A stretch of 64,000 bases of DNA from NCBI RefSeq assembly GCF_024746815.1, contig NZ_CP080525.1, positions 5,760,501 to 5,824,500 on the forward strand. The letters run 5' to 3'. Positions 1 through 64,000 of the stretch are shown here, piece after piece; within the stretch, counting starts at the first letter, position 1, and each line of letters opens with the position of its first letter. The translations under genes were made by a program, and so were the position numbers. The notes under the pieces are model-generated. The model was not told where the DNA came from and ran no database searches. It saw only the letters and a program-made list of their open reading frames with translations. Origin of the DNA: Mesorhizobium sp. AR07 (GTDB lineage: Bacteria > Pseudomonadota > Alphaproteobacteria > Rhizobiales > Rhizobiaceae).

Positions 1-855
1 GCAGACCACCTCTCCGGCGCGGACCGAAAGGTCGACAGGGCCAACGCCTTCACCCGCGAGCCCCTCGACTTCGAGCACGGTGGCGCCAGGGGTGCGTTTG
101 TCGTGGCGGTAGAGGTCGGCGACCGGACGGCCGACCATCATGCGGACCACGTCCTGCGGACTGATCTCGGCCAAGGTCCCGGACCCCACGTAGCCGCCAT
201 CACGGAACACCGTAACCCGGTCCGCCAACTGCCAAACCTCCTCCATGCGGTGCGAAATATAGATGAGCCCCACGCCCGCCGAGCGCATCTGGCCTATGAT
301 CCGATAGAGTTCCTGTGCCTCGGCTCGCGACAGCGCCGCGGTCGGTTCATCGAGCACGAGGACGCGGGCGTTTTCGCCAACGGCGCGCGCGATCTCCACC
401 AATTGCTGCATGCCCAGGCTCAACGAGCCGAGCGGCCGCCGCGGATCGATCGTCGAGTGTATGCGTGCCAGTTTTTCGCGTGCCTGCTGCTCCATGCGGC
501 GGCGGTCAAGCATGCCGAAGCGCGTGCGCGGCTCACGTCCAAGAGAGAGGTTCTCCGCGACCGTCATGTCGCGCACGGTGTTGAGCTCTTGGTGGATGAT
601 GGCTATGCCATTGGCGGAAGCATCGATCGGGGAGCGAATCTCGACTTCGTGGCCATCGATGAGGATACGCCCCGCGTCGCGTTGGATATTACCGGCGAGG
701 ATCTTCATGAGGGTCGACTTGCCCGCGCCATTCTCACCCATCAGCGCATGGACCTCGCCCGCTCTGAGGTCGAAGCGGACTTTGTTCAAGGCCAACGTGG
801 CACCGAAGCGCTTGGAGACGCTTTCGAGGACAAGAAGCGGAGATTGGGTGCTCAT
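1..855 (-). CDS. Ribose-type ABC importer, tandem-domain ATPase (C-terminal part cut by window edge)
   Basis: Energises import of a sugar through a membrane ring of RbsC-type permeases; acts on the cytoplasmic face. The 285 visible residues cover the first ATPase domain and the start of the second. The Walker A GENGAGKST lies at residues 40-48, the signature region reads LSLGMQQLVEIA, and the Walker B with LDEPTAALS follows. The QQ-type signature is typical of RbsA/MglA/XylG proteins, which are about 500 residues long. The start ATG at 855 lies 69 bases after the binding-protein gene. The rest of the gene and the permeases lie outside the window to the left. The family is clear, the sugar is not. 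Confidence 0.93.
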   Translation of the reverse strand, partial: MSTQSPLLVLESVSKRFGATLALNKVRFDLRAGEVHALMGENGAGKSTLMKILAGNIQRDAGRILIDGHEVEIRSPIDASANGIAIIHQELNTVRDMTVAENLSLGREPRTRFGMLDRRRMEQQAREKLARIHSTIDPRRPLGSLSLGMQQLVEIARAVGENARVLVLDEPTAALSRAEAQELYRIIGQMRSAGVGLIYISHRMEEVWQLADRVTVFRDGGYVGSGTLAEISPQDVVRMMVGRPVADLYRHDKRTPGATVLEVEGLAGEGVGPVDLSVRAGEVVC

Positions 856-874
856 GGCAGTCTCACGGGTCTGA

Positions 875-905
875 GGCGGGGAGCGGCGCAAGGCCGCTCC
901 CCGCC
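875..905 (-). terminator. Strong stem-loop between binding-protein and ATPase genes
   Basis: A perfect 12-bp stem (GGCGGGGAGCGG against its complement) with a 7-base loop fills most of the gap between the binding-protein stop and the ATPase start. No T-run follows, so it is more likely a partial terminator or 3'-end stabiliser that favours binding-protein mRNA than a full stop. Confidence 0.6.
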
Positions 906-924
906 GGGCTGGTCTGGGAGATGG

Positions 925-1878
925 TTACCAGCCGGGATACTGGGTGACGTTGTCGCGAGTGACGAGAACGCTTTCGATGAGGATTGTTTTGTCCTTCGGC
1001 GCCTTGCCGGCAATCATGTCCTGCGCGACCTTGACCGCCTGGCGCACCATCTCTGCCGGGTTCTGCGTGGCGGAGCCGATGAACGGCGACCCTTCCCGCT
1101 TCAGCTCGGCGACCGCTTCAGGGCTGCCATCCACGCCGGTGACCTTGATCTGGCTGGTCTTGCCGGCCTGTTCGACAGCGAGCACCGCGCCGAGCGCCGA
1201 GGGGTCGTTCATGCCGAAGATGCCAGTGACATCCGGGTTGGCCGTCAGCATATCGGTCGTCACGGCGAGGCCCGAGGCGCGGTCATTCTTCGAGGCCTGC
1301 TGGCCAACGATCTTGATGCCGGGAAACTTCGCTGCGACCGTTTTGCAGCCGTTGATACGGTCGATGATGGTCTGAATGGGTGTGCCGTCCACCAACAGCA
1401 CCTGACCCTTTCCGCCCATTTGCTGGAAGAGGTACTCGCACGATTTCTCGCCCGCCTGTACCGCATTGGTCATGATCACCGCGTCGGCGCCGTGAGCCGG
1501 AGTATCGACCGCGATGACGATGATGCCGGCATCCTTGGCCCGCTGGATAGCCGGCTCGATGCCGGCTTCGTCTACCGCGGAAATGACGATCAGATTGACG
1601 CCCTGCTGCATGAAGGCGTCGATCTGGGTGTTTTGATTGGCCAGGTCGAGTTGCGCGTCCTGCACGTTGACGGTGGCGCCGATCTGCTTGGCGGCATCTT
1701 CCGCGCCCTTCGTCATGGCGGAAAAGAACGGATTGGACATATCCTGCACCATCAGGCCAATCTTCTCGATCTTGCTGGGAAGCTTGCCTTCCGCCGCGGC
1801 CGGGGCTACCCCCAAGGACAAGCCGAGCGCCACAAGGGACGCAGCAGTCATAAGCTGGATACTGGTCTTTGCTTTCAT
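925..1878 (-). CDS. Ribose-type periplasmic sugar-binding protein
   Basis: Captures a sugar in the periplasm for the importer whose ATPase is encoded next. A Sec signal peptide occupies about residues 1-29 (MKAKTSIQL, hydrophobic core, cut after PAAA). The mature part has the two-lobed type I binding-protein pattern: GLMVQDMSNPFFSAM near the start, IVISAVDEAGIEPAI, VIAVDTPAHG, then GIFGMNDPSALGA and VTGVDGSPEA in the second lobe. At 317 residues the length is typical of RbsB-like proteins. A good ribosome site (AGGAGGAAG) precedes the ATG. A LacI-type operator lies about 105 bases upstream, so the operon is probably repressed by the LacI protein encoded at 2045-3142. Substrate unknown. Confidence 0.93.
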   Translation of the reverse strand: MKAKTSIQLMTAASLVALGLSLGVAPAAAEGKLPSKIEKIGLMVQDMSNPFFSAMTKGAEDAAKQIGATVNVQDAQLDLANQNTQIDAFMQQGVNLIVISAVDEAGIEPAIQRAKDAGIIVIAVDTPAHGADAVIMTNAVQAGEKSCEYLFQQMGGKGQVLLVDGTPIQTIIDRINGCKTVAAKFPGIKIVGQQASKNDRASGLAVTTDMLTANPDVTGIFGMNDPSALGAVLAVEQAGKTSQIKVTGVDGSPEAVAELKREGSPFIGSATQNPAEMVRQAVKVAQDMIAGKAPKDKTILIESVLVTRDNVTQYPGW

Positions 1879-1982
1879 GTTTCTTCCTCCTGTTGTCTGC
1901 CGCCGTGATGTGACGGCAAATTCTGTCTCGCCAACTTCCAGGCCGCGACTTTCACCGTGGCCAGATTCCGGTTTTCGAGCCG

Positions 1983-1996
1983 CCTAATCGTTTAGG
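1983..1996. promoter_or_regulatory. LacI-family operator in front of the binding-protein gene
   Basis: CCTAATCGTTTAGG is an inverted repeat around a central CG, the usual design of LacI/GalR sites. Its reverse complement is identical, over 16 bases with the flanking AA, to a site in front of the neighbouring LacI gene at 3184. Confidence 0.75.
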
Positions 1997-2044
1997 TTAA
2001 GGACGAAAAGTAGTCCGGTCATCGTCTTTCCATTTCAGTTGTCG

Positions 2045-3142
2045 CTAAGCTGCCTGCGAGGTCATAGGGCCTTGCGCATGCGCGCTGTCTCTTGAACAGC
2101 CGCAGGAGCAGCGGATTATCAGGCGGGCGGGCACGCGCTGCTGGTCTTCCGGAAGATAGACCGGGGTGGGCGCCTGGCCCCGCTTCTCGGCATCGATCTG
2201 CTTGTCGATGATCCTGCGCAGGGTCACCGCAGCAAGGCGGCCGATCTGCTCGCTGTGCTCGTTCAGCACTGTCATCGGCGGATTGGTAAGCTCTGACCAG
2301 GCGAATTCGTCATAGGCCACCACCGCCATTTCCTGCGGAACCGCGATGCGCCTTTCAGCGGCAAGTTTCATGGAGCCGAGCAACAGTGGGTTGTTGCCTG
2401 CGATCAGCGCGCGCGGGATCTTGCCAGTCGAGTCGAGATGACCCGCCAGCGTGCTATAGCCGGATCCTGCGTCGTTCGCCGACTCCAGCACCAACAGGTC
2501 GGCCCCGTGGATCCGCGCCGCCTCCCTGATGCCGCGTTCACGATCGAACCGCGTCGACCATTTCGAGGGATAGACCAGAAACAGCCAGTCCTTGTACCCA
2601 TGATCGGCAAGATGCTTGCCCACCATCAGGCTGGCATTGTAGTTGTCGGTGGTTACGCTTGGTGTATGCGCCGCTTCGGTAGGCGGCGAGGAGTCGACGA
2701 AGACTAGGGGGATATCCCAGCGTTCGAGCAGTCGCGTGTTCTCGGCCTTTAGGGTCAGCGTCGAAATCACGCCAGCGGTCCGTGACTCAATGAGGCGGCG
2801 GATCATGCGGTCCTCGAGGCGGGCATCATACGCGCCGTTGACGGCGACATCCCCGACAACCACCGTCCATGTGGACGGTTCGAGAGCCTGCTGTATCCCT
2901 GCCATCAGATCGAGATAGTAGGAGTTTGAGGTGCTTGCGGTAATGACGGCAACCGAGTCTCGGCTCGCCCGGCGCAATTCCTGGGCTGCGCGGTTGAGCA
3001 CATATCCCAGATCGCTTGCGGCCTTCAGCACCTGCTGACGGCTCGCCTCGGAGACTCCGTCTGCCCCGCTCAGAGCTCGGGATACGGTGAACACAGACAG
3101 CCCTGTGGCGCGACTGATGTCGCGCATCGTTGATCTTGCCAA
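2045..3142 (-). CDS. LacI/GalR-family transcriptional regulator
   Basis: DNA-binding repressor controlled by a sugar-like ligand. The N-terminal helix-turn-helix reads ISRATGLSVFTVSRALSG, followed by the hinge helix segment ending in NRAAQELRR; the remainder is a periplasmic-binding-protein-like ligand domain (VAVITASTSNSYYLDLMAGI onward, VVAYDEFAWSELTNPPMTV near the end). I chose a TTG start at 3142 because GGGAGG lies 8 bases before it; an ATG at 3127 is the alternative, and an upstream ATG at 3229 would run through the operator. Palindromic sites in front of this gene and of the binding-protein gene suggest autoregulation and control of the importer operon. The C-terminus has a short Cys-rich tail of unknown meaning. 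Confidence 0.9.
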   Translation of the reverse strand: MARSTMRDISRATGLSVFTVSRALSGADGVSEASRQQVLKAASDLGYVLNRAAQELRRASRDSVAVITASTSNSYYLDLMAGIQQALEPSTWTVVVGDVAVNGAYDARLEDRMIRRLIESRTAGVISTLTLKAENTRLLERWDIPLVFVDSSPPTEAAHTPSVTTDNYNASLMVGKHLADHGYKDWLFLVYPSKWSTRFDRERGIREAARIHGADLLVLESANDAGSGYSTLAGHLDSTGKIPRALIAGNNPLLLGSMKLAAERRIAVPQEMAVVAYDEFAWSELTNPPMTVLNEHSEQIGRLAAVTLRRIIDKQIDAEKRGQAPTPVYLPEDQQRVPARLIIRCSCGCSRDSAHAQGPMTSQAA

Positions 3143-3183
3143 GAGTCTAACCTCCCTCGTCGGGATCAGCCGGAAGCTGTAAC

Positions 3184-3197
3184 CTAAACGATTAGGA
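3184..3197. promoter_or_regulatory. LacI-family operator in front of the regulator gene
   Basis: CCTAAACGATTAGG, an inverted repeat around CG, about 40 bases upstream of the LacI start. It matches the site at 1983-1996, which supports both being targets of this regulator. Confidence 0.75.
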
Positions 3198-3294
3198 TAA
3201 CCATTAGTCCTTATTCCACGCCTTGTCAATTTGAGGTTTCAATCCACGCAAACGTAGGGCGAATCTGCAGCTGCTGCCACAACGATACACGCGG

Positions 3295-4089
3295 TCAAGG
3301 CAAAGGACGGGTGAGGGTTACAATGTCCGCGACATCCTGACGGCTGCGCGCAAAACGCTTGAGGACGAGTGGATCATGCCCCGGCACGACATGCGCAGGC
3401 GAACTGGCGAGCTGTTTCATACGCTCGACCCCGAAGATCACGTCGCTCAGCCGGTCGAAGACCGGAAAGGGCTTTTCGCGCTCCATGTTGGCGTAGAAAT
3501 GGGCCGCGTCGGACGCGATCACCACGGCGCCGTTGTCGGTCTCCACCCGGACCACCTGAAGCCCGCGTGAGTGGCCGCCGACCTTGTGGAGCGTGATGCC
3601 GGGCGCGATCCGCGACTCCGGATCATGAAAGCAGACCTTCCCTGCATAAAGCCGCCGCACCATGGTGGTGACGTCCTCGGCCTCGAATGGATGGCGCATG
3701 GCATGGTGGCACATGCAGCGGCCGGTCGCGAATTCCATCTCGGCATCCTGCAGGTGGAAGGTCGCGTTCGGGAACAGGTGATGGTTCCCGCAATGATCGT
3801 AATGCATGTGGGAGATGATGACGTCGCTGACATCCGCGTGGTTGATGCCGATTGCCGCCAGGCCGTCATCGACGGGCCTGACGACACTGCGTCCGCGTTT
3901 GTCGCCGGTTGGCTTGTCGAAGCCGGTGTCGACGATGAAGGTGCGCTTCTCCCCGACGATCGCCCAGACGAAGTAGTCGAGCGGCATCGGAACATCATGC
4001 GTATCCCCGCCCAGGAAATTCTCACCAGAGCGGCGCTCGAAATGACCGTAGCGAACCGCGTGGATTTCATAGCGTTCTGCGTCACCCAT
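3295..4089 (-). CDS. Metallo-beta-lactamase-fold hydrolase, lactonase-like
   Basis: Probable zinc hydrolase of 264 residues. The dinuclear metal motif HMHYDH is at residues 94-99, followed by a histidine in VGGHSRG, an aspartate in ASDAAHFYANME and a late histidine in VPGHDP, the full ligand set. Length and motif spacing resemble the N-acyl-homoserine-lactonase branch of the superfamily, but a metabolic ester or lactone is equally possible. It is the last gene of a minus-strand operon with a hydroxyacid dehydrogenase and an electron-transfer flavoprotein, which favours a catabolic role such as opening a lactone or ester. No signal peptide is visible, so it is probably cytoplasmic. Confidence 0.85.
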   Translation of the reverse strand: MGDAERYEIHAVRYGHFERRSGENFLGGDTHDVPMPLDYFVWAIVGEKRTFIVDTGFDKPTGDKRGRSVVRPVDDGLAAIGINHADVSDVIISHMHYDHCGNHHLFPNATFHLQDAEMEFATGRCMCHHAMRHPFEAEDVTTMVRRLYAGKVCFHDPESRIAPGITLHKVGGHSRGLQVVRVETDNGAVVIASDAAHFYANMEREKPFPVFDRLSDVIFGVERMKQLASSPAHVVPGHDPLVLKRFARSRQDVADIVTLTRPLP

Positions 4090-4091
4090 GG

Positions 4092-5015
4092 TCAGCTCGC
4101 TTTGGCGACATCAGCGGGCTTGGCCGAGCCGACTTCCACATGCGCCCATGTCTCGACCGTCTTGACCATACAGGTGAAATCGGAATCTGGCCCGTAGAGC
4201 TGGTTCGTCACGCTCAGCAACTGGCGCACGGCGCTGCCCACCACCATCGGCACGCCCATCGCCTCCGCCTCGTCCACGCACAGCCGCACATCCTTGAAGG
4301 ACAGGCCTGTCGCGAAACCGAAATCGAAGGTGCGCGGCAGGACGGATTTCGGGAACTTGTCCTCGGTGGCGCTGTTGCGGCCGCTCGAGGCGTTGATGAC
4401 GTCGATCATCACCTTGGGATCGAGGCCCGCCTTGACGCCCATCACCACCGCTTCGGAGGAGATCGCAAGTGCTGCCGCCGCAAGCAGATTGTTGGCAAGC
4501 TTCATGGTCTGGGCGGAGCCCTGAACCTCGCCCATGAAGAATATCCGGCCGAAATTCTCGATCACCGGCCTTGCCGTTTCGAAGGCAGCTTTCGGCCCCG
4601 ACACCATGACGGCGAGCGTGCCGTTGCGCGCGCCCTTCAACCCGCCGCTGACGGGCGCGTCGATCATGGCGATGTTCTTGGTTAAAAGGCCCTCGGCAAC
4701 CTTGGCGGCCGTTCGCGGGCCGGTGGTGGATATGTCGATGAAGATGCGAACCGCTTTGCCTTCGGCGATGCCGCCTTCACCAAGCACGACCTTTTCCAGG
4801 ATCTGCGGGCTGGGCAGGCTGGCAAAGACGATCTCCGCGATATCTGCAACATCGCGCGCACCGGCGGCGGCTTTGGCGCCCGCATTGGTCAACTCCAGCA
4901 CGGCCTTGGTGTCGACGTCGTAGACGGTCACGTCGTAGCCGGCCTTGATGAGACGGGTCGCCATCGGCGTGCCCATTTTTCCGATGCCAACAAAGCCGAT
5001 TTTCAGGGTCGACAT
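4092..5015 (-). CDS. 3-hydroxyisobutyrate-dehydrogenase-family NAD(P) oxidoreductase
   Basis: Beta-hydroxyacid dehydrogenase family, 307 residues. The Rossmann motif GFVGIGKMGTPMA is at about residues 8-20, the substrate-binding DAPVSGG segment is near 115-125, and the catalytic lysine lies in QTMKLANNLL. The family oxidises beta-hydroxy acids such as 3-hydroxyisobutyrate, tartronate semialdehyde or sulfolactaldehyde relatives; the exact substrate cannot be read. It lies 2 bases from the hydrolase gene downstream and 67 bases after the Fe-S oxidoreductase gene, in the same direction, so it is probably co-transcribed. Confidence 0.9.
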   Translation of the reverse strand: MSTLKIGFVGIGKMGTPMATRLIKAGYDVTVYDVDTKAVLELTNAGAKAAAGARDVADIAEIVFASLPSPQILEKVVLGEGGIAEGKAVRIFIDISTTGPRTAAKVAEGLLTKNIAMIDAPVSGGLKGARNGTLAVMVSGPKAAFETARPVIENFGRIFFMGEVQGSAQTMKLANNLLAAAALAISSEAVVMGVKAGLDPKVMIDVINASSGRNSATEDKFPKSVLPRTFDFGFATGLSFKDVRLCVDEAEAMGVPMVVGSAVRQLLSVTNQLYGPDSDFTCMVKTVETWAHVEVGSAKPADVAKAS

Positions 5016-5082
5016 GATCGCTCTCTCCTCTGTCGGGGCCTATGCCCATTGTGCTTGTCTCGATCTCTTGGATCGCATTCCG

Positions 5083-7038
5083 TCAGGTCGTTTCCACCGC
5101 GGGCATTTCGAGCGGCTGGCTTGTGCGCGGCACGAGAAGTTCCGCTATATCCACGACCTTCAATGTGTCGGCCACGCCGAGGGCATCGATCGCGGCGGTG
5201 TACATCACCTTGTCCTTCGGGCAGGCGACGACGAAATACGCCACGTCGCCCAGGTCAAGCGCTTCACGGATGCGGTTCTCGCTTGGCCGCTCGGTCACGC
5301 CGTCGTCACCCTGCCAGATGCGGCCGCCGCCGGCGCCGCAGCAGAAGGAATTCTCGCGGCAGCGCGGCATGTCATGAAGCGTGTAGCCGGCAGCTCGGAT
5401 CAGCGCGCGCGGCGCATCGAAGCCGCCATTGTAGCGCCCGAGATAGCAGGGATCGTGATAGGTGACCCTGGCGCCGTCGGCGACGTGCAGCTCGAGCTTT
5501 CCTGCCGCGATGAGGTCAGCCAGCAGCGCCGTATAGTGGAGCACCTCGAACGCCACCCCGAAATGCCGATAGTCGTTCTTCAGCGCGTTCAGGCTGTGCG
5601 GATCGGTGGTCATGATCCGGTTGAAACTGCACGCCTTGATCGCATCGATGTTGGACTGCGCCAACGTCTCGAACAGGCCCTCTTCGCCGGTGCGCCGCAC
5701 GTCGTTGCCGCTGTTGCGCTCGGCATCGAAGAGAATGCCGAAGTCGACACCGGCTGCGGTCAGCAGTTCGGCAACCTTGCGGGTGATCTCCTGAACGCGC
5801 GGATCGTAGGATGCATAGTCGCCAACGAACCAAAGGACGTCGACCGGCTCGCTGCGCGCGTCCTTGACCGGAAAGCCGAGCTCCCTGGTCCAGCGGGCCC
5901 GCATCTTGGAAGGCTTGCCCATGGAATTGCCGAGCCGGGTCAGGTTGGAAAGCGCATCCTGGAGACCGGGACTGACACGCCCTTCGTCGATCAGATGACG
6001 GCGCATGTCGATGATCTTGGGCAGGTGCTCGATCTCGACCGGGCACGCTTCCATGCAGGCGCGGCAGGTGGTGCAGGCCCACAGGGTTTCCGGCGAGATC
6101 ACGCCGCCGACCAGTGGCAGAGCGGACGGCCCCGCGGCAAGGGCGTCGCGCATGTCGGTGATCAGCATTTTCGGACTGAGCGGCAGGCCCGCCGCATAGG
6201 CGGGGCATACCGCCTGGCAGCGACCGCATTCGGTGCATGACAGAAGGTCGAGCTGCTGTTTCCAGTCGAACTGCGCCAGGCTGTCGATGCCGGGAGCCTC
6301 GCGCGCTTGCGGAACCGCGGGCGCGAGGCCGCGCGGTTCGAGGCTGCGGAAGTAGATGTTGGGGGCGGCAAGAAACATGTGCCGGTGCTTCGAACCAGGG
6401 ATGTAGACGAGGAACGCCAGAATGGCGCCGATGTGCACCCAGTAGAACAGCTCTTCGGCTGTATGCGCAGGCATGCCGGCACGATCGAGCAGCCCAGCGA
6501 GCAGCGAAGCGACCGGCCGCCACGAGCCGTCGGCCCCGCCCATGATGCGCGCCGCCGCCTCGAAAAGCAGTGACGCCACGATCAGAACGATCAGCACGTA
6601 GATGATTGCGGCATCACTGCCGCTCGAACCCTTGAAGCGGGCAGGTCTCAGCACATAGCGCTGATAGACAGCCAGTCCGACGCCGACCAGCATCAGCATC
6701 GAAAAGATATCCTGCAACGAGGCGATCCAGGTCTCGCCGCCGACAAAGGCAAGCGAGAACCCTGGGAACAGCCGCGAGCCGAAGGCATCGATGGTAGCGG
6801 TGAACAGCACAAAGAACGAGAGGAAGATGATTGCATGCAGCACGCCCGAAAGCGGCTTGCGCAGCATCTTGCGGTGCAGGCCGATGGCGACCATGACGCC
6901 GCCGAGACGCCGCATCGGCTGGTCGAAGCGGGCCGCCGCTGGCGCCTTCGCAAGGGAAAAGGCGTAGCGGCGCGCGCGCCAGCCCGTCAGGGCCAGTGCT
7001 GCGATGACCAGGATCCAGAGCGAAAGGGTCGATGCCAT
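5083..7038 (-). CDS. Membrane Fe-S oxidoreductase (DgcB/EtfD-like)
   Basis: Likely passes electrons from reduced electron-transfer flavoprotein to the quinone pool. About six hydrophobic segments in the first 230 residues form a nitrate-reductase-gamma-like membrane domain. Two ferredoxin-type 4Fe-4S motifs follow (CTECGRCQAVCP, then CTTCRACMEACP). The C-terminal half carries two CCG-type domains, the second with CYLGRYNGG and SFCCGAGGG, as in heterodisulfide reductase subunit D. At 651 residues it matches the size of DgcB of dimethylglycine catabolism. It lies directly before etfA, with only 1 base between them. No dimethylglycine or sarcosine dehydrogenase is present here, so the electron donor is unknown. 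Confidence 0.88.
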   Translation of the reverse strand: MASTLSLWILVIAALALTGWRARRYAFSLAKAPAAARFDQPMRRLGGVMVAIGLHRKMLRKPLSGVLHAIIFLSFFVLFTATIDAFGSRLFPGFSLAFVGGETWIASLQDIFSMLMLVGVGLAVYQRYVLRPARFKGSSGSDAAIIYVLIVLIVASLLFEAAARIMGGADGSWRPVASLLAGLLDRAGMPAHTAEELFYWVHIGAILAFLVYIPGSKHRHMFLAAPNIYFRSLEPRGLAPAVPQAREAPGIDSLAQFDWKQQLDLLSCTECGRCQAVCPAYAAGLPLSPKMLITDMRDALAAGPSALPLVGGVISPETLWACTTCRACMEACPVEIEHLPKIIDMRRHLIDEGRVSPGLQDALSNLTRLGNSMGKPSKMRARWTRELGFPVKDARSEPVDVLWFVGDYASYDPRVQEITRKVAELLTAAGVDFGILFDAERNSGNDVRRTGEEGLFETLAQSNIDAIKACSFNRIMTTDPHSLNALKNDYRHFGVAFEVLHYTALLADLIAAGKLELHVADGARVTYHDPCYLGRYNGGFDAPRALIRAAGYTLHDMPRCRENSFCCGAGGGRIWQGDDGVTERPSENRIREALDLGDVAYFVVACPKDKVMYTAAIDALGVADTLKVVDIAELLVPRTSQPLEMPAVETT

Positions 7039-7039
7039 C

Positions 7040-8008
7040 TCAACGGCCTGAGCCGGCCTGCAGCCTGTCGCTCAGATTGGCGACGAGATCGAACAGGTCA
7101 CAGGTCGCGCCATAATGCGCGACATTGAAAATGGGCGCTTTCGGATCGGTGTTGACGGCAATGATGAGGTCGGCCTGCGACATGCCTTCGAGATGTTCTG
7201 GCGCACCGGACACGCCGAGCGCCAGATAAAGCTTCGGCTTGACCTTCTGGCCGGATTTGCCGACCTGGCGCAGCTTTGGCAGCCAGCCATTGTCGACGAC
7301 AGGACGGCTGCCGGCGATCTCCGCTCCCAGCATCGTTGCCAGATCGCGCGCCAGATCGATGCTTGCCTCGTCGCCGATGCCGCGGCCGACGCAGACGATC
7401 CTCTCGGCCGTCGTCAGATCGACATCGGCATAGTCAGGCACGTCGATGGCAACCATCTTCACCTTGCCGCTGGCAAGAACGGGCTCGGCATCGATTGCCT
7501 GCACCTTCGCGGCATCGATCGTGCCAGGTGCCGCCTCCGCGAAGGCACCCGGATTGATCATCAGAACGGCGGGCAGATGAACAGCGCATTCGGCAAGGAT
7601 CTTGCCGCCATACATTTGTGCGACGACCGTCAGGCTTTCGCCGTTCCGCTTGATTTCATTGACATAGGAGATGAGCGGCCAGCCGGTTCGCGCCGCGATT
7701 TCGGCTGCCACATCCAGCCCGTTCGCCGAATAGGGCACCAGCACGAGGCCAGGGCTCTCGACCGCGATGATGTCGCGCAGAAGCCGTGCGTAGGTCTCAG
7801 CCGGGATGACATCCGATTTTTTGGTGCAGGCCGCGATCAGGCGGTCGGCTTCGCCAAACGAAGCGGACGCGGCTTCCGCGTCACGGCCGGCGAAAAAGGC
7901 GACGACCTCGTCGCCGGCCTGGGCGAGCGAACGCGCCGCGGCGATCATTTCAAGCGAGAAGGCTTCGATCTTGCCGGAGTGGCCTTCCGTGCAGGCAATC
8001 AATTTCAT
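7040..8008 (-). CDS. etfA: Electron transfer flavoprotein, alpha subunit
   Basis: FAD-binding subunit of a soluble ETF, cytoplasmic. The C-terminal FAD domain shows SGQKVKPKLYLALGVSGAPE and the DPKAPIFNVAHYGATCDLF segment that holds the cofactor; the N-terminal part has the ETF fold with VLVPYSANGLDVAAEIAART. The length of 322 residues is normal. It lies 3 bases from etfB and 1 base from the Fe-S oxidoreductase gene. Sequence features such as the shortened signature and the dedicated membrane partner suggest a pathway-specific ETF rather than the housekeeping pair. Confidence 0.93.
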   Translation of the reverse strand: MKLIACTEGHSGKIEAFSLEMIAAARSLAQAGDEVVAFFAGRDAEAASASFGEADRLIAACTKKSDVIPAETYARLLRDIIAVESPGLVLVPYSANGLDVAAEIAARTGWPLISYVNEIKRNGESLTVVAQMYGGKILAECAVHLPAVLMINPGAFAEAAPGTIDAAKVQAIDAEPVLASGKVKMVAIDVPDYADVDLTTAERIVCVGRGIGDEASIDLARDLATMLGAEIAGSRPVVDNGWLPKLRQVGKSGQKVKPKLYLALGVSGAPEHLEGMSQADLIIAVNTDPKAPIFNVAHYGATCDLFDLVANLSDRLQAGSGR

Positions 8009-8011
8009 GGC

Positions 8012-8776
8012 TTATTTCCTTGCCAGGCCTTTGGCTGTCAGGATGGTGATCAGGCGATCCGCGACAGTCTCCGCATTGCCGCCGAGATTCTCGCCGGAGC
8101 CGCCCTGGACCGGCAGACGCAATCTGATGATGTCGGCGGATCGCCCGAAACCGGACGCTTCGGACGCGGCGCGGCCTATCGGGGTCTTGGACGCTTCTCG
8201 AAGTTTGCTGCCCGATACGTAGCGAGGCGCCTTCGACGCGGTCTGCACACCCAGCACCGCCGGCGTGGCCAGCTCATAGGTGACGGCAACACCCGCGCCG
8301 CGTTCCTGCGTGACCCGAAGCACGGCGCCGTTCGCTACGATGCGGTTGGTCCCCGACACATGCGGCCAGTCGAGCAATGCGCCGACATAGGGCGCGAGCT
8401 GGCCGAAGACATCCTCTGTCGATTGCACGCCGCACAGAACCAGGTCGGCGGCTTTCGTTCGCGCCATCGCCGCGACAGACGCCGCGATCTCGCGTGAGGA
8501 AATCATCGCGTCCTCTTCGGATTGGAGCGCGACGACTTCGTCGGCGCCGCGGGCCGCGGCCATTTGCAGGACACGGTTGGCGCCTTCGCCAATGGCAAGC
8601 GCCGTCACCTTCGCGCCACCGGCTTCCTTGAGCAGGATTGCTTCCTCGAGGGCATGATCGTCGAAATCGTTGAGCTGGAAATCCAGCCATTCCCGATCGA
8701 TGCTTCGCCCGTCCCCGGCAAGCTGTAGCTCGCCCGCGGAATCCGGGATCATGCGCAAGACAACTAGAATATTCAC
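8012..8776 (-). CDS. etfB: Electron transfer flavoprotein, beta subunit
   Basis: AMP-binding partner of EtfA. The N-terminus NILVVLRMIPDSAG, the LNDFDDHALEEAILLKE segment and the LCGVQSTEDVFGQLAPYVG loop are typical. I chose a GTG start at 8776 because GGAGGAGAG lies just before it; an ATG 39 bases upstream has no ribosome site. This gives 254 residues, normal for the family. First gene of the minus-strand operon running to 3295, reading away from the importer operon that starts at 9090. Confidence 0.92.
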   Translation of the reverse strand: MNILVVLRMIPDSAGELQLAGDGRSIDREWLDFQLNDFDDHALEEAILLKEAGGAKVTALAIGEGANRVLQMAAARGADEVVALQSEEDAMISSREIAASVAAMARTKAADLVLCGVQSTEDVFGQLAPYVGALLDWPHVSGTNRIVANGAVLRVTQERGAGVAVTYELATPAVLGVQTASKAPRYVSGSKLREASKTPIGRAASEASGFGRSADIIRLRLPVQGGSGENLGGNAETVADRLITILTAKGLARK

Positions 8777-8863
8777 GGCCTCTCCTCCGACGGAACGCAC
8801 CTCAAGCGCCGGCACCGGCTGCTAGATAAGTCGTATTCTTCCCTGCTCCCAATGGCCAAAAAG

Positions 8864-8880
8864 GTAATAGCAGCTATTAC
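8864..8880. promoter_or_regulatory. 17-bp perfect inverted repeat in the divergent intergenic region
   Basis: GTAATAGC-A-GCTATTAC lies about 90 bases upstream of etfB, in the 313-base gap between the etf operon and the operon starting at 9090. A perfect 8-bp arm with an odd centre suggests a regulator site. The binding protein is unknown; a LysR, LacI or GntR protein could use it. Confidence 0.45.
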
Positions 8881-9005
8881 AAGACGGCAGATTGACGATT
8901 GCGGGTAATCGACTGCTAATTTGCGTCAAATCGCGTTCAATCGAATTTTCCTGAATTGGAGGGTTTCAGGATAATAATCGCGCGTTTGGTTGAGGTGTTG
9001 GCAAT

Positions 9006-9038
9006 TATACTTTGTCTATACTTTTCCAAGCGTGGAAA
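9006..9038 (+). promoter_or_regulatory. Probable promoter and operator of the 9090 importer operon
   Basis: Two TATACT boxes (9006-9011, 9017-9022) are directly followed by the inverted repeat TTTCCA-AGCG-TGGAAA (9023-9038), 51 bases before the binding-protein ATG. A site overlapping the expected transcription start would fit repression. No clear -35 box is visible. Confidence 0.4.
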
Positions 9039-9089
9039 TTTCTGAGGAGATTTGGAGGCGCTCTGTCGAGCGTTCAGGAGGAGGAACCC

Positions 9090-10301
9090 ATGTCAATAAA
9101 GAGCATCCTAGATCACAAGATATCCCGCAAGAGCTTCATCCGGAGCATGCCCGCAGCCGTAGCGGCGATCGGTGCCGTCCCCGGCCTTCAGTTTGCGCAG
9201 GCCACCCCTGCCGCCGCGGCCGAAGCGGAAACCAAGCCAGGCTACTATGGTATGCCGCGCACCTGGATGTGGAACCCGAACCCCAACACCATGGTCGATA
9301 CGTCGAAATGGAAGAAAGCGGGTCCCTATACGATCGGCTTTTCCAATGCGTCGATTTCCAATGCCTGGCGCGTCGCCTTCCAGCACGGTGTCCTCTGGTC
9401 AGCCGGCCAGCATCGTGACGAGATCGCCCATCTTCTCGTCACCGACGCCAACGACGATCCCTCCAAGCAGATCGCGGATATCCAGGATCTGATCAGCCAG
9501 GGCGTCGACATCCTGCTCATCGCGGCCTCGACCGAGGACGCGCTCGATTCCGTCGTCGGTCGCGCCACGGAGCAGGGCATTCCCGTCGTCATGGTCGATC
9601 GCAAGGTGAAGACGCCGGCCAACTACATCACCTACGTCACGGCATCCGACTGGGCGCTGGGCCGTCTCGAGGCGCAGTGGCTGTGCGAGACGCTGGGCGG
9701 CAAGGGCAACATCGTCATGCTGCCGGGCATCGCCGGATCCAGCGTGGCTGAAATCCGCATCAAGGCGAACGAGGAGGTGTTCTCCAAGTTCCCCGGCATC
9801 AAGGTGCTGGAGAAGCAGTATTGCGACTGGAATCCGGCCACCGGCAAATCGGTGATGGCCGCGCTGATCCAGAAGCATGGCAAGGCCATCAACGGCGTGC
9901 TGTCCGACAGCGCGCTGCAGGGCTATGGCGCGATCGAAGCGTTCCTCGATGCCGGCTACAAGGACGGCGAAATTCCGCCGATGACCGGCGGCGACGTTGC
10001 GCGGATGTATCAGCTGGCCAACCAGCACAACATCAAGATGGTCGGCATCGATTATCCGACGTCGATGGGCATCACCGGCATCGAGACCGCGCTCGACGTG
10101 CTCAAGGGTATTTCGGTGCCGGACAAGGTCGAGGTCAGTTTCCAGGTGGTCACGTCGCCCGGCGCCGACACGGTGTCCGTCAAGGGCGACCGGCATCTGC
10201 TCGACCATGTCAGCATGAACGATCCGGGTGATCTATCGCCCAGCAATGGGCTGCCGGCTGGATACAACCCCAGCACGTTCAATCCCGACTATCCGAAGTG
10301 A
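9090..10301 (+). CDS. Ribose-type periplasmic substrate-binding protein
   Basis: Binds the substrate of the second ribose-type importer. I chose the ATG at 9090, which follows a strong AGGAGGAGG site, over an in-frame ATG at 9012; this gives 403 residues. The N-terminus has SRKSFIR (residues 12-18) before a hydrophobic stretch ending in TPAAAA, a Tat-like signal with RK in place of RR. The mature part has the type I fold: YTIGFSNASISNAWRVAF, then QDLISQGVDILLIAAST, VVMVDRKVKTPANYITYV, GVLSDSALQGYGAIEAFL. It is longer than RbsB (about 300) because of an N-terminal extension and an Asn/Pro-rich tail. First gene of an operon that continues with oxidative enzymes. Substrate unknown. Confidence 0.92.
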   Translation: MSIKSILDHKISRKSFIRSMPAAVAAIGAVPGLQFAQATPAAAAEAETKPGYYGMPRTWMWNPNPNTMVDTSKWKKAGPYTIGFSNASISNAWRVAFQHGVLWSAGQHRDEIAHLLVTDANDDPSKQIADIQDLISQGVDILLIAASTEDALDSVVGRATEQGIPVVMVDRKVKTPANYITYVTASDWALGRLEAQWLCETLGGKGNIVMLPGIAGSSVAEIRIKANEEVFSKFPGIKVLEKQYCDWNPATGKSVMAALIQKHGKAINGVLSDSALQGYGAIEAFLDAGYKDGEIPPMTGGDVARMYQLANQHNIKMVGIDYPTSMGITGIETALDVLKGISVPDKVEVSFQVVTSPGADTVSVKGDRHLLDHVSMNDPGDLSPSNGLPAGYNPSTFNPDYPK

Positions 10302-10315
10302 GCCTCCCAGCTCAA

Positions 10316-10345
10316 CCGGGTGCGCGTCCACAGGCGCGCACCCGG
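10316..10345 (+). terminator. Strong stem-loop after the binding-protein gene
   Basis: A perfect 11-bp stem, CCGGGTGCGCG against CGCGCACCCGG, with an 8-base loop, lies 14 bases after the stop and 30 bases before the ATPase start. It lacks a long T-run (GTGTGTTTC follows), so partial termination or mRNA protection is more likely than a full stop. Confidence 0.65.
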
Positions 10346-10375
10346 GTGTGTTTCTGCATTTCTTGAGCTCAGGAT

Positions 10376-11905
10376 ATGTCCATTTCTGTGATTGAACTCA
10401 GCCAGATCGAGAAGGAATATCCTGGAGTCAAATCCCTGGACAAGGTCGATTTCGCCGTGCGGCCGGGCGAGATCCATGCCCTTCTTGGCGAGAACGGTGC
10501 CGGCAAGTCGACCCTTATCCGCGTCATGGGCGGGGCCGCGAGGCCGAATTCCGGCACGATCACCTATCTCGGCAAGCCCGTCTCCTGGCAATCGCCAAAG
10601 GCGGCGCGCGCCGCCGGCATCCATGTCATTCACCAGGAACTTGCGCTGTTTCCCGAGCTGTCGGTGGCTGAGAACATCCTTGTCGACGCACAGCCGCGCG
10701 GGCGGTTCGGCTTCATCTCGAATCGTGCTCGCCACGCCCGTGCCGCGGAAATCCTGGCACAGCTCGGGGTCAGCATTCCCACGCATGCCAAGATCGACGA
10801 GTTGCCGCTCGCCGACCAGCAGATGGTCGAGATCGCCAAGGCATTGGTCGGCAAGGTCCGCCTGCTCATCCTGGACGAGCCGACGGCCGTGATTTCCGGC
10901 CACGAGGTCGACCTTTTGTTCGAGAACATGCGCAGGCTGCGCAATGAGGGCGTCGGCATCGTCTACGTCTCCCACCGGCTCGAGGAAATCTTCGAGATCG
11001 CCGACCGGGTGACGATCCTGAAGGACGGCCAGATCGTCGGCACCTCTCCGGTGGGCGGGATCACCCGCGAAGAGATGATCACCAAGATGGTCGGCCGCCG
11101 CCTCAGCCAGATCTATCCGGCGCGGCGCGCGGCGCCGGCGGATGGGCCTGATGTCCTGACTGTCCGCAACCTTCGGGCCGGCCCACGCGTGCGCGACGTC
11201 AGCCTGAGCGTGAAGGCCGGGGAGATCGTCGGCGTGGCCGGCATGGTCGGATCCGGGCGCACGGAAGTCGCGGAAGCCATATTCGGTGCGCGCGCGGTCG
11301 AAGGTGGTGCCATCGAATTCGACGGCAAGCCGTTCGCAAAGAAGATGCCGAAGGACGCCATTGCCGGCGGCCTCGGTTTTCTCACCGAAAACCGCAAGGA
11401 CGAGGGCCTGTTTCTCGGCCTGCCGATTTCCGCCAACATCATGGCGCCGGACCTGCGGGGCATTACCAGGCACGGCCTGATCGACCGGTCGCGGGAGCGT
11501 TCACTGGCCGAGCGGCAGATCCGCGACTTCTCGGTGGCGACGCCGTCGGCCGACGTCAAGGTCGGCAATCTGTCGGGCGGCAATCAGCAGAAGGTGCTGT
11601 TCAGCCGCTGGTCCAGGATCGCCAACCGGCTGCTCATCCTCGACGAGCCGACGCGCGGCGTCGATATTGGCGCCAAGGTCGAGATCTACCGCATCGTCCG
11701 GCGTCTGGCGGATTCGGGCGTCGGCGTGCTGATGATCAGTTCCGAATTGCCCGAAATCGTCGGTCTGTCCGACAGGGTCTTCGTCATGGCCCAGGGACGC
11801 GTCGTCGGCGAAGTCGAAGGCGACGCTCTCGGCGAGGAGGCAATCATGGATCTCGCGGTACGATCGATCGACCGTCACAAAGCGACCGTGGAGGAGGTCA
11901 TATGA
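10376..11905 (+). CDS. Ribose-type ABC importer, tandem-domain ATPase
   Basis: Two fused nucleotide-binding domains in 509 residues. Domain one has Walker A GENGAGKST at 38-46, a QQ-type signature near 143-154 and Walker B LLILDEPTAV at about 163-172. Domain two has the degenerate Walker A GMVGSGRTE, signature LSGGNQQKV and Walker B LLILDEPTRGVD. The degenerate second site is normal for RbsA/MglA/XylG proteins. The stop overlaps the first permease start by 4 bases, which couples their translation. Confidence 0.96.
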   Translation: MSISVIELSQIEKEYPGVKSLDKVDFAVRPGEIHALLGENGAGKSTLIRVMGGAARPNSGTITYLGKPVSWQSPKAARAAGIHVIHQELALFPELSVAENILVDAQPRGRFGFISNRARHARAAEILAQLGVSIPTHAKIDELPLADQQMVEIAKALVGKVRLLILDEPTAVISGHEVDLLFENMRRLRNEGVGIVYVSHRLEEIFEIADRVTILKDGQIVGTSPVGGITREEMITKMVGRRLSQIYPARRAAPADGPDVLTVRNLRAGPRVRDVSLSVKAGEIVGVAGMVGSGRTEVAEAIFGARAVEGGAIEFDGKPFAKKMPKDAIAGGLGFLTENRKDEGLFLGLPISANIMAPDLRGITRHGLIDRSRERSLAERQIRDFSVATPSADVKVGNLSGGNQQKVLFSRWSRIANRLLILDEPTRGVDIGAKVEIYRIVRRLADSGVGVLMISSELPEIVGLSDRVFVMAQGRVVGEVEGDALGEEAIMDLAVRSIDRHKATVEEVI

Positions 11906-12852
11906 GCGCGATCGCCATGGACATTCGCCGCAACCGGCTGATGCTGTCGTACGTGATCGTTGCGCTGCTGCTGGTCGTTCTGGCCGTCGCCGGGGGCCTG
12001 CTGTCCGACCGCTTCCTCACCTGGCGCAACATCGGCAATTTGTTCCAGCAGCTTATCGTGCTGGGTATGGTCAGCCTTGGCCAGACCTTCGTCGTGCTGA
12101 TGGGCGGCATCGATCTGGCGATCGGCTCGCTGGTGGGCGCGCTGACGGTGTTCCTCGCGAACTTCCTCGAATGGCGGCCGGACCTGGTCTGGCTCGCGCT
12201 GCCGCTGGCTCTTGTGGCCGCAACAGGGGTCGGTGCGCTCAGCGGCCTGCTGACGGTCGTTTTGCGCGTCCACCCGCTGATCGTGACGCTCGGCATGTCC
12301 TCGATCATCTTCGGTGGCACGCTGATGTATCGCAAGGAACCGGGCGGTTCGGTGCCGCGTGCGTTCGCCGATGTCGCCTATGCCAAGGTCGCCGGCATTC
12401 CGGTCAGCGCCATCGTCCTCGTCGCCATTTTCGCCCTGGCCGGCCTTTGGCTGCAGCGCACGCGCTCGGGACGCAGCATCTATTTCGTCGGCGGCGATCG
12501 GGAAGCGGCAAGGTTGAACGGCTTGCCCGTCGACCGTATCGTGGTCCTTGCCTATGCGCTGTCTGGCCTGTGCGCCGGCATCGCCGCGATTTTCCTGACC
12601 GCCCGAACCGGTGTTGGCGACCCGCGCATCGGCGCGGCGCTGACGCTTCAGTCGGTGACGCCGGTCGTGGTCGGAGGCACCATTCTGGCCGGCGGCAGGG
12701 GCGGCGTGCTCGGCACCTTCCTCGGCGTGCTGCTCGTCACCATGCTCAACAGCCTGCTGAATTTCGTGAATGTCTCCTCATACTATCAATGGGTGATCCA
12801 GGGTCTCATCATCATCATCGCGGTCGGCATTCACACCACGAGGCGGAGATAA
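11902..12852 (+). CDS. Ribose-type ABC importer permease 1
   Basis: RbsC-type inner-membrane permease of 316 residues with about ten hydrophobic segments. Family landmarks are GLVxVVLMGGIDLAIGSLVG-like text in the N-terminal third (QTFVVLMGGIDLAIGS), NRNTRSGR-like GRSIYFVGGDREAARLNGLP in the middle and GGTILAGGRGGVLGTFLG near the end. Starts inside the ATPase stop (ATGA). Works with the second permease encoded 2 bases downstream, probably as a heterodimer. Confidence 0.94.
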   Translation: MSAIAMDIRRNRLMLSYVIVALLLVVLAVAGGLLSDRFLTWRNIGNLFQQLIVLGMVSLGQTFVVLMGGIDLAIGSLVGALTVFLANFLEWRPDLVWLALPLALVAATGVGALSGLLTVVLRVHPLIVTLGMSSIIFGGTLMYRKEPGGSVPRAFADVAYAKVAGIPVSAIVLVAIFALAGLWLQRTRSGRSIYFVGGDREAARLNGLPVDRIVVLAYALSGLCAGIAAIFLTARTGVGDPRIGAALTLQSVTPVVVGGTILAGGRGGVLGTFLGVLLVTMLNSLLNFVNVSSYYQWVIQGLIIIIAVGIHTTRRR

Positions 12853-12854
12853 CG

Positions 12855-13823
12855 ATGGCGCCCCTCGATACTCCAATGCCACGATCGCAGGGCATGTCGC
12901 TCGCAAGCGTCTTTGAACGTTATGGGCTGGTAATCTTCCTGGCGGTGCTGATGGCGGTCGCTGCGGCGGCGTCGCCGACCTTCCTGCGGCCGGCCAACCT
13001 CGTCAATGTGCTGACCATCGCAGCGCCGCTTGGCATGGTCGTGATCGGCCAGACATTCGTGATCCTGGTGCGTGGACTGGACCTGTCCGTGGCGTCCCTG
13101 ATGGCCACGGTCGCCGTGCTCGCAACTGCCTTCAAGGCCACCACCAACGACGCCATTCCGCTGATCTTTCTGGCGGCGATCGTCTTCTCGGCCATCGTCG
13201 GCTTCCTGAACGGATGGCTGGTGGCCAAGCGCAATGTCAGTCCGTTCCTGGCGACGCTGGCGATGATGATCATCCTGCAGGGCGTCCGCTTCGCTTACAC
13301 AGGCGGGGCGCCGATCAGCACCTTGCCGCCAGGCATGGGCTTTCTGGCCTCCGGGCGCATTCTTGGCGTTCCCGTCAACCTGATGACGCTGGCGGTGCTG
13401 GCGATTGCCTTCGGCATCGTGCTGCACCGGTCGCGCCTCGGCCGCGAGATCTTCATGGTCGGGAGCAACCCCAAGGCCGCGTTCCTCAACGGCGTCGCGC
13501 CCGATCGCGTGGTCATCCTCTGCTACGTCATCTGCTCGGTCTGTGCGGGAATAGGTGGGCTGTTCCTGCTCGGCTATGTCGGCACCGTTTCGAACTGGGT
13601 CGGACAGGGCTACGAACTGGACTCCATCGTTGCCGCCGTCATGGGCGGGGTAGCGCTGACCGGGGGGCGCGGCAACATCTTCGCGGTACTGCTTGGCGTG
13701 GCCGTCCTGGTGGTGATCAACAATCTCGTGCTGCTGCTCGGATTTCCGATCGAGATGCAGCTCATCATCAAGGGCATCATTATCATCGGCGCGGCAGCGT
13801 TTTACCGCACGCGGCTCGCCTGA
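12855..13823 (+). CDS. Ribose-type ABC importer permease 2
   Basis: Second RbsC-type permease, 322 residues. It has the landmarks IGQTFVILVRGLDLSVASLM, LGREIFMVGSNPKAAFLNG and GGVALTGGRGNIFAVLLG, and about ten membrane segments. The ATG at 12855 follows the first permease stop by 2 bases; longer open reading upstream in this frame is a shadow of the first permease. Two different permeases in one operon are common when the ring is heterodimeric. Confidence 0.94.
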   Translation: MAPLDTPMPRSQGMSLASVFERYGLVIFLAVLMAVAAAASPTFLRPANLVNVLTIAAPLGMVVIGQTFVILVRGLDLSVASLMATVAVLATAFKATTNDAIPLIFLAAIVFSAIVGFLNGWLVAKRNVSPFLATLAMMIILQGVRFAYTGGAPISTLPPGMGFLASGRILGVPVNLMTLAVLAIAFGIVLHRSRLGREIFMVGSNPKAAFLNGVAPDRVVILCYVICSVCAGIGGLFLLGYVGTVSNWVGQGYELDSIVAAVMGGVALTGGRGNIFAVLLGVAVLVVINNLVLLLGFPIEMQLIIKGIIIIGAAAFYRTRLA

Positions 13824-13859
13824 CAAGATGCTGCCGCTGGACCCCAAGGGAGGAAGAGA

Positions 13860-15533
13860 ATGACCGTTGAAGTTCTGACGGGCCGCGGTGCGCGGGCAAG
13901 GCGCGACGAGGAAGTGGACGTCGTGATCGTCGGGGCCGGCCCATCCGGCTCGGTCGCCGCCCTGCACCTGGCGCGCGCCGGCATTTCCGTCGTCGTGCTC
14001 GAGCAGGGCGAATGGCCGGACTACGCCGACTATACCGGCGCGCGTCCGGAGCACGAGCTTGTCAGCACCAAGCTCTGGCATCCCAATCCCAACGTTCGCG
14101 ACAATCCGAACGACTATCCCGTCGACACGTCGACGACGGACATCAACCCGCTGATGTTTGCCGGCGTCGGCGGCAGCGCCACGCTCTACGGCGCGCAGTG
14201 GATGCATTTCCTGCCGTCCGACTTCCGCGTCCGGTCGATGGATGGCGTGGCCGAAGACTGGCCCTTCACCTATGAGGACCTGCTGCCCTACCAGCTCGAA
14301 ATCGAACGCGAAGTGGGCGTTTCCGGCCTTGCCGGCGATCCGGCCTATCCGCCGCGCGGCGCCTATCCCTTTCCGGCGCTGCCGATGGGCTCTGTCGGTC
14401 AGCGCGGTGCGCTGGGCATGGAGAAGATGGGCTGGCACTGGTGGCCCGGCAGCAACGCCATCCCGTCGGAGAAGTTCGGCGAACTCAATCCTTGTGTTCG
14501 CCGCGGAACCTGCCTGACCGGCTGTCCGGAGGGCGCGAAGTCCACGACCGACCGATCGCACTGGCCGCTGGCCCTGAAGGCCGGCGCGCGGCTCGTCACC
14601 CGCGCTCGTGTCAAGGAGATCGAAACCAACGAGCAGGGGCTGGCGACCGGTGTCGTCTATATCGACGCGAACGGGCGTGAGAGGCGCCAGCGCGCCAAGG
14701 TGGTCATCTTGTGCGCCAATGGCGTCGGCACGCCCAGACTGCTGCTGATGTCGGGAGGAGCCAGGAATCCGGACGGCCTTGCCAACACCTCGGGCATGGT
14801 CGGCAAGCGGCTGATGATGCATCCCTTTGCGAGCGTGCTCGCCTCTTACCAGGATCCGCTGGATTCCTGGCGCGGTCCCTTCGGCCAGCAGGTCTATTCG
14901 CTGGAATTCTACGAGACCGACGAAAGCCGTGGCTTTGTGCGCGGTTCGAAATGGAACTGCATGCCGTCCGGCGGACCGGTCGGCGTGTCCGGAGCGACCG
15001 GGTCCAAGGTCTATGTCGCCGAAAGCGGCCGGTTCCAGGATTTCTGGGGCGCCAACCTGCATGAAAATGTGGCGCGCCGCTTCGGCCACTCGCTGATCTG
15101 GGGCATTGTCGGCGAGGATCTTCCGGAGGAGAGCAACCAGGTGATCCTGTCCAAGGATCTGACGGACTCCGACGGGTTGCCCGCGCCGCAGATCGTCTAC
15201 AAGGTCAACGAGAACTCCAACCGGCTGCTGAAGTTCAACATCGACCGCTGCCTGGAATCGGTGCGCGCCGCCGGCGCCATCGAGACGCTGGTTTCGACGC
15301 CGGTGCGCGAATCCGGCTGGCATCTCATCGGCACCACGGTCATGGGCGACGACCCAAAGCGCTCGGTCGTCGATCAATGGGGCGCCTGTCACGATGTGCC
15401 GAACCTCTACGTCATGGATGCGTCGACCTTCCCGACATCGGGCGCGACCAACCCGACGGCGACCATCATGGCCGTGGCGCTGCGCAACACGCGCCGCATG
15501 ATCGCCGAGCGCCGCAACCAGAAGGTGGCCTGA
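13860..15533 (+). CDS. GMC-type FAD oxidoreductase (gluconate 2-dehydrogenase large-subunit type)
   Basis: Oxidises an alcohol group, probably on a sugar or cyclitol taken up by the upstream importer. 557 residues. The FAD-binding VGAGPSG lies at 24-30, a second glycine-rich segment (MFAGVGGSATLYGA) near 100, and the C-terminal GMC region has a histidine in GWHLIGTTVMGDD and ATNPTATIMAVALRNT. A Cys cluster CVRRGTCLTGCPEGAK sits in the middle, as in the gluconate and sorbose dehydrogenase branch. No Sec or Tat signal is visible, so it looks cytoplasmic. It is followed at 1 base by a small subunit-3-like gene, which suggests a two-component enzyme. Physiological electron acceptor unknown. Confidence 0.9.
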   Translation: MTVEVLTGRGARARRDEEVDVVIVGAGPSGSVAALHLARAGISVVVLEQGEWPDYADYTGARPEHELVSTKLWHPNPNVRDNPNDYPVDTSTTDINPLMFAGVGGSATLYGAQWMHFLPSDFRVRSMDGVAEDWPFTYEDLLPYQLEIEREVGVSGLAGDPAYPPRGAYPFPALPMGSVGQRGALGMEKMGWHWWPGSNAIPSEKFGELNPCVRRGTCLTGCPEGAKSTTDRSHWPLALKAGARLVTRARVKEIETNEQGLATGVVYIDANGRERRQRAKVVILCANGVGTPRLLLMSGGARNPDGLANTSGMVGKRLMMHPFASVLASYQDPLDSWRGPFGQQVYSLEFYETDESRGFVRGSKWNCMPSGGPVGVSGATGSKVYVAESGRFQDFWGANLHENVARRFGHSLIWGIVGEDLPEESNQVILSKDLTDSDGLPAPQIVYKVNENSNRLLKFNIDRCLESVRAAGAIETLVSTPVRESGWHLIGTTVMGDDPKRSVVDQWGACHDVPNLYVMDASTFPTSGATNPTATIMAVALRNTRRMIAERRNQKVA

Positions 15534-15534
15534 C

Positions 15535-15942
15535 ATGTCGAACACGAACGCCTTCCTTGCACTCGCCGATTTCCTGATCCCCGCGCACGGCAAGATGCCG
15601 AAGTTCAGTGAGGTCTGCAGCCAGGCCGATGTCGAGGTGTCCCTGGATTTTCGCACCGACCTGAAGCCAGGCTTTGCGCGTGGCACCGCGGCCGATCTGG
15701 CCAGCGGTGCCGAAGCCCATCTCGAAAGGCTCAACAAGGAGGATGGCGAAGCCTTCTCGGCGATCACCACCATCGCCATCGCCACCTACTACATGAGCCC
15801 GCGCGTGCGTGAGCTGATCGGCTATCCCGGCCAGGAGAGCGTCCCCTACGATTCCAAGGCGACACAGATCTACCTGACCAACGGCTCGCTCGGCCATGTC
15901 ATCGCGCGCGGCCGCAAATATCGGCCGACTCCCGGCCTTTGA
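15535..15942 (+). CDS. Gluconate 2-dehydrogenase subunit 3-like small protein
   Basis: 135 residues. The central YYMSPRVRELIGYPGQ and the following SVPYD resemble the conserved core of gluconate 2-dehydrogenase subunit 3, a small partner needed by GMC-type large subunits. Family members are usually 170-250 residues and carry a Tat signal; this one is short and starts directly with the folded part (ALADFLIPA), so both it and the large subunit seem to stay in the cytoplasm. The gene begins 1 base after the GMC stop, which strongly supports a complex. Confidence 0.75.
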   Translation: MSNTNAFLALADFLIPAHGKMPKFSEVCSQADVEVSLDFRTDLKPGFARGTAADLASGAEAHLERLNKEDGEAFSAITTIAIATYYMSPRVRELIGYPGQESVPYDSKATQIYLTNGSLGHVIARGRKYRPTPGL

Positions 15943-15972
15943 TCTCCCCAAACAACAGAAAAGGACGACCCA

Positions 15973-16350
15973 ATGAGTAAGGACGTGTTCGACAAGGGCT
16001 TTGAAATCCGCAAATCGGTTCTGGGCGCCGAATTCGTCGAGAAATCCTTCGCCAGCGCCGACGATTTCAACCGTCCGCTGCAGGAACTCGTGACGGAATA
16101 CTGCTGGGGCGCTGTCTGGGGCCGTGACACGCTCGACAAGAAGACCCGCAGCATGCTGAACCTCGCCATGCTTGCGGCGCTCAATCGTCCGCACGAGCTG
16201 AAGATGCATGTGAAGGGCGCGCTGCGCAACGGCGTCACCAAGGACGAGATCCGGGAAGTGCTGCTGCAGGTCGTCATCTATGCCGGCGTGCCGGCCGGCG
16301 TTGACGCCTTCCGGCTCGCGCGTGAAGCAATGCAGGAAGTCCAGGCATGA
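15973..16350 (+). CDS. Carboxymuconolactone-decarboxylase-family protein
   Basis: 125 residues with the all-helical CMD fold: LQELVTEYCWGAVWGR, then LDKKTRSMLNLAMLAALNR and HVKGALRNGVTKDEIREVLLQ followed by YAGVPAGVDAF. These are the conserved blocks of 4-carboxymuconolactone decarboxylase. The AhpD-type CxxC is absent, so a peroxidase role is unlikely. Context (GMC oxidoreductase, lactonase, aldehyde dehydrogenases) suggests decarboxylation or handling of an oxidised ring or lactone product. Its stop overlaps the next start by 4 bases. Confidence 0.85.
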   Translation: MSKDVFDKGFEIRKSVLGAEFVEKSFASADDFNRPLQELVTEYCWGAVWGRDTLDKKTRSMLNLAMLAALNRPHELKMHVKGALRNGVTKDEIREVLLQVVIYAGVPAGVDAFRLAREAMQEVQA

Positions 16351-17846
16351 TTTCGCGTCCGCCGCTCGCCACGGAAAAGCTCTCGATGCTGATCGGCGGC
16401 CGCTCGATCGCCGCACAGTCGGGAGACTATTTCGAATCGTTCGATCCCTTCACCGGCAAGGCCTGGGCGCTCGTTCCACGCGCCGGGATTGCCGATGTCG
16501 ACGCGGCCGTTCAGGCAGCCGCGACGGCCTTTCGCGGTGAGTGGCGGACAATGACCCCAAGCGCGCGTGGACAGATCATGACGCGCTTTGCCGACCTCGT
16601 GGCCGAGGAGGCCGAGACCCTGGCCGTTCTCGAAACCCGCGACAACGGCAAGCTGATCAATGAAATGCGGATGCAGTGCAAATACATCCCGCAATGGTTC
16701 CGTTTCTTTGGCGGCCTCGCCGACAAGATCGAGGGGCGTGTCATCCCGATCGACAAGCCGGGTGTGTTCAACTACACGCGCCGCGAGCCGCTCGGCGTCG
16801 TGGCTGCGATCACGCCGTGGAACTCGCCGCTGATGCTGGCGACATGGAAGCTTGCTCCCGCGCTCGCCGCCGGCAACACGGTGGTCTGGAAGCCGTCGGA
16901 ATTCTCCTCGGTGTCGGCCCTGTTCTTTGGCCAGCTTTTCGAGAAGGCAGGCTTTCCCAAGGGCGTCGTCAACATCGTGACCGGCTTCGGCCACGAGATC
17001 GGCGACCGCCTCGTCACGCATCCCAATGTCGCGAAAGTGGCGTTCACCGGTGGTGATGCGACCGGGCGCCGCGTCTATCAGGCTGCCGCTGGCGGGCTCA
17101 AGAAGGTCACGCTCGAACTCGGCGGCAAATCCGCCAACATCGTCTTCGCCGACGCCAAGATGGAAGCCGCCATTCCCGGCCTTGTTTCCGGCATTTTTGC
17201 CGCGACCGGGCAGACCTGCATCGCCGGCTCGCGAGCGCTTGTGCAGCGCTCCGTCTATGACCAGGTGACGGAGAAGCTGGTCGCCTTCGCAAGGACCGCG
17301 AAGATCGGCGATCCCCTTGATCCCGAGACACAGGTTGGTCCGATCACCACCTTGCCGCAGCGCGCGAAGGTGCTCGACTACATTGGCATCGCCAACGGCG
17401 AGGGCGCCGCGCAGCTGCTCGGCGGCAAGATACCCGAGGACAAATCGATCGCCGACGGCTGGTTCGTCGAGCCGACGATCTTCGGTAACGTGAAGCAGTC
17501 CATGCGCATCGCCCAGGAAGAGGTCTTCGGACCGGTGCTGTCGGTCATTCCCTTCGAGGATGAGGACGAGGCGGTGGCCATCGCCAACGACACCATCTAC
17601 GGCCTGGCGGCCGGTCTGTGGACCCAGGACCTCGGCCGCGCGATCCGCCTGCCGGAACGGCTCGAGGCGGGTAGCGTCTGGGTCAACATGTACCGCGCCA
17701 CGAGCTACCTCTCGCCCTTCGGCGGCTACAAGCAGTCGGGCATCGGCCGGGAGAACGGCCAGACCGCCATCTACGAATATCTTCAGGAAAAAAGCATCTG
17801 GATCGATGCCGGGAATTCCATTCCCGCGCCGTTCGTCCAGCGTTGA
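16347..17846 (+). CDS. Aldehyde dehydrogenase (first of two)
   Basis: NAD(P)-dependent oxidation of an aldehyde to an acid; 499 residues, normal for the family. Catalytic features are in place: Asn159 (TPWNS), Lys182 (WKPSE), Glu257 (LELGGKS) and the nucleophile Cys291 (GQTCIAG). The C-terminal SPFGGYKQSGIGRENG block is intact. Related to the betaine/aromatic aldehyde dehydrogenase branch by overall look. Starts within the stop of the CMD-like gene, so translation is coupled. Substrate unknown. Confidence 0.95.
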   Translation: MISRPPLATEKLSMLIGGRSIAAQSGDYFESFDPFTGKAWALVPRAGIADVDAAVQAAATAFRGEWRTMTPSARGQIMTRFADLVAEEAETLAVLETRDNGKLINEMRMQCKYIPQWFRFFGGLADKIEGRVIPIDKPGVFNYTRREPLGVVAAITPWNSPLMLATWKLAPALAAGNTVVWKPSEFSSVSALFFGQLFEKAGFPKGVVNIVTGFGHEIGDRLVTHPNVAKVAFTGGDATGRRVYQAAAGGLKKVTLELGGKSANIVFADAKMEAAIPGLVSGIFAATGQTCIAGSRALVQRSVYDQVTEKLVAFARTAKIGDPLDPETQVGPITTLPQRAKVLDYIGIANGEGAAQLLGGKIPEDKSIADGWFVEPTIFGNVKQSMRIAQEEVFGPVLSVIPFEDEDEAVAIANDTIYGLAAGLWTQDLGRAIRLPERLEAGSVWVNMYRATSYLSPFGGYKQSGIGRENGQTAIYEYLQEKSIWIDAGNSIPAPFVQR

Positions 17847-17872
17847 TCGATCAGGCCCTTCGGGAGGAAACC

Positions 17873-19375
17873 ATGACCATACGTTTCGATGCCGTGCCGC
17901 CACTCGACCCCAAGGTGGCGGCGTTCGTCGGCGGCAAGCACGCGATGCTGATCGGCAGCGCATGGCTGCCGGCCGCCTCCGGACAGTCGCTCGACGTCAT
18001 CGATCCCTCGAACGGCCGGGTCATCGCGCAGGTGCCGGCCGGCGATGGCGCCGACGTTGATCTGGCGGTCAAGGCCGCGCGGACGGCGATCGATGGGCCA
18101 TGGTCCAGAATGGTGCCAGCCGAACGCGCCAGGCTGATCTGGAAGCTCGCCGATCTGATCGATGCCAATGTCGATATGCTGGCAACGCTCAATTCCTATG
18201 AGAGCGGCAAGCCGATCGGCGATTCCCGCGATGGCGAGGTGCCGTTCACGGCCGAGACGTTCCGCTACTATGCGGGGTGGGCCACCAAGATCAATGGCGA
18301 GACGATGACCATCAACGCGCCGGGTGACTGGCATGCCTACACCCGCCGCGAGCCGGTCGGCGTCGTCGGCCAGATCATCCCGTGGAACTTCCCGCTCAGC
18401 ATGCTTGCCTGGAAGGTGGCGCCGGCACTGGCGGCCGGCTGCACAATCGTGCTCAAGCCGGCGGAGCAGACGCCGCTCGGAGCGCTTTATTTCGGCAAGC
18501 TGGTCCAGGACGCCGGTTTTCCGGAAGGCGTGGTCAATATTCTGACCGGCTTTGGCGAAACGGTTGGCGCGGCGATGGCGGCCCATCCTGATATCGACAA
18601 GGTGGCTTTCACCGGTTCGACCGAAGTCGGCCGGCTGATCGCGCGCGCCGCGACCGGCAATCTCAAGAAGGTCAGCCTGGAACTTGGGGGCAAGGCGCCG
18701 ACCATCGTGCTGGGCGATGCCGACATCGACATGGCGGTGGCGGGCGCCTCGAGCGCAGCATTCTTCAATGCCGGGCAGAGTTGCGGCGCGGGAACGCGTT
18801 TCTTCGTTCACAAGAAGATCTACGACAAGGTCATGTCCGGCATTGCCGAACGTGCCGAGAAGCTGAAGCTCGGCGCCGGGCTCGATCCCGCGACGGAGCT
18901 CGGGCCTGTCGTCTCGCAGCAGCAGATGGAACGCATCACCAGGCTGATTTCGGAAGGCAGGAGCGACGGTGCCGAAATCGTCACCGGCGGCGCTCGCGCC
19001 GGCGACGTCGGCTATTTCGTCAAGCCAACGGTCATTTCCAGGACGCGACCGGACATGTCGGTGATCCGCGAAGAGATATTCGGGCCGGTGGCCTGCGCGA
19101 TGCCCTTCGACGACGAGGATCTCGATAAACTCGCCAAGGATGCCAACGACACAGAATATGGCCTTGCCGCATCGATCTGGACCAACAATCTGGGCGCCGC
19201 GCATCGGCTGGCCGCGAAGATCAAATCCGGAACGGTCTGGGTGAACTGCCACAACTTCAACGACGTCACCATGCCGTTCGGCGGTTTCAAGCAATCGGGC
19301 TGGGGGCGCGAACTGGGCGAGCAGGCGCTCCAGCTCTACACCGAGACCAAGACCGTCGCGATCCGGCTGCCATAG
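17873..19375 (+). CDS. Aldehyde dehydrogenase (second of two)
   Basis: 500 residues from the ATG at 17873, which has GGGAGGAAA before it; an ATG 30 bases upstream lacks such a site and nearly overlaps the previous stop. Catalytic residues: Asn172 (IPWNF), Lys195 (LKPAE), Glu270 (LELGGK), Cys304 (GQSCGAG). The two dehydrogenases are clearly different sequences, not a recent duplication, so they may act on two successive aldehydes or on different substrates. Followed at 12 bases by the lactonase gene. Confidence 0.95.
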   Translation: MTIRFDAVPPLDPKVAAFVGGKHAMLIGSAWLPAASGQSLDVIDPSNGRVIAQVPAGDGADVDLAVKAARTAIDGPWSRMVPAERARLIWKLADLIDANVDMLATLNSYESGKPIGDSRDGEVPFTAETFRYYAGWATKINGETMTINAPGDWHAYTRREPVGVVGQIIPWNFPLSMLAWKVAPALAAGCTIVLKPAEQTPLGALYFGKLVQDAGFPEGVVNILTGFGETVGAAMAAHPDIDKVAFTGSTEVGRLIARAATGNLKKVSLELGGKAPTIVLGDADIDMAVAGASSAAFFNAGQSCGAGTRFFVHKKIYDKVMSGIAERAEKLKLGAGLDPATELGPVVSQQQMERITRLISEGRSDGAEIVTGGARAGDVGYFVKPTVISRTRPDMSVIREEIFGPVACAMPFDDEDLDKLAKDANDTEYGLAASIWTNNLGAAHRLAAKIKSGTVWVNCHNFNDVTMPFGGFKQSGWGRELGEQALQLYTETKTVAIRLP

Positions 19376-19387
19376 GCGAGGCGGTCG

Positions 19388-20302
19388 ATGTCCTGCTACG
19401 AGACGATCGACGCGCGGTTCGGGGACCTGATCGATCCGGTCGCATTCCTCGAAACCATCCATACGGGAAATCGCTGGGCGGAGGGGCCGGTCTATTTCGC
19501 CGACCTGCGCTCGCTGATCTGGAGCGATATCCCCAACGACCGGATGCTGCGCTGGGACGAGGAGACAGGGGCGGTTTCGCTGTTCCGCGGCCATGTCTCC
19601 AACCCGAACGGCAACACGCGCGATCGCAACGGAAGGCTGGTCACCTGCATGCAGGGGGAGCGCCGCGTCGTGCGCACGGAATGGGACGGCTCGATCACCG
19701 TGCTGGCCTCTTCCTTCGATGGCAAGCCGTTGAACTCGCCGAACGATGTGGTCGTGAAATCCGACGGCAGCATCTGGTTCACCGACCCTAATTACGGGAT
19801 CATTTCGGACTATGTCGGGCGCAAGGCCCTGCAGGAGCAGCCGGGCTGCCGTGTCTACAGGATAGATCCCAGGTCTGGATCGATTTCCGTCGTTGCCGAT
19901 GATTTCTCCATGCCGAACGGGCTCGCCTTCTCGCCCGACGAGAAGCGCCTCTATATTTCGGACTCCGGTTTCCTCACCGACCGCAGCGCTCCGCACCATG
20001 TCAGACAGTTTGACGTTGATGGCGACAAGCTGATAAATTCGCGCATCTTCGCCGACATATCGCCTGGCATTCCGGATGGTTTTCGCGTTGATGTCACGGG
20101 CAATCTCTGGATCAGCGCATGGGACGGCGTGCAGTGCCATACGCCCGACGGCGAACTCATCGGGAAAATTCAGGTTCCGGAGATGGTCGCGAACCTGGCC
20201 TTTGGCGGGCCGCGCAACAATCGGCTGTTCATTACGGCGACAACGTCGGTCTATGCCGTGTTCCTGAATGTCCGAGGCCTGAAGTACCCGTTCGGGACGT
20301 GA
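19388..20302 (+). CDS. SMP-30/gluconolactonase-family lactonase
   Basis: Six-bladed propeller hydrolase that opens sugar lactones; 304 residues. The first metal ligand Glu32 is in WAEGPVYFAD, further ligands in LNSPNDVVV, MPNGLAFSPDE and the aspartate of YISDSG and IPDGFRVDVTGNLW. This matches the gluconolactonase/luciferin-regenerating branch. It closes the enzyme set of the operon and supports an oxidation route that passes through a lactone. Confidence 0.9.
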   Translation: MSCYETIDARFGDLIDPVAFLETIHTGNRWAEGPVYFADLRSLIWSDIPNDRMLRWDEETGAVSLFRGHVSNPNGNTRDRNGRLVTCMQGERRVVRTEWDGSITVLASSFDGKPLNSPNDVVVKSDGSIWFTDPNYGIISDYVGRKALQEQPGCRVYRIDPRSGSISVVADDFSMPNGLAFSPDEKRLYISDSGFLTDRSAPHHVRQFDVDGDKLINSRIFADISPGIPDGFRVDVTGNLWISAWDGVQCHTPDGELIGKIQVPEMVANLAFGGPRNNRLFITATTSVYAVFLNVRGLKYPFGT

Positions 20303-20361
20303 ACACGGACGCCATTGGGTGAGCCTGGAAGCTCTGCGGCAGCGGATGGTTAGGGTGAGAG

Positions 20362-21291
20362 TTGGACACGAAGCAGCTACAGGTATTCATCGCCGTTGGT
20401 GCGGCGGGCAGCTTCTCGAAGGCCGCGCTCGACCTCAACGTCACCCAGCCGATGGTCACGCGCCATATTCGTGGGCTTGAGGAGGAGCTCGGCGTCGAGC
20501 TGTTCTATCGCAACGGCCGTGGTGTGGTGCTGACCGAGGCGGGCGTGCTCCTGAAGGCCCATGCCGACGAGATCGTCGAGCGGATGCGGCTGGCGCAGAA
20601 TGCCGTCTCGAACCTCAAATCCTCGCCGAAGGGGAGGTTGGTGCTTGCCGTGCCGCCCTCGGTTGGCACCGTGCTGACCGTGCCGCTGGTCAAGAAGATC
20701 AAGAACGAGTTTCCCAATGTCGCGCTGCAGGTGATCGAAGGCTTCAGCGGCCATATCCTGGAATGGCTGATCGCCGGCCGCATCGATGCCGCGGTGCTTT
20801 ACAATTCGCCGAACCACCCTTCCGTGCTGACCGAACCGCTGGCCGATGACGAGCTGTTCCTGATCGGGCCGGCCTTGCCCGAGCGCGTGTTGCCGCGCGG
20901 TCCGGTCAGCCTCAACATCTTCGCCGAACTGCCGATGATCCTGCCCAGCCGCCCACATGGGCTGCGGCGGCTAATCGACAACACGCTGGCGGAGCATGGC
21001 ATCTATCCGCGTGTCGAGATGGAGCTGGAGGCAATGCCTTCAACCTTGCTTCTGGTCGAGGAAGGCACTGGCTATACGGTTCTGCCCTATGCTTCCGTCC
21101 ATCTCCTTGTCGAGGCTGGCCGCATCGAGGTCTGGCCATTCGACCCGCCGATTACCCGACAGCTGATCCTCGCGACCTCCTCGCAGCGACCGATGTCCTC
21201 GAACTTTCGCCCGCTCTTCCGCGCGGTGCGCACGGAACTGCGGGACATCATTTCCACCCACATCTGGAAACCGACGACTCATCTTGAATGA
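20362..21291 (+). CDS. LysR-family transcriptional regulator
   Basis: 309 residues, TTG start at 20362. The N-terminal winged helix-turn-helix reads FIAVGAAGSFSKAALDLNVTQPMVTRHIR, and the effector domain begins near residue 90 (GRLVLAVPPSVGTVLTVPLVKKI). Same strand and close after the lactonase gene, so it is probably the pathway regulator carried at the operon end. The two inverted repeats in the 8777-9089 gap are candidate targets. The stop is immediately followed, in frame, by a remnant of another gene. Confidence 0.92.
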   Translation: MDTKQLQVFIAVGAAGSFSKAALDLNVTQPMVTRHIRGLEEELGVELFYRNGRGVVLTEAGVLLKAHADEIVERMRLAQNAVSNLKSSPKGRLVLAVPPSVGTVLTVPLVKKIKNEFPNVALQVIEGFSGHILEWLIAGRIDAAVLYNSPNHPSVLTEPLADDELFLIGPALPERVLPRGPVSLNIFAELPMILPSRPHGLRRLIDNTLAEHGIYPRVEMELEAMPSTLLLVEEGTGYTVLPYASVHLLVEAGRIEVWPFDPPITRQLILATSSQRPMSSNFRPLFRAVRTELRDIISTHIWKPTTHLE

Positions 21292-21297
21292 CTGTGC

Positions 21298-21513
21298 GAG
21301 GAAGCGAGCCCGATCATCCTTTCCGAAGGCAGTCTGACGGTGACGAGCGATCACCAGGTCAAGACAAGCGAAGGGAGCGTCGTCCCGGGGCTTTACGCCG
21401 TGGGCGCGGTCGAGCAAGGCGGCCTGCTGCGTCCCGGACACGGAACGCATCTTGCTTGGGCGTTCACATCGGGTCGTCGAGCCGGCCGACACGCGGCAAC
21501 AAATCCCAGGTAA
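21298..21513 (+). pseudogene. C-terminal remnant of an FAD-dependent dehydrogenase (FAD-binding-2 type)
   Basis: 71 codons plus stop, in the frame of the LysR gene, read GLYAVGAVEQGGLLRPGHGTH and then AWAFTSGRRAGRHAA. This is the end of the FAD domain of succinate-dehydrogenase/fumarate-reductase-like flavoproteins (a GLYA-G-GG...GRxAGxxA pattern). Everything upstream of it is missing, replaced by the LysR gene end, so a deletion or rearrangement has happened here. No start codon serves it. Confidence 0.7.
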
Positions 21514-21634
21514 TTTGCAGCTCAAAAACTCTGCGGCGGCCATGAGGCAGTTGGCGAGGCACGAAGGTGCGCTGGACAATCGAGGTCGTTTGTGCGGAAC
21601 GTGATGGCAGCCCCATCTTGACCGGAAGCTAGGC

Positions 21635-22651
21635 GTGCGCAAGAGACCCAATATCAAGGATATCGCCAAGGCTGCCGGCCTGTCGACGGCAGCGGTCTCC
21701 TACGCGTTGACGGGAAAGGGCCGCGTCTCGGCGCAGACGCAGGAGATCGTCAAGAGAATCGCCGACGAGATCGGGTTTATTCGCGACGACACGGCGGCTC
21801 GCCTGAGGACCGGCCAGTCCAACCTTCTGGCCGCGATTGTACATGACACATCGAACCCCTTCTTTGCTGAACTGCTCAGCGATTTTGAGACGTCCGCCTA
21901 CGAGGCCGGCTATCTGACGATCGTTGCGAACGCCAAGAACGACCCAATCCGGCAAGCCGCACTGATAGACGCTATGCTGGCGCAGGGCGTGGCCGGCCTT
22001 CTGATCAGCCCGGTGAATGGTACCGAGGAGGCGGGGATGCAGTCGTTGCGCTTCCACGGCAAACCCTACCTGGTCTGTGTCCGCGACATTGGAGACAAAC
22101 AAGCCGACTACGTCGGGCTAAACGACCGGCAGGCGGGCTATCTTGCGGCGGACCACCTCTTGAGTGCCGGCATTCGGCACTTTGCCTTTGTCGGCGGGCT
22201 TGATCACACCAAAACATGGCTTGATCGGCTGGATGGCATCCGTGCGGCGGCCTCGGATTCCGGAGTGACTTTCCCAGACGAGATGATCTTCAACTCGGCA
22301 CCGACGCGGGAGGCAGGGTCACAAATGTTTGACCGCATTCTCAACTCACATTCCGACTGCAATGCAGCAATTTGCTTCAACGACTATGTCGCCCTCGGCG
22401 CCTACGCCGCTATTCACGCGACGGGGAAGGTCGTGGGGCAGACCTATTCGGTTGTCGGGTTCGACAACGTTCCTCAATCGGCATCGCTGCTTCCGCCGTT
22501 AACCACTGTCGAGCTGTTCCCGCGCGATATCGGACGGAAATCCGCGGGGCTTATGCTCGGCCGTCTGAAGAACCCGAAACGTCAGCGCGAACGGTTGCTG
22601 ATCGAGCCCCGGCTGATAGCCCGGGAGTCTGTCGTCCGACCGAGGGCGTAA
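21635..22651 (+). CDS. LacI/GalR-family transcriptional regulator
   Basis: 338 residues from a GTG at 21635. Helix-turn-helix NIKDIAKAAGLSTAAVSYAL at 6-25, hinge near RLRTGQS, ligand domain starting LLAAIVHDTSNPFFAEL and ending with VVGFDNVPQSASLLPPLTTV. Encoded directly in front of a GMC oxidoreductase and a sugar importer. Palindromes centred on CG lie in front of the GMC gene (22688) and of the VOC/importer genes (24505), which are the likely operators. Probably a repressor released by the imported sugar or its oxidised product. Confidence 0.92.
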   Translation: MRKRPNIKDIAKAAGLSTAAVSYALTGKGRVSAQTQEIVKRIADEIGFIRDDTAARLRTGQSNLLAAIVHDTSNPFFAELLSDFETSAYEAGYLTIVANAKNDPIRQAALIDAMLAQGVAGLLISPVNGTEEAGMQSLRFHGKPYLVCVRDIGDKQADYVGLNDRQAGYLAADHLLSAGIRHFAFVGGLDHTKTWLDRLDGIRAAASDSGVTFPDEMIFNSAPTREAGSQMFDRILNSHSDCNAAICFNDYVALGAYAAIHATGKVVGQTYSVVGFDNVPQSASLLPPLTTVELFPRDIGRKSAGLMLGRLKNPKRQRERLLIEPRLIARESVVRPRA

Positions 22652-22687
22652 CATCGGCAATCGGAATGACAGGGTTGCATCCTACGG

Positions 22688-22699
22688 TTAATCGATTAA
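22688..22699. promoter_or_regulatory. LacI-family operator in front of the GMC gene
   Basis: TTAATCGATTAA, a perfect 12-bp palindrome with central CG, 64 bases before the GMC start, flanked by GG and a distant TAACC. It matches 11 of 12 positions of the site at 24507-24518. Confidence 0.7.
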
Positions 22700-22763
22700 T
22701 CATAACCGGATAGTTACTTGCGGCCAAGTCACGACCTGGCCGTCGGTTGGAGGAGGAACTGTC

Positions 22764-24419
22764 ATGCCAAAATCCTTTGACTACATCATCACCGGAGCGG
22801 GGTCGGCGGGATGTGTCCTTGCATCACGCCTTACGGAGGATCCAGCAGTCTCGGTTCTCCTGCTTGAAGCCGGGGGTGGCGACGATAATTACCTGTTCCA
22901 CTGGCCGGCGGGCTTCGCCAAGATGACAAAAGGCATTGCCTCGTGGGGCTGGTCCACGGTGCCTCAGCGGCACATGCAGGACAGGGTTCTCTGGTATACC
23001 CAAGCAAAGGTCATCGGGGGCGGCTCGACGATCAACGCCCAGATCTATACCCGCGGTAACGCGCTTGACTACGACGCGTGGCGCGACGAAGCCGGCTGCG
23101 CGGGCTGGGGCTACCGGGATATTCTTCCGTACTTCAAGCGCGCGGAAGGCAATGAGCGATTCAACGATGATTTTCATGGCGCGGAGGGGCCGCTTGGCGT
23201 CTCCATGCCACGGGGGGCGTTGCCGATCTGCGATGCTTTCATTCGTGCTGCCCAGGACGCGGGCATTCCCTACAATCCTGATTTTAACGGCCGGCGGCAG
23301 CGCGGTATCGGCTACTATCAATTGACCCAGCGCGATGCGCGTCGCTCCTCCGCGGCGACAGCCTTTCTGTCACCCGCGCGCGCCCGGCCCAATCTCACGG
23401 TGATGACCGGGGCGCAGGCGATCCGCGTTGCGGTCCAGGCGGGGCGGGCTCGCGGTGTCTATGTCGCCCAAGAGGGCAAGGTCGTGCGCATTGAATGTGC
23501 ACGAGAGGTCCTGACAACCTCAGGCGCCATCGGTTCACCGCGCCTCCTCCTGCTGTCAGGTATCGGACCGGCCGACGACATCAAGGCCCTCGGCATCGAC
23601 GTATCTCATGATCTCCCGGGAGTGGGTGCCAACCTCCAGGATCATGTCGATATCTGCGTGCTTTGCGAATGCACTGGCGACCATTCTTACGACAGCGTGC
23701 AGCGGCCGCACCGAACGCTCATGGCAGGGCTGCAATACCTGCTTTTCAAGTCTGGACCGGTCGTGTCCTCGCTGTTTGAAACCGGCGGATTTTGGTACGC
23801 GGATCCAGGCGCACGGTCGCCCGACATGCAGTTTCATTTCGGGCAGGGCTCGGGGATCGAGAAGGGCATTGCCCGTCTTGACAACCCGGGTGTGACACTG
23901 AACACGGCGTTCATGCGCCCACGCTCCAGGGGAACGGTTCGGTTGATGAGCGCAGATCCTGAGGCCACGCCGCTGATCGATCCGAACTACTGGGCCGAGC
24001 CGTATGACCGCGAGATGTCGCTACGGGGCCTTGAGATGGCGCGCGAGATCATGTCGCAGCCGGCGTTGAAGCCGTTTATCAGACGCGAAGCGCTGCCGGG
24101 CGCTGCGGTTGCCGAGGATCCGAAGGCACTCCTCGACTACGCGTGCCGCATGGCCAAGACGGACCACCACCCTGTCGGCACTTGCAAGATGGGGCATGAC
24201 TCGATGGCGGTTGTGGGCACGGACCTGAAGGTGCATGGGCTGGAGGGGCTGCGAGTCTGCGACTCGTCGATCATGCCGTTTATCAACTCCTCCAACACAA
24301 ACGCGCCGACCATAATGATAGGCGAGAAGGCTTCCGACCTGGTCGCCGGCAAACCGGCGCTTGCTCCGGCAATCTTCGATTGGGAACGGAACGACCGACC
24401 ACGCTTCGCCGAAGCCTAG
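22764..24419 (+). CDS. GMC-family FAD oxidoreductase (choline-dehydrogenase-like)
   Basis: 551 residues. The FAD motif GAGSAG is at 11-16 with the acid ELLEAGG-like LLLEAGGG following; GGGSTINAQIYTRGN and the LTTSGAIGSPRLLLLSGIGP signature are present; the C-terminal catalytic region has DHHPVGTCKMG and the Asn of NSSNTNAPTIMI. These are the marks of the choline/alcohol dehydrogenase branch of GMC enzymes. No signal peptide. Good ribosome site (GGAGGAAC). It probably oxidises the sugar or alcohol imported by the transporter downstream, under control of the upstream LacI protein. Confidence 0.93.
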   Translation: MPKSFDYIITGAGSAGCVLASRLTEDPAVSVLLLEAGGGDDNYLFHWPAGFAKMTKGIASWGWSTVPQRHMQDRVLWYTQAKVIGGGSTINAQIYTRGNALDYDAWRDEAGCAGWGYRDILPYFKRAEGNERFNDDFHGAEGPLGVSMPRGALPICDAFIRAAQDAGIPYNPDFNGRRQRGIGYYQLTQRDARRSSAATAFLSPARARPNLTVMTGAQAIRVAVQAGRARGVYVAQEGKVVRIECAREVLTTSGAIGSPRLLLLSGIGPADDIKALGIDVSHDLPGVGANLQDHVDICVLCECTGDHSYDSVQRPHRTLMAGLQYLLFKSGPVVSSLFETGGFWYADPGARSPDMQFHFGQGSGIEKGIARLDNPGVTLNTAFMRPRSRGTVRLMSADPEATPLIDPNYWAEPYDREMSLRGLEMAREIMSQPALKPFIRREALPGAAVAEDPKALLDYACRMAKTDHHPVGTCKMGHDSMAVVGTDLKVHGLEGLRVCDSSIMPFINSSNTNAPTIMIGEKASDLVAGKPALAPAIFDWERNDRPRFAEA

Positions 24420-24445
24420 GAGACCCCGCGATCGCGTCTTGCCGG

Positions 24446-24484
24446 TTGACAGCCACACGACGCTATGAAATAACTAATTAGTTA
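24446..24484 (+). promoter_or_regulatory. Probable promoter with a 14-bp perfect palindrome
   Basis: A consensus -35 box TTGACA (24446-24451) is followed about 17-19 bases later by the perfect palindrome TAACTAATTAGTTA (24471-24484), where the -10 box and start would be. A LacI-type operator lies just downstream at 24505. This promoter would serve the VOC and importer genes. Confidence 0.5.
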
Positions 24485-24504
24485 CAAACGAGCTGCCTCA
24501 GATA

Positions 24505-24520
24505 GCTTAATCGAATAAGC
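24505..24520. promoter_or_regulatory. LacI-family operator in front of the VOC/importer genes
   Basis: GCTTAATCGAATAAGC, a near-palindrome centred on CG, 23 bases before the VOC start. Its core differs by one base from the operator in front of the GMC gene at 22688. Confidence 0.65.
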
Positions 24521-24542
24521 ATGGCAGACAAGGGGAGCGACG

Positions 24543-25058
24543 ATGATCAAGGTTCACGGTATCCAGCATATCGGCCTGACAGTGCCCAATATGGAAGAGG
24601 CAGTACGGTTCTTCCAGACGATGTTCGGTGCGGTGACCGTCATGGAGTGCGGCCGCGTCGATGTCGACGATACCTTCATGGTCCGCCGGCTCGGCGTGCC
24701 CGCCGGTTGCCGCATCAAGGACCAACGGGTCATTCGGTGCGGGAATGGCGGCAACCTTGAACTCTTCGAATACAGCGGCGAAGCCGAACCGAGCAAAATC
24801 AAACGCAACAGCGAGGTCGGGGCGTTTCATCTCGCTCTTGCCGTCGACGACGCGGTCGCCGCGGCCGACCGCCTGCGCGCGGCGGGTGTCGACGTCCTGG
24901 ACGGACCGACATTGATTTCATCGGGTCCCATGGAGGGCCTGACATGGGTCTATCTGCGGGCGCCCTGGGGCCAGTATCTTGAACTGGTCAGCACGACTGG
25001 CCCGATGGGATACGAGGAGGACGGAGGCCCGAAAATGTGGTCGCCGATCGGCGAATAG
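24543..25058 (+). CDS. VOC-superfamily (glyoxalase/dioxygenase fold) protein
   Basis: 171 residues in two beta-alpha-beta-beta-beta modules. Candidate metal ligands: His8 (IQHIGLTV), Glu in NLELFEY, His in GAFHLALAV and Glu in QYLELVS, the 2-His-2-Glu layout of isomerases and lyases. The function may be an epimerase, isomerase or lyase acting on the imported sugar; fosfomycin-resistance-type or glyoxalase I assignments are not supported by context. First gene after the second LacI operator, 121 bases before the binding-protein start. Confidence 0.85.
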   Translation: MIKVHGIQHIGLTVPNMEEAVRFFQTMFGAVTVMECGRVDVDDTFMVRRLGVPAGCRIKDQRVIRCGNGGNLELFEYSGEAEPSKIKRNSEVGAFHLALAVDDAVAAADRLRAAGVDVLDGPTLISSGPMEGLTWVYLRAPWGQYLELVSTTGPMGYEEDGGPKMWSPIGE

Positions 25059-25179
25059 CTGAAGATTAGGGGAGGGCCGCCTCTCTCGACGCTGGCGCTT
25101 GGAAGTCCAATCTTGGGTTTGGCGCTTAATCGTATCAGCAACATTTTTCTGCAACGTAAGCCAATGGAGGATGAAGCTA

Positions 25180-26592
25180 ATGATGCATTTGAAAACGATG
25201 GTCTGGGCAACCGGCGTGGCGATGCTTTTAGGGGGAAGCGCGCTTGCCGATGACAAGCCATTCGCTGGAGTCGAGCTGAAAATGCTCGGCATAGGTGACA
25301 CGTCGGTCACGCGTGTCGCGCCGCTCGTCGGCGAATTCGAGAAGCAGACGGGAATAAAAGTCCATATCGATCAGCTCCCTTATCCCGGCCTCATCGACAA
25401 GATTGTCGTTGAGGCGAGTTCAAGCAGTCCGACATATCAACTGCTTTGGATCGACAGCCCGTGGGTCGGCCTGTTGGGTGAGGCAGGGGCGTTGGAGGAT
25501 ATGACCGCCCGCGCCAAGCGCGATGCCAAGGAGATCGGACTGGATGACATCATCCCGGTCCAACTGCAGGAAAACACCTGGCAGGGCAAACTTCTCGCTT
25601 TCCCGGCTTCCGGAATGATCTGGATGCAGCAATACCGAGCGGATTTGCTCGGGAACGCTGACGAGCAGGCTAACTTCAAGAAGAAGTATGGCTATGATTT
25701 GGGTCCTGCCAAGACGTGGGCCCAATATCGCGATATTGCAGAATTCTTTACACGCAAGAAAAGTGAGCTCGCCGGAGGTAAACCGCTCGAATTCGACCTC
25801 TATGGTGCGAGCCAATCCTACAGTCGTGTCCAGGGTGCCATCACTCACGACTACTTTCCGTTCATGCGCTCGTTCGGCGGTGACTATTGGGATCCAAAAA
25901 CCGGGCTGTGCGCCATGACGGGTGACGCGCATGTCAAGGCCGCGGAGTACATGAAGTCCCTCATTCCATTCAATCCGCCGGACTATCTCGGTCTGATGTG
26001 GGACATTCAGTCAGGCTTCATGGAACGGGGCGAAGCTGCCGAGGCGGCCTATTGGAGCGTGCGTTCGGTGCGCTTGACGAACCCCAAGGAAGCGACGCTT
26101 GCTACAATCGGCAAGGCGGGCTTTGCAGAGAGCCCCGTATCCGACGCGGGTCCCCAGCCGACCTATACCGGCACTCTTGGCTTCGCCATCAATGCCAAGT
26201 CTTCCGACAAGGAAAAGGATGCCGCATGGGAGTTCATCAAGTGGGCAACCAGCGAAAAGCTGATGAGGCGGTTCGCTGACGAGGGAAGTGGCGTCAGCCA
26301 GTTCCGCAAGTCGATCCTGTCTGACCCTGCGCTGCAGAAAAAGTACCCCTACTACAAGGTTCTTCTCGACAGCCAGGTGAATGCTCGCCGCCGCATCTTC
26401 CATCCCTTCTACCAGGATATGGAAGAAAGCTTTGGCGTGGAGCTGAGCAAATACATGGCAGGTGAAACGCCGACGGCTCTGGAGGCGCTCACCAACGCGT
26501 GCAATGCCGTCAACTCTCGGCTCTCGATCTTCCCGCTGGAACAGCGTCTGCGCTGGATCCAGGACGTACCGGCCGAAGTTCTCGCGAAGTAA
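25180..26592 (+). CDS. Extracellular sugar-binding protein (MalE/UgpB class)
   Basis: 470 residues from the ATG at 25180, 9 bases after a GGAGG; in-frame ATGs at 25171 and 25099 are less likely. Sec signal peptide: MMHLKTMVW, hydrophobic core, cut after GGSALA. The mature protein has the type II binding fold of family 1 solute-binding proteins: FEKQTGIKVHIDQLPYPGLI, a central QSYSRVQGAITHDYFPFMR and GFAINAKSSDKEKDAAWEFI near the end. Works with the two permeases and the ATPase encoded downstream. Substrate is probably a sugar or polyol. Confidence 0.92.
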   Translation: MMHLKTMVWATGVAMLLGGSALADDKPFAGVELKMLGIGDTSVTRVAPLVGEFEKQTGIKVHIDQLPYPGLIDKIVVEASSSSPTYQLLWIDSPWVGLLGEAGALEDMTARAKRDAKEIGLDDIIPVQLQENTWQGKLLAFPASGMIWMQQYRADLLGNADEQANFKKKYGYDLGPAKTWAQYRDIAEFFTRKKSELAGGKPLEFDLYGASQSYSRVQGAITHDYFPFMRSFGGDYWDPKTGLCAMTGDAHVKAAEYMKSLIPFNPPDYLGLMWDIQSGFMERGEAAEAAYWSVRSVRLTNPKEATLATIGKAGFAESPVSDAGPQPTYTGTLGFAINAKSSDKEKDAAWEFIKWATSEKLMRRFADEGSGVSQFRKSILSDPALQKKYPYYKVLLDSQVNARRRIFHPFYQDMEESFGVELSKYMAGETPTALEALTNACNAVNSRLSIFPLEQRLRWIQDVPAEVLAK

Positions 26593-26601
26593 TTCCGATC
26601 T

Positions 26602-26633
26602 ACCCGCCGCGGCTGTGAAAGGTCGGGGCGGGT
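26602..26633 (+). terminator. Stem-loop after the binding-protein gene
   Basis: A 7-bp stem ACCCGCC against GGCGGGT with an 18-base loop lies in the 71-base gap between binding-protein stop and permease start. It probably limits read-through or protects the upstream message. Confidence 0.45.
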
Positions 26634-26663
26634 TCCTTCAAATGGGAGGAGGAAGGAGCCATC

Positions 26664-27557
26664 ATGAGCCACACTGCCAGCCGTAACAAAAGCATCGCGC
26701 GGATATTTCTGTTGCCGGCGGTCGTCATTCTGTTCGTTACGACCATCTACCCGATGGTATACGCATTGTGGCTAAGCTTTCGGAACTACGACCTCTCCAA
26801 GCCCTTCATCCCGCGAATTTTCGTCGGGCTTACCAATTATCTTGAGATCCTGACGTCTCAGGCTTTCTTCCATGCGCTGCTGACGACGTTCAAGCTGATG
26901 GCGATGACGCTTTCCGTGCAGCTTGTGCTTGGAGTGGGGATCGCCCTGCTCGTGACCCAGAAATTGCCCGGCATGGCGTTGGTGAGGACGCTGCTGCTTA
27001 TCCCGATGATGATTTCGCCGGTCATCGTCGGGTTGGTCTGGCTCTTCCTCTATTTTCCCGAGCTTGGCTATCTCAACTATTTCATCGGTCTTGTTGGCCT
27101 GGGTCCCATACCTTGGATTACGAGCACCCGCTGGGCGCTCACAGCGATAGCGATCGCCGATATCTGGCAGTGGACGCCCTTCATCATGATGGGTACCGCC
27201 GCCGCGTTGCAGAGCCTTTCGCCGGAACCTTATGAGGCCGCGCGCATAGACGGCAATTCGCGCTGGGATGTGTTCCGTTATGTGACATTGCCGCAGCTCA
27301 AGCCGGTTCTCATAAGCTTGCTATTCCTGCGGGCCATCGACGCCTTCAAGATTTACGACATCATCTACGTGTTGACGAAGGGCGGGCCGGGCGACGCGAC
27401 CGAAGTCATGTCGCTTTACATCTATCGGCAGAGTTTCACTTTTTGGCGCATGGGCGTCGGGGCCGCCGCGTCTTTCGTGTCGCTCATCATCATCACGGTA
27501 CTGATCACTTTCTTTTTCAAGTCGATGCAGCGCAGCCAGGCCACCCAGGCGCGGTAG
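26664..27557 (+). CDS. CUT1-type ABC sugar permease 1 (MalF-like)
   Basis: 297 residues with six membrane segments. The cytoplasmic EAA loop that docks the ATPase reads YEAARIDGNSRWDVFRYVTL, followed by LPQLKPVL. N-terminal segment FLLPAVVILFVTTIYPMVYA is typical. GGAGGAAGGAG precedes the ATG. Forms the channel with the protein encoded 13 bases downstream. Confidence 0.95.
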   Translation: MSHTASRNKSIARIFLLPAVVILFVTTIYPMVYALWLSFRNYDLSKPFIPRIFVGLTNYLEILTSQAFFHALLTTFKLMAMTLSVQLVLGVGIALLVTQKLPGMALVRTLLLIPMMISPVIVGLVWLFLYFPELGYLNYFIGLVGLGPIPWITSTRWALTAIAIADIWQWTPFIMMGTAAALQSLSPEPYEAARIDGNSRWDVFRYVTLPQLKPVLISLLFLRAIDAFKIYDIIYVLTKGGPGDATEVMSLYIYRQSFTFWRMGVGAAASFVSLIIITVLITFFFKSMQRSQATQAR

Positions 27558-27570
27558 GAGAGAAATCGCC

Positions 27571-28395
27571 ATGACATCGAGTATTCGCGAAAAGATCCTC
27601 GTCTACCTGCTGCTGAGCATCGTGCTCCTTCTGTTCATGACGCCGATCTATTTGATCCTGGTGTCCTCGCTGAAGCCGTCTGCGCTCATGTTCTCCAGGC
27701 CGCCAGCCTTTATCTTCACACCAACGCTCGACAACTACTATGACCTCTTCACGCTGCGGCCGTTTCACCTGCAGATCCTGAACAGCCTGATCGTGGCGCT
27801 TGGTTCGACCGCATTCAGTCTGACGGTCGGCACGCTCGCCGCTTATGCGATCTCGCGCATCAAGAGCCGATGGATCAACGACGTCGCGTTCTGGATCCTG
27901 TCGATGCGCATGTTTCCGCCCATCGCGGTCGTGGTTCCCTACTACATCATCTTCCAGTCGCTTGGCCTGCTCGACACGCCGCTGGCGCTCATAATTGTAT
28001 ATTCCACGTTCAACATACCGCTCACTGTCTGGCTGATGAAGGGATTCTTCGACGAGGTGCCGGCGGCGCTGGAGGAAGCAGCCCAGGTTGACGGTCACGG
28101 TGTCTTCGCGACCTTTCTTCACGTGACCCTTCCGCTGACCGCTCCCGGCCTCGCCGTCTCGGCGGTGTTCTGTTTCATTTTCTCATGGAACGAGTTCCTG
28201 TTCGCGCTGATGCTGACGGGATCGAAAGCCCAGACCGTGACGGTGGCGGTCATGTCCTTCTGGTCGAGCGATGCGGTCCAGTGGGGCCGCATCATGGCAG
28301 GATCTTTCGTCGTTTTGATTCCCGGCGTGATCTTTGTGCTCACCTGCCAGCGCTGGCTCGTGAAGGGCCTGACCATGGGGTCGGTCAAGGGATGA
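27571..28395 (+). CDS. CUT1-type ABC sugar permease 2 (MalG-like)
   Basis: 274 residues, six membrane segments. EAA loop: ALEEAAQVDGHGVFATFLHV. The N-terminal FMTPIYLILVSSLKPSA and the WNEFLFALMLTGSKAQTV block near the end match MalG-type permeases. Second half of the channel; followed at 37 bases by the ATPase gene. Confidence 0.95.
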   Translation: MTSSIREKILVYLLLSIVLLLFMTPIYLILVSSLKPSALMFSRPPAFIFTPTLDNYYDLFTLRPFHLQILNSLIVALGSTAFSLTVGTLAAYAISRIKSRWINDVAFWILSMRMFPPIAVVVPYYIIFQSLGLLDTPLALIIVYSTFNIPLTVWLMKGFFDEVPAALEEAAQVDGHGVFATFLHVTLPLTAPGLAVSAVFCFIFSWNEFLFALMLTGSKAQTVTVAVMSFWSSDAVQWGRIMAGSFVVLIPGVIFVLTCQRWLVKGLTMGSVKG

Positions 28396-28432
28396 GCGCG
28401 ATCCCAGAAATCAATTCAAGAGGAGGCCGTCA

Positions 28433-29524
28433 ATGTCGTCGGTGACGTTGCGAAATGTGGTCAAGCGCTATGGCCAAGTCGAAGTTGTGCACAGTATCGA
28501 CCTGGCCGTCGAGGAGGGCGAGTTCGTCGTCCTCCTTGGTCCGTCAGGCTGCGGCAAGACCACTACCCTTCGGATGGTCGCCGGACTTGAGGATATTTCG
28601 GGCGGCGAACTTGAGATCGCGGGCCGCCTGGTCAATGATATCCCACCCAAGGACCGGCAGATCGCGATGGTCTTCCAGAACTATGCGCTCTACCCGCATA
28701 TGACCGTCCGACAGAACATGGAGTTCGCGCTAAAGCCGCAAAAACTCTCCGCGACTGAAGCACAGGATCGTATCACCGAGGCTGCGCGTATTCTCGGCCT
28801 CGAATCGCTCCTGGCGCGAAAACCGTCACAACTTTCAGGTGGCCAGCGGCAGCGTGTCGCCATGGCGCGAGCCATGGTGCGAACGCCGAAGGTTTTCCTG
28901 TTCGACGAGCCGCTTTCCAACCTCGACGCAAAGCTGCGCACACAGGTCCGCGTCGAGATCGCGAAGCTGCACAAACGGCTTGGCACCACCGTCCTTTATG
29001 TCACCCACGACCAGATCGAGGCGATGACACTTGCCGACAAGATCGTCATCATGAAGGACGGCCATATCGAACAGGTCGGGTCGCCTGAGGAGGTTTTCTC
29101 TCTGCCGCGCAATCTGTTCGTCGCTAGCTTCATCGGCAGCCCCGCGATGAACCTCATGCCGGGGGTCGTCGCGGCCGCTGGCGGAGCGGCAGTTCTCACC
29201 TGCGGGTCATTGCAGATCCCGGCTCCCGACGCATTGAACCGCGTCCTGAAGACAGCACAGCAGGTTACGGTCGGCGTGCGACCGTCGGACATCCGGCTGG
29301 TGAGTGGCGAGGTGTTGGCGGGCTCTTATGACACGTCGATCGAGGTCGTCGAATACCTCGGTACAGAAGCGCTACTCAATCTCAACGCCGGCGGCCAGGA
29401 ACTGGTGGCGCAGGTGACTGCGTCGGCCAGGCCCACCGCCGGCCAGAAAAATGTCCGCATCGCTTTTGATCCCGACAAACTGCACATCTTCGATACGCAA
29501 AGCGGTCAGGCCATTCGGCCCTGA
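28433..29524 (+). CDS. CUT1-type ABC importer ATPase (MalK/UgpC-like)
   Basis: 363 residues. Walker A GPSGCGKTT at 36-44, Q-loop MVFQNYALYPHMTV, signature LSGGQRQRVAMARA, Walker B VFLFDEPLSNLDA, switch histidine in VTHDQIEAMT, then a C-terminal OB/TOBE regulatory domain from about residue 240 (MNLMPGVVAAAGG onward, VGVRPSDIRL). Completes the importer. Confidence 0.96.
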   Translation: MSSVTLRNVVKRYGQVEVVHSIDLAVEEGEFVVLLGPSGCGKTTTLRMVAGLEDISGGELEIAGRLVNDIPPKDRQIAMVFQNYALYPHMTVRQNMEFALKPQKLSATEAQDRITEAARILGLESLLARKPSQLSGGQRQRVAMARAMVRTPKVFLFDEPLSNLDAKLRTQVRVEIAKLHKRLGTTVLYVTHDQIEAMTLADKIVIMKDGHIEQVGSPEEVFSLPRNLFVASFIGSPAMNLMPGVVAAAGGAAVLTCGSLQIPAPDALNRVLKTAQQVTVGVRPSDIRLVSGEVLAGSYDTSIEVVEYLGTEALLNLNAGGQELVAQVTASARPTAGQKNVRIAFDPDKLHIFDTQSGQAIRP

Positions 29525-29559
29525 CCTTTCGGCCTCAATTGAATTTACTGGAGGATGCC

Positions 29560-30585
29560 ATGGGGCGAGAAATCGTCTTCACCGGAAGGCGCAAATTTGA
29601 ACTTGCAGAGTATGACGACGCCCCCACGGCACCAAACGAGGTCAGAGGTCCCACCTTGGCGACGCTGGTGAGCCCCGGTACCGAGCTTGCCTGGGCCGAT
29701 GGCGGCGATTTCCCGGTTCGCCCTGGCTATGCAGCCGTGTTCGAGGCCGAGGAGATCGGTTCAGCCGTCTCCGGCATCAAGCCGGGCGACAGACTGCTAT
29801 GCATGGGCGCCCACCGGTCGACACAGAAGTTTGACGCCCGATACGCAGTCAAGCTTCCTGACGGTATGGCGCCGGAAATAGCGGTCGTGGCTCGCCTTAT
29901 GGGGGTGTCGATGACCACCCTGATGACCACAAGCGCGCGACCTGGCGACAGGGTCATCGTCTGCGGCGCCGGTCCTGTAGGTTATCTGGCGGCGCACCAG
30001 TGCCGGATTGCCGGTTATGAAGTTACCCTTGTTGAGCCCGACGAAAGACGGCGCGCTCAAGCGGTCCGATCGGGCATTGTCGATACGCTTCCCGCGATGC
30101 CGGTCGGCGACCAGGCTTATGTTGGCTCGGTCGCTTTGGTCATCGATTGCTCGGGGCATGAACAGGCCGTGCTCGATGCCTGCAAAATTGTGCGCAAGCG
30201 CGGCGAGGTCGTCTTGGTGGGCGTGCCGTGGAAAGCCAACACGGCAATTCTGGCGCACGAGATCCTTCATGCGGTGTTCTTCAACTTCGTCGTTCTACGC
30301 AGTGGATGGGAATGGGAAGTTCCGATCCTCGCCCGCGCCTTCGTGTGGGAGGAGTTGTACGAGGGCTACAACAACGCCCCACAGAGCACCTATACCGGCT
30401 TGGCCAAAGCGCTGAAATGGTTGTCGGAGGGCCGCGTCCCCGTCGATGGCCTGGTACGCAGTCTGGATCCCGGCGATCCCTCCAGGGTCTATGGTGCGCT
30501 GATCAACAGAGAGATCGATGAGCCCTTCGTGGTGCTTGACTGGAGCAAGCACTCGGGATCTGAGAGGTCTCGTCCGGCGCTCTGA
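29560..30585 (+). CDS. Medium-chain alcohol dehydrogenase-like oxidoreductase
   Basis: 341 residues from the ATG at 29560 with CTGGAGG before it; an in-frame TTG lies 21 bases earlier. The Rossmann motif VIVCGAGPVGYLAA is clear. The usual structural zinc Cys cluster and the catalytic GHE motif are missing; instead the LVSPGTELAWADG segment is seen, as in the SPGTE-type branch found in many sugar and secondary-metabolite loci. It may reduce or oxidise the product of the GMC enzyme in the same gene cluster. Last gene of the plus-strand run; converges with the next operon. Confidence 0.85.
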   Translation: MGREIVFTGRRKFELAEYDDAPTAPNEVRGPTLATLVSPGTELAWADGGDFPVRPGYAAVFEAEEIGSAVSGIKPGDRLLCMGAHRSTQKFDARYAVKLPDGMAPEIAVVARLMGVSMTTLMTTSARPGDRVIVCGAGPVGYLAAHQCRIAGYEVTLVEPDERRRAQAVRSGIVDTLPAMPVGDQAYVGSVALVIDCSGHEQAVLDACKIVRKRGEVVLVGVPWKANTAILAHEILHAVFFNFVVLRSGWEWEVPILARAFVWEELYEGYNNAPQSTYTGLAKALKWLSEGRVPVDGLVRSLDPGDPSRVYGALINREIDEPFVVLDWSKHSGSERSRPAL

Positions 30586-30616
30586 TCGCTCTGGCACCGA
30601 CAAAGCAACAGTTGGG

Positions 30617-31768
30617 TCACGGCTCGAACAAGGGCGTGGGGTCCGGCGTGTAGCGGGCGATCTTTTCCGGATCGAGCGTCACGCCAAGTCCCGGCCCGTC
30701 CGGGATCGCCAGATAGCCTTCGGCGTCGAGGCGGAAAGGTTCGGCCAGGATGCCGTCGACATAGGCGCTGCCGCCGATGAACTCGACCAGTTCGACATGT
30801 GGCAGGGCGGCTGCGAGCTGCAGGTCGGCGGCGACGCCGAGTGCTGTGTTCCAGCCGTGACCGACATACTTGATGCCGAAATCCTGGGCCATCCAGGCGA
30901 CGCGGCGCTGTTCGGATATGCCGCCCATCTTGGTGGCGTCGGGCTGGACGATGTCGAAGGCGCCGCGCATCAGGAAGGGCAGGAACGACTGCCGCCGTGT
31001 CAGCACCTCGCCGCCGGCGATCGGCACCGGGCTTGCCCGTCGCAGGTGGCAGAAGTCGTCGATCGCATCGGGCACAAGCGCTTCCTCGAACCAGCCGACG
31101 TCAAAATCCTTCAGCATCTCGGCGGTGCGCAGAGCCCATTTCAGACCCTGTGGCCAGTAGGCGTCGGAGGCGCCGGCGTCGACGAAGAGTTTGGCGTCCT
31201 CGCCTATGCCCTCGCGCGCCGCCCGCACGATCGCCTCGTCGAGCTTCGTCGAATCGCGCCGGCCGAATGGCCCCCAACCGATCTTGAAGGCACGAAAACC
31301 CTGCTCGCGGTATTTGGTAATGACGTCCTGCATCAGCGCGGGCTCTTCCATCAGCAGCGAGCAGTAAGGCATCACCCGTTCACGATAGCAGCCGCCGAGC
31401 AGCCGTCCGACCGGCTGCCCAAGCGCCTTGCCCAAAATGTCCCACAGCGCGATGTCGATGCCCGAGATGGTGTGGGTCAGCGTGCCGCCGCGCCCCATCC
31501 AGAAGCTGTTCTGGTTGAGCTTTTCAGTGACACGCTCCGGCTCCAGCGCGTTTTCGCCGCGCCACAGCGGCTCCAGTACCTTGATGCCGGCCTCGACGAG
31601 ACGTCCGTCGGTGAAGACCGAGCCGTAGCCGGTGATGCCCGCGTCGGTGTGGACGGCGATCAGCGCATGCACCGAGTCTTCCGGCAGGATCTCGTTCGAC
31701 CAGCCGCCCTTGGGACTTTCGCCCAGCAGCGGCGCGCAGCGGATGGAGCGGATCTTGATCGTATTCAT
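30617..31768 (-). CDS. Enolase-superfamily enzyme, KxG type (acid-sugar dehydratase-like), copy 1
   Basis: 383 residues. The family abstracts the proton alpha to a carboxylate and usually dehydrates acid sugars. Metal ligands Asp197 (FVDAG), Glu228 (WFEEA), Glu254 (AGGE) and the His-Asp dyad Asp277 (VQPDATKMGG) and His304 (VGHGW) are present. The second-strand motif is Lys162-x-Gly164 (FKIGWGPFG) instead of the common KxK. The enzyme at 45781-46962 has the same KxGWGPFG motif and spacing, so they are related. Last gene of the polyamine-type importer operon, 25 bases after the SDR. Start ATG with AAGG before it. Substrate unknown. Confidence 0.9.
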   Translation of the reverse strand: MNTIKIRSIRCAPLLGESPKGGWSNEILPEDSVHALIAVHTDAGITGYGSVFTDGRLVEAGIKVLEPLWRGENALEPERVTEKLNQNSFWMGRGGTLTHTISGIDIALWDILGKALGQPVGRLLGGCYRERVMPYCSLLMEEPALMQDVITKYREQGFRAFKIGWGPFGRRDSTKLDEAIVRAAREGIGEDAKLFVDAGASDAYWPQGLKWALRTAEMLKDFDVGWFEEALVPDAIDDFCHLRRASPVPIAGGEVLTRRQSFLPFLMRGAFDIVQPDATKMGGISEQRRVAWMAQDFGIKYVGHGWNTALGVAADLQLAAALPHVELVEFIGGSAYVDGILAEPFRLDAEGYLAIPDGPGLGVTLDPEKIARYTPDPTPLFEP

Positions 31769-31793
31769 GGAGTATGACCTTGCAGGATAGGGG

Positions 31794-32570
31794 TCAGAAC
31801 GTTGCGGAGACGCCGCCGTCGACGAGCAATATCTGCCCGGTGACATAGGCGGCGTCGGTTGAGCACAGGAAGTAGACCGGCCCGGCAATGTCGCCGGGCG
31901 TTCCCGCCCGCCCGAGCAGGATGCGGCCGTATTTAAGGTAGATGTCCTTGAACCAGTCGGTGTCGTGCTCATGGCCCGAGCCGTCCGGCAGATGCGCCAT
32001 ACGCGTGTCGATGAAGCCCGGCGCCACCGCGTTGACGGTGATGCCGTAGCGGCCGAGATCGGCGGCGATGGCGCGGGTAAAATTCACGATCGCGCCCTTG
32101 GCGGTCGAATAGGGCACCGCATCGGGCTGGCCGCGCACGCCCATGATCGAGGCGATGTTGACGATGCGGCGACCTTCGCCGGCCGCCTTGATCAGGGGCA
32201 GGAACGCAAGCGTCGCCCGCACCGCGCCGTCCTGGTTGATGTCCAGCACCTTTCGGTAATGCGCCATGGTCATCGTCTCGATCCCGGTCATGTCGAGGAT
32301 GGCGGCATTGTTGATCAGGATTTCGCAATGGCCGAAACGGCCGCCGACGAAGTCGGCCAGCGCGGCCACTGAGGCGTCATTGGCTATATCGACGTGCGCC
32401 GCGACCGCGCCCGGCAGCGTGGCGGCTACCGCTTGCGCCTCGGCCAGATCGATGTCGGCGATCACGACGGCGGCGCCTTCCTGGGCCAGCCGCCGGGCGA
32501 TCGCCTCGCCGATGCCGCGCGCCGCGCCGGTCACCACGGCTGTTTTGCCCGAAAGCCTTTGATCGCTCAT
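31794..32570 (-). CDS. Short-chain dehydrogenase/reductase
   Basis: 258 residues. Cofactor motif TGAARGIG near residue 15, NNAAI (NNAG-like) near 90, catalytic Ser in NIASIMG and YSTAK (YxxxK), C-terminal VTGQILLVDGG. An acidic residue in IADIDLAEA at the end of the second strand favours NAD. Start overlaps the permease stop by 4 bases, so it belongs to the importer operon and may oxidise an imported hydroxy acid or sugar. Confidence 0.93.
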   Translation of the reverse strand: MSDQRLSGKTAVVTGAARGIGEAIARRLAQEGAAVVIADIDLAEAQAVAATLPGAVAAHVDIANDASVAALADFVGGRFGHCEILINNAAILDMTGIETMTMAHYRKVLDINQDGAVRATLAFLPLIKAAGEGRRIVNIASIMGVRGQPDAVPYSTAKGAIVNFTRAIAADLGRYGITVNAVAPGFIDTRMAHLPDGSGHEHDTDWFKDIYLKYGRILLGRAGTPGDIAGPVYFLCSTDAAYVTGQILLVDGGVSATF

Positions 32571-33370
32571 TCGTCTTCCACCTCTCCCGTGGGTTTCATG
32601 CGTGTGCTCACGATTACGGCGAGCACGATCGAAAAAAGCAGCACCAGCGTGACCAGCGCGTTGATCTCGGGCGTGAAACCGACTCGCATCATCGCCCAGA
32701 GCCTGAGCGGCAACGTCGTCGTGTCGCCGGCCAGGAACACGCTGATCAACGTCTCGTCGAAGGACAGCGTGAACGCGAGGATCGCGCCGGTGGCGACCGC
32801 CGAGCGCAATTGCGGCCACAGCACGTAGCGCAAAGTCTGCCAGCGCGTTGCGCCGAGGTCGGCCGAGGCTTCCACCAGCGTCGGCGGCAACGATTGCAGC
32901 CGCGTCAGCACCAGCCGGTAAAGAACCGCCAGCACAAAGACCGTGTGGCCGATCGCCACCGTGGCGATGCCGCGGTTGATGCCGAGATTGGAAAAGAAGA
33001 TCAGCAGCGACAGGCCGGTGACGATCGGCGGCAGCAGGAAGGGCAGGTAGACCACCAGTTCGATCAGCCGGCGCCCGATCGCCCCTTCCCATTCGACATA
33101 GAGTGCGAGCACGATCGACAGCACCACGGCGATTGCGACCGAGCAGATGCTGACGATCAGCGTCGAGCGAACGGCATCGAGGATCGACTGGTTCTGCCAC
33201 AGTTTCGCGTACCATTCGAGCGAGAAGCTGCTCCAGTCGATGCCGCTCCGCGTCACCTCGATCACCGAGAACAGCGCGCCGATGACGACCGGCGAATAGA
33301 GGATGCACAGGATCGTCGCCGCCAGCGCGCCGACGGCGATCGTGACCAGTCTTTCACCATTCAGCGCCAT
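32567..33370 (-). CDS. Polyamine/opine-type ABC permease 2 (PotC-like)
   Basis: 267 residues, six membrane segments; starts at an ATG at 33370, 2 bases after permease 1. The docking loop reads LVEASADLGATRWQTLRYVL. The LSFDETLISVFLAGD block near the end is characteristic of PotC-type permeases. Substrates of such systems include polyamines, opines, sulfonates and sugar acids; the two acid-sugar dehydratase-like genes in this operon favour an organic acid. Confidence 0.93.
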   Translation of the reverse strand: MALNGERLVTIAVGALAATILCILYSPVVIGALFSVIEVTRSGIDWSSFSLEWYAKLWQNQSILDAVRSTLIVSICSVAIAVVLSIVLALYVEWEGAIGRRLIELVVYLPFLLPPIVTGLSLLIFFSNLGINRGIATVAIGHTVFVLAVLYRLVLTRLQSLPPTLVEASADLGATRWQTLRYVLWPQLRSAVATGAILAFTLSFDETLISVFLAGDTTTLPLRLWAMMRVGFTPEINALVTLVLLFSIVLAVIVSTRMKPTGEVEDE

Positions 33371-33372
33371 CG

Positions 33373-34215
33373 TCAGACCCTCTGCCGGCTGGCGACGCTG
33401 CCGGCCACGACGATGATGGCGAGCGCGACGACGAACAGCACGACGCCCATGGCGGCGCCGAAAGGCCAATTGTAGGCGAGCCCGAACTGCGACCAGATCA
33501 CCCGCCCGATGGTGAAGCCCGAAGGACCGCCGACCATCTGCGGCGTGATGAAATCGCCGAGCGCCAGCACGAATGCGAACAGCCCACCGGCAATCGTGCC
33601 TGGCAGCGACAGCGGCAGGATCACATGGCGAAAGGTTGTGCCGGCCCCCGCGCCGAGATCCGCCGAGGCCTGTACCAGCGAGCGCGGAATGCGCTCCAGG
33701 GACAGGAAGATCGGCAAGATGACGAAGGGCAGGAAGATCACCGCCATGGTGATCAGGATCGAACCCTGGTTGTAGAGGAAAACCAGGCTCGGTTTGGGCA
33801 GGATGCCGGTCCCGACCAGGATCTGGTTCAAAAACCCGTTCAGCCCGAGGATCGAGCGCATCGTGTAGATTTTCACGATGTAGCTCATGAACAGCGGCAG
33901 CACGAACAGCAAAAGCAGCAAATGGCGCGTGCGCGCCCGCCTTCGCCAGATGAACCAGGCGATGGGATAGCCGAGCGCCACGCCGATCAGGGTGACCTCC
34001 GCGCATAGCCACAGCGTCAGCAGAAAAGTCTTGAAATAGATCCAGTTGCCGAAGAAGGCGGCATAATTGTCGAGCGTCAGGTCGCTGACGATTGCATGGC
34101 CTTCGACACGTGAGAAAGACATCACGAGGAATGCGCCGATCGGCGCGACGACGAAGAGCAGCGGCCCGGCGGCGACCAGTGCGAAGATGCCGAAGCGGGC
34201 CGGCAGGCTGGTCAT
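33373..34215 (-). CDS. Polyamine/opine-type ABC permease 1 (PotB-like)
   Basis: 280 residues, six membrane segments. Docking loop: LVQASADLGAGAGTTFRHVI; late block ALGDFITPQMVGGPSGFTIG is characteristic of PotB-type permeases. Overlaps the ATPase stop by 4 bases. Confidence 0.93.
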   Translation of the reverse strand: MTSLPARFGIFALVAAGPLLFVVAPIGAFLVMSFSRVEGHAIVSDLTLDNYAAFFGNWIYFKTFLLTLWLCAEVTLIGVALGYPIAWFIWRRRARTRHLLLLLFVLPLFMSYIVKIYTMRSILGLNGFLNQILVGTGILPKPSLVFLYNQGSILITMAVIFLPFVILPIFLSLERIPRSLVQASADLGAGAGTTFRHVILPLSLPGTIAGGLFAFVLALGDFITPQMVGGPSGFTIGRVIWSQFGLAYNWPFGAAMGVVLFVVALAIIVVAGSVASRQRV

Positions 34216-35267
34216 GGCGCCGCCTCGACGATGGCTATGGCGTCGGTCCCCACCGACAGCGTCACTTTTGAGCCGCGCTGCGGCGGCGGGCGGCTCGGAT
34301 CGCTGGTCTTCTTCACCAGCAGCGTCGTCTCCGGCGCCGCCAGCGGCCGCACGCGAAGCTGTGTCATCGCCCCGATGAACACCGTCTCTTCGACCGTGCA
34401 GGCAATGTCGACACCGCCGGCGACCGCGCCGATTTCGATCTTTTCCGGCCGCACCGCGACGAGTACCGCGCGTGTCCCGGCGGATATGTTGGCCGGTAGC
34501 GGGAAAATCGCCATCGGCGTCTCGATGCGGCCATTGCGGACCTCGCCCGCCACAAGATTGTTGTCGCCGAAGAAGCGAGCGACGAAAGGCGTCTTCGGCG
34601 AATAGTAGATGGCGGTCGGCGCGCCGATCTGCTCGATCCGTCCCTTGTCCATCACCACGATCCGATCGGACATGGTGATTGCTTCTTCCTGGTCATGCGT
34701 GACGAACAGGAAGGTGGTGGCGATGCGCCGCTGCAGATCCTTCAGGAAGAATTGCATCTGCCGCCGCATCTCGGCGTCGAGCGCCGCCAGCGGCTCGTCC
34801 AGCAAGATCAGTTTCGGTTCGCAGACAATGGCCCGCGCCAGCGCCACGCGCTGCTTCTGCCCGCCGGAAAGCTGGGCTGGGTAGCGGTCGAGCAATCCGC
34901 CGAGGCCGACGATCTCCAGCGTCTCTTCAACCTTGCCGCGAATGGCGGATTTCGCCAGCCCGCGCACCATCAGGCCGTAGCCGACATTGTCGGCGACGGT
35001 CATGTGCGGAAACAGCGCATAGTCCTGGAACACCGTGTTGAACGGACGCTTGTGCGACGGCACGTCGGTCAGATCGACACCACCGAAGCGGATGCGCCCG
35101 CCGCTCGGCCGAGTAAAGCCGCCGACCAGGCGCAGGATCGTGGTCTTGCCGGAGCCGGACGGACCAAGAATCGTCAAGAACTCGCCGTCGGCGACCTCGA
35201 GGTCGACCGGCTGCAGCACGCGCTGCGTGCCATAGGATTTCTCAACGGCTTGCAGGGCGAGAGCCAT
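34212..35267 (-). CDS. Polyamine/opine-type ABC ATPase (PotA-like)
   Basis: 351 residues. Walker A GPSGSGKTT at 35-43, Q-loop TVFQDYALFPHMTV, signature LSGGQKQRVALARA, Walker B LILLDEPLAALDA, switch VTHDQEEAIT, then a TOBE domain (VAVRPEKIEIG). The ATG at 35267 is 2 bases after the enolase-superfamily gene. Confidence 0.95.
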   Translation of the reverse strand: MALALQAVEKSYGTQRVLQPVDLEVADGEFLTILGPSGSGKTTILRLVGGFTRPSGGRIRFGGVDLTDVPSHKRPFNTVFQDYALFPHMTVADNVGYGLMVRGLAKSAIRGKVEETLEIVGLGGLLDRYPAQLSGGQKQRVALARAIVCEPKLILLDEPLAALDAEMRRQMQFFLKDLQRRIATTFLFVTHDQEEAITMSDRIVVMDKGRIEQIGAPTAIYYSPKTPFVARFFGDNNLVAGEVRNGRIETPMAIFPLPANISAGTRAVLVAVRPEKIEIGAVAGGVDIACTVEETVFIGAMTQLRVRPLAAPETTLLVKKTSDPSRPPPQRGSKVTLSVGTDAIAIVEAAP

Positions 35268-35269
35268 GC

Positions 35270-36478
35270 TCAGGCGACCGTGAAGCGCTTGACGGCATCC
35301 CAGTCGAGTTCGACGCCAAGGCCCGGCTTGACCGGCAGGGGGATGGTGCCGTTGTCCAGCACCAGTTCCTCCCGAGCCAGTTCCCGGCGCAGGCGTTCGA
35401 CGCAGAGCTGCGGCGGCAGATATTCGATGAAGGCGCAATGGTCGGTGACGAAAGCCAGATGCGCGGTGGCCGAGATCGACACGCCGGTCTTCCAGCAATG
35501 CGGCACGATGGTCAGGCCGCGCTCCTTGGCCATGTCGCAGACGATCTTCGCCTCGCCTATGCCGCCGACACGGCCGACATCCGGCTGCGCGACACCGATC
35601 TTGCCGATATCCATCAGCTCGGTGAATTCGTGGCGCGTCGCCAGCCATTCGCCGCAGGCGATCTTCATCGGCGCGCCTTCGGCGAGCTTCGCCATCTCGC
35701 GGACATTGTCCGACCAGATCGGCGTCTCGAGGAAGTAGATGTCGAACTCCTTCCAGTCCTTGACCACGGCAAGGCACGTCGCGGCATCTTCCCACAGATA
35801 TTGCACGTCGATCATCAGCACCATCTCGGGGCCGACCGCCTTGCGCACGGCGGCCACGACCTCGCTGTGCCGGTCGTAGCTTTCGTGCATGCCGCCATGG
35901 GCGTATGGCCCGTTCATGGTGACCTCGCTCTTGATCGCCTTGAAGCCGAGCGCCTTGGCGTTCAGCGCCGATTGCACCAACGCATCGCGATAATCCTCAA
36001 AACCGTGGCCAGCCGGCTGAAGCGAAGCATAGGGCGTGATGCGGTCGCGCGTTGCGCCGCCGAGCAGCGCATGTACCGGTTTGCCGACAGCCTTGCCGCA
36101 AAGATCCCAGAGCGCCATCTCGATCGCACCGATGGCATGCACGACGACGCCGCGCCGGCCGTTCATGGCGGTGCCGATATAAAGCCTTTCCCAAATATTG
36201 CCGATCTGGAAGGGATCGGCGCCAATCAGCGTTTCCTTGATCGACAGGCCCATCGTGTGCGTCCCGGGCGCTTCGATACAGGCCTTCATCATCCATGGGT
36301 TGGCGTCGGACTCGCCGATGCCGGACACTCCGCCATCAGTGTGGATCACGACGATGAGGCTGTCCTGGGCAGAGGATGTCATGCCGGGGTCGAAATCGGG
36401 CGCCAGCAGCACATGGCATTCGACGGCGGTGATGACGAGCTTTGGTGGGTTGTCGATGATGGGCGAAACAGTACGCAT
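35270..36478 (-). CDS. Enolase-superfamily enzyme, KxE type (acid-sugar dehydratase-like), copy 1
   Basis: 402 residues from the ATG at 36478. Active-site set: Lys183-x-Glu185 (AIKSEV), Asp224 (MIDVQYLW), Glu251 (FLETP), Glu277 (ACGEW), Asp300 (AQPDVGRVGG), His327 (VPHCWK). The KxE motif, the PHCWK loop and the DVGRVGG block are shared with the enzyme at 46964-48136 and, with changes, with 59609-60778. Placed between binding protein and ATPase genes, so it very likely acts on the imported compound. Confidence 0.9.
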   Translation of the reverse strand: MRTVSPIIDNPPKLVITAVECHVLLAPDFDPGMTSSAQDSLIVVIHTDGGVSGIGESDANPWMMKACIEAPGTHTMGLSIKETLIGADPFQIGNIWERLYIGTAMNGRRGVVVHAIGAIEMALWDLCGKAVGKPVHALLGGATRDRITPYASLQPAGHGFEDYRDALVQSALNAKALGFKAIKSEVTMNGPYAHGGMHESYDRHSEVVAAVRKAVGPEMVLMIDVQYLWEDAATCLAVVKDWKEFDIYFLETPIWSDNVREMAKLAEGAPMKIACGEWLATRHEFTELMDIGKIGVAQPDVGRVGGIGEAKIVCDMAKERGLTIVPHCWKTGVSISATAHLAFVTDHCAFIEYLPPQLCVERLRRELAREELVLDNGTIPLPVKPGLGVELDWDAVKRFTVA

Positions 36479-36520
36479 GGGTTCCGGATTTCCTGGGAAA
36501 AATGGGTAAAGAACGACATG

Positions 36521-36541
36521 TCCGGCGCCGACGGCGCCGGA
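36521..36541. terminator. Stem-loop after the binding-protein gene
   Basis: A 9-bp perfect stem TCCGGCGCC against GGCGCCGGA with a 3-base loop. On the plus strand it is followed by TTTTTT, so it is a canonical terminator for antisense transcription. On the minus strand, the coding direction, it acts at most as a pause or 3'-end protector between the binding-protein and dehydratase genes. Confidence 0.6.
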
Positions 36542-36566
36542 TTTTTTCGCATGAATGCGATGCGGC

Positions 36567-37622
36567 TCAGGGTGCGGCCTTGACCTCGTTCCAGACCGCC
36601 ACGCGTTTTTCGAAATTCTCCGGCGTCTGCAGCCAGACGAGCTTGTCGGCATAGGTGAAGCCGTTGCGCGCGTTGGCTTCCTCGTCAGTCGTATTGCCGT
36701 AGCTCTTCTTGTCGGAGAGGTAGGCGCCGACCTTCTTGTCGAGGCATGCGTCGATCCAGGCATGAGCCAGGTCGACGTCCTTGGTGCCGGCCGAGATCGT
36801 CCAGCAGTCGAGCCATCCGATCGCGCCTTCCTTCGGGATGACAAAGGCGGCGTCGACGCCCTTGGCCTTCAGACCCGGAACCTGTGGTTCGCCCATCGAG
36901 AACATCGCCTTGATGCCCGACTGGGCGAAAACGGCAACGCCGTCATCGAAGCCGGCATAGTAGGTCAACAGGAGCCGCTTCTGTTCGATCAGCTTTTCCT
37001 TGACCTGGTCAAACTGGGCATCGGTGAGATGGAATGGGTCCTTGATGCCGAGCACGATCGCGGCCAGCACGATCGAGTTGTTGGCATCGTCGAGAGCGAT
37101 GATTTTCTGGGCATTGGCCGGATCCCACATCACCGACCAGCTATCGGGAGCTGTCGGAAAGGCAGTCTTGTCGTAGACGAGAGGCAGCGAACCCCAGGCA
37201 AACGGCATGCCGAACTGCTCGCTGCCGTGCATCAGTGGCGCGACCGATTTGAAAGCCGGCAGCAGATTGGCGGCGTTGGGGATCTTCGAAAGGTCGAGCG
37301 GCTTGATCAGCGATGCATTCATGTAACGGGAGAATGCCGACGTGTCGAAGGCAACGATGTCAAAGTCGGTGCCCTGCGAGCCCTGCATCTTGGCAAACAT
37401 CTCGTCGACGGAGCCGGCATAGACGATGCTCGTCTTGACGCTGTGTTTCTCCTCGAAGGGTTTTACCCATTCGGGCTCGGTGTAGCCCTCCCAGGTCAGG
37501 ATGCGGAAATCGCTTGCGGCGCGCGATTGTCGCGCGATGAACGGCGTAGCGAGCGCGGCGGCGCCGAGGGCCAAGGCTTGGCGGCGGGTCAGGCCCGGGA
37601 TCGATCTGCTGCGAGACGTCAT
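36567..37622 (-). CDS. Polyamine/opine-type periplasmic binding protein (PotD-like), Tat signal
   Basis: 351 residues. The N-terminus carries LTRRQALALG (RR at 13-14) before a hydrophobic stretch ending in RQSRA, a Tat signal. The mature part has the type II fold of the PotD branch: FRILTWEGYTEPEWVKPFEE, GTDFDIVAFDTSAFSRYM and VIPKEGAIGWLDCWTI. First structural gene after the regulator, 15 bases from it. Ligand probably a small organic acid or amine. Confidence 0.92.
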   Translation of the reverse strand: MTSRSRSIPGLTRRQALALGAAALATPFIARQSRAASDFRILTWEGYTEPEWVKPFEEKHSVKTSIVYAGSVDEMFAKMQGSQGTDFDIVAFDTSAFSRYMNASLIKPLDLSKIPNAANLLPAFKSVAPLMHGSEQFGMPFAWGSLPLVYDKTAFPTAPDSWSVMWDPANAQKIIALDDANNSIVLAAIVLGIKDPFHLTDAQFDQVKEKLIEQKRLLLTYYAGFDDGVAVFAQSGIKAMFSMGEPQVPGLKAKGVDAAFVIPKEGAIGWLDCWTISAGTKDVDLAHAWIDACLDKKVGAYLSDKKSYGNTTDEEANARNGFTYADKLVWLQTPENFEKRVAVWNEVKAAP

Positions 37623-37637
37623 TGTCTGTTCCCCTGG

Positions 37638-38357
37638 TTATTGAGTGGCTGGGTTGTTGAGCAGCCGTTCTGCCCGTTCGAAGGTATCCAGGCCCGCGAC
37701 ATGCCGGCCGACCTCGGCATCGATTTCCTCCTCCGAGCCGGTCAGCAGCACGTTCAGGTAAACCCGGTGCTCCTCCACGACCCGATCGAAATCCGGATCG
37801 CGATAGGTCTCGATGGAAAAGATAATGAGTATGTGCCGGGCGATGGCGTTCCACAGCGTCCACAGCAATGCGCTGTCGGCGATCTCGAAGAGCGTCGTGT
37901 GGAAACTGATGTCGGCCTTGTTGGTCGCAAGCCAGCTGCCGCGAGACTGGGCGATGCCAGCGATGCAGCCCTCCATTCGTCGCACGAGAAGAGGGTCGGC
38001 GCGCAGATGGACTGCTGCCAGATGTGCGGCAATCCGTTCGATGGCGGCCCGGACCGCATGGAGCTGGCGGGCCCACGCCTGGTCCAGCGTGGCCACCCGC
38101 ATGCCGCGGCGCGGCGAAGCGACGATGATCCCCTGGCTTTCCAGAATGCGCATCGCCTCGCGGATGGGAACTCGGCTCACTTGCAATGCCGCGGCGAGTT
38201 CCGTCTCGATCAGCCGTTGCTCCGACTGCAGCTGACGCAGCGCAATCGCCTCGACCACCTTGTCGGCGACCTGCTCCGACAGCGTTGAGGAGGAGGCCAG
38301 CGGAGTGAGGGCGCTGCCATTGAGAGGTGTTTTGATGAAGGAACCGCTCATAACCAT
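37638..38357 (-). CDS. GntR-family (FadR/FCD branch) transcriptional regulator
   Basis: 239 residues. The N-terminal winged helix-turn-helix spans about 28-90 (LIETELAAALQVSRVPIREA, then GMRV), and the C-terminal helical FCD domain has the metal-binding pattern with the HAVR, FHTTLFEIADS and EEHRVYL histidines. FCD regulators commonly sense organic acids, in keeping with the dehydratase genes in this operon. A CTGTATACAG palindrome 19 bases upstream of the start is the likely operator. Confidence 0.93.
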   Translation of the reverse strand: MVMSGSFIKTPLNGSALTPLASSSTLSEQVADKVVEAIALRQLQSEQRLIETELAAALQVSRVPIREAMRILESQGIIVASPRRGMRVATLDQAWARQLHAVRAAIERIAAHLAAVHLRADPLLVRRMEGCIAGIAQSRGSWLATNKADISFHTTLFEIADSALLWTLWNAIARHILIIFSIETYRDPDFDRVVEEHRVYLNVLLTGSEEEIDAEVGRHVAGLDTFERAERLLNNPATQ

Positions 38358-38375
38358 CGCTTCTTTGAATGTGTT

Positions 38376-38385
38376 CTGTATACAG
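38376..38385. promoter_or_regulatory. GntR/FCD-type operator
   Basis: CTGTATACAG, a perfect 10-bp palindrome of the TNGTATACNA style used by FCD regulators, just upstream of the GntR gene and about 200 bases before the divergent ATPase gene. Confidence 0.65.
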
Positions 38386-38585
38386 TCTTACAAGATGACG
38401 GGGATTGCAAGAGCTAAATTGCCGGGCGTTCCGCAGGTGAGAAGGCCGCAAGCGCGTTGACGCCTTCGTCTCCAGACAATAGCGTGATGTTCGGGATACT
38501 GGACATGCATCCGCAATTCCGGACTTGGCGACGGTGGGTATTGGTTGCCTGCCGTTGCCGGCAGGAACGCCGAATGGAGCTTCCG

Positions 38586-39680
38586 ATGAGCTATGTCGAA
38601 CTGAAGTCCGTCATCAAGCGCTATGGTGAGACCGAAATCATCCACGGCATCGACCTAGGCATCGAAAAGGAGGAGTTCACGGTTTTCGTCGGGCCCTCCG
38701 GCTGCGGCAAGTCCACTCTTCTGCGCATGATCGCCGGCCTGGAGAGCCTGCAGGAAGGCAGCATCCATATCGGTGGCAAGCGGGTCGACACGCTGCGCTC
38801 GGCGGAGCGCGGCATCGCCATGGTTTTCCAGAACTACGCGCTCTATCCGCATATGACCGTTTTCGAAAACATGGCCTTCGGTCTGCGCATCGCGAAGGCT
38901 GGACAGGACGAGATCCGCGCAAAGGTACAGCGGGCTGCCGGCATCCTGCAGATTTCCGAGATTCTCGGCCGTCAGCCACGGGCGCTTTCCGGGGGGCAGC
39001 GCCAGCGCGTGGCTATCGGCCGGGCCATCGTGCGCGAGCCGAAAGTGTTTCTGTTCGACGAGCCGCTCTCCAACCTGGATGCCAAGCTTCGGGTGCAGAT
39101 GCGGGTCGAACTGACGCGCCTGCACCGCGATCTTCGCGCGACGATGATTTACGTCACCCACGATCAGGTCGAGGCGATGACCATGGCCGACAAGATCGTC
39201 GTGCTGAACCAGGGCCGGGTGGAGCAGGTCGGGCGGCCGCTCGACCTCTACAACGCGCCGTGCAACCGCTTTGTTGCGGGCTTCATCGGATCGCCGGCGA
39301 TGAATTTCCTTGAAGGCGTCATCGCCGGGGCGGCCGCCAACAGCGTCACGGTGGCCCTCGGAGGCGACAAGACGGTCACCGTGCCATGCAGGCCGGGCCA
39401 GGCAAGGGAAGGCGCGCCGGTCACGCTGGGCATCCGTCCGGAAGCACTGGAAGTGGCGGGGCAGGGCGACGCCACGGTGACTGGACGCGTGCTGGCGGTC
39501 GAGCGCCTCGGCAACGAAACCTTCGTGTATGTCGATGTCCCCGGCAGCAGCGACTTTGCCGTGCATGTAGCCGGCGACGTGCGCATCGCGCCGGACGAAG
39601 CGATGAGCTTCGGCCTCCCCGCCGCCAGGTGCCATCTGTTCGACGCCGACGGCAGGGCCTTCGAGATGCTGGCGGCCTGA
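38586..39680 (+). CDS. CUT1-type ABC importer ATPase (MalK/UgpC-like)
   Basis: 364 residues from the ATG at 38586, six bases after a GGAG; upstream in-frame codons are not supported. Walker A GPSGCGKST at 36-44, Q-loop MVFQNYALYPHMTV, signature LSGGQRQRVAIGRA, Walker B VFLFDEPLSNLDA, switch VTHDQVEAMT, TOBE domain with LGIRPEALEV. It stands alone on the plus strand and converges with the importer operon 39699-43847, which lacks an ATPase gene, so it most likely powers that importer. Confidence 0.95.
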   Translation: MSYVELKSVIKRYGETEIIHGIDLGIEKEEFTVFVGPSGCGKSTLLRMIAGLESLQEGSIHIGGKRVDTLRSAERGIAMVFQNYALYPHMTVFENMAFGLRIAKAGQDEIRAKVQRAAGILQISEILGRQPRALSGGQRQRVAIGRAIVREPKVFLFDEPLSNLDAKLRVQMRVELTRLHRDLRATMIYVTHDQVEAMTMADKIVVLNQGRVEQVGRPLDLYNAPCNRFVAGFIGSPAMNFLEGVIAGAAANSVTVALGGDKTVTVPCRPGQAREGAPVTLGIRPEALEVAGQGDATVTGRVLAVERLGNETFVYVDVPGSSDFAVHVAGDVRIAPDEAMSFGLPAARCHLFDADGRAFEMLAA

Positions 39681-39698
39681 GCCGCCGGCGAAGCCTTC

Positions 39699-40694
39699 TC
39701 AGGCGGCGATTGCCCTCCCGTCGCCGTCGAGCGCGGTTACCGGCCCGGACGGCCTGAAAACATGCAGGCGCAGCTCGGCACTCAGTTCCTCATCCGGATG
39801 CAACCGCAACAGCCGGCTTGCGCGCGCCCTGGCGTCGGCAAGGCCCATGGCCGACCGGGTGGTGTTGGGTTCGAGGCCGATCAGCCGGCCGCGGCCATGC
39901 CACGGCGGTGCTGTGATTGCGCCCAGTTCGTACCACAGCCACGCGCAGGGGAAGCGCTCGGGCGTCCATGACAGGGCAACGGCAACGGCGTCGTCGAGGC
40001 GGCGCACCGCCACCCAAGCCGCTTCGAAATCGTGCAGATAGGCCATCGCCGCCACATTGTCGCCGGGCCGGCCCAGATCGACGGCGCCGGCCTTGCCCGC
40101 GGCCATCGGCCAGGCGTTGGTGACGCCGGGCAACAGCGGGTTGGCGGGAGGATCGTAACTGTCGTCGGCCGTCACTTTCCGCGCGCCCGATGTGATTTCC
40201 ACTGGTCCCTCCAGCAAGTCGGAACCGAAGGTCGCGTGGTGCCCCCACATGACGTCGATCGGACGCCGGCCGGTCATGCGAAGACGCTCGCGCACGATCA
40301 GCAAATCCTTCTCGACCGTCAGTTCGCGCTGCATCGTGACCGGAACGGTGAAAAACCGTCGCGTGAGCTGGATCGTGCTTTTCGAGACGCTCACCGTCCA
40401 CGGAGCGATCGACGCTTCGCCATGGAACCCATGAAAGACCCCATCGTCGGTGCAGGCGTCGCCGCCATTGGGAAACAGCAGCGGCCAGCCGCCGGTATAG
40501 CGGGTCAGCCAATGGGTCTCGTCACGCGCCGCCATTCCGGCGATGGGCGTATCGATCGCGTCCCAGGGGACTTTCCCCAGAACCGACAGGCCGAGCCCCA
40601 GATGCGTGATGGCGATAATGGTGCCGCCGACGCGCGGATTGACCTTAACCCGCAACTCGTCGCTGGCGATGCTGATCGAACCGTCCGTTGTCAT
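39699..40694 (-). CDS. Aldose-1-epimerase-like (mutarotase-fold) protein
   Basis: 331 residues from the ATG at 40694, which overlaps the permease stop by 4 bases. Beta-sandwich features: GGTIIAITH near residue 25, GGWPLLFPNGG, then FHGFHGEASIAPW with the histidines expected in the sugar-binding cleft, and WGHHATFGSD. Acidic residue near the C-terminus in LGLEP-like LIGLEPNTT. Probably interconverts sugar anomers after import, so it hints that the importer carries a reducing sugar or derivative. Confidence 0.8.
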   Translation of the reverse strand: MTTDGSISIASDELRVKVNPRVGGTIIAITHLGLGLSVLGKVPWDAIDTPIAGMAARDETHWLTRYTGGWPLLFPNGGDACTDDGVFHGFHGEASIAPWTVSVSKSTIQLTRRFFTVPVTMQRELTVEKDLLIVRERLRMTGRRPIDVMWGHHATFGSDLLEGPVEITSGARKVTADDSYDPPANPLLPGVTNAWPMAAGKAGAVDLGRPGDNVAAMAYLHDFEAAWVAVRRLDDAVAVALSWTPERFPCAWLWYELGAITAPPWHGRGRLIGLEPNTTRSAMGLADARARASRLLRLHPDEELSAELRLHVFRPSGPVTALDGDGRAIAA

Positions 40695-41506
40695 TTGATC
40701 GCGCCGGCCATCAGGCCGCGAATGAAATACTTCTGGAAGGTGATGTAGAGGATCAGCATCGGCGCGCTGGCGATGACCATGCCTGCCATGGTTAGCGGTA
40801 CCTGGTTGTTGTAACGTCCCTGAAAGACGCTGATGCCGGCCATCAGCGTCCGTTTGGAGTCCTCCTGCAGGAAGATGATAGCGATCAAAAGATCGTTCCA
40901 GACATAGAGCGAGTTGACCACCACCAAGGTGACAAGCGCGGGAAGCGAGAGCGGCAGCACAATCTTCATCAGAATCTGGAAATCGCCGGCGCCGTCTATG
41001 TGCGCCGATTCGAACAGCTCCCTGGGCACGGTGCGGAAGAAGGTGGTCAGCAGGTAGACCGAGAACGGGGTGATGAGACCGGCATAGATGATGATAGCGC
41101 CCTGATAGGTGCTGATCAGGCCGATCCGCGAATAGAGAACGAAGAGCGGCACAATCATGACGATCGGCGGCACCGCCATCAGCGACGTGGTGATCGCCAG
41201 CAGCGTCTGGCGGCCGGTGAATTGCATGCGCGCAATGGCATAGGCGGCCAGGCACGACACCACGATGCTGAGCCCCACGGCGCCGACGACAAGGATCAGG
41301 CTGTTCATCATCCAGGCAAGGAACGGGCTGTCGACGAGCACGGCCCGGAAATGATCGAGCACGGGCGCATTCGGCAGCCCGAGCTTGTCGATGGCGTATT
41401 GTTCGTCGCTCTTGAGCGCGGTCGACACCATGAACAGGGTCGGCACCAGCGCCAGGAACGCGGCGAAGGCCAGCACGCCGTGCTTGAGCGCGTCGCCCTG
41501 CTTCAT
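40691..41506 (-). CDS. CUT1-type ABC sugar permease 2 (MalG-like)
   Basis: 271 residues, six membrane segments; ATG at 41506, 50 bases after permease 1. Docking loop: LFESAHIDGAGDFQILMKIV; the LYVWNDLLIAIIFLQEDSKR block near the end fits MalG-type permeases. Confidence 0.92.
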   Translation of the reverse strand: MKQGDALKHGVLAFAAFLALVPTLFMVSTALKSDEQYAIDKLGLPNAPVLDHFRAVLVDSPFLAWMMNSLILVVGAVGLSIVVSCLAAYAIARMQFTGRQTLLAITTSLMAVPPIVMIVPLFVLYSRIGLISTYQGAIIIYAGLITPFSVYLLTTFFRTVPRELFESAHIDGAGDFQILMKIVLPLSLPALVTLVVVNSLYVWNDLLIAIIFLQEDSKRTLMAGISVFQGRYNNQVPLTMAGMVIASAPMLILYITFQKYFIRGLMAGAIK

Positions 41507-41556
41507 GGCGTGGTCCTGGGGCAGCGTGATGAGCAGGATATCGGATGCGCCATGGT

Positions 41557-42435
41557 CTAGGTCTCCTGCTCGTTGGCGATGCGTCGCGCCCTGAACAACG
41601 GAAAGATCAGCGCGACCGAAACCAGGAACAGCATCACCGAGGCCGCCGCGGCGATACCAGGCAGGCTGGTGCGGATCAGAGCGTTGAAGATGTAGAACTC
41701 GATGACCACGGTGGAGGTGCCGGGGCCGCCCCGTCCGCCACCCACCACGTAGACATAGGCGAACACCGCGGAGAGCATGGTGATGACGCTCACCACCGCG
41801 TAGAACTCGATGACGCCGCGCATTTGCGGCAGGATGATGTGCCACACGCGCTGCCACCAGGATGCGCCCTCCAGCTTGGCGGCCTCTATCAGCGACTCGT
41901 CGAGGCTGAGCAGGCGGGCCAGAAACAGGATGATGCCGAGCGCGGATTCGCGCCAGATGATCAGGATCATCACCGTCCACAGCGCCACGTCCGAGGAGCC
42001 AATCCAGTCGAGAGCGAGGAAGTCGAGGTTGAGCCAGCGCAGCACTTCATTGACCGGCCCGCTGAACTGGAACATCCGCTTCATCACCACCGCGATGATC
42101 GGAATGGCGAGCACGAAGGGCACGAACACGATGACACGGTAAATCTTCCAGCCCGCGACGCGCTCATACAGCAGGATCGAGACCAGCAGCGAGATGACGA
42201 TCATGGCCGGGATCGCCAGCAGCAATTGAAGATTGTGCAGCACCGATTCCCAAAACAGCGATTGCGAAAGCACAAGTTCGTAGTTGCGCAACCCGATCCA
42301 GGGCCCGTCGATGCCACGAACCATCTTGAAGCTGAATTCGAAGATGCGCACCAGCGGGTAGCCGAATACGAACGCCAGCAGCACGACCAGCGGCAGCACG
42401 TAGAGATAGGGGGTGAGCCGGGACGATGAGTTCAT
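41557..42435 (-). CDS. CUT1-type ABC sugar permease 1 (MalF-like)
   Basis: 292 residues, six membrane segments. Docking loop: LIEAAKLEGASWWQRVWHII, then LPQMRGVI. First membrane span PYLYVLPLVVLLAFVFGYPL is typical of MalF-type permeases. Separated from the binding-protein gene by a terminator-like stem-loop. Confidence 0.93.
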   Translation of the reverse strand: MNSSSRLTPYLYVLPLVVLLAFVFGYPLVRIFEFSFKMVRGIDGPWIGLRNYELVLSQSLFWESVLHNLQLLLAIPAMIVISLLVSILLYERVAGWKIYRVIVFVPFVLAIPIIAVVMKRMFQFSGPVNEVLRWLNLDFLALDWIGSSDVALWTVMILIIWRESALGIILFLARLLSLDESLIEAAKLEGASWWQRVWHIILPQMRGVIEFYAVVSVITMLSAVFAYVYVVGGGRGGPGTSTVVIEFYIFNALIRTSLPGIAAAASVMLFLVSVALIFPLFRARRIANEQET

Positions 42436-42460
42436 GTTGCGCTGCTATGCTGGACGAAAA

Positions 42461-42491
42461 CGGCCGGAGCGCGGGAGCCGCGCGCCGGCCG
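42461..42491 (-). terminator. Terminator-like stem-loop after the binding-protein gene
   Basis: Read on the minus strand, a long GC-rich stem (7 bp, one mismatch, 6 bp, 3-base loop) is followed by TTTT. This is the most terminator-like of the stem-loops in the window and probably gives partial termination between binding protein and permeases. Confidence 0.65.
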
Positions 42492-42497
42492 CGAACA

Positions 42498-43847
42498 TCA
42501 GGTTGGCGAGGACAGGTCCACCGCCCATTTGCGATAGTTTTCGACCAGATCCGGGTTGAAGTCGCGCCACTCTTTGGCGGTCTGGGCGGCCAGTTCGCCC
42601 GCCTGCTCACCGGTCATGGAGCCCTGCACGATCTGCTGGCCGGTCGGGATGGCGGCCCGTTCGTAGAATTGGCCCGGCATGACGTTGGTGACGTTCGAGA
42701 TGTTCTGCCCGAGCCCCCATTTCTCCCACATGAGCCGCACCGCGTCATTCTTGATGACGCTGGTGTCGAAGTTCTTGTTGGACGGTATCCAGCCGGTTGC
42801 ATCCCAGAAGGCTTTCAGCCGCTCGGGTGAATGAAGATATTCGATGAAGGCAGCGGCCGCCTGCGGATCCTTGGAATTGGTCGAGATGCCGAGACCCTGC
42901 ACGTCGAGCAGCGGCTGTCCGGCCAATTTGCCTTTGCCGTATCCCGGCATGACCATGACGCCGATCTGGCCGTCGGCGGTCTTGAGGTCGGCAGGCAGGC
43001 GCGTGCCGATGGATTGACCGATGCCGAGCTTGCCCGCGGCCACCAGATCGATGCCGGGATAGAGTTCGAGCGACGACATGTCCTTGTTGAGGAAGCCGCG
43101 TGTCTTGAGCTCCTCGAGCTTTACCCAGTGCTCGTGGTATTTCGGATCGCGAAAATCCTTGTCGCCGATGAAGAGTTCGACAGCCTCGCCGAGCGAATCG
43201 AGATTCTGCGGCAATGCGTGGCTGATGTACCACTCGCTCCAATAGCCGTCCTGGATGCCGCCGCCGAGCGGCTCGATGCCGGCCGTCTTGAGCTTTTCGC
43301 AGGCATCGAGCAGCGCATCCCACGTCGCCGGCGGCGTGTTGGGGTCGAGCTTGGCCTGTTCGAACAGCTTCTTGTTGTAGATCCAGAGCATCGGCAGCGG
43401 ATACCAGCCGACGCGGTAGACGTTGCCGCCGAAATGGCTGAGCTTGGTTGGGTTCGAGGCGGCCAGCACGTCGGCATTGACCACGCCGTTGAGGCCGCGA
43501 AGGTAGCCGAACCACACGCTTTCCATGTGATAGATGCCGTTCCACAGATATTGGATATCCGGTGCCTTGCCGGCGGCCGCCGCGGTCTGGAACTGCGATA
43601 TCACCACCGCGGTGTCCTGCAGCATGGCCTTGATGGTTGCTTCCTTGTAGCCGGCAATGGAACTGTTGACGAAGGCCTGCAGACCCGGCAACTCCTGTTC
43701 GCCCCACCACCACATGTCGAGCGTCTTGTCCTGCGCGTATGCCGGCGCCGACGGCAGGATGCCGCCGAGCGCGGCGCCCGCTCCAAGCCCGGCGGTCGTT
43801 CTCAAGAAGTTGCGGCGGGAAATGTCCCGTAGCTTGAAATCATGCAT
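42498..43847 (-). CDS. Extracellular sugar-binding protein (family 1), Tat signal
   Basis: 449 residues. A textbook Tat signal SRRNFLR (RR at 11-12) precedes a hydrophobic region ending in APAYA. The mature part has the MalE-type fold: TLDMWWWGEQELPG, DIQYLWNGIYHMESVW, LGISTNSKDPQAAAAFIEYL. Partner of the permeases at 40691-42435 and, by inference, the ATPase at 38586. Tat export suggests folding or cofactor binding before export. Confidence 0.93.
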   Translation of the reverse strand: MHDFKLRDISRRNFLRTTAGLGAGAALGGILPSAPAYAQDKTLDMWWWGEQELPGLQAFVNSSIAGYKEATIKAMLQDTAVVISQFQTAAAAGKAPDIQYLWNGIYHMESVWFGYLRGLNGVVNADVLAASNPTKLSHFGGNVYRVGWYPLPMLWIYNKKLFEQAKLDPNTPPATWDALLDACEKLKTAGIEPLGGGIQDGYWSEWYISHALPQNLDSLGEAVELFIGDKDFRDPKYHEHWVKLEELKTRGFLNKDMSSLELYPGIDLVAAGKLGIGQSIGTRLPADLKTADGQIGVMVMPGYGKGKLAGQPLLDVQGLGISTNSKDPQAAAAFIEYLHSPERLKAFWDATGWIPSNKNFDTSVIKNDAVRLMWEKWGLGQNISNVTNVMPGQFYERAAIPTGQQIVQGSMTGEQAGELAAQTAKEWRDFNPDLVENYRKWAVDLSSPT

Positions 43848-43921
43848 GCTTTCAGCCTTCCCTATTTTTGCCCCAGTTACGCGAATATCCCAGGCGCGGC
43901 GTTCTCCCGCCCGCGCAAGGG

Positions 43922-44698
43922 TCAGAAAGTGCTCATCAGCCCGCCGTCCACGACCAGCAATTGCCCGGTCATGTAGCGGCAGTAGTCCGATGCCAGGAAC
44001 ACCACGGTACCGGAGACATCCTCGGGACTGCCGCTGCGACCGAGCGGGATCTTGCGCCGGTCGACATACCAGTCGATGAAATCCGGCGTGGTCGTCTCAT
44101 CGACGCCGTTGACGATCGACATCGGCGTGGTCATGAAACCAGGCGCCACGGCATTGACCAGAATGTTGTGGCGGCCGAGTTCCACCGCCATCGACTTGGT
44201 GTAGGCGATGATGCCCCCCTTGGCGGCGTTGTAGGAACCGCAGTCGCCGCTCGAGGCAAAGCCCTGGATCGAGGCGATGTGGATGATCCTGCCCGCTTGC
44301 TGTTTCACCATATGCGGGGCGACGAGCTTGCTGCCCATATAGACCGCCTCGAGATTGACCGTCATGGTGCGGCGCCAGTCTTCCAGCGTGTCGTCGAGCA
44401 GGGTTCTGGTCGGAGGATTGACGGCGGCATTGTTGACGAGGACGTCGATGCGTCCGAGCGATGCGACGACGTCGCCGACAATCTGCCCATACCGGTCATA
44501 GTCGGTGACGTCGAGGACGTAGGGATGCGCCTTGCCCGCGGTCGCTTCGATCTCGGCGGTGACTGCCGCGAGCGTTTCGCGATTGCGTTCCAGCAGCACG
44601 ACGCCAGCCCCCTCGGCCGCCATTTCCAGCGCCACGGATCGGCCCAGCCCCTGGCCGGCGCCGCTGACGAGGCAGATCCTGTCGTCCAGCAAACCCAT
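43922..44698 (-). CDS. Short-chain dehydrogenase/reductase
   Basis: 258 residues. Cofactor motif SGAGQGLG near the N-terminus, NNAAV near 90, catalytic Ser in IASIQG and YNAAK (YxxxK), C-terminal MTGQLLVVDGG. First gene of the importer operon on this strand, 74 bases before the binding-protein start. Likely oxidises the imported sugar at one hydroxyl. Confidence 0.92.
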   Translation of the reverse strand: MGLLDDRICLVSGAGQGLGRSVALEMAAEGAGVVLLERNRETLAAVTAEIEATAGKAHPYVLDVTDYDRYGQIVGDVVASLGRIDVLVNNAAVNPPTRTLLDDTLEDWRRTMTVNLEAVYMGSKLVAPHMVKQQAGRIIHIASIQGFASSGDCGSYNAAKGGIIAYTKSMAVELGRHNILVNAVAPGFMTTPMSIVNGVDETTTPDFIDWYVDRRKIPLGRSGSPEDVSGTVVFLASDYCRYMTGQLLVVDGGLMSTF

Positions 44699-44904
44699 GC
44701 TGCATATCCTGACTGCGCGTCGGCAATTTATCAGCCTCGCCCGACCAACGCGCTCCTGGTTCCTTCCGGAATGTTGGACCTTGATCTGGCATCTCGGAAC
44801 AGATTAGACTTGGCAGGGAAATCGTCAAGCGTTGAATCGGCTCGTACCGCATTGCCTGCGCCAGGCCATCGAACCATCATCTCGTTTTTCAGGAACCTTG
44901 CACA
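44699..44904. promoter_or_regulatory. Divergent intergenic region with a possible IclR-type site
   Basis: This gap separates the SDR/importer operon from the SMP-30-like gene and must hold both promoters. TCCGGAATGTTGGA at 44766-44779 resembles the TCCG-N6-(C/T)GGA sites found at 53672, 56352, 58405 and 61631 but has one weaker arm. No clear -35/-10 pair was recognised. Confidence 0.35.
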
Positions 44905-45759
44905 ATGTCGAGCGACCATCAGCATCTGGCGCTGTCCAATGTCGGCCTTGCCTTCGACCATCCCGAGGCCGTGGCGTGGGGGCCGGATGGCAGAGCCTAT
45001 GCCGGGGGAGAGGCCGGCCAGCTTTATCGCTTCACCCTGGACGGCAGCGCGCTGGAGGAAGTGGCGCGGGTCGCGGGCGGCTTCCTGCTTGGCCTTGCGC
45101 ATGACGCCGGCGTAAACACCTATGCCTGCGACGACCGCTCGGCCTGCGTGCACCGCATCACGCCCGACGGCAAGGTCACCGTCTATGCGGCCGGCAATGC
45201 CGAGCAGAAGATGCGCGTGCCGAATTATCCGGTCTTCGACGATGGCGGCAATCTCTATGTCTCGGATTCGGGGACATGGGGTGCGCGAGACGGTTTCATC
45301 TGGAAGGTCGCTCCCGGCGGCACGGCCATGATATGGGACCGGCAGGCGTGCGCATTTCCCAACGGCATGTGCCTCTCGGCCGATGGACGCTGGCTTTATG
45401 TTGTAGAATCCTGTCCGCCGCTTGTCTCCAGGATCGCGATCAACTCCGACGGCAGCGCCGGAGCGCGCGTCGTCGTCGTGGAATTGCCGCGGCAAGTGCC
45501 CGATGGTCTGGCGCTCGACGAGAATGGCGATCTGTATATCAGCCTGTACAACCCCAACATCATCTATCGCCTGACGACGGGCGGCGAGCTGATCACGCTC
45601 TACGATGACTGGGAACAGCTTATGCTGGTCGCCCCGACCAACATCGCCTTCGGCGGCGGCGACAGGAAGACGTTGATCATCGCCAGCCTTTGCGGCTGGT
45701 CGGTGCATACCGCGCCGATGCCAGCGCCGGGCCTGAGGCTGCGTTATCCCGAACTATAA
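44905..45759 (+). CDS. SMP-30/strictosidine-synthase-like propeller hydrolase
   Basis: 284 residues with repeated propeller blades: GPDGRAYAGGEAGQLYRFTL, VFDDGGNLYVSDSG, FPNGMCLSADGRWLYVVES, DENGDLYISLYNP. The Asn in FPNGM and the Asp of SDSG fit metal ligands of the lactonase family; the usual AEGP motif is replaced by DHPEAVAWGPDG, so the activity may differ from that of the lactonase at 19388. Divergent from the SDR/importer operon, suggesting a shared pathway with a lactone step. Confidence 0.82.
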   Translation: MSSDHQHLALSNVGLAFDHPEAVAWGPDGRAYAGGEAGQLYRFTLDGSALEEVARVAGGFLLGLAHDAGVNTYACDDRSACVHRITPDGKVTVYAAGNAEQKMRVPNYPVFDDGGNLYVSDSGTWGARDGFIWKVAPGGTAMIWDRQACAFPNGMCLSADGRWLYVVESCPPLVSRIAINSDGSAGARVVVVELPRQVPDGLALDENGDLYISLYNPNIIYRLTTGGELITLYDDWEQLMLVAPTNIAFGGGDRKTLIIASLCGWSVHTAPMPAPGLRLRYPEL

Positions 45760-45780
45760 CGACGCATTGCGCGGAAGCGG

Positions 45781-46962
45781 TCAGAGCGATGGTGTGCGAT
45801 AGAGGACCTTGCCTTTCACCGAGATCTCCACATCGACGACATAGGCCGCCATGCCCCCGGGATTCATGGTGATGCCCAATCCCGGCGCCGCGGGCAGCAC
45901 CACCTCGCCATTCGCGTTTGGCAAGAGATGGGTTTCGCTCATGTCCCAGGCCACGGATTTGGGCGCGAACGGATATTCGCAGATGACATGATCCTTCAAG
46001 CCCGCATAGGGCTGCAGCGAAGCGCAGAGCGCCAGGTGCGAGGTGAAGGTGTGGTTGACATAGGTTACATCTCGCGCCGCCGCGAAGTCGGCGACAAGCT
46101 TGGCCGGACCGATGCCGCCGATGCGGCCACAATCGATCTGGACATAGGCGACCTTGCCGTAGTCGATCAACTGGCGGGCCATGTGAACATTGTGCGAGGC
46201 TTCGCCGCCGGCAAGACGCACCTTGCCGCCCCTTGCGGCCAGCGCCGCATAGGCGTCGTAGGCGCCGCCGTGAAACGGCTCCTCGAGCCAGAGCGCGCCG
46301 ACGTCTTCGAGCATGGCGATGCGCGCAGCGGCCGCGTCTACATCCTCGCGGAATATCTGACCCGCATCGATCAGCAATGTTCCCCCATCGCCAAGGCCCT
46401 CGCGCGCGGCCCGAAGGTGGTCACGGTCGTCGGCCAGGCTGCCGCGGCCGAACGGACCCCAGCCGCATTTGACGGCGCGAAAGCCCTTTTCCCGCGCCGA
46501 ACGGCAACCCGCCAGCGTTTCCTGCGGCGTGTCGCCGAAGAGCTGCGACGCATAGGGCAGTTTTGGATAGGCCCTGGCGTAGCCGAGAAGTTCGTAGACC
46601 GGAACCTGACGCTTGCGCCCGAGAAGGTCCCACAATGCCATCTCGATGCCGGAGAAGGTGTGGGCCGCCTGCAGCAGATCCATGCATTCGAGTTCGACCG
46701 CGGCGCCGATGCGCGCTATGTCGGAGGCGGTCTCCAGCTGTTGCCCGAGAACGACGTCGCGCACCGGCTTGCAGGCTCCGTGCGACATCGGCGTGACATA
46801 GGCGGCAATGGACACCAGCGGCGAGGCTTCGCATTCGCCCCAGCCGATCATGCCGCCGGCAGCGACCCGAACGACCAGGGCATCCTGGCTTCCGTCCCCG
46901 GCATCGGTGACGACAGGCATGGACAAATAGAAAAAATCGACTGCTTCAATCTTCATGATCAT
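45781..46962 (-). CDS. Enolase-superfamily enzyme, KxG type, copy 2
   Basis: 393 residues. Active-site set: Lys165-x-Gly167 (VKCGWGPFG), Asp199 (LIDAG), Glu227 (WLEEP), Glu254 (AGGE), Asp277 (VQIDCGRIGG), His304 (YVNHTF). The same KxGWGPFG motif and spacing occur in the enzyme at 30617-31768, but the dyad block is QID instead of QPD. The start is 1 base after the upstream stop; a second ATG two codons later is possible. Last gene of the dipeptide-type importer operon. Confidence 0.88.
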   Translation of the reverse strand: MIMKIEAVDFFYLSMPVVTDAGDGSQDALVVRVAAGGMIGWGECEASPLVSIAAYVTPMSHGACKPVRDVVLGQQLETASDIARIGAAVELECMDLLQAAHTFSGIEMALWDLLGRKRQVPVYELLGYARAYPKLPYASQLFGDTPQETLAGCRSAREKGFRAVKCGWGPFGRGSLADDRDHLRAAREGLGDGGTLLIDAGQIFREDVDAAAARIAMLEDVGALWLEEPFHGGAYDAYAALAARGGKVRLAGGEASHNVHMARQLIDYGKVAYVQIDCGRIGGIGPAKLVADFAAARDVTYVNHTFTSHLALCASLQPYAGLKDHVICEYPFAPKSVAWDMSETHLLPNANGEVVLPAAPGLGITMNPGGMAAYVVDVEISVKGKVLYRTPSL

Positions 46963-46963
46963 C

Positions 46964-48136
46964 TCACTGTACGCGGAATGTGGAAAGTGCGGCCTCGTCG
47001 AGTGTAACGCCGAGGCCGGGCTTGGTGGGCAAGGGAATACGGCCGTCGACGATCGGCAGTTCTTCCGAGCATAGCTCCGTCCTCAGCCGCGAATCGGCAA
47101 GCTCGCGCGGCAGGAATTCGATGTGGGTGCAGGTCGGCGAAACCACGGAGAGATGCGCCGAAGCGGCGATGCCGATCGCCGACTTCCAGCAATGCGGCAC
47201 CACGAGCAGGCCATGGTCGGCGGCGTGCATGGCGACCCGGCGTGCTTCGGTGAGGCCGCCGACGCGACCGACGTCGGGCTGCGCGACGTCCAGGCCGCCA
47301 GTGCGGAAAAGTTCGAGAAACTCGAAGCGTGAGTTTAGCCATTCGCCGGCGGCGATCCTGACGGGCGAAGCCTTGACCAGCTTGGCGTACCCCTCGACGT
47401 CGTCGGACGGAAGCGGCGTCTCGATGAAGAAGATGTCCTGGTCGGCGAACATCTCGATGGCACGCAGTGCCTCCTTCCAGTCGCGCCAGGCATAGGCGAC
47501 ATCGACCATCACCGTCATTTCAGGGCCGATCGCCTTACGGCATGCCGCGACGATTTTCGCGATCTCACGATCGTCCTCGATCTGCAGCGAATTGTGCGAG
47601 TACGGCCCCTTGGTGCAGACCTCCAGTTTTACCGCGCGGAAGCCGAGCGCCTTCGCTTTTTCCGCTCGTTCTACCAGAATGCGGGTGTAGGTATCGAGAT
47701 CGTCGCCCTCTGGCAGCAGCGAGGCGTAGGGCGTGATCGTCGGATTGACCGCGCCGCCGAGCAATTGCCAGCATGGCTTGCCCTCGACCTTGCCGCGCAG
47801 ATCCCAGAGCGCCATGTCGAGCGCACCCATGGCGCAGATGCCGAGGCCGCGACGCCCGGTCATCGCCGAACCCTTGTACATCTTGTCCCATAGGCCCTCG
47901 ACATCGCTCGGATCGGCGCCGACCAGCATCTCGGTGAGGCCGAGGCCCATGATGTGGGTGCCCGGCGCCTCGATCATGGCGCGGGCGGCCCACGGATTGG
48001 TGTCGGTCTCGCCGATGCCCACATGGCCTTCGTCGGTGTGGATCTTGACGACCAGATTGTCTTGCGCCGACGAGCAGGCGTCGGCTCGGTAATCCGGGAC
48101 GAGAAGCACGAAGCATTCGACTTTGGTGATCTTCAC
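46964..48136 (-). CDS. Enolase-superfamily enzyme, KxE type, copy 2
   Basis: 390 residues. Active-site set: Lys170-x-Glu172 (AVKLEV), Asp212 (MVDVAYAW), Glu239 (FIETP), Glu265 (AAGEW), Asp288 (AQPDVGRVGG), His315 (VPHCWK). Very similar in layout to the enzyme at 35270-36478, including the ASLLPEG/ASLQPAG loop and the C-terminal IPLPTKPGLGV, so the two are paralogues in different importer operons. Presence in a dipeptide-type importer operon suggests that this importer carries an acid sugar or glycosyl acid and not peptides. Confidence 0.9.
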   Translation of the reverse strand: MKITKVECFVLLVPDYRADACSSAQDNLVVKIHTDEGHVGIGETDTNPWAARAMIEAPGTHIMGLGLTEMLVGADPSDVEGLWDKMYKGSAMTGRRGLGICAMGALDMALWDLRGKVEGKPCWQLLGGAVNPTITPYASLLPEGDDLDTYTRILVERAEKAKALGFRAVKLEVCTKGPYSHNSLQIEDDREIAKIVAACRKAIGPEMTVMVDVAYAWRDWKEALRAIEMFADQDIFFIETPLPSDDVEGYAKLVKASPVRIAAGEWLNSRFEFLELFRTGGLDVAQPDVGRVGGLTEARRVAMHAADHGLLVVPHCWKSAIGIAASAHLSVVSPTCTHIEFLPRELADSRLRTELCSEELPIVDGRIPLPTKPGLGVTLDEAALSTFRVQ

Positions 48137-48153
48137 GGTGTCTTTCCCCGTTG

Positions 48154-50172
48154 TCAGTTTGCGTTGGTCGAAACTTCCGGAGCGTTCGGCCAGGTTGCAC
48201 GGCGCTCAAGTTCGTCGAGCGGGTGATGGCAGCGTATGTTCAGGCCCTCCGGCGTCTTGCGCCACGGCGGCGCCTCCTTGTCGCAGATGTCGCCGATCCG
48301 CCAGGCGCAGCGACCGGCATAGGCGCAGCCATCGGGCGTCGGCGGCCTTGCCGTTTCGGGCTTGCGGCTCGCATCCGGGCGTGACCGCAGCGGTGTCGGC
48401 ACCGCGTCGAGAAGGCTGTGGGTGTAGGGGTGGAAGGGCGCTGAAAAGACCTGATCGCGAGGCCCCATTTCCATGATGTCGCCGGCAAACAGCACGCAGA
48501 CGCGGTCGGCCAGCATACGCACCACCGCGAGATCGTGAGAGATGAACAGCATGGCAATGCCGCGCTCGGCCTTCAGCCGCTGCAAGAGTGCCAGGATGCT
48601 GGCTTGCACCGAGACGTCGAGCGCCGAGAGAATCTCGTCGCACAAAAGCAGCGACGGCTCGGCGATGAGGCCGCGGGCGATGGCGACGCGCTGGCGCTCG
48701 CCGCCGGACAGTTCGTCGGGGAAGCGGTTGGCGTATTTCGCGTCCAGCCTGACATCGGCGAGCGCGGCGACGACGGGAGCCTCGGCCTTGCTGCCGAAGA
48801 AGAATTCCAGCGGTCGTGCCAGCGCACGGCTGATGCGGGCGCGGGGATTGAGCGAGGCGTCGGGGTTCTGGAACACGAACTGGATCAGCTGGCGCTCCTC
48901 GGCGTCGCGTTGCTTGACACGGCCGGCGAGCGGCTTCCTGGACAGGGAGATGCGTCCGCTGGTGGGTGCGATCAGCCCCGCGACGGCGCGCGCCAGCGTC
49001 GACTTTCCACTGCCGGATTCGCCAACCAGCGCGAATGTCTCACCCTCCCTTATGTTGAGGGTGATGTCGCGGATGGCGGTGAAGCCGCGGCCGGGGCGGC
49101 CATAGACGACGCTGACGTTCTCGACGGCGAGGAGTTCCTTGTTCGTCGCCGCGGCAACCGGAGCGGCAACCGGCCGATCGTCCGCGGGCGCCACGATCCC
49201 GGGCCAGCGCCAACAGGCGACCTCGCGTCTGGGGCCTGCCGGCTGCAACGCTTGCCGGTCGGTGGAACAAAGTGGCAGCGCCCAGTCGCAGCGAGGCGCG
49301 AACGGGCAACCGGGCGGCAGATCGTGCCGCTGCAGCAGGCCGCGCAATGGCCGCGCCGGCAGGCCGGATCGATCGTCGATGCGGGGAATGGAGCCGATCA
49401 GACCTCGGGTGTAGGGATGTTTCGGATTGGAAAACAGTTCGGCGGTCGGCGCGATCTCGACCATGCGCCCGGCATACATGACGCCAACGCGATCGGCGAT
49501 CTGCGACAGCAAGGCGAGATCGTGCGTGACGTAGAGCATCGACATGGCAAGCCGCGCGCGCAAGGCGATCAGCAGCGCGATGATCTGCTCCTGCGTGGTG
49601 ACATCGAGACCGGTCGTCGGCTCGTCGAGCACGACGAAGGCCGGGTCGCAGGCAAGCGCCATGGCGATGCAGACACGTTGCTGCTGCCCGCCGGAAAGCT
49701 GGTGCGGAAAGCGCGCCAGGAAATCCGCCGCCGCCGGCAAGCCGACGAGATCGAAGAGTTCCCGGGTCCGCCCGACGCGCTTTTGTGGAGCACCAAAGCC
49801 GTGCGCGGCAAGGGCCTCGTCGATCTGTCCGCCGACCCTTATGCCGGGGTTGAGCGCCGTCGTTGGATTTTGCGGCACGAAAGCGATGCGGGCGCCGCGC
49901 AGGCGGTCCAGGTCCGGGCGGCCGAGCGCCAGCAGGTTATGGCCGTCGAAGCGGATCGCGCCGCCATCGGTGCGCATGGCCGGCGGACGATAGCCGAGAA
50001 GCTGCAGCGCGACGGTCGACTTGCCGCAGCCGGATTCTCCCACGAGGCCGAAGACTTCGCCCGGTGCGATGGTGAAGTTCACGTCGTCGACGACGCGCAG
50101 GAAGCCCTGGCCCTGACGGTAGGAGACCGACAGATGCTCGACCGCGACGATGGGAGATACGGCATCCTGCAT
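48154..50172 (-). CDS. Dipeptide-type ABC importer, fused DppD-DppF ATPase
   Basis: 672 residues with two complete ATPase domains. Domain one: [33 protein letters not shown], then the oligopeptide-type Cys-containing C-terminal segment ([16 protein letters not shown]). Domain two: [34 protein letters not shown] and a second Cys segment. Each Cys segment probably binds an Fe-S cluster, as in DppD/DppF. Fusion in one chain is common in rhizobia. Overlaps the permease stop by 1 base. Confidence 0.95.
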
Positions 50173-51068
50173 TACTGGTTTCCCAGCTTCACGGTGCGGC
50201 CGAGGATGCGCGCGAGGCCTTCAGTGAACAGATTGAGGCCGACGACGAGCGACGCCAGCGACAAGCCTGGTCCGAGTACGGTGATCGGCGAAATGATGAG
50301 CAGCGCCCGGTTCTCGCTGATCATCAGTCCCCACTCCGGCGTTGGCGGGCGCAGTCCGAAACCGAGAAAACCGAGCGAGCCGATCAGCACCGGGGCGTAG
50401 CCGGCGCGCAGTGCGAATTCGACGAGGAGGACGCTGCTTGCATTGGGCAGCAATTCGCGACGCATCACCGACCACGCGCTTTCGCCGCGCAGCCGCGCGA
50501 CGGTGACATAATCGCGCGTCGCGATGTCGATGGCCGCCGCCCGCGCCATGCGGGCGATGCGCGGCGCGTATACGAGTGCCACCACCAGCACGATCAACAC
50601 CGGATTGCCGGACATTTCGCTGCCCGCGGCTGCGATGGCGAGGAGCGCAAGGACGAGAAAGGGAATGCTGATCAGTGCTTCGAGCAGCCGCTGGATGAGT
50701 TCGTCTACCCAACCGCCGACATAGCCGGAGAGCAGGCCGAGAATGGCGCCGATCACAAGACCGAGCAGCGTTCCCGACAGCGAAAGCAGGATAACGATGT
50801 GGCTGCCGTGCACGACACGGCTGAAAATGTCGCGGCCAAGCTGATCGACGCCGAACGGATGGGCAAGGCTCATTCCCGAAAGCGGCCGCCCGGTGCCCAT
50901 CTGCGAAAAGCCGTAAGGTGCCCAGAACGGGCCGGTAATCGCGACGATCAGATGGATGACGAGCACGATCAGGCCGATGCGGAAGCTGATCGGGGTCTGT
51001 CGCCATAGCGGCAGCAGGCCACTCAGACGGCTTGGCGGGGCGGGCATATTGGCTTGCTCGACGCTCAT
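50172..51068 (-). CDS. Dipeptide-type ABC permease 2 (DppC-like)
   Basis: 298 residues, five to six membrane segments. N-terminal domain with HPFGVDQLGRDIFSRVVHGS, typical of OppC/DppC, and the docking loop ARLRGESAWSVMRRELLPN. C-terminal PTPEWGLMISENRALL block present. Confidence 0.94.
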   Translation of the reverse strand: MSVEQANMPAPPSRLSGLLPLWRQTPISFRIGLIVLVIHLIVAITGPFWAPYGFSQMGTGRPLSGMSLAHPFGVDQLGRDIFSRVVHGSHIVILLSLSGTLLGLVIGAILGLLSGYVGGWVDELIQRLLEALISIPFLVLALLAIAAAGSEMSGNPVLIVLVVALVYAPRIARMARAAAIDIATRDYVTVARLRGESAWSVMRRELLPNASSVLLVEFALRAGYAPVLIGSLGFLGFGLRPPTPEWGLMISENRALLIISPITVLGPGLSLASLVVGLNLFTEGLARILGRTVKLGNQ

Positions 51069-51072
51069 TGGG

Positions 51073-52023
51073 TCAGCTCGCGCGCAGTCGTGGGTTGATC
51101 AGGATCGCCGCGACATCGGCCATGAGATTGGCCGCCACATAGACGAAAGCGGCGATCATCACTGTCGCCTCGATGACCGGCAGATCGCGCAGCTGCAGGG
51201 AGTCGACCAACAGGCTTCCGAAGCCGGGATAGGAGAACACTTTCTCGACAACGACGACGCCACCGACCAGGTAAGCAAGGTTCAGCGCTGTGATGTTGAG
51301 CGTCGGCACAAGTGCATTGGGCAGCGCGTGGCGCAGCAGCACGCGGCGGCGCGACAGACCTTTCAACTCCGCCATGCGGATATAGTCGGAATCGAGCACT
51401 TCGATCAGGTTGTCGCGCAGCATGCGCACCGCATAGACCGACATGACGATGGCGAGCGTCAGCGCCGGCAGCGTCATCGCCCGAATGTATTCCCAGGCGC
51501 TCGATGTTGCGTCGACAAGCGAGATGGCGGGCAACAGTGGCAGCATGACGACAAAGGCGAGCAGCAGCAGCGTTGCGAGCAGGAAATCCGGCAGCGACAG
51601 CAGAACCAGCGTGACCACCGAGAGTGCATGGTCGAGCGGCTTGTCGCGGTTCAAGGCCTGCAACAGCGCGGGAATGATCGTCAGCGGCAGATAGAGCAGC
51701 AAGGCATAGGTCGAGAGCAGCACCGTGTTGAAGATGCGCTGGCCGAGAATGGATGTGACAGGACGATTTGAGACGAGCGATTGGCCGAGATCGCCGCTGA
51801 GCAACCCGCCGAGCCATGCCAAGTAGCGGATTGGCGCCGCATGATCGAGGCCGAGCTTGGTCCGCAGAAGCGCCAGCGCCTCGGGCGTCGCGTCGCGCCC
51901 GAGAATGCGCGAGGCAACGTCGCCAGGCAAGACTTCAAGCATCGCGAAGACGATAAGAGAGACGATCAGCAGCGTCACCACGGACATCAAGGCCCGGCGA
52001 ACCACCAGTTTGAAAATGGTCAC
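51073..52023 (-). CDS. Dipeptide-type ABC permease 1 (DppB-like)
   Basis: 316 residues, six membrane segments. N-terminal LVVRRALMSVVTLLIVSLIV, the DLGQSLVSNRPV segment and the docking loop AELKGLSRRRVLLRHALPNA; the late VEKVFSYPGFGSLLVDSLQL block is diagnostic of DppB/OppB. Confidence 0.95.
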   Translation of the reverse strand: MTIFKLVVRRALMSVVTLLIVSLIVFAMLEVLPGDVASRILGRDATPEALALLRTKLGLDHAAPIRYLAWLGGLLSGDLGQSLVSNRPVTSILGQRIFNTVLLSTYALLLYLPLTIIPALLQALNRDKPLDHALSVVTLVLLSLPDFLLATLLLLAFVVMLPLLPAISLVDATSSAWEYIRAMTLPALTLAIVMSVYAVRMLRDNLIEVLDSDYIRMAELKGLSRRRVLLRHALPNALVPTLNITALNLAYLVGGVVVVEKVFSYPGFGSLLVDSLQLRDLPVIEATVMIAAFVYVAANLMADVAAILINPRLRAS

Positions 52024-52058
52024 CGCTTGTTCCTCGCGACGCCGACGTTGGACAGGAA

Positions 52059-52088
52059 GCGGCCCCGAGCTTTCGAACTTGGGGCCGC
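52059..52088 (-). terminator. Stem-loop after the binding-protein gene
   Basis: An 8-bp stem GCGGCCCC against GGGGCCGC with a 14-base loop in the gap between binding-protein stop and permease start. No T-run follows on the minus strand; partial terminator or 3'-end protector. Confidence 0.5.
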
Positions 52089-52094
52089 CCGGTG

Positions 52095-53621
52095 TTACTT
52101 GCAGGAGAGGGTTTCAAAGTTCAGATTGAAGTTCTGCGCACGCGGCGTGTAGCCTTCGCAGCCCTTGCGGAGCGCAAGCACCTGGTGAACGAACATCGGC
52201 AGGACCAATCCACCCTCCTTGGCGAGCAATTCGCCGGTCTGCTGGAACAGCTTGTTGCGCTCGGCCGGATCGACGGTTGTGTTGGCCTTCAGGAGCAGCG
52301 CGTCATAGTCGGGGCGCTCCCAATGCGTCTCCTTCCATTTGGCGTTCTGGGTGTAGGCGGTTGCGAGACCTTCCCCTGGCGGCCGCATCGACCATGCGGA
52401 GGTCGTGATCGACTTCTTTAGCCACACATCGTCCCAGAAACTGTCGGCCGGCGTGACGATGACATTGATGTCGAACCCGGCGGGCTTGGCCATCTCGGCG
52501 TAGACCTGCGCCATCAGCACCATGCCGGGCACGCCTTCGGCGGTGTAGAGATCGAACTTCAGCCCATCCTTGTATCCCGCTTCGGCGAGCAGCTTCTTGG
52601 CAAGCTCGATATCCTGCTTGGGCGCTTCCTTGGTGTAGGAGGCCGGGCTCCCGACGGGCACCGGATTGTCGGCGCCGGGTTCGCCGAAACCAAGCAGCAC
52701 GGTGTCGACCATCGCCTGGCGATCGACGACGGCTTTCATCGCTTCTCGCACCTTCGGGTTGTCGAATGGCGGCGTGTCGACCCAAGCCGAAATCGTCATC
52801 GAGTTCGACGCCGCGGTTTGCAGAAGTTGGACCGACGGATCGTCCTTCAGGGAAGAAATGACCGACGGATCGACATTCAGCATGAGATCGATCTGACCGG
52901 CCTTCATCGCCGAAACGGCTGCCACCGCTTCCTGGGCGACAGTGATGCGCAGGCAGTCCGACTTGGGTTCGCCGGCCTTCCAATAATTCGGATTCTTGCG
53001 CAGGATGCGCACTGGCGCGTTGGGTGTGAACTGCTCCTGCATGAATGGACCGGTTCCATCCTCATGGAGGCGAAGCGTTTGTCCGGTCGCGCCATTCGGC
53101 ACGATGTTGGTGAATTTGTTGGTTATGAGGACCGGCAGCTCGACCACCGGTTTCTTGGTGGTGAACACCACGGTCGACGGGTCCGGCGCGGTGATGCCGT
53201 CCGGATCGAGGAATTCGAGAACAGCCTGGGCGCCGGAACCCGTCTTGGGATCGAGCAACCGCTTGAAGCTCCAGACCACGTCGGCCGATGAAAAATCCTT
53301 GCCGGAATGGAATTTCACGCCCTGCCGCAACTTGAAGGTCCAGCTCAGGCCGTCCGGCGAGACCGACCATTCGGTCGCCAGCTCAGGCAGAACGTTGAAA
53401 TTGTCGTCGATGTCGACGAGCCGATTGTAGACGGCGAAGGTGTGATAGGCATCGTCGCCGGAATGCATGTCGGCGGGATCCATGGACTGCTTCTCGCCGC
53501 TCCATTCGTAGCCCAGTATCTTCACGCATTCGTCGCCGGCAGCGGCAAAGGCCGCCGGCATCCAGCCTGCAAAACCGAGTGCCGCGATGGCGATCCCGGA
53601 CAACCACTTGGTCGTGCTCAT
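52095..53621 (-). CDS. Dipeptide-type periplasmic binding protein (family 5)
   Basis: 508 residues from the ATG at 53621 with GGGAGGAGAAA before it; an in-frame codon 117 bases upstream is not supported. Sec signal MSTTKWLSGI, hydrophobic core, cut after PAAFA. Mature landmarks: ATEWSVSPDGLSWTFKLRQG, VKFHSGKDFSSADVVWSFKR, and the late LFQQTGELLAKEGGLVLPMF. First gene of the operon 53621-45781. An IclR-type inverted repeat lies 51 bases upstream. Ligand unknown; the two dehydratase-like genes at the operon end argue against simple peptides. Confidence 0.94.
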   Translation of the reverse strand: MSTTKWLSGIAIAALGFAGWMPAAFAAAGDECVKILGYEWSGEKQSMDPADMHSGDDAYHTFAVYNRLVDIDDNFNVLPELATEWSVSPDGLSWTFKLRQGVKFHSGKDFSSADVVWSFKRLLDPKTGSGAQAVLEFLDPDGITAPDPSTVVFTTKKPVVELPVLITNKFTNIVPNGATGQTLRLHEDGTGPFMQEQFTPNAPVRILRKNPNYWKAGEPKSDCLRITVAQEAVAAVSAMKAGQIDLMLNVDPSVISSLKDDPSVQLLQTAASNSMTISAWVDTPPFDNPKVREAMKAVVDRQAMVDTVLLGFGEPGADNPVPVGSPASYTKEAPKQDIELAKKLLAEAGYKDGLKFDLYTAEGVPGMVLMAQVYAEMAKPAGFDINVIVTPADSFWDDVWLKKSITTSAWSMRPPGEGLATAYTQNAKWKETHWERPDYDALLLKANTTVDPAERNKLFQQTGELLAKEGGLVLPMFVHQVLALRKGCEGYTPRAQNFNLNFETLSCK

Positions 53622-53671
53622 TGGTTTCTCCTCCCTGTTATAAACGGACAGACGTTCCCTTGCGCTTTTAT

Positions 53672-53685
53672 TCCGAAATGCCGGA
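53672..53685. promoter_or_regulatory. IclR-type operator in front of the dipeptide-type importer operon
   Basis: TCCG-AAATGC-CGGA, preceded by TAT, 51 bases upstream of the binding-protein start. The same 14 bases occur at 56352-56365 and related copies at 58405, 58425, 61611 and 61631. Confidence 0.65.
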
Positions 53686-53916
53686 CAAGCGTTCGCGTTT
53701 ACAGACTGGCACAATATCCGGGTTCCCTCGTGAGTCAAGAAACCGACGGAGCGAATTGCGCCCTTGCCGCCGCCGGCCGCTCAGCGAGCGGGCGCTCCTT
53801 GCGGCAACCGAGCGCATCCGGGTGGCTTCCGCTGAAGCGGTGGAGCCGAACATGGCAGTCATAATCCATAGGGCTACCGCGCCCATACTGTGTGAAAACA
53901 TCAGTATGTGATGGTT

Positions 53917-53997
53917 TTGATGTAAAGAGCCCTAAATTATATCATATGTTGACATAGATAATGGTATTTGACAATCAGAACGGCGTAGCATTACTGT
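53917..53997 (+). promoter_or_regulatory. AT-rich promoter region in front of the IclR gene
   Basis: The 530-base gap 53622-54151 holds no gene I can support. Its AT-rich middle has TTGATG-N17-TATCAT (53917-53945) and further TTGACA boxes at 53949 and 53968, the latter with TACTGT 18 bases on. These are plausible promoters for the plus-strand IclR gene. The rest of the gap shows only the operator at 53672. Confidence 0.4.
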
Positions 53998-54151
53998 ATG
54001 ACGCCGTGGATCGAAGGGACGACAAGCCGACAGCGTGCCGTCGCTTGTCCGCGCTTGTTTCGGGCTAGAAGGTCGCGCGGACAAATGCGGGTGCCGTTGC
54101 TTTCAGCCGTGGCGATGCCAGGTCGTGTCATGGCCAGTGTCGATTTTCGCA

Positions 54152-54975
54152 ATGGCCGCAGACGCATCAATGGATGATCAAATGGTGCGACCCCAGGATC
54201 CATTGTCAGCATCGGCCGAGGTCGACCAGGATGATTCCAAGCCGCGCGTCCAGACAGCCGTGCGAACCGTGGCGATCCTGCTTTGCGTCGCCCGTAGCGG
54301 CAATGGCTTGAAAGCCAAGGAAATCAGTGAACAGCTCGACCTGCCGCGCCAGGTCACATACCACCTGCTGCATACGATGCTCGGCACCGGCATCCTGCGC
54401 AGAAACGCTCAGAACCGCTACGTTCTTGGATTGGCCGCAGCGCCGATAGCGGAAGGCTTCCGCCGGCAGATCGCACCGCCCGAGCTCATCGCGCCGAAGG
54501 TCCGTGCAGCCGTCGCGGCGACCGGCGAAACCGCGTACGCCAGCGGCTGGATCGACGGACGAATCGTCGTGCTGGCAACGGCCAGGCCAGGGGACAATCG
54601 GCGGTTCAGGCGGTTGAGGTGCCCCACGGCTATAGCGGCCACGCCCACGCGCGAGCCACGGGCAAGCTGCTGTTGGCCTTGACTGATGCCGAGACACGCG
54701 AATCCCATCTGGCGCCACACCTGCTGGTCCCGGTGACAAGCCGAACGGTGATCGATCGAAACTCGCTTCTCGCGCAATTGAAGCGGATCGCCGATCAGGG
54801 ATATGCCGTCGAGGAAGAGGAGTTTTCGATTGGTCTATGCTGTCTCGCCGTGCCGGTGGAGGGATTTGAAGGCAAGGTCGCCTTGGGCATCTCCGTGCCC
54901 ACGGAAAGGTTCAGGAAGCAGTTCGAGAACCATTTGGAAGCGCTGAAGACAATCGCACGCATGACCGAGGATTAG
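54152..54975 (+). pseudogene. IclR-family regulator interrupted by a frameshift
   Basis: The first frame gives the helix-turn-helix (GLKAKEISEQLDLPRQVTYHLL) and the start of the ligand domain (GETAYASGWIDGRIVVLATA). It then runs out of family likeness at about 54590. The frame shifted by -1 continues perfectly with QSAVQAVEVPHGYSGHAHAR, ATGKLLLAL, EEEFSIGLCCLAVPV to a stop at 54975. One extra G in the run GGGG at 54590-54593 would join both halves as ARPGGQSAVQ. So the gene is either freshly inactivated, phase-variable at the G-run, or carries a sequence error. The start is uncertain: 54152 is the first reasonable ATG, others at 54170 and 54182. Joined length is about 274 residues, normal for IclR. 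Confidence 0.8.
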
Positions 54976-55010
54976 CGGGCTTCGCCGGCGGCTGGACGGG
55001 AGATGAAGGG

Positions 55011-55757
55011 ATGAAGCTGCTCGAAGGCAGGCTGGCACTGGTGACGGGCGCGGGCCGCGGCATCGGAGCCGCCATCGCGCGTGGAATGGCGGAAGCCGGT
55101 GCTCGCGTGATCGTCGCCGACATCGACCCGACCGCGGCCGATCAAACCGCGCAAACGCTGAAAACCGATGGGCTGGATGCCCGGGGCGAGCGGCTCGATG
55201 TCACCGATCGAGAGGCGCTTACGGCGTTTGCCAGCTATGTTGCAAACAGCCACGGTGACTTGTCCATCTTGGTAAACAACGCCGGAGTGGCCGGAAACGA
55301 GCGCATCGACGACGCGGCGTCCGGCGAGGTGTGGGACCGCAACATCGCGGTCAACCTGACCGGGGCATTCAACATGGCGCGAGCCTTCCTGCCCGCCCTG
55401 AAGACGACACGCGGCTCGATTGTCAATATATCCTCCGTCGTGGCCTTCGCCAGCGGGTTCGCTCATGTAGGCTACACCGCCTCCAAGGGCGGAATTCGAT
55501 CGCTGACCCAAGTGATGTGCCGCGAATTCGCGCCGTTCGGGATCAGGGTCAACGCGGTGGCGCCCGGGTACATCGACACGCCCATGGGGGGCAAGGGAGA
55601 TGGTTCCACGGACGAATGGCTGCGCTGGCATTGTCCGTGGCAGCGTTTTGGTGAACCGCATGAAGTGGCCAGCCCCGTGGTTTTCCTCGCCTCGGCCGGA
55701 GCCGGTTTCATCAATGGCGTGACGCTCCCGGTCGATGGCGGCTATCTCACAATATGA
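55011..55757 (+). CDS. Short-chain dehydrogenase/reductase
   Basis: 248 residues. TGAGRGIG near residue 13, VADIDPTAA favouring NAD, NNAGV near 90, catalytic Ser in NISSVVA and YTASK, C-terminal INGVTLPVDGG. It lies 35 bases after the frameshifted IclR gene and 25 bases before the VOC gene, so all three probably share a transcript. Confidence 0.93.
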   Translation: MKLLEGRLALVTGAGRGIGAAIARGMAEAGARVIVADIDPTAADQTAQTLKTDGLDARGERLDVTDREALTAFASYVANSHGDLSILVNNAGVAGNERIDDAASGEVWDRNIAVNLTGAFNMARAFLPALKTTRGSIVNISSVVAFASGFAHVGYTASKGGIRSLTQVMCREFAPFGIRVNAVAPGYIDTPMGGKGDGSTDEWLRWHCPWQRFGEPHEVASPVVFLASAGAGFINGVTLPVDGGYLTI

Positions 55758-55782
55758 ACGCTAAATGTGATGGAGAGCGAGG

Positions 55783-56217
55783 ATGATCATCGGGTTCAAT
55801 CACACGAGTTTCACGGTTCCCGATCTCGAAAAGGCTGTACGGTTCTGGACCGACGAGCTCGGGTTCGAGGGGCAGGGGATTGTCGAGCGCCGGGGTGCCT
55901 GGGTCGCCAAAGTCACAGGCGTGCCCGATGCGCGCATACGTGTTGCTCACCTTCATGGCCATGGGCACCACATGGAGTTCATCGAGTATGCCGAGGGGGG
56001 CCGCGACAATCCGGCGGATTTGCCGGACAAGCCCGGGGTCGGGCATGTCTGTCTGGACGTCGAGGACATGGATGACACGTTCCGCCGGCTCATTGCCGCC
56101 GGCGCTACGGTGTTGGGTGAGATGACCAGCATCCGTGATCCTGCGATGGCTGCCTGCACCGCGGGCTATCTGCGCGACCCCAACGGCATCATCATCGAGC
56201 TGTTCGAGAGAGGGTGA
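55783..56217 (+). CDS. VOC-superfamily (glyoxalase fold) protein
   Basis: 144 residues in two modules. Candidate metal ligands: His7 (FNHTSFTV), Glu in HHMEFIEY, His in GVGHVCLDV and Glu in IIIELFERG. This layout fits lactoylglutathione-lyase-like isomerases and epimerases. Different from the VOC protein at 24543 (171 residues). Follows an SDR gene, which hints at epimerisation of the oxidised product. Confidence 0.88.
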   Translation: MIIGFNHTSFTVPDLEKAVRFWTDELGFEGQGIVERRGAWVAKVTGVPDARIRVAHLHGHGHHMEFIEYAEGGRDNPADLPDKPGVGHVCLDVEDMDDTFRRLIAAGATVLGEMTSIRDPAMAACTAGYLRDPNGIIIELFERG

Positions 56218-56351
56218 ACCGAACTGGCCGCCGGTTGCCGTGAGCCAAGCGATGCCATGGCCATGGAAGCGCGCTTTCAGGCCGATCGAGCCGGATCTGT
56301 TCGCTGTTACCCCACGTCCGCCGCCGTCTCAATGCCTTGCAGCGCGAGTAT

Positions 56352-56365
56352 TCCGAAATGCCGGA
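56352..56365. promoter_or_regulatory. IclR-type operator in front of the signal-less binding-like gene
   Basis: TCCG-AAATGC-CGGA, identical to the site at 53672, 69 bases upstream of the start at 56434. The rest of the 216-base gap 56218-56433 shows nothing else recognisable. Confidence 0.65.
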
Positions 56366-56433
56366 TATAAGTACAATAATGTAGACTCTGGCGTCGCTTG
56401 TGCTATGTCGGAAGCGAGAGCATGGAGTTGGAG

Positions 56434-57564
56434 ATGGCCCCCATCAAGCTGCGCGGAATGACTTGGAATCATCGGCGTGCGATCGACCCCCTGGTGGAAA
56501 CGATGCCGATGTTCCGGGCGCGTTATCCCGAGGTCGAAATCGAATGGTCGTCGCGGCCGCTGAGCGGTTTCGAGTTTACTCCGGTGGACATGCTGGCGAA
56601 GGACTTCGACTTCATCATTCTGGATCACCCCTTTACCGGCCTGATCGCGGCGACAGGCTGTCTCGTGCCGCTCGACGATATCATTGCGCCGGGGCAGGAC
56701 CCGTTCGTCGGACCGTCGCTGGAATCCTATCGACTGGGAGGATCGCTCTGGGCGATGCCTGTCGATGCCGCCTGCCAGGTCGCCGTTTCGCGGCCCGACC
56801 TCATCCGGGCGCTGGACACGGCCATCCCGGCCAATTGGCACGACCTGATGGCGCTTGGCGGGAAGGCCCGGCGCAAGGGCCACTGGCTGGGCATTGGGCT
56901 ATCGGGCGTGCACAGCCTGATGACGTTCTTCACGCTGATGGCCAATCTTGGCACGCCTTGCGCGACTGGCCGAGACGCAGAGTTCGCCGACCGGCATGCG
57001 GCAAGCGAGGTTCTTGGCCTCATGCGCGACCTGCTGAGCGTCTGCCCGGCCGAGGTGCTCGGCTGGAACAGCATCGAACTGCATGATCAGATGATGCAGC
57101 GCGACGACCTGGTTTTCTGCCCGGCGGTCTATTGCTACGCGACCTATGCCGAGGCCGACCAGCGACGACCGCTGCGCTTCCACGATTTCCCCGGACCCAA
57201 CGGGCCGGCCGGCTCGACAATCGGCGGCACCGGCCTCGGCGTGTCGGCGCACACGCGCCATCGCTCCGAGGCGCTTGCCTATGCGCGCTTCGCCGCAGAG
57301 CAGGCCACGCAGCACGCTTTCGCCCTGCATCACGGCCAGCCGGCGCGCCGCGATGCCTGGCAGGACGAGGCGATCAACGAACGCTTCGGCGGCTGCTACC
57401 GGCAGACGATGGCGACCATGGAAGCCTGCTGGACCAGGCCGCGCTACCAAGGCTATCTGGCGTTCCAGGAAAGGGCCGGCGACCTGATCGAGGCGCATCT
57501 GCGCGGCAGCGTCACGCAAGACGCGCTTCTCACCGAACTTCAGCGCTTGCACGCCGCCGGATAG
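56434..57564 (+). CDS. Solute-binding-protein-like protein without signal peptide
   Basis: 376 residues from the ATG at 56434, six bases after a GGAG; ATGs at 56422 and 56398 are alternatives, and none gives a signal peptide. The sequence looks like a family 1 (MalE-type) binding protein from its first strand: KLRGMTWNHRRAIDPLVETM, FEFTPVDMLAKDFDFIILDH, GGSLWAMPVDAACQVAVSRP, GGTGLGVSAHTRHRSEALAY. No permease or ATPase gene adjoins it. With no export signal it may work in the cytoplasm as a sensor or carrier, or be secreted by other means. It has its own IclR-type operator, so it belongs to the local regulon. Function unknown. Confidence 0.78.
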   Translation: MAPIKLRGMTWNHRRAIDPLVETMPMFRARYPEVEIEWSSRPLSGFEFTPVDMLAKDFDFIILDHPFTGLIAATGCLVPLDDIIAPGQDPFVGPSLESYRLGGSLWAMPVDAACQVAVSRPDLIRALDTAIPANWHDLMALGGKARRKGHWLGIGLSGVHSLMTFFTLMANLGTPCATGRDAEFADRHAASEVLGLMRDLLSVCPAEVLGWNSIELHDQMMQRDDLVFCPAVYCYATYAEADQRRPLRFHDFPGPNGPAGSTIGGTGLGVSAHTRHRSEALAYARFAAEQATQHAFALHHGQPARRDAWQDEAINERFGGCYRQTMATMEACWTRPRYQGYLAFQERAGDLIEAHLRGSVTQDALLTELQRLHAAG

Positions 57565-57574
57565 GATGCCGCCG

Positions 57575-58396
57575 TCAGCCGAGCCGTCGCGACAGCTTTT
57601 CCGCCGCCTTGATGACGCTGACGATCAGATAGTCGCGATTGGGTTTGACCAACCGCTGTTCGGGCGCAACCACGCTCAGCGCCGCGACACATCGACCGGA
57701 TGCATCGATGACCGGCGCGGCGACGCAGCCGGCATGTTCGTTGGTCTCGTTCAATTCGGTGGCATAGCCCTGACGGCGGAACCGCCGGATCTGGGCGATA
57801 AGCTTGCTGACGTCGGTGATGGCCCTTCCGGTTGGTGATTGGCGGATTGTGGCGGTCAGCAAGGTCGTCAGCGCCTTGTCATCCATGTCGGAAACCAGCA
57901 GCCGCCCGGCCGCTGCCCAGTTGACCGGAACGCGCGAGCCGACATTGCTGATGATGCGCAAGGGGCGAATGCCTTCCTCCTTCAGCAGCACCATCATCAG
58001 ATCGTTGTCGAGAACCGAGAGCTGCACGGTCTCGCCCGTTTCGTTGCGCAACTCCTCGGCGATCTGGCTGCCGTCCTTCAACAGATCGACATGGCTGCGA
58101 TAAGCCATGCCGAGTTCGAACAGCTTGCGGCCAAGAAACAATCCGCTGCCCTTGCCCGACGGAGCCAGATAATCCCCTTCCGACAAGGTGCGCACCAGTT
58201 CGTAGGCTGTCGACTTCGGGATCGAAAGCTCGGCGATGATCTGCGCCACGGTAACGGGTTCGCCTTGCCGCAGCATCAACTCGAAGATGTCGAGGGCGCG
58301 CCGGACGCTGCGCGAACCCGTGCTCTCGTCATCGGCGGCGTCCCGTCCGGGTTCATCGGGATTTTTCGCGGCGGCTGGTTTTATCGAGGTGCGCAT
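57575..58396 (-). CDS. IclR-family transcriptional regulator
   Basis: 273 residues. Helix-turn-helix VTVAQIIAELSIPKSTAYEL at about 48-67, then the ligand domain with ETGETVQLSVLDNDLMMVLL and the AGCVAAPVIDASGRCVAALS block. Intact, unlike the IclR gene at 54152. The two operator copies at 58405-58438 begin only 8 bases before the ATG and no ribosome site fits between, so the message may be leaderless. Divergent from an enolase-superfamily gene. The best candidate for the protein that binds the TCCG-N6-CGGA sites. Confidence 0.92.
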   Translation of the reverse strand: MRTSIKPAAAKNPDEPGRDAADDESTGSRSVRRALDIFELMLRQGEPVTVAQIIAELSIPKSTAYELVRTLSEGDYLAPSGKGSGLFLGRKLFELGMAYRSHVDLLKDGSQIAEELRNETGETVQLSVLDNDLMMVLLKEEGIRPLRIISNVGSRVPVNWAAAGRLLVSDMDDKALTTLLTATIRQSPTGRAITDVSKLIAQIRRFRRQGYATELNETNEHAGCVAAPVIDASGRCVAALSVVAPEQRLVKPNRDYLIVSVIKAAEKLSRRLG

Positions 58397-58404
58397 TTGG
58401 ATGT

Positions 58405-58438
58405 TCCGGCATTGTGGACTATCGTCCGGTATTTGGAA
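58405..58438. promoter_or_regulatory. Tandem IclR-type operators in the divergent promoter
   Basis: TCCG-GCATTG-TGGA (58405-58418) and TCCG-GTATTT-GGAA (58425-58438) start exactly 20 bases apart. Read on the other strand, this region lines up base for base over about 40 bases with 61610-61650, so both are copies of one compound operator. Confidence 0.75.
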
Positions 58439-58474
58439 ATGTTACCTTGCGTGAGTCTGCGGGAGGGGTGGATC

Positions 58475-59605
58475 ATGAGAATCATCGACATCGAGGTCAT
58501 CGAACTGCGTGTACCCGGCTGGACCGGCGATACCTTCGACGGGTCATACGACAATTGTCTCGTTCTCGTCCACACTGACGAAGGTCTTACCGGGATTGCC
58601 GAGGTGGACAGCGTTCCCTCGGTGATCCGCGCCATCGTCGACGCACCGCGCTCCCACACCCATGCCATGGGCCTGAAGGAAGCAATCCTCGGCGCCGATC
58701 CATCCGATGTCGAGGGGCTGTGGGATCGCATGTACGACCTCACCAGCTACTACGGCAGGCGCGGGGCGGTCATTCACGCCATCTCCGCCGTCGACATTGC
58801 TCTGTGGGATCTGCGCGGCAAGACGCTCGGCAAGAGTGTCGGCCAGCTTCTCGGCGCGCGTCGGCGCGACCGCGTGTTGGCCTACGGGACCGTTTATCCG
58901 CTTGGCGAAACGGCCGACGATGTGCGCAAGAATATCGACCGTGGGCTCAAGCTCGGGCTGAAGGCGATCAAGATCGTCGCCGACCCGTTCTGGCGCGAGG
59001 ACGTGGACAAGACGGCTGGACTCATACGGGCGGCGCGCGAGCATGTCGGACCCGACATCCGTTTGATGGTCGACGCCGCGACCGCCTGGGCCAAGGCCGA
59101 GGAGGGGCTGCCGTTGATGCCGATCTTCAAGGAGCATGATTTCTTCTGGGTAGAGGCGCCATTACCGATCGACGATCTCGACGGGCATGCGCGTTTTCAA
59201 GGATTTGATGTGCCGATCGGCGGCGGCGATCTCGGCTTGACCACGCGCTTCGAATATGAGGAAGCCTTTGAGCGCGGCAAGATCGACATCGCCCAACCCG
59301 ACGTGACCATGGCCGGCGGCATCACCGAACTGATGCGGATCGCCGAACTGGCGCAAAGGCTCGGCAAACGCGTGGTCACGCACGGTTACAAATCGAACAT
59401 AACCATCGCGGCGAACCTCGCTTTCCTGTCGCAGCACTGGATGGACGAGCCATGTGAATATTCCACCAGCCAGTCGCCGCTGCGCTGGCATCTGACGAAG
59501 GAAAATTTCCCGATCGGCGCCGATGGCCGGATCGCCATTCCGCAAGGGCCGGGACTGGGTGTGACCCTCGATCCGGAGACCGTGGCAAGATTTCGGGTCG
59601 GATGA
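58475..59605 (+). CDS. Enolase-superfamily enzyme, KxV type with Asp third ligand
   Basis: 376 residues from the ATG at 58475 with GGGAGGGG before it. Active-site set: Lys166-x-Val168 (AIKIVAD), Asp200 (MVDAATAW), Glu227 (WVEAP), Asp252 (GGGDLG) in place of the usual Glu, Asp276 (AQPDVTMAGG), His303 (VTHGYK). It is the only member of this type in the window. Controlled by the tandem operators upstream, together with the divergent IclR gene. Probably an acid-sugar dehydratase or racemase; substrate unknown. Confidence 0.88.
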   Translation: MRIIDIEVIELRVPGWTGDTFDGSYDNCLVLVHTDEGLTGIAEVDSVPSVIRAIVDAPRSHTHAMGLKEAILGADPSDVEGLWDRMYDLTSYYGRRGAVIHAISAVDIALWDLRGKTLGKSVGQLLGARRRDRVLAYGTVYPLGETADDVRKNIDRGLKLGLKAIKIVADPFWREDVDKTAGLIRAAREHVGPDIRLMVDAATAWAKAEEGLPLMPIFKEHDFFWVEAPLPIDDLDGHARFQGFDVPIGGGDLGLTTRFEYEEAFERGKIDIAQPDVTMAGGITELMRIAELAQRLGKRVVTHGYKSNITIAANLAFLSQHWMDEPCEYSTSQSPLRWHLTKENFPIGADGRIAIPQGPGLGVTLDPETVARFRVG

Positions 59606-59608
59606 GGC

Positions 59609-60778
59609 CTATTTGCCGTCCGTGCGCCAGCGGGAAACAAGCTCTTCATTCAATTCGATGCCCAGGCCAGGCCCGGTGGGCAGTTCCATCAGCCCGTCGA
59701 CGACGGCTGGCTCGGGAGAAACCAGTTCGCGCCGCAAGACGCTGTCAAACACATGCGGCGAAACATATTCGAAGACCGGGCTCGCCTGACAGGCGGCCTG
59801 GAAATGCCGGCCGGCCGCCGACGTGATGCCGGTCTTCCAGCCATGCGGCACGACTTCGGCGCCGTGAAGTTCGCACATGTCGGCAATCCGGCGCATCTCG
59901 GTCAGTCCGCCGCCGCGTCCGATGTTTGGCTGGACCACCCCGACCCCGGCAACGGTCAACCACTCCCGAATCTCGAAACGGGTGGCGGCGGCTTCCGCGC
60001 CGCCAATGCGGATTGAACTCCTCTCCGCGAGCCGAGCATGGCCCGCGAGATCGTCGTGCTGCAGTGTCGCCTCGGCAAAGAAGATGTCGCAGTCGGAAAT
60101 TCGATCGAGGACGAAAAGTGCATCATGCCAATTGTGCCAGCGATAGCCGAAGTCGACAGCCATCAGGATGTCGTCGCCAAGCATCCGGCGACCTTCACCG
60201 ATGAGCCCGGCAAGCTCACGATCGGTCACCAGATCGTAGAACAGCACCTCCATCTTGACCGCTCGGAAACCTGCCTGGAGCGCGGCGTCGAATTGCCGGC
60301 CGATTTCCCGCATCAGGTCCCTGATGCCGCGACCCTGCGCGAGGCCCGGAAAAATGGTGCAGTAAGGTCTCAATTTTTCGCGACGCGCCCCGCCCATCAG
60401 CTTGTAGGCCGGTACGCCGAACTGCTTTCCCGCAAGATCGTGAAGGGCGATGTCGATGGCGGAGATCGCATGGATGCCGATGCCGCGCCGGCCGGGCCAG
60501 AAAGTGCCGTCATAGAGTTTTTGCCAGATTGCCGCGATCTCGATCGGATCCTCTCCAATCAGGATCTCACCTGCATTGCGGCTCCACAGATGAGCAGTCG
60601 GCATTTCGAGGAAGCTTTTGACAACGGATGGCGGCGCGTCGGCCTCGCCGAATCCGTAGCGACCGTCCTCGTCGTGGATCTTTATGATCACGGTGTCGGT
60701 CGTGCCGTCGAGATCGCCCGCGGAAACGACCGACGAAACGACCGGGATGACTTCGAGCCGCGCGATCTTGCTTGTCAT
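59609..60778 (-). CDS. Enolase-superfamily enzyme, KxE type, with Asn in the dyad position
   Basis: 389 residues from the ATG at 60778; an earlier in-frame codon at 60817 overlaps the SDR gene. Active-site set: Lys175-x-Glu177 (AVKMEV), Asp209 (AVDFGYRW), Glu236 (FFAEA), Glu262 (GGAEA), His312 (VPHGWK). The expected dyad Asp is Asn285 (VVQPNIGRGGG; codon AAC). Otherwise related to the enzymes at 35270 and 46964. The change should weaken His-Asp catalysis, so the reaction may rely on the Lys side only. Downstream of an SDR gene by 7 bases and convergent with 58475-59605 (3-base gap). Confidence 0.88.
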   Translation of the reverse strand: MTSKIARLEVIPVVSSVVSAGDLDGTTDTVIIKIHDEDGRYGFGEADAPPSVVKSFLEMPTAHLWSRNAGEILIGEDPIEIAAIWQKLYDGTFWPGRRGIGIHAISAIDIALHDLAGKQFGVPAYKLMGGARREKLRPYCTIFPGLAQGRGIRDLMREIGRQFDAALQAGFRAVKMEVLFYDLVTDRELAGLIGEGRRMLGDDILMAVDFGYRWHNWHDALFVLDRISDCDIFFAEATLQHDDLAGHARLAERSSIRIGGAEAAATRFEIREWLTVAGVGVVQPNIGRGGGLTEMRRIADMCELHGAEVVPHGWKTGITSAAGRHFQAACQASPVFEYVSPHVFDSVLRRELVSPEPAVVDGLMELPTGPGLGIELNEELVSRWRTDGK

Positions 60779-60785
60779 GATCTGC

Positions 60786-61541
60786 TCAATAGGTTGCGCG
60801 GCCGCCGGAAAGATCAAAGGTGAAACCGGTGGTGAAACTGCAGGCGGGGGAAACGATCCAGGAGATCATCTCGGCGGCCTCGTCGAGCTCGCCGCAGCGT
60901 TTCATCGGAATCTTGTCGGTCATATAGGTGACCTGTGCATCCGGCATCGCCGCCACCATCGGCGTGCGGATGACGGCGGGCGCCAGCGAATTGATGGTGA
61001 TGCCGGTCTCGGCATAGTCTTTGCCCATCGACTTCACCATGCCGATCAGGCCCGCCTTGGTCGCCGAGTAGGCGGTCATGCCGGCATTGCCTTCCTTTCC
61101 GGCGATGGAGGCGAGATGAAGGATGCGGCCATAGTTTTTCGATAGCATGTGCGGCAGCACCGCCTGCGAGACAAGAAGCGCGCCAAGCATGTTGATCTTG
61201 TAGACGACATCGAAATCGTCCGGGTCGACCTGATGCGCCTTGAGATTGGTCTGCCCGGTGATGCCGGCGCAATTGACCACCGCGTGCAATTGCCCGGTTT
61301 CGCGGATGACGCTGTCCCATACCGCGCTGTTCGATATCCGGTCGGTGATATCGATCGGATAGGCCGACGCCTCGCCACCGGTTGCGAGGATTTCGTCGGC
61401 CGTGGCGCGAGCACCTTGGCCGTTGCGGTCGAGGCAGATGATCTTTGCGCCGCGACGAGCCATAAGGGCGGCGGCAGCCTGCCCTATGCCGCTTGCCGCG
61501 CCGACGACCGCTATCGCGTAGGGCGTCGAAAAAGTGCTCAT
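60786..61541 (-). CDS. Short-chain dehydrogenase/reductase
   Basis: 251 residues from the ATG at 61541 with AGAGG before it. VGAASGIG near residue 15, CLDRNGQG (NAD-type acidic residue), a loop NCAGI in place of NNAG, catalytic Ser in LASIAG and YSATK, C-terminal FTTGFTFDLSGG. First gene of a two-gene operon with the enolase-superfamily enzyme at 59609. The tandem operator at 61611-61644 lies 70 bases upstream. Confidence 0.92.
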   Translation of the reverse strand: MSTFSTPYAIAVVGAASGIGQAAAALMARRGAKIICLDRNGQGARATADEILATGGEASAYPIDITDRISNSAVWDSVIRETGQLHAVVNCAGITGQTNLKAHQVDPDDFDVVYKINMLGALLVSQAVLPHMLSKNYGRILHLASIAGKEGNAGMTAYSATKAGLIGMVKSMGKDYAETGITINSLAPAVIRTPMVAAMPDAQVTYMTDKIPMKRCGELDEAAEMISWIVSPACSFTTGFTFDLSGGRATY

Positions 61542-61610
61542 TGCATGCCTCTTGCTGGTGATGAATTGACGCATCATGCGCGGCCGTTCGATCTCGTCAG
61601 GTTAGAGTAT

Positions 61611-61644
61611 TCCGCTTTTGCAGACAATAGTCCGCAATGACGGA
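61611..61644. promoter_or_regulatory. Tandem IclR-type operators in front of the SDR operon
   Basis: TCCG-CTTTTG-CAGA (61611-61624) and TCCG-CAATGA-CGGA (61631-61644), 20 bases apart as in the operator at 58405-58438, with the shared centre GACAATAGTCCGCAATG. Confidence 0.75.
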
Positions 61645-61719
61645 AAATGCAGCATGACCGTTGAGTGGGGCAACAACGTTGGAGCGGTCAGGCCGGCATC
61701 ACCTGAATATCGACACACC

Positions 61720-61956
61720 TTACGCCACGTCCAGGCAGAGATACTTCAGATCGGTGAAAGCTTCGAGCCCGTGGCGCGACCCCTCGCGGCCGATGCCGGA
61801 TTGCTTGACGCCCCCAAAGGGGATCGGCGCGCCGGTTATCTTGACACGGTTGATGGCAACCATGCCGTAGTCGAGCGCGCGGCCCATACGCTGCTGCCCC
61901 CCGTGCTCCCTGGCCAGGGCATGCGCATCGGCGCGTCCGTGCGCCCATTCCTGCAA
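61720..61956 (-). pseudogene. C-terminal remnant of an aldehyde dehydrogenase (GabD-like)
   Basis: About 78 codons. The reading ALDYGMVAINRVKITGAPIP followed by FGGVKQSGIGREGS and DLKYLCLD is the C-terminal end of succinate-semialdehyde-dehydrogenase-type enzymes, with the conserved PFGGxKxSGxGRE block. The first 25 codons are not recognisable and everything before, including the catalytic Cys, is missing. It begins 3 bases after the TetR stop, so a deletion joined the two. Probably non-functional. Confidence 0.72.
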
Positions 61957-61959
61957 GAC

Positions 61960-62604
61960 CTATTTCAGGCAGACAAGTCGCCTGATTGTCTCAACGTTGA
62001 ATTGTATGCGTTCCTCCAGCGCTGCCGGCGCCATGAGATCGCGCTCAAAGATGATCGAACCGGTAAACCGGTTTGTCAGGTAGTAGTAGCCGATCGCCGC
62101 GATCGTGATGTTGAGCTGGACGGGATCGACGCCCTCGCGGAAGTCGCCGCTCCGCGCGCCGCGTTCCAGAAGCGATCCGACCATGTCGAGAAAGCGCCGG
62201 CTCACCTGGTGGATGACCTCCGACTTTTTCAGGTGCTTGGCCTTGTGCAGGTTTTCACTGTTCACCAGGGTTATGAATTCGGGATTGCGGAGATAATACT
62301 CCCACGTGAAGCGGACGAGGCGTTCCAGCGCTTCGGGTGGGGAGACGCTCGCAAGTTCGAGTCTCTGCTCCGCTGTCCGGATATCGACATAGGCGTCTTC
62401 CACGACCTTCTGAAACAGCTTCTCCTTGCTGTCGAAGTAGTGGTAGATCATTCGCTTGTTGGCCTTTGCGCGTTCGGCGATCACATCGACGCGCGCCCCG
62501 CCGAAGCCGCTTTTTGCGAACTCCTTCTTGGCAGCGGCAAGTATCCGCTTTTGAGTGGCATCCGCATCGCGGATTCTCGGCTTCCTTGCCTTCGTCACCA
62601 ACAT
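61960..62604 (-). CDS. TetR-family transcriptional regulator
   Basis: 214 residues from the ATG at 62604, which follows AGGGAAAGAG; an in-frame ATG at 62625 has no ribosome site. N-terminal helix-turn-helix: RILAAAKKEFAKSGFGGARV, then RAKANKRMIYHYFDSKEKLF. The C-terminal domain from about residue 75 is all-helical and ligand-binding (LVRFTWEYYLRNPEFITLVN). Divergent from the ribose-type binding-protein gene at 62995, so it probably controls that importer. Repeats in the intergenic region are candidate sites. Confidence 0.92.
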   Translation of the reverse strand: MLVTKARKPRIRDADATQKRILAAAKKEFAKSGFGGARVDVIAERAKANKRMIYHYFDSKEKLFQKVVEDAYVDIRTAEQRLELASVSPPEALERLVRFTWEYYLRNPEFITLVNSENLHKAKHLKKSEVIHQVSRRFLDMVGSLLERGARSGDFREGVDPVQLNITIAAIGYYYLTNRFTGSIIFERDLMAPAALEERIQFNVETIRRLVCLK

Positions 62605-62659
62605 CTCTTTCCCTAACCGGTCCATTTCAAATCCAGCAAATCTCTATCGGATATGACGC

Positions 62660-62675
62660 AGTAACTGGATCGTGC
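62660..62675 (+). repeat. Direct repeat copy 1 (TetR/importer intergenic region)
   Basis: AGTAACTGGATCGTGC matches 14 of 16 bases at 62908-62923. It lies in the 390-base gap 62605-62994, close to the TetR start. Possible regulator site. Confidence 0.45.
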
Positions 62676-62792
62676 CTAGGACAGCCTGCGAAATTGTCGA
62701 AACCCGATCCCGCGGGAGCCAGGAACCGGTACAGCGGCAAATCGCAGGGGCTTCCCTTAGCCGCCGAGCTTCTGAGAAGAAGCCCGGTTCTC

Positions 62793-62809
62793 AACTAACC
62801 CAATAGTTA
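62793..62809. promoter_or_regulatory. Inverted repeat in the TetR/importer intergenic region
   Basis: AACTA-N7-TAGTT-type arms (AACTAACCCAATAGTTA). Midway between the two copies of the direct repeat; plausible TetR-family operator. Confidence 0.4.
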
Positions 62810-62907
62810 CATAGAGGCACCGGCAGTGCAATCGGCCGGGTTGCGGAACACCCGTATCATGGCTCGCGGCCGCTATCGGAGCTCAGTTGACAGGTCGGCG
62901 TTAAGAA

Positions 62908-62923
62908 AGTAACTAGATGGTGC
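62908..62923 (+). repeat. Direct repeat copy 2 (TetR/importer intergenic region)
   Basis: AGTAACTAGATGGTGC, 14 of 16 bases identical to 62660-62675, 72 bases before the binding-protein start. Confidence 0.45.
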
Positions 62924-62994
62924 ATAAGAATTTGGTGGAGCATGCGTCATGGGAGGATGCACGCCCCGATCCGGATCACTTGGGAGAGAGAAAA

Positions 62995-64000
62995 ATGTCG
63001 TTCATCAAGAAATTCATCGAGCAGGAAACCATCAATCGCCGCAATCTGCTTCTCGCATCGGCCTACGGGCTTGGCGGCGCTGCCGCGCTGCGCACCTTGG
63101 GTGCGACACCGGCGCGCGCGACAAGCGCAAATCCGACGATCGCGTGGAGCTACCGCGACCGTACAAACCCGTACTGGAACTACATCGTGTCGGGCGGCGA
63201 GGCCTTTGTCGAAAGCCTCGGCAAGCCGAAGAGCGCGCTCGTCAACCTGATCAATGAAGGATCGAGCGAGAAGTCGCTCGCCGACGTGAAGGCGCTTCTG
63301 GGCAAGGAGGGCAGCAACCTCGCGCTTGCGATCGATGCGAACGACGCCCCGAACTGCCGTCCGGTTGTTGAAGCCGTCGCCGCCGCCGGTGCCTATGTCT
63401 CCACCATCTGGAACAAGACAGACGATCTGCACCCATGGGATTTCGGCGACAATTACGTGTCGCACATGACCTGGTCGGACGAGGGGCCTGCCGAGAAGAC
63501 CGCTCGCATCCTGTTCGATGCCATGGGCGGTAAGGGCGGCGTGGTTCATCTCGGTGGCATTGCCTCCAACAATCCGGCGATCGAGCGCCTGAACGGTCTG
63601 AAGAATGCGCTGAAGGACTATCCGAACGTGCAGTTGCTGGACGCCCAGCCCGCCGACTGGGATACGCAGAAGGCAAACCAGATCATGGCGAGCTTCCTGA
63701 CCCGCTACGGCGACGAGATCAAGGGCGTGCATTGCGCGAACGACACCATCGCCTATGGCGTCATCGAGGCGCTGCGTGCCGAAGGCATCGAAGGCATGCC
63801 GATCGTCTCTTATGACGGCAACCAGCAGGCTGTCGAACTCGTGGCCAAGGGCGAGATTCTGGCAACCGTCTTCACCAATCCCCATTGGGGCGGCGGTATC
63901 ACGGCGGCACTTGCCTACTACGCGGCAACGGGCGTGTTCAAGCCCTCGGCCGAACCCAAGGAACATCGCGAATTCTACGGCCCCACCGTCCTCATCACGC
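62995..64000 (+). CDS. Ribose-type periplasmic binding protein, Tat signal (3' end cut by window edge)
   Basis: 335 residues visible, no stop reached. The N-terminus has INRRNLLLAS (RR at 15-16) and a hydrophobic run ending in TPARA, a Tat signal. The mature part shows the type I fold: TIAWSYRDRTNPYWNYIVSG, VVHLGGIASNNPAIERLNGL, VHCANDTIAYGVIEALRAEG and IVSYDGNQQAVELVAKGEIL. GGGAGAGAG precedes the ATG. Probably the first gene of another ribose-type importer under the divergent TetR regulator. Confidence 0.92.
   Translation, partial: MSFIKKFIEQETINRRNLLLASAYGLGGAAALRTLGATPARATSANPTIAWSYRDRTNPYWNYIVSGGEAFVESLGKPKSALVNLINEGSSEKSLADVKALLGKEGSNLALAIDANDAPNCRPVVEAVAAAGAYVSTIWNKTDDLHPWDFGDNYVSHMTWSDEGPAEKTARILFDAMGGKGGVVHLGGIASNNPAIERLNGLKNALKDYPNVQLLDAQPADWDTQKANQIMASFLTRYGDEIKGVHCANDTIAYGVIEALRAEGIEGMPIVSYDGNQQAVELVAKGEILATVFTNPHWGGGITAALAYYAATGVFKPSAEPKEHREFYGPTVLIT

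Follow-up and report, generated by a model that had tools for sequence, protein, structure and literature searches.

The locus described here, a stretch of 64,000 nucleotides from Mesorhizobium sp. AR07 (the window), raises the question of whether an inverted repeat found in front of several operons marks a local regulon and, if so, which protein acts through it. The original prediction had named a single repeat, TCCG-N6-CGGA, as the motif of a pathway under IclR control. The repeat is real, and the identical exact 14-mers claimed at 53672 and 56352 are both present as TCCG-N6-CGGA, but the lone palindrome was rejected as the informative unit, since its counts are near chance whether exact or with a mismatch. 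Seven exact copies occur in the window compared with 3.13 expected, a number reached in 4 of 100 shuffles, and 51 copies with at most one mismatch compared with 64 expected. Three of the seven exact matches (3609, 11252 and 54892) lie outside the 25 best-scoring pairs of the window.

The real element consists of two 14-mers whose starts are exactly 20 bp apart, with the consensus TTCCGnAATnnCGGAC-N4-GTCCGnnATTnCGGAA and an overall length of 34 bp. It is the pairing at exactly this distance, present at all six sites of the window (Table 1), that goes far beyond chance. The mean partner score was highest at 20 bp when offsets of 11-40 were tested on both sides. In leave-one-out scoring every one of the six pairs ranked within the top six of 63,967 window positions, although this scoring is not fully blind, because visual inspection had first suggested the 38490 pair and the weaker partner copies; the related loci provide the independent test. 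With all six pairs in the model, scores ranged from 26.8 to 32.2 bits, and the next window position reached 13.5. The genome-wide matrix scan that had been proposed as a check (8.7 Mb, with full scoring of 150 of 2,484 first-look candidates) returned only the six window pairs above 12.3 bits among the places scored. Tandem copies had been claimed for two sites, and the 20-bp spacing holds at both, 58405/58425 and 61611/61631; only 61631 is exact, 58405 and 61611 have one mismatch each and 58425 is weaker. The claim was incomplete in that pairs also occur at 44765/44785 (the weaker copy formerly placed at 44766), 53672/53692, 56352/56372 and, at a site overlooked before, 38490/38510.

Table 1. 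Operator pairs and genes of the putative IclR1 regulon, in positions of the window
Feature	Coordinates	Strand	Description
operator pair 1	38490..38523 (38490 + 38510)		upstream of ugpC-like ABC ATPase gene
operator pair 2	44765..44798 (44765 + 44785)		between SDR1 (-) and SMP-30-type lactonase (+)
operator pair 3	53672..53705 (53672 + weak 53692)		upstream of dppA-like operon
operator pair 4	56352..56385 (56352 + weak 56372)		upstream of binding-protein-like gene SBP3
operator pair 5	58405..58438 (58405 + 58425)		between iclR1 (-) and enoD (+)
operator pair 6	61611..61644 (61611 + 61631)		upstream of SDR3-enoE operon
ugpC	38574..39680	+	sugar-type ABC ATPase
operon 2	39699..44698	-	SDR1, sugar-type binding protein SBP2, two permeases, DUF4432 mutarotase-like gene
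SMP-30/gluconolactonase-family gene	44905..45759	+	lactonase
enoB + enoC	45781..48136	-	enolase-superfamily genes, end of operon 3
dppB, dppC, fused dppDF	48154..52023	-	operon 3 transporter; dppDF by Pfam, dppB/dppC by eye
dppA-like	52095..53621	-	dipeptide/nickel-class binding protein, head of operon 3; under all curated cut-offs
iclR2	54152..54975 (about; start uncertain)	+	second gene of the IclR family; frame differs between HTH and effector domain
SDR2 + VOC gene	55011-56217		inserted cassette
SBP3	56422..57564	+	maltose-binding-protein-like fold; in-frame TTG start also at 56398
iclR1	57575..58396	-	IclR-family regulator, HTH_IclR + IclR_C; Pfam, co-conservation
enoD	58475..59605	+	enolase-superfamily (MR_MLE), acid-sugar dehydratase-like
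enoE	59609..60778	-	enolase-superfamily dehydratase-like; second gene of operon 6
SDR3	60786..61577	-	short-chain dehydrogenase, head of operon 6; start 61577 or 61541

The operator design is already known from the tandem operators of IclR-family group 1, as given in the main text of Suvorova and Gelfand (2021; PMC8222616) for a set of 181 IclR orthologous groups. These operators consist of TYCR...YGRA palindromes with centres 18-22 nt apart, a range into which the 20-bp spacing of all six window pairs falls. The base frequencies of 52 operators (six of the window and 46 from related loci above 19 bits) agree with the group-1 palindrome TYCR-N5/6-YGRA (GKTYCRYW3-4RYGRAMC). The nearest subgroup in PMC8222616 is NGT-12-ACN (consensus NGTYCRAW4TYGRACN), of even length and associated with sugar/sugar-acid and SDR (COG1028) genes, which shares the half-sites, the even length (here a 14-mer core) and the two copies. 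In contrast to its consensus, T (62%) or G (34%) precedes the outer TCC here, and A/T accounts for only part of the six central bases. The distances of 8-70 bp between the single copies and the gene starts, as reported before, agree with our measurements; from the pair centres, eight gene starts are 26-124 bp away (13-112 bp in relatives), five or six of them, depending on the start of SDR3, within the 20-80 bp where the centres of IclR tandem sites mostly lie.

Related loci had also been proposed for scanning. With the IclR1 protein (57575-58396) as sole query, we collected 17 loci of 3.4-20.8 kb each from several alphaproteobacterial groups, in which 48 operators scored above 16 bits, compared with a simulated mean of 0.075 and a maximum of 1 over 40 runs; the locus counts are not independent, because several loci are close relatives (e.g. 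L018/L019, L020/L023/L027 and L024/L025). With orthologues defined by at least 55% identity, 46 of the 48 operators were centred no more than 250 bp in front of a gene orthologous to one of the window, and none fell inside such a gene. After exclusion of genes with a truncated start or with fewer than 260 bp of sequence in front, an operator was present before operon heads in 65 of 68 cases, before nine operon-internal genes in none of 46, and before enoB, at head or internal position, in two of nine. An operator 0-250 bp upstream was seen for iclR1 (15 of 17 loci), enoD (10 of 11) and SDR3 (10 of 10), and the internal genes of operon 2 were without an operator of their own in two relatives. 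Operator pair 1 has counterparts upstream of ugpC orthologues (L012, L018 and L019) and pair 2 before SDR1 (L012, L016, L020, L021, L023 and L027); in the L018 genome, an operator precedes the SDR1-SBP2 orthologues 15 kb away from iclR1. Locus L023 belongs to Dongia deserti SYSU D60009, a strain that has much of the cluster. Pair 3 resembles the operator common to SBP3 and dppA in ten relatives. The position weight matrix detected operators in 16 of the 17 loci and model R1 a weak one (15.3 bits, under the matrix cut-off) in L028, where iclR1 is 56% identical. In L017, none stands directly before iclR1, and the operator precedes the adjoining SDR3.

Operator and iclR1 also co-occur across genomes. 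All five of the 297 sampled family genomes with iclR1 were among the 21 having an operator match at E<=0.05, and the 16 matches in the 292 genomes without iclR1 are about as many as the E-value predicts (14.6), with an IclR gene at most 1.5 kb away in two of the 16. Among the four best-scoring genomes besides our own, three carry iclR1; the fourth (G306) has, like its congener G419, a different IclR gene at most 0.5 kb from the match. The match in G216, which has iclR1, scored 16.7 bits, not above several genomes without iclR1. On two plasmid loci, the scan found no operator (L076, where an SBP3 relative adjoins an IclR gene) or none above 5.4 bits (L075), and therefore SBP3 relatives do not by themselves carry the operator. 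The plasmid locus L077 has a possible diverged IclR operator, a 12.7-bit match (E 0.008) just before an amino-acid-importer gene row whose last members are RidA and an IclR gene with 36.5% identity.

The predicted local IclR regulon is thus supported by the co-conservation of iclR1 and the operators over 17 loci and by the published tandem motif, which agree in pointing to IclR1 as the likely regulator of the pairs. The protein belongs to the family by its domains HTH_IclR (PF09339, 44.9 bits at a gathering threshold of 22) and IclR_C (PF01614, 126.2 at 24). An origin of the pairs by chance or from the composition of GC-rich half-sites would fit the near-expected number of lone palindromes, but has a practically negligible probability given the exact spacing, the leave-one-out ranks, the uniqueness in the genome as scored and the conserved position upstream of operon heads, with none inside mapped coding sequence. 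Two IclR proteins had been implicated, and for the second this did not hold: iclR2 was rejected as a regulator, as its reading frame is broken and the gene is not conserved together with the regulon. That it regulates the genes or shares the sites is very improbable; it belongs to the same family and lies about 450 bp from the operator at 53672, but its two domains are in different frames, no orthologue reaching 55% identity occurs in any of the 17 loci, its C-terminal piece was matched in one of nine other iclR1 genomes, on another contig there, and its presumed recognition-helix stretch reads PRQVTYHL instead of the PKSTAYEL of the IclR1 group. Equally hard to credit is the use of the sites by the GntR/FCD (37638-38357) or TetR (61960-62625) gene within or beside the cluster, the former starting 150 bp from the centre of the operator at 38490, as only one of the 17 loci has a GntR orthologue of at least 55% identity and none shows TetR in the gene map, though operators are present, and motif type and spacing fit IclR as described in the main text of PMC8222616.

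Promoter geometry bears on whether IclR1 represses or activates. The -35-like TTGAC lies 28-33 bp before the operator in 25 of 54 cases, any other 6-bp bin tested containing at most three; a TTGAC cluster inside or downstream of the operator was looked for and not seen. Operator pair 1 has TTGAC 32 bp upstream, and pair 3 is directly preceded on the - strand by a -35-like TTGACT and a -10-like TATTGT. At this distance the operator would follow the -10 box and cover the start site, and IclR1 is therefore probably a repressor, with less certainty for iclR1/enoD, SBP3 and SDR3, because TTGAC has this placement in only three of the six window operators. PcaU and PobR are activators of the IclR family, and TTGAC is missing from the repressor-like position in 29 of the 54 operators, including half of those in the window; nevertheless, we regard it as unlikely that IclR1 binds the pairs and activates transcription, given the 25 operators positioned at the start site and the missing TTGAC cluster within or after the operator.

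Regarding the gene content, the predicted importer, the four enolase-superfamily genes and an SDR lie under the six operators, which, beyond the earlier prediction, extend to a sugar-type ABC importer, a lactonase, a mutarotase-like gene and another SDR. The regulon membership of SDR2 and the VOC gene, which had been included, is unproven, because no operator stands directly before them. A fifth enolase-superfamily gene (35270-36478) had no operator in this test, nor in either of the two relatives having the gene. The permeases of operon 2 were assigned by Pfam (ugpA) and by eye (ugpE), and ugpC presumably completes this importer; the order of dppB, dppC and dppDF is conserved in relatives. 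SBP3 has a predicted maltose-binding-protein-type fold (mean pLDDT 73), which did not point to a function, and, as judged by eye, nothing resembling a signal peptide at its N-terminus. None of enoB, enoC, enoD and enoE reached the NCBIfam cut-offs for galactonate, rhamnonate, talarate, mannonate or arabinonate dehydratase. Solved structures related to enoB, enoC and enoD are 2hzg, to which enoB is very close, and 3sjn; a text search matched neither code to a paper in the collection covered, and the related structures therefore do not provide a substrate.

Oxidative (non-phosphorylating) sugar pathways use enolase-superfamily dehydratases of the galactonate, rhamnonate and fuconate types. They have SDR, lactonase, dehydratase and importer genes in common with the regulon, which differs by its four dehydratase-like enzymes and by the absence of an identified aldolase or kinase to finish a sugar-acid pathway; a search among genes without window relative in 10 of the 17 loci, with N-termini inspected by eye, revealed no convincing candidate for either. 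The repressors BlcR and TtgV of the IclR family bind DNA as tetramers and regulate genes different from those under IclR1. Both have solved structures (PDB 3mq0 and 2xrn) and are related to IclR1 by sequence. The equivalogs BhcR, KdgR, PcaR-PcaU, AllR and IclR belong to the same protein family, with BhcR as best-scoring named relative (139.5 bits), and IclR1 is far under their NCBIfam cut-offs (350, 275, 284.75, 406 and 380, respectively). Among the matches listed, titles and abstract openings held no description of this regulon; PMC12445098, one of them, deals with a different regulator of the IclR type, which controls adjacent sugar operons in Salmonella. Judged against the main text of PMC8222616, the regulon is real and conserved, and probably new but of a known kind.

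Taking the sequence evidence together, we consider it highly probable that IclR1 is the local regulator that acts via the 34-bp paired operator as a repressor, responds to a sugar-derived effector and controls a sugar or sugar-acid catabolic regulon. IclR1 would bind the operator at six sites spread across about 23 kb, among them its own promoter, as pair 5 suggests autoregulation, and the spacing of the palindromes points to a tetramer of two dimers on one helix face as the most likely bound form. At many promoters the operator would begin just past the -10 box and cover the transcription start, such that bound IclR1 blocks transcription until a sugar-derived effector in the IclR_C domain releases it. 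Two ABC importers, SDRs, the lactonase, the mutarotase-like protein, four dehydratase-like enzymes and the apparently cytosolic binding-protein homologue would thereby be controlled, a gene set whose products may import an aldose or its acids and degrade them oxidatively.

Four dehydratase-like enzymes, two importers and an apparently cytosolic binding-protein homologue would in this way form one functional unit under one predicted regulator, and the 17 loci exemplify how a shared divergent operator may turn into two upon cassette insertion. We only tentatively suggest, and with considerable doubt, that the regulon stands for an uncharacterised pathway throughout the Alphaproteobacteria for a sugar new to regulons, in which four non-redundant dehydratases act on different acids delivered by one uptake system and SBP3 is a cytosolic carrier, sensor or enzyme. 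If true, SBP3 serves no transporter but acts on sugar acids inside the cell. Since no further copy of the operator emerged among the genome places scored, the effector of IclR1, once found, would point to the substrate of all regulon proteins.

The operator of the predicted IclR regulon is a pair of 14-mers starting exactly 20 bp apart rather than a single palindrome. All TCCG-N6-CGGA palindromes on which the original prediction was built are present in the window, but as a motif the single palindrome did not hold, with 7 exact copies versus 3.13 expected (near chance) and 51 versus 64 expected with at most one mismatch. Tandem copies had been claimed at two sites, and indeed occur there, but every cited site is paired. 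The partner-site mean score had its maximum at the 20-bp offset, and in a leave-one-out test a matrix from the other five pairs ranked each pair sixth or better among 63,967 positions, although this test is not fully blind, since visual inspection had already picked out the sixth pair and the weak partners. With the matrix from all six, the pairs reached 26.8-32.2 bits and the next best window position 13.5; alignment with their own reverse complements gave the dyad aTTCCGnAATnnCGGAC-nATn-GTCCGnnATTnCGGAAt.

Operator pairs, regulon genes and neighbouring features in the window (G000:C1:5760501-5824500)
Feature	Position	Remark
Operator pair	38490/38510	overlooked in the original prediction
Operator pair	44765/44785	
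Operator pair	53672/53692	
Operator pair	56352/56372	
Operator pair	58405/58425	
Operator pair	61611/61631	
iclR1	57575-58396 (-)	HTH_IclR and IclR_C domains
iclR2	about 54152-54975	HTH in one reading frame, effector domain in another
iclR2-SDR2-VOC	53672-56385	between dppA and SBP3
SBP3	56422-57564	maltose-binding-protein-like
Region beside the regulon	35270-38357	fifth enolase-superfamily gene, SBP1 binding protein, GntR/FCD regulator; no such operator assigned
Sugar-type importer		ugpC, SBP2, ugpA, ugpE (ugpE named by eye)
Dipeptide/nickel-type importer		dppA, dppB, dppC, dppDF (dppB, dppC named by eye)
MR_MLE enzymes		enoB, enoC, enoD, enoE
Further regulon genes		SDR1, SDR3, SMP-30-type lactonase, DUF4432 protein (presumably mutarotase-like), SBP3

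R1, a sequence-only model of the six window pairs, scored them at 19.5 bits or more and everything else in the window at 6.5 or less. Genome-wide (8.73 Mb, 5 contigs, listed contamination 10.97%) the same six scored at least 19.4 bits, followed by 12.3 and 10.9, full scoring having covered 150 of the 2,484 first-look candidates; on this sample the pair is not frequent elsewhere, as a motif scattered at random would have been.

A scan of related genomes, proposed with the original prediction, revealed that the 20-bp pairs recur with iclR1. Using the IclR1 protein as sole query, we fetched 17 loci from named records (best segments 56-90% identical), a good many of which are metagenome-assembled, covering Mesorhizobium, other Hyphomicrobiales, Aestuariivirga, Taklimakanibacter, Dongia, Rhodospirillaceae and others. 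A matrix built solely from the six window pairs found 48 operators above 16 bits in their 279,375 bases, compared with 0.075 on average and never more than 1 in simulations of the same loci (n=40). The centre of 46 of these lay within 250 bp upstream of a window-gene orthologue (at least 55% identity), the remaining two (L023:1051 and L027:998) precede an ABC-ATPase gene with 37-41% identity to ugpC, and none fell inside the coding sequence of any mapped orthologue. Operon heads were preceded by an operator in 65 of 68 cases (iclR1 15/17, enoD 10/11, SDR3 10/10, SBP3 11/11, dppA 9/9, SDR1 6/6, SMP30 1/1, ugpC 3/3); several loci come from close relatives, so these and the following per-gene counts are not independent, and they cover genes that have at least 260 bp of sequence ahead of them and whose match begins no later than residue 60. 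The operon-internal enoC, enoE, dppB, dppC, dppDF, SBP2, ugpA, ugpE and mutarotase-like genes had none in the 17 loci (0/46), nor had GntR, SBP1, enoA and SDR2 together (0/5). enoB had one in 2/9, namely in L016 and L021, where it comes after iclR1 and carries an operator itself. As to the misses, in L017 the operator stands before the adjoining SDR3 instead of iclR1, and in L028, which accounts for a miss of both iclR1 and enoD, R1 gives a weak site of 15.3 bits before iclR1.

R1 was also run on 297 family genomes, and the IclR1 protein on an identically drawn and labelled set of 297. All five genomes with iclR1 were among the 21 with an operator match at E<=0.05. The 16 matches in the 292 genomes without it are close to the 14.6 expected at this cut-off. 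The four best genomes besides our own were three iclR1 carriers (G299, 24.7; G413, 22.7; G360, 21.9 bits) and G306 (21.0); the fifth carrier, G216 (16.7 bits), did not exceed several genomes without iclR1. In G306, and likewise in G419 of its genus, a different IclR gene (32-33% identical) lies at most 0.5 kb from the match; around the remaining 14 matches in genomes lacking iclR1, no IclR gene was found within 1.5 kb. The presumed recognition-helix stretch PKSTAYEL is shared by IclR1 and 13 of 14 aligned loci (of 17), and reads PKSSAYEL in L028 and PRSSIYEL in L034 (G306). When ten iclR1 genomes, our own included, were searched whole, places above 16.6 bits fell in the iclR1 neighbourhood; one in the L018 genome, 15 kb from iclR1, precedes SDR1-SBP2 orthologues. 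The L017 genome has a 16.5-bit place far away with no window-gene relative beside it.

Another tandem IclR-like operator, with TGTCC-N8-GGACA or similar at its centre, was seen in L011 (own genome, C2:112559), L034, L036, L039, L044 and L045, near some of which lie transporter or amino-acid-enzyme genes (N-termini, by eye); a different IclR gene stands within 0.5 kb only in L034 and L036. On a Rhizobium tumorigenes plasmid, a 12.7-bit operator-like site (L077:4503-4537) directly precedes an amino-acid-importer gene row ending in RidA and an IclR gene.

Of 54 operators (6 from the window, 48 from relatives), 25 have a TTGAC on one side, 28-33 bp upstream of their edge, with at most three in every other 6-bp bin examined. 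In the window this applies to 38490, 44765 and 53672, and not to the iclR1/enoD, SBP3 and SDR3 operators. The 53672 promoter reads TTGACT-N16-TATTGT, with the operator 4 bp further. Therefore, the operator directly follows the -10 box and covers the start site. Such a position is that of a repressor, and suggests that IclR1 would repress from there until released by an effector; the 20-bp spacing would place two dimers on one DNA face, as a tetramer.

The operator is of the kind described by Suvorova and Gelfand (2021, PMC8222616), compared here with the group-level description in their survey of 181 orthologous groups: group-1 motifs (GKTYCRYW3-4RYGRAMC), a tandem arrangement at 18-22 nt between centres in 94 orthologous groups, and an even-length subgroup in which sugar/sugar-acid and SDR genes are frequent. 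The regulon is real, conserved and of a known kind. Among the entries listed by literature text searches no paper dealt with it, and it is probably undescribed.

SBP3 and dppA are divergent with one common operator in 10 of 11 loci with SBP3; in the eleventh, L012, the locus does not include dppA. In the window iclR2-SDR2-VOC separates them, and both genes retain an operator, identically oriented. The 53672 and 56352 copies resemble the relatives' shared operator (mean 26.2 and 24.6 of 36 letters identical) more than the other four do (18.9-19.6, up to 20.5 flipped). A cassette insertion duplicating the operator is the likely history, and would explain the identical 14-mers at both places. The frame break of iclR2 may be a real frameshift or an assembly error. 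As a conserved regulator iclR2 was rejected: no orthologue of at least 55% identity occurs in the 17 loci, and its C-terminal piece matched in one of nine other iclR1 genomes (E<=1e-20), on a separate contig, and in 4 of 150 relatives, own included, the other three at 38-40% identity.

SBP3 appears by eye to be without a signal-peptide-like N-terminus, in the window and 11 relatives, and homologues with 38-42% identity adjoin CoA-transferase genes on Sinorhizobium meliloti and Ponticoccus plasmids; together they may form a family of cytosolic binding proteins. None of enoB, enoC, enoD and enoE reached the cut-off of any named dehydratase; enoB is close to the solved structure 2hzg (547 bits). 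No aldolase or kinase was identified among the regulon genes. The gene set originally predicted, one importer with four enolase-superfamily enzymes and SDRs, is supported in these parts, and extends to a second importer, a lactonase and the mutarotase-like gene. Judged from its predicted functions, it fits import and oxidative degradation of an aldose or of the corresponding acids.
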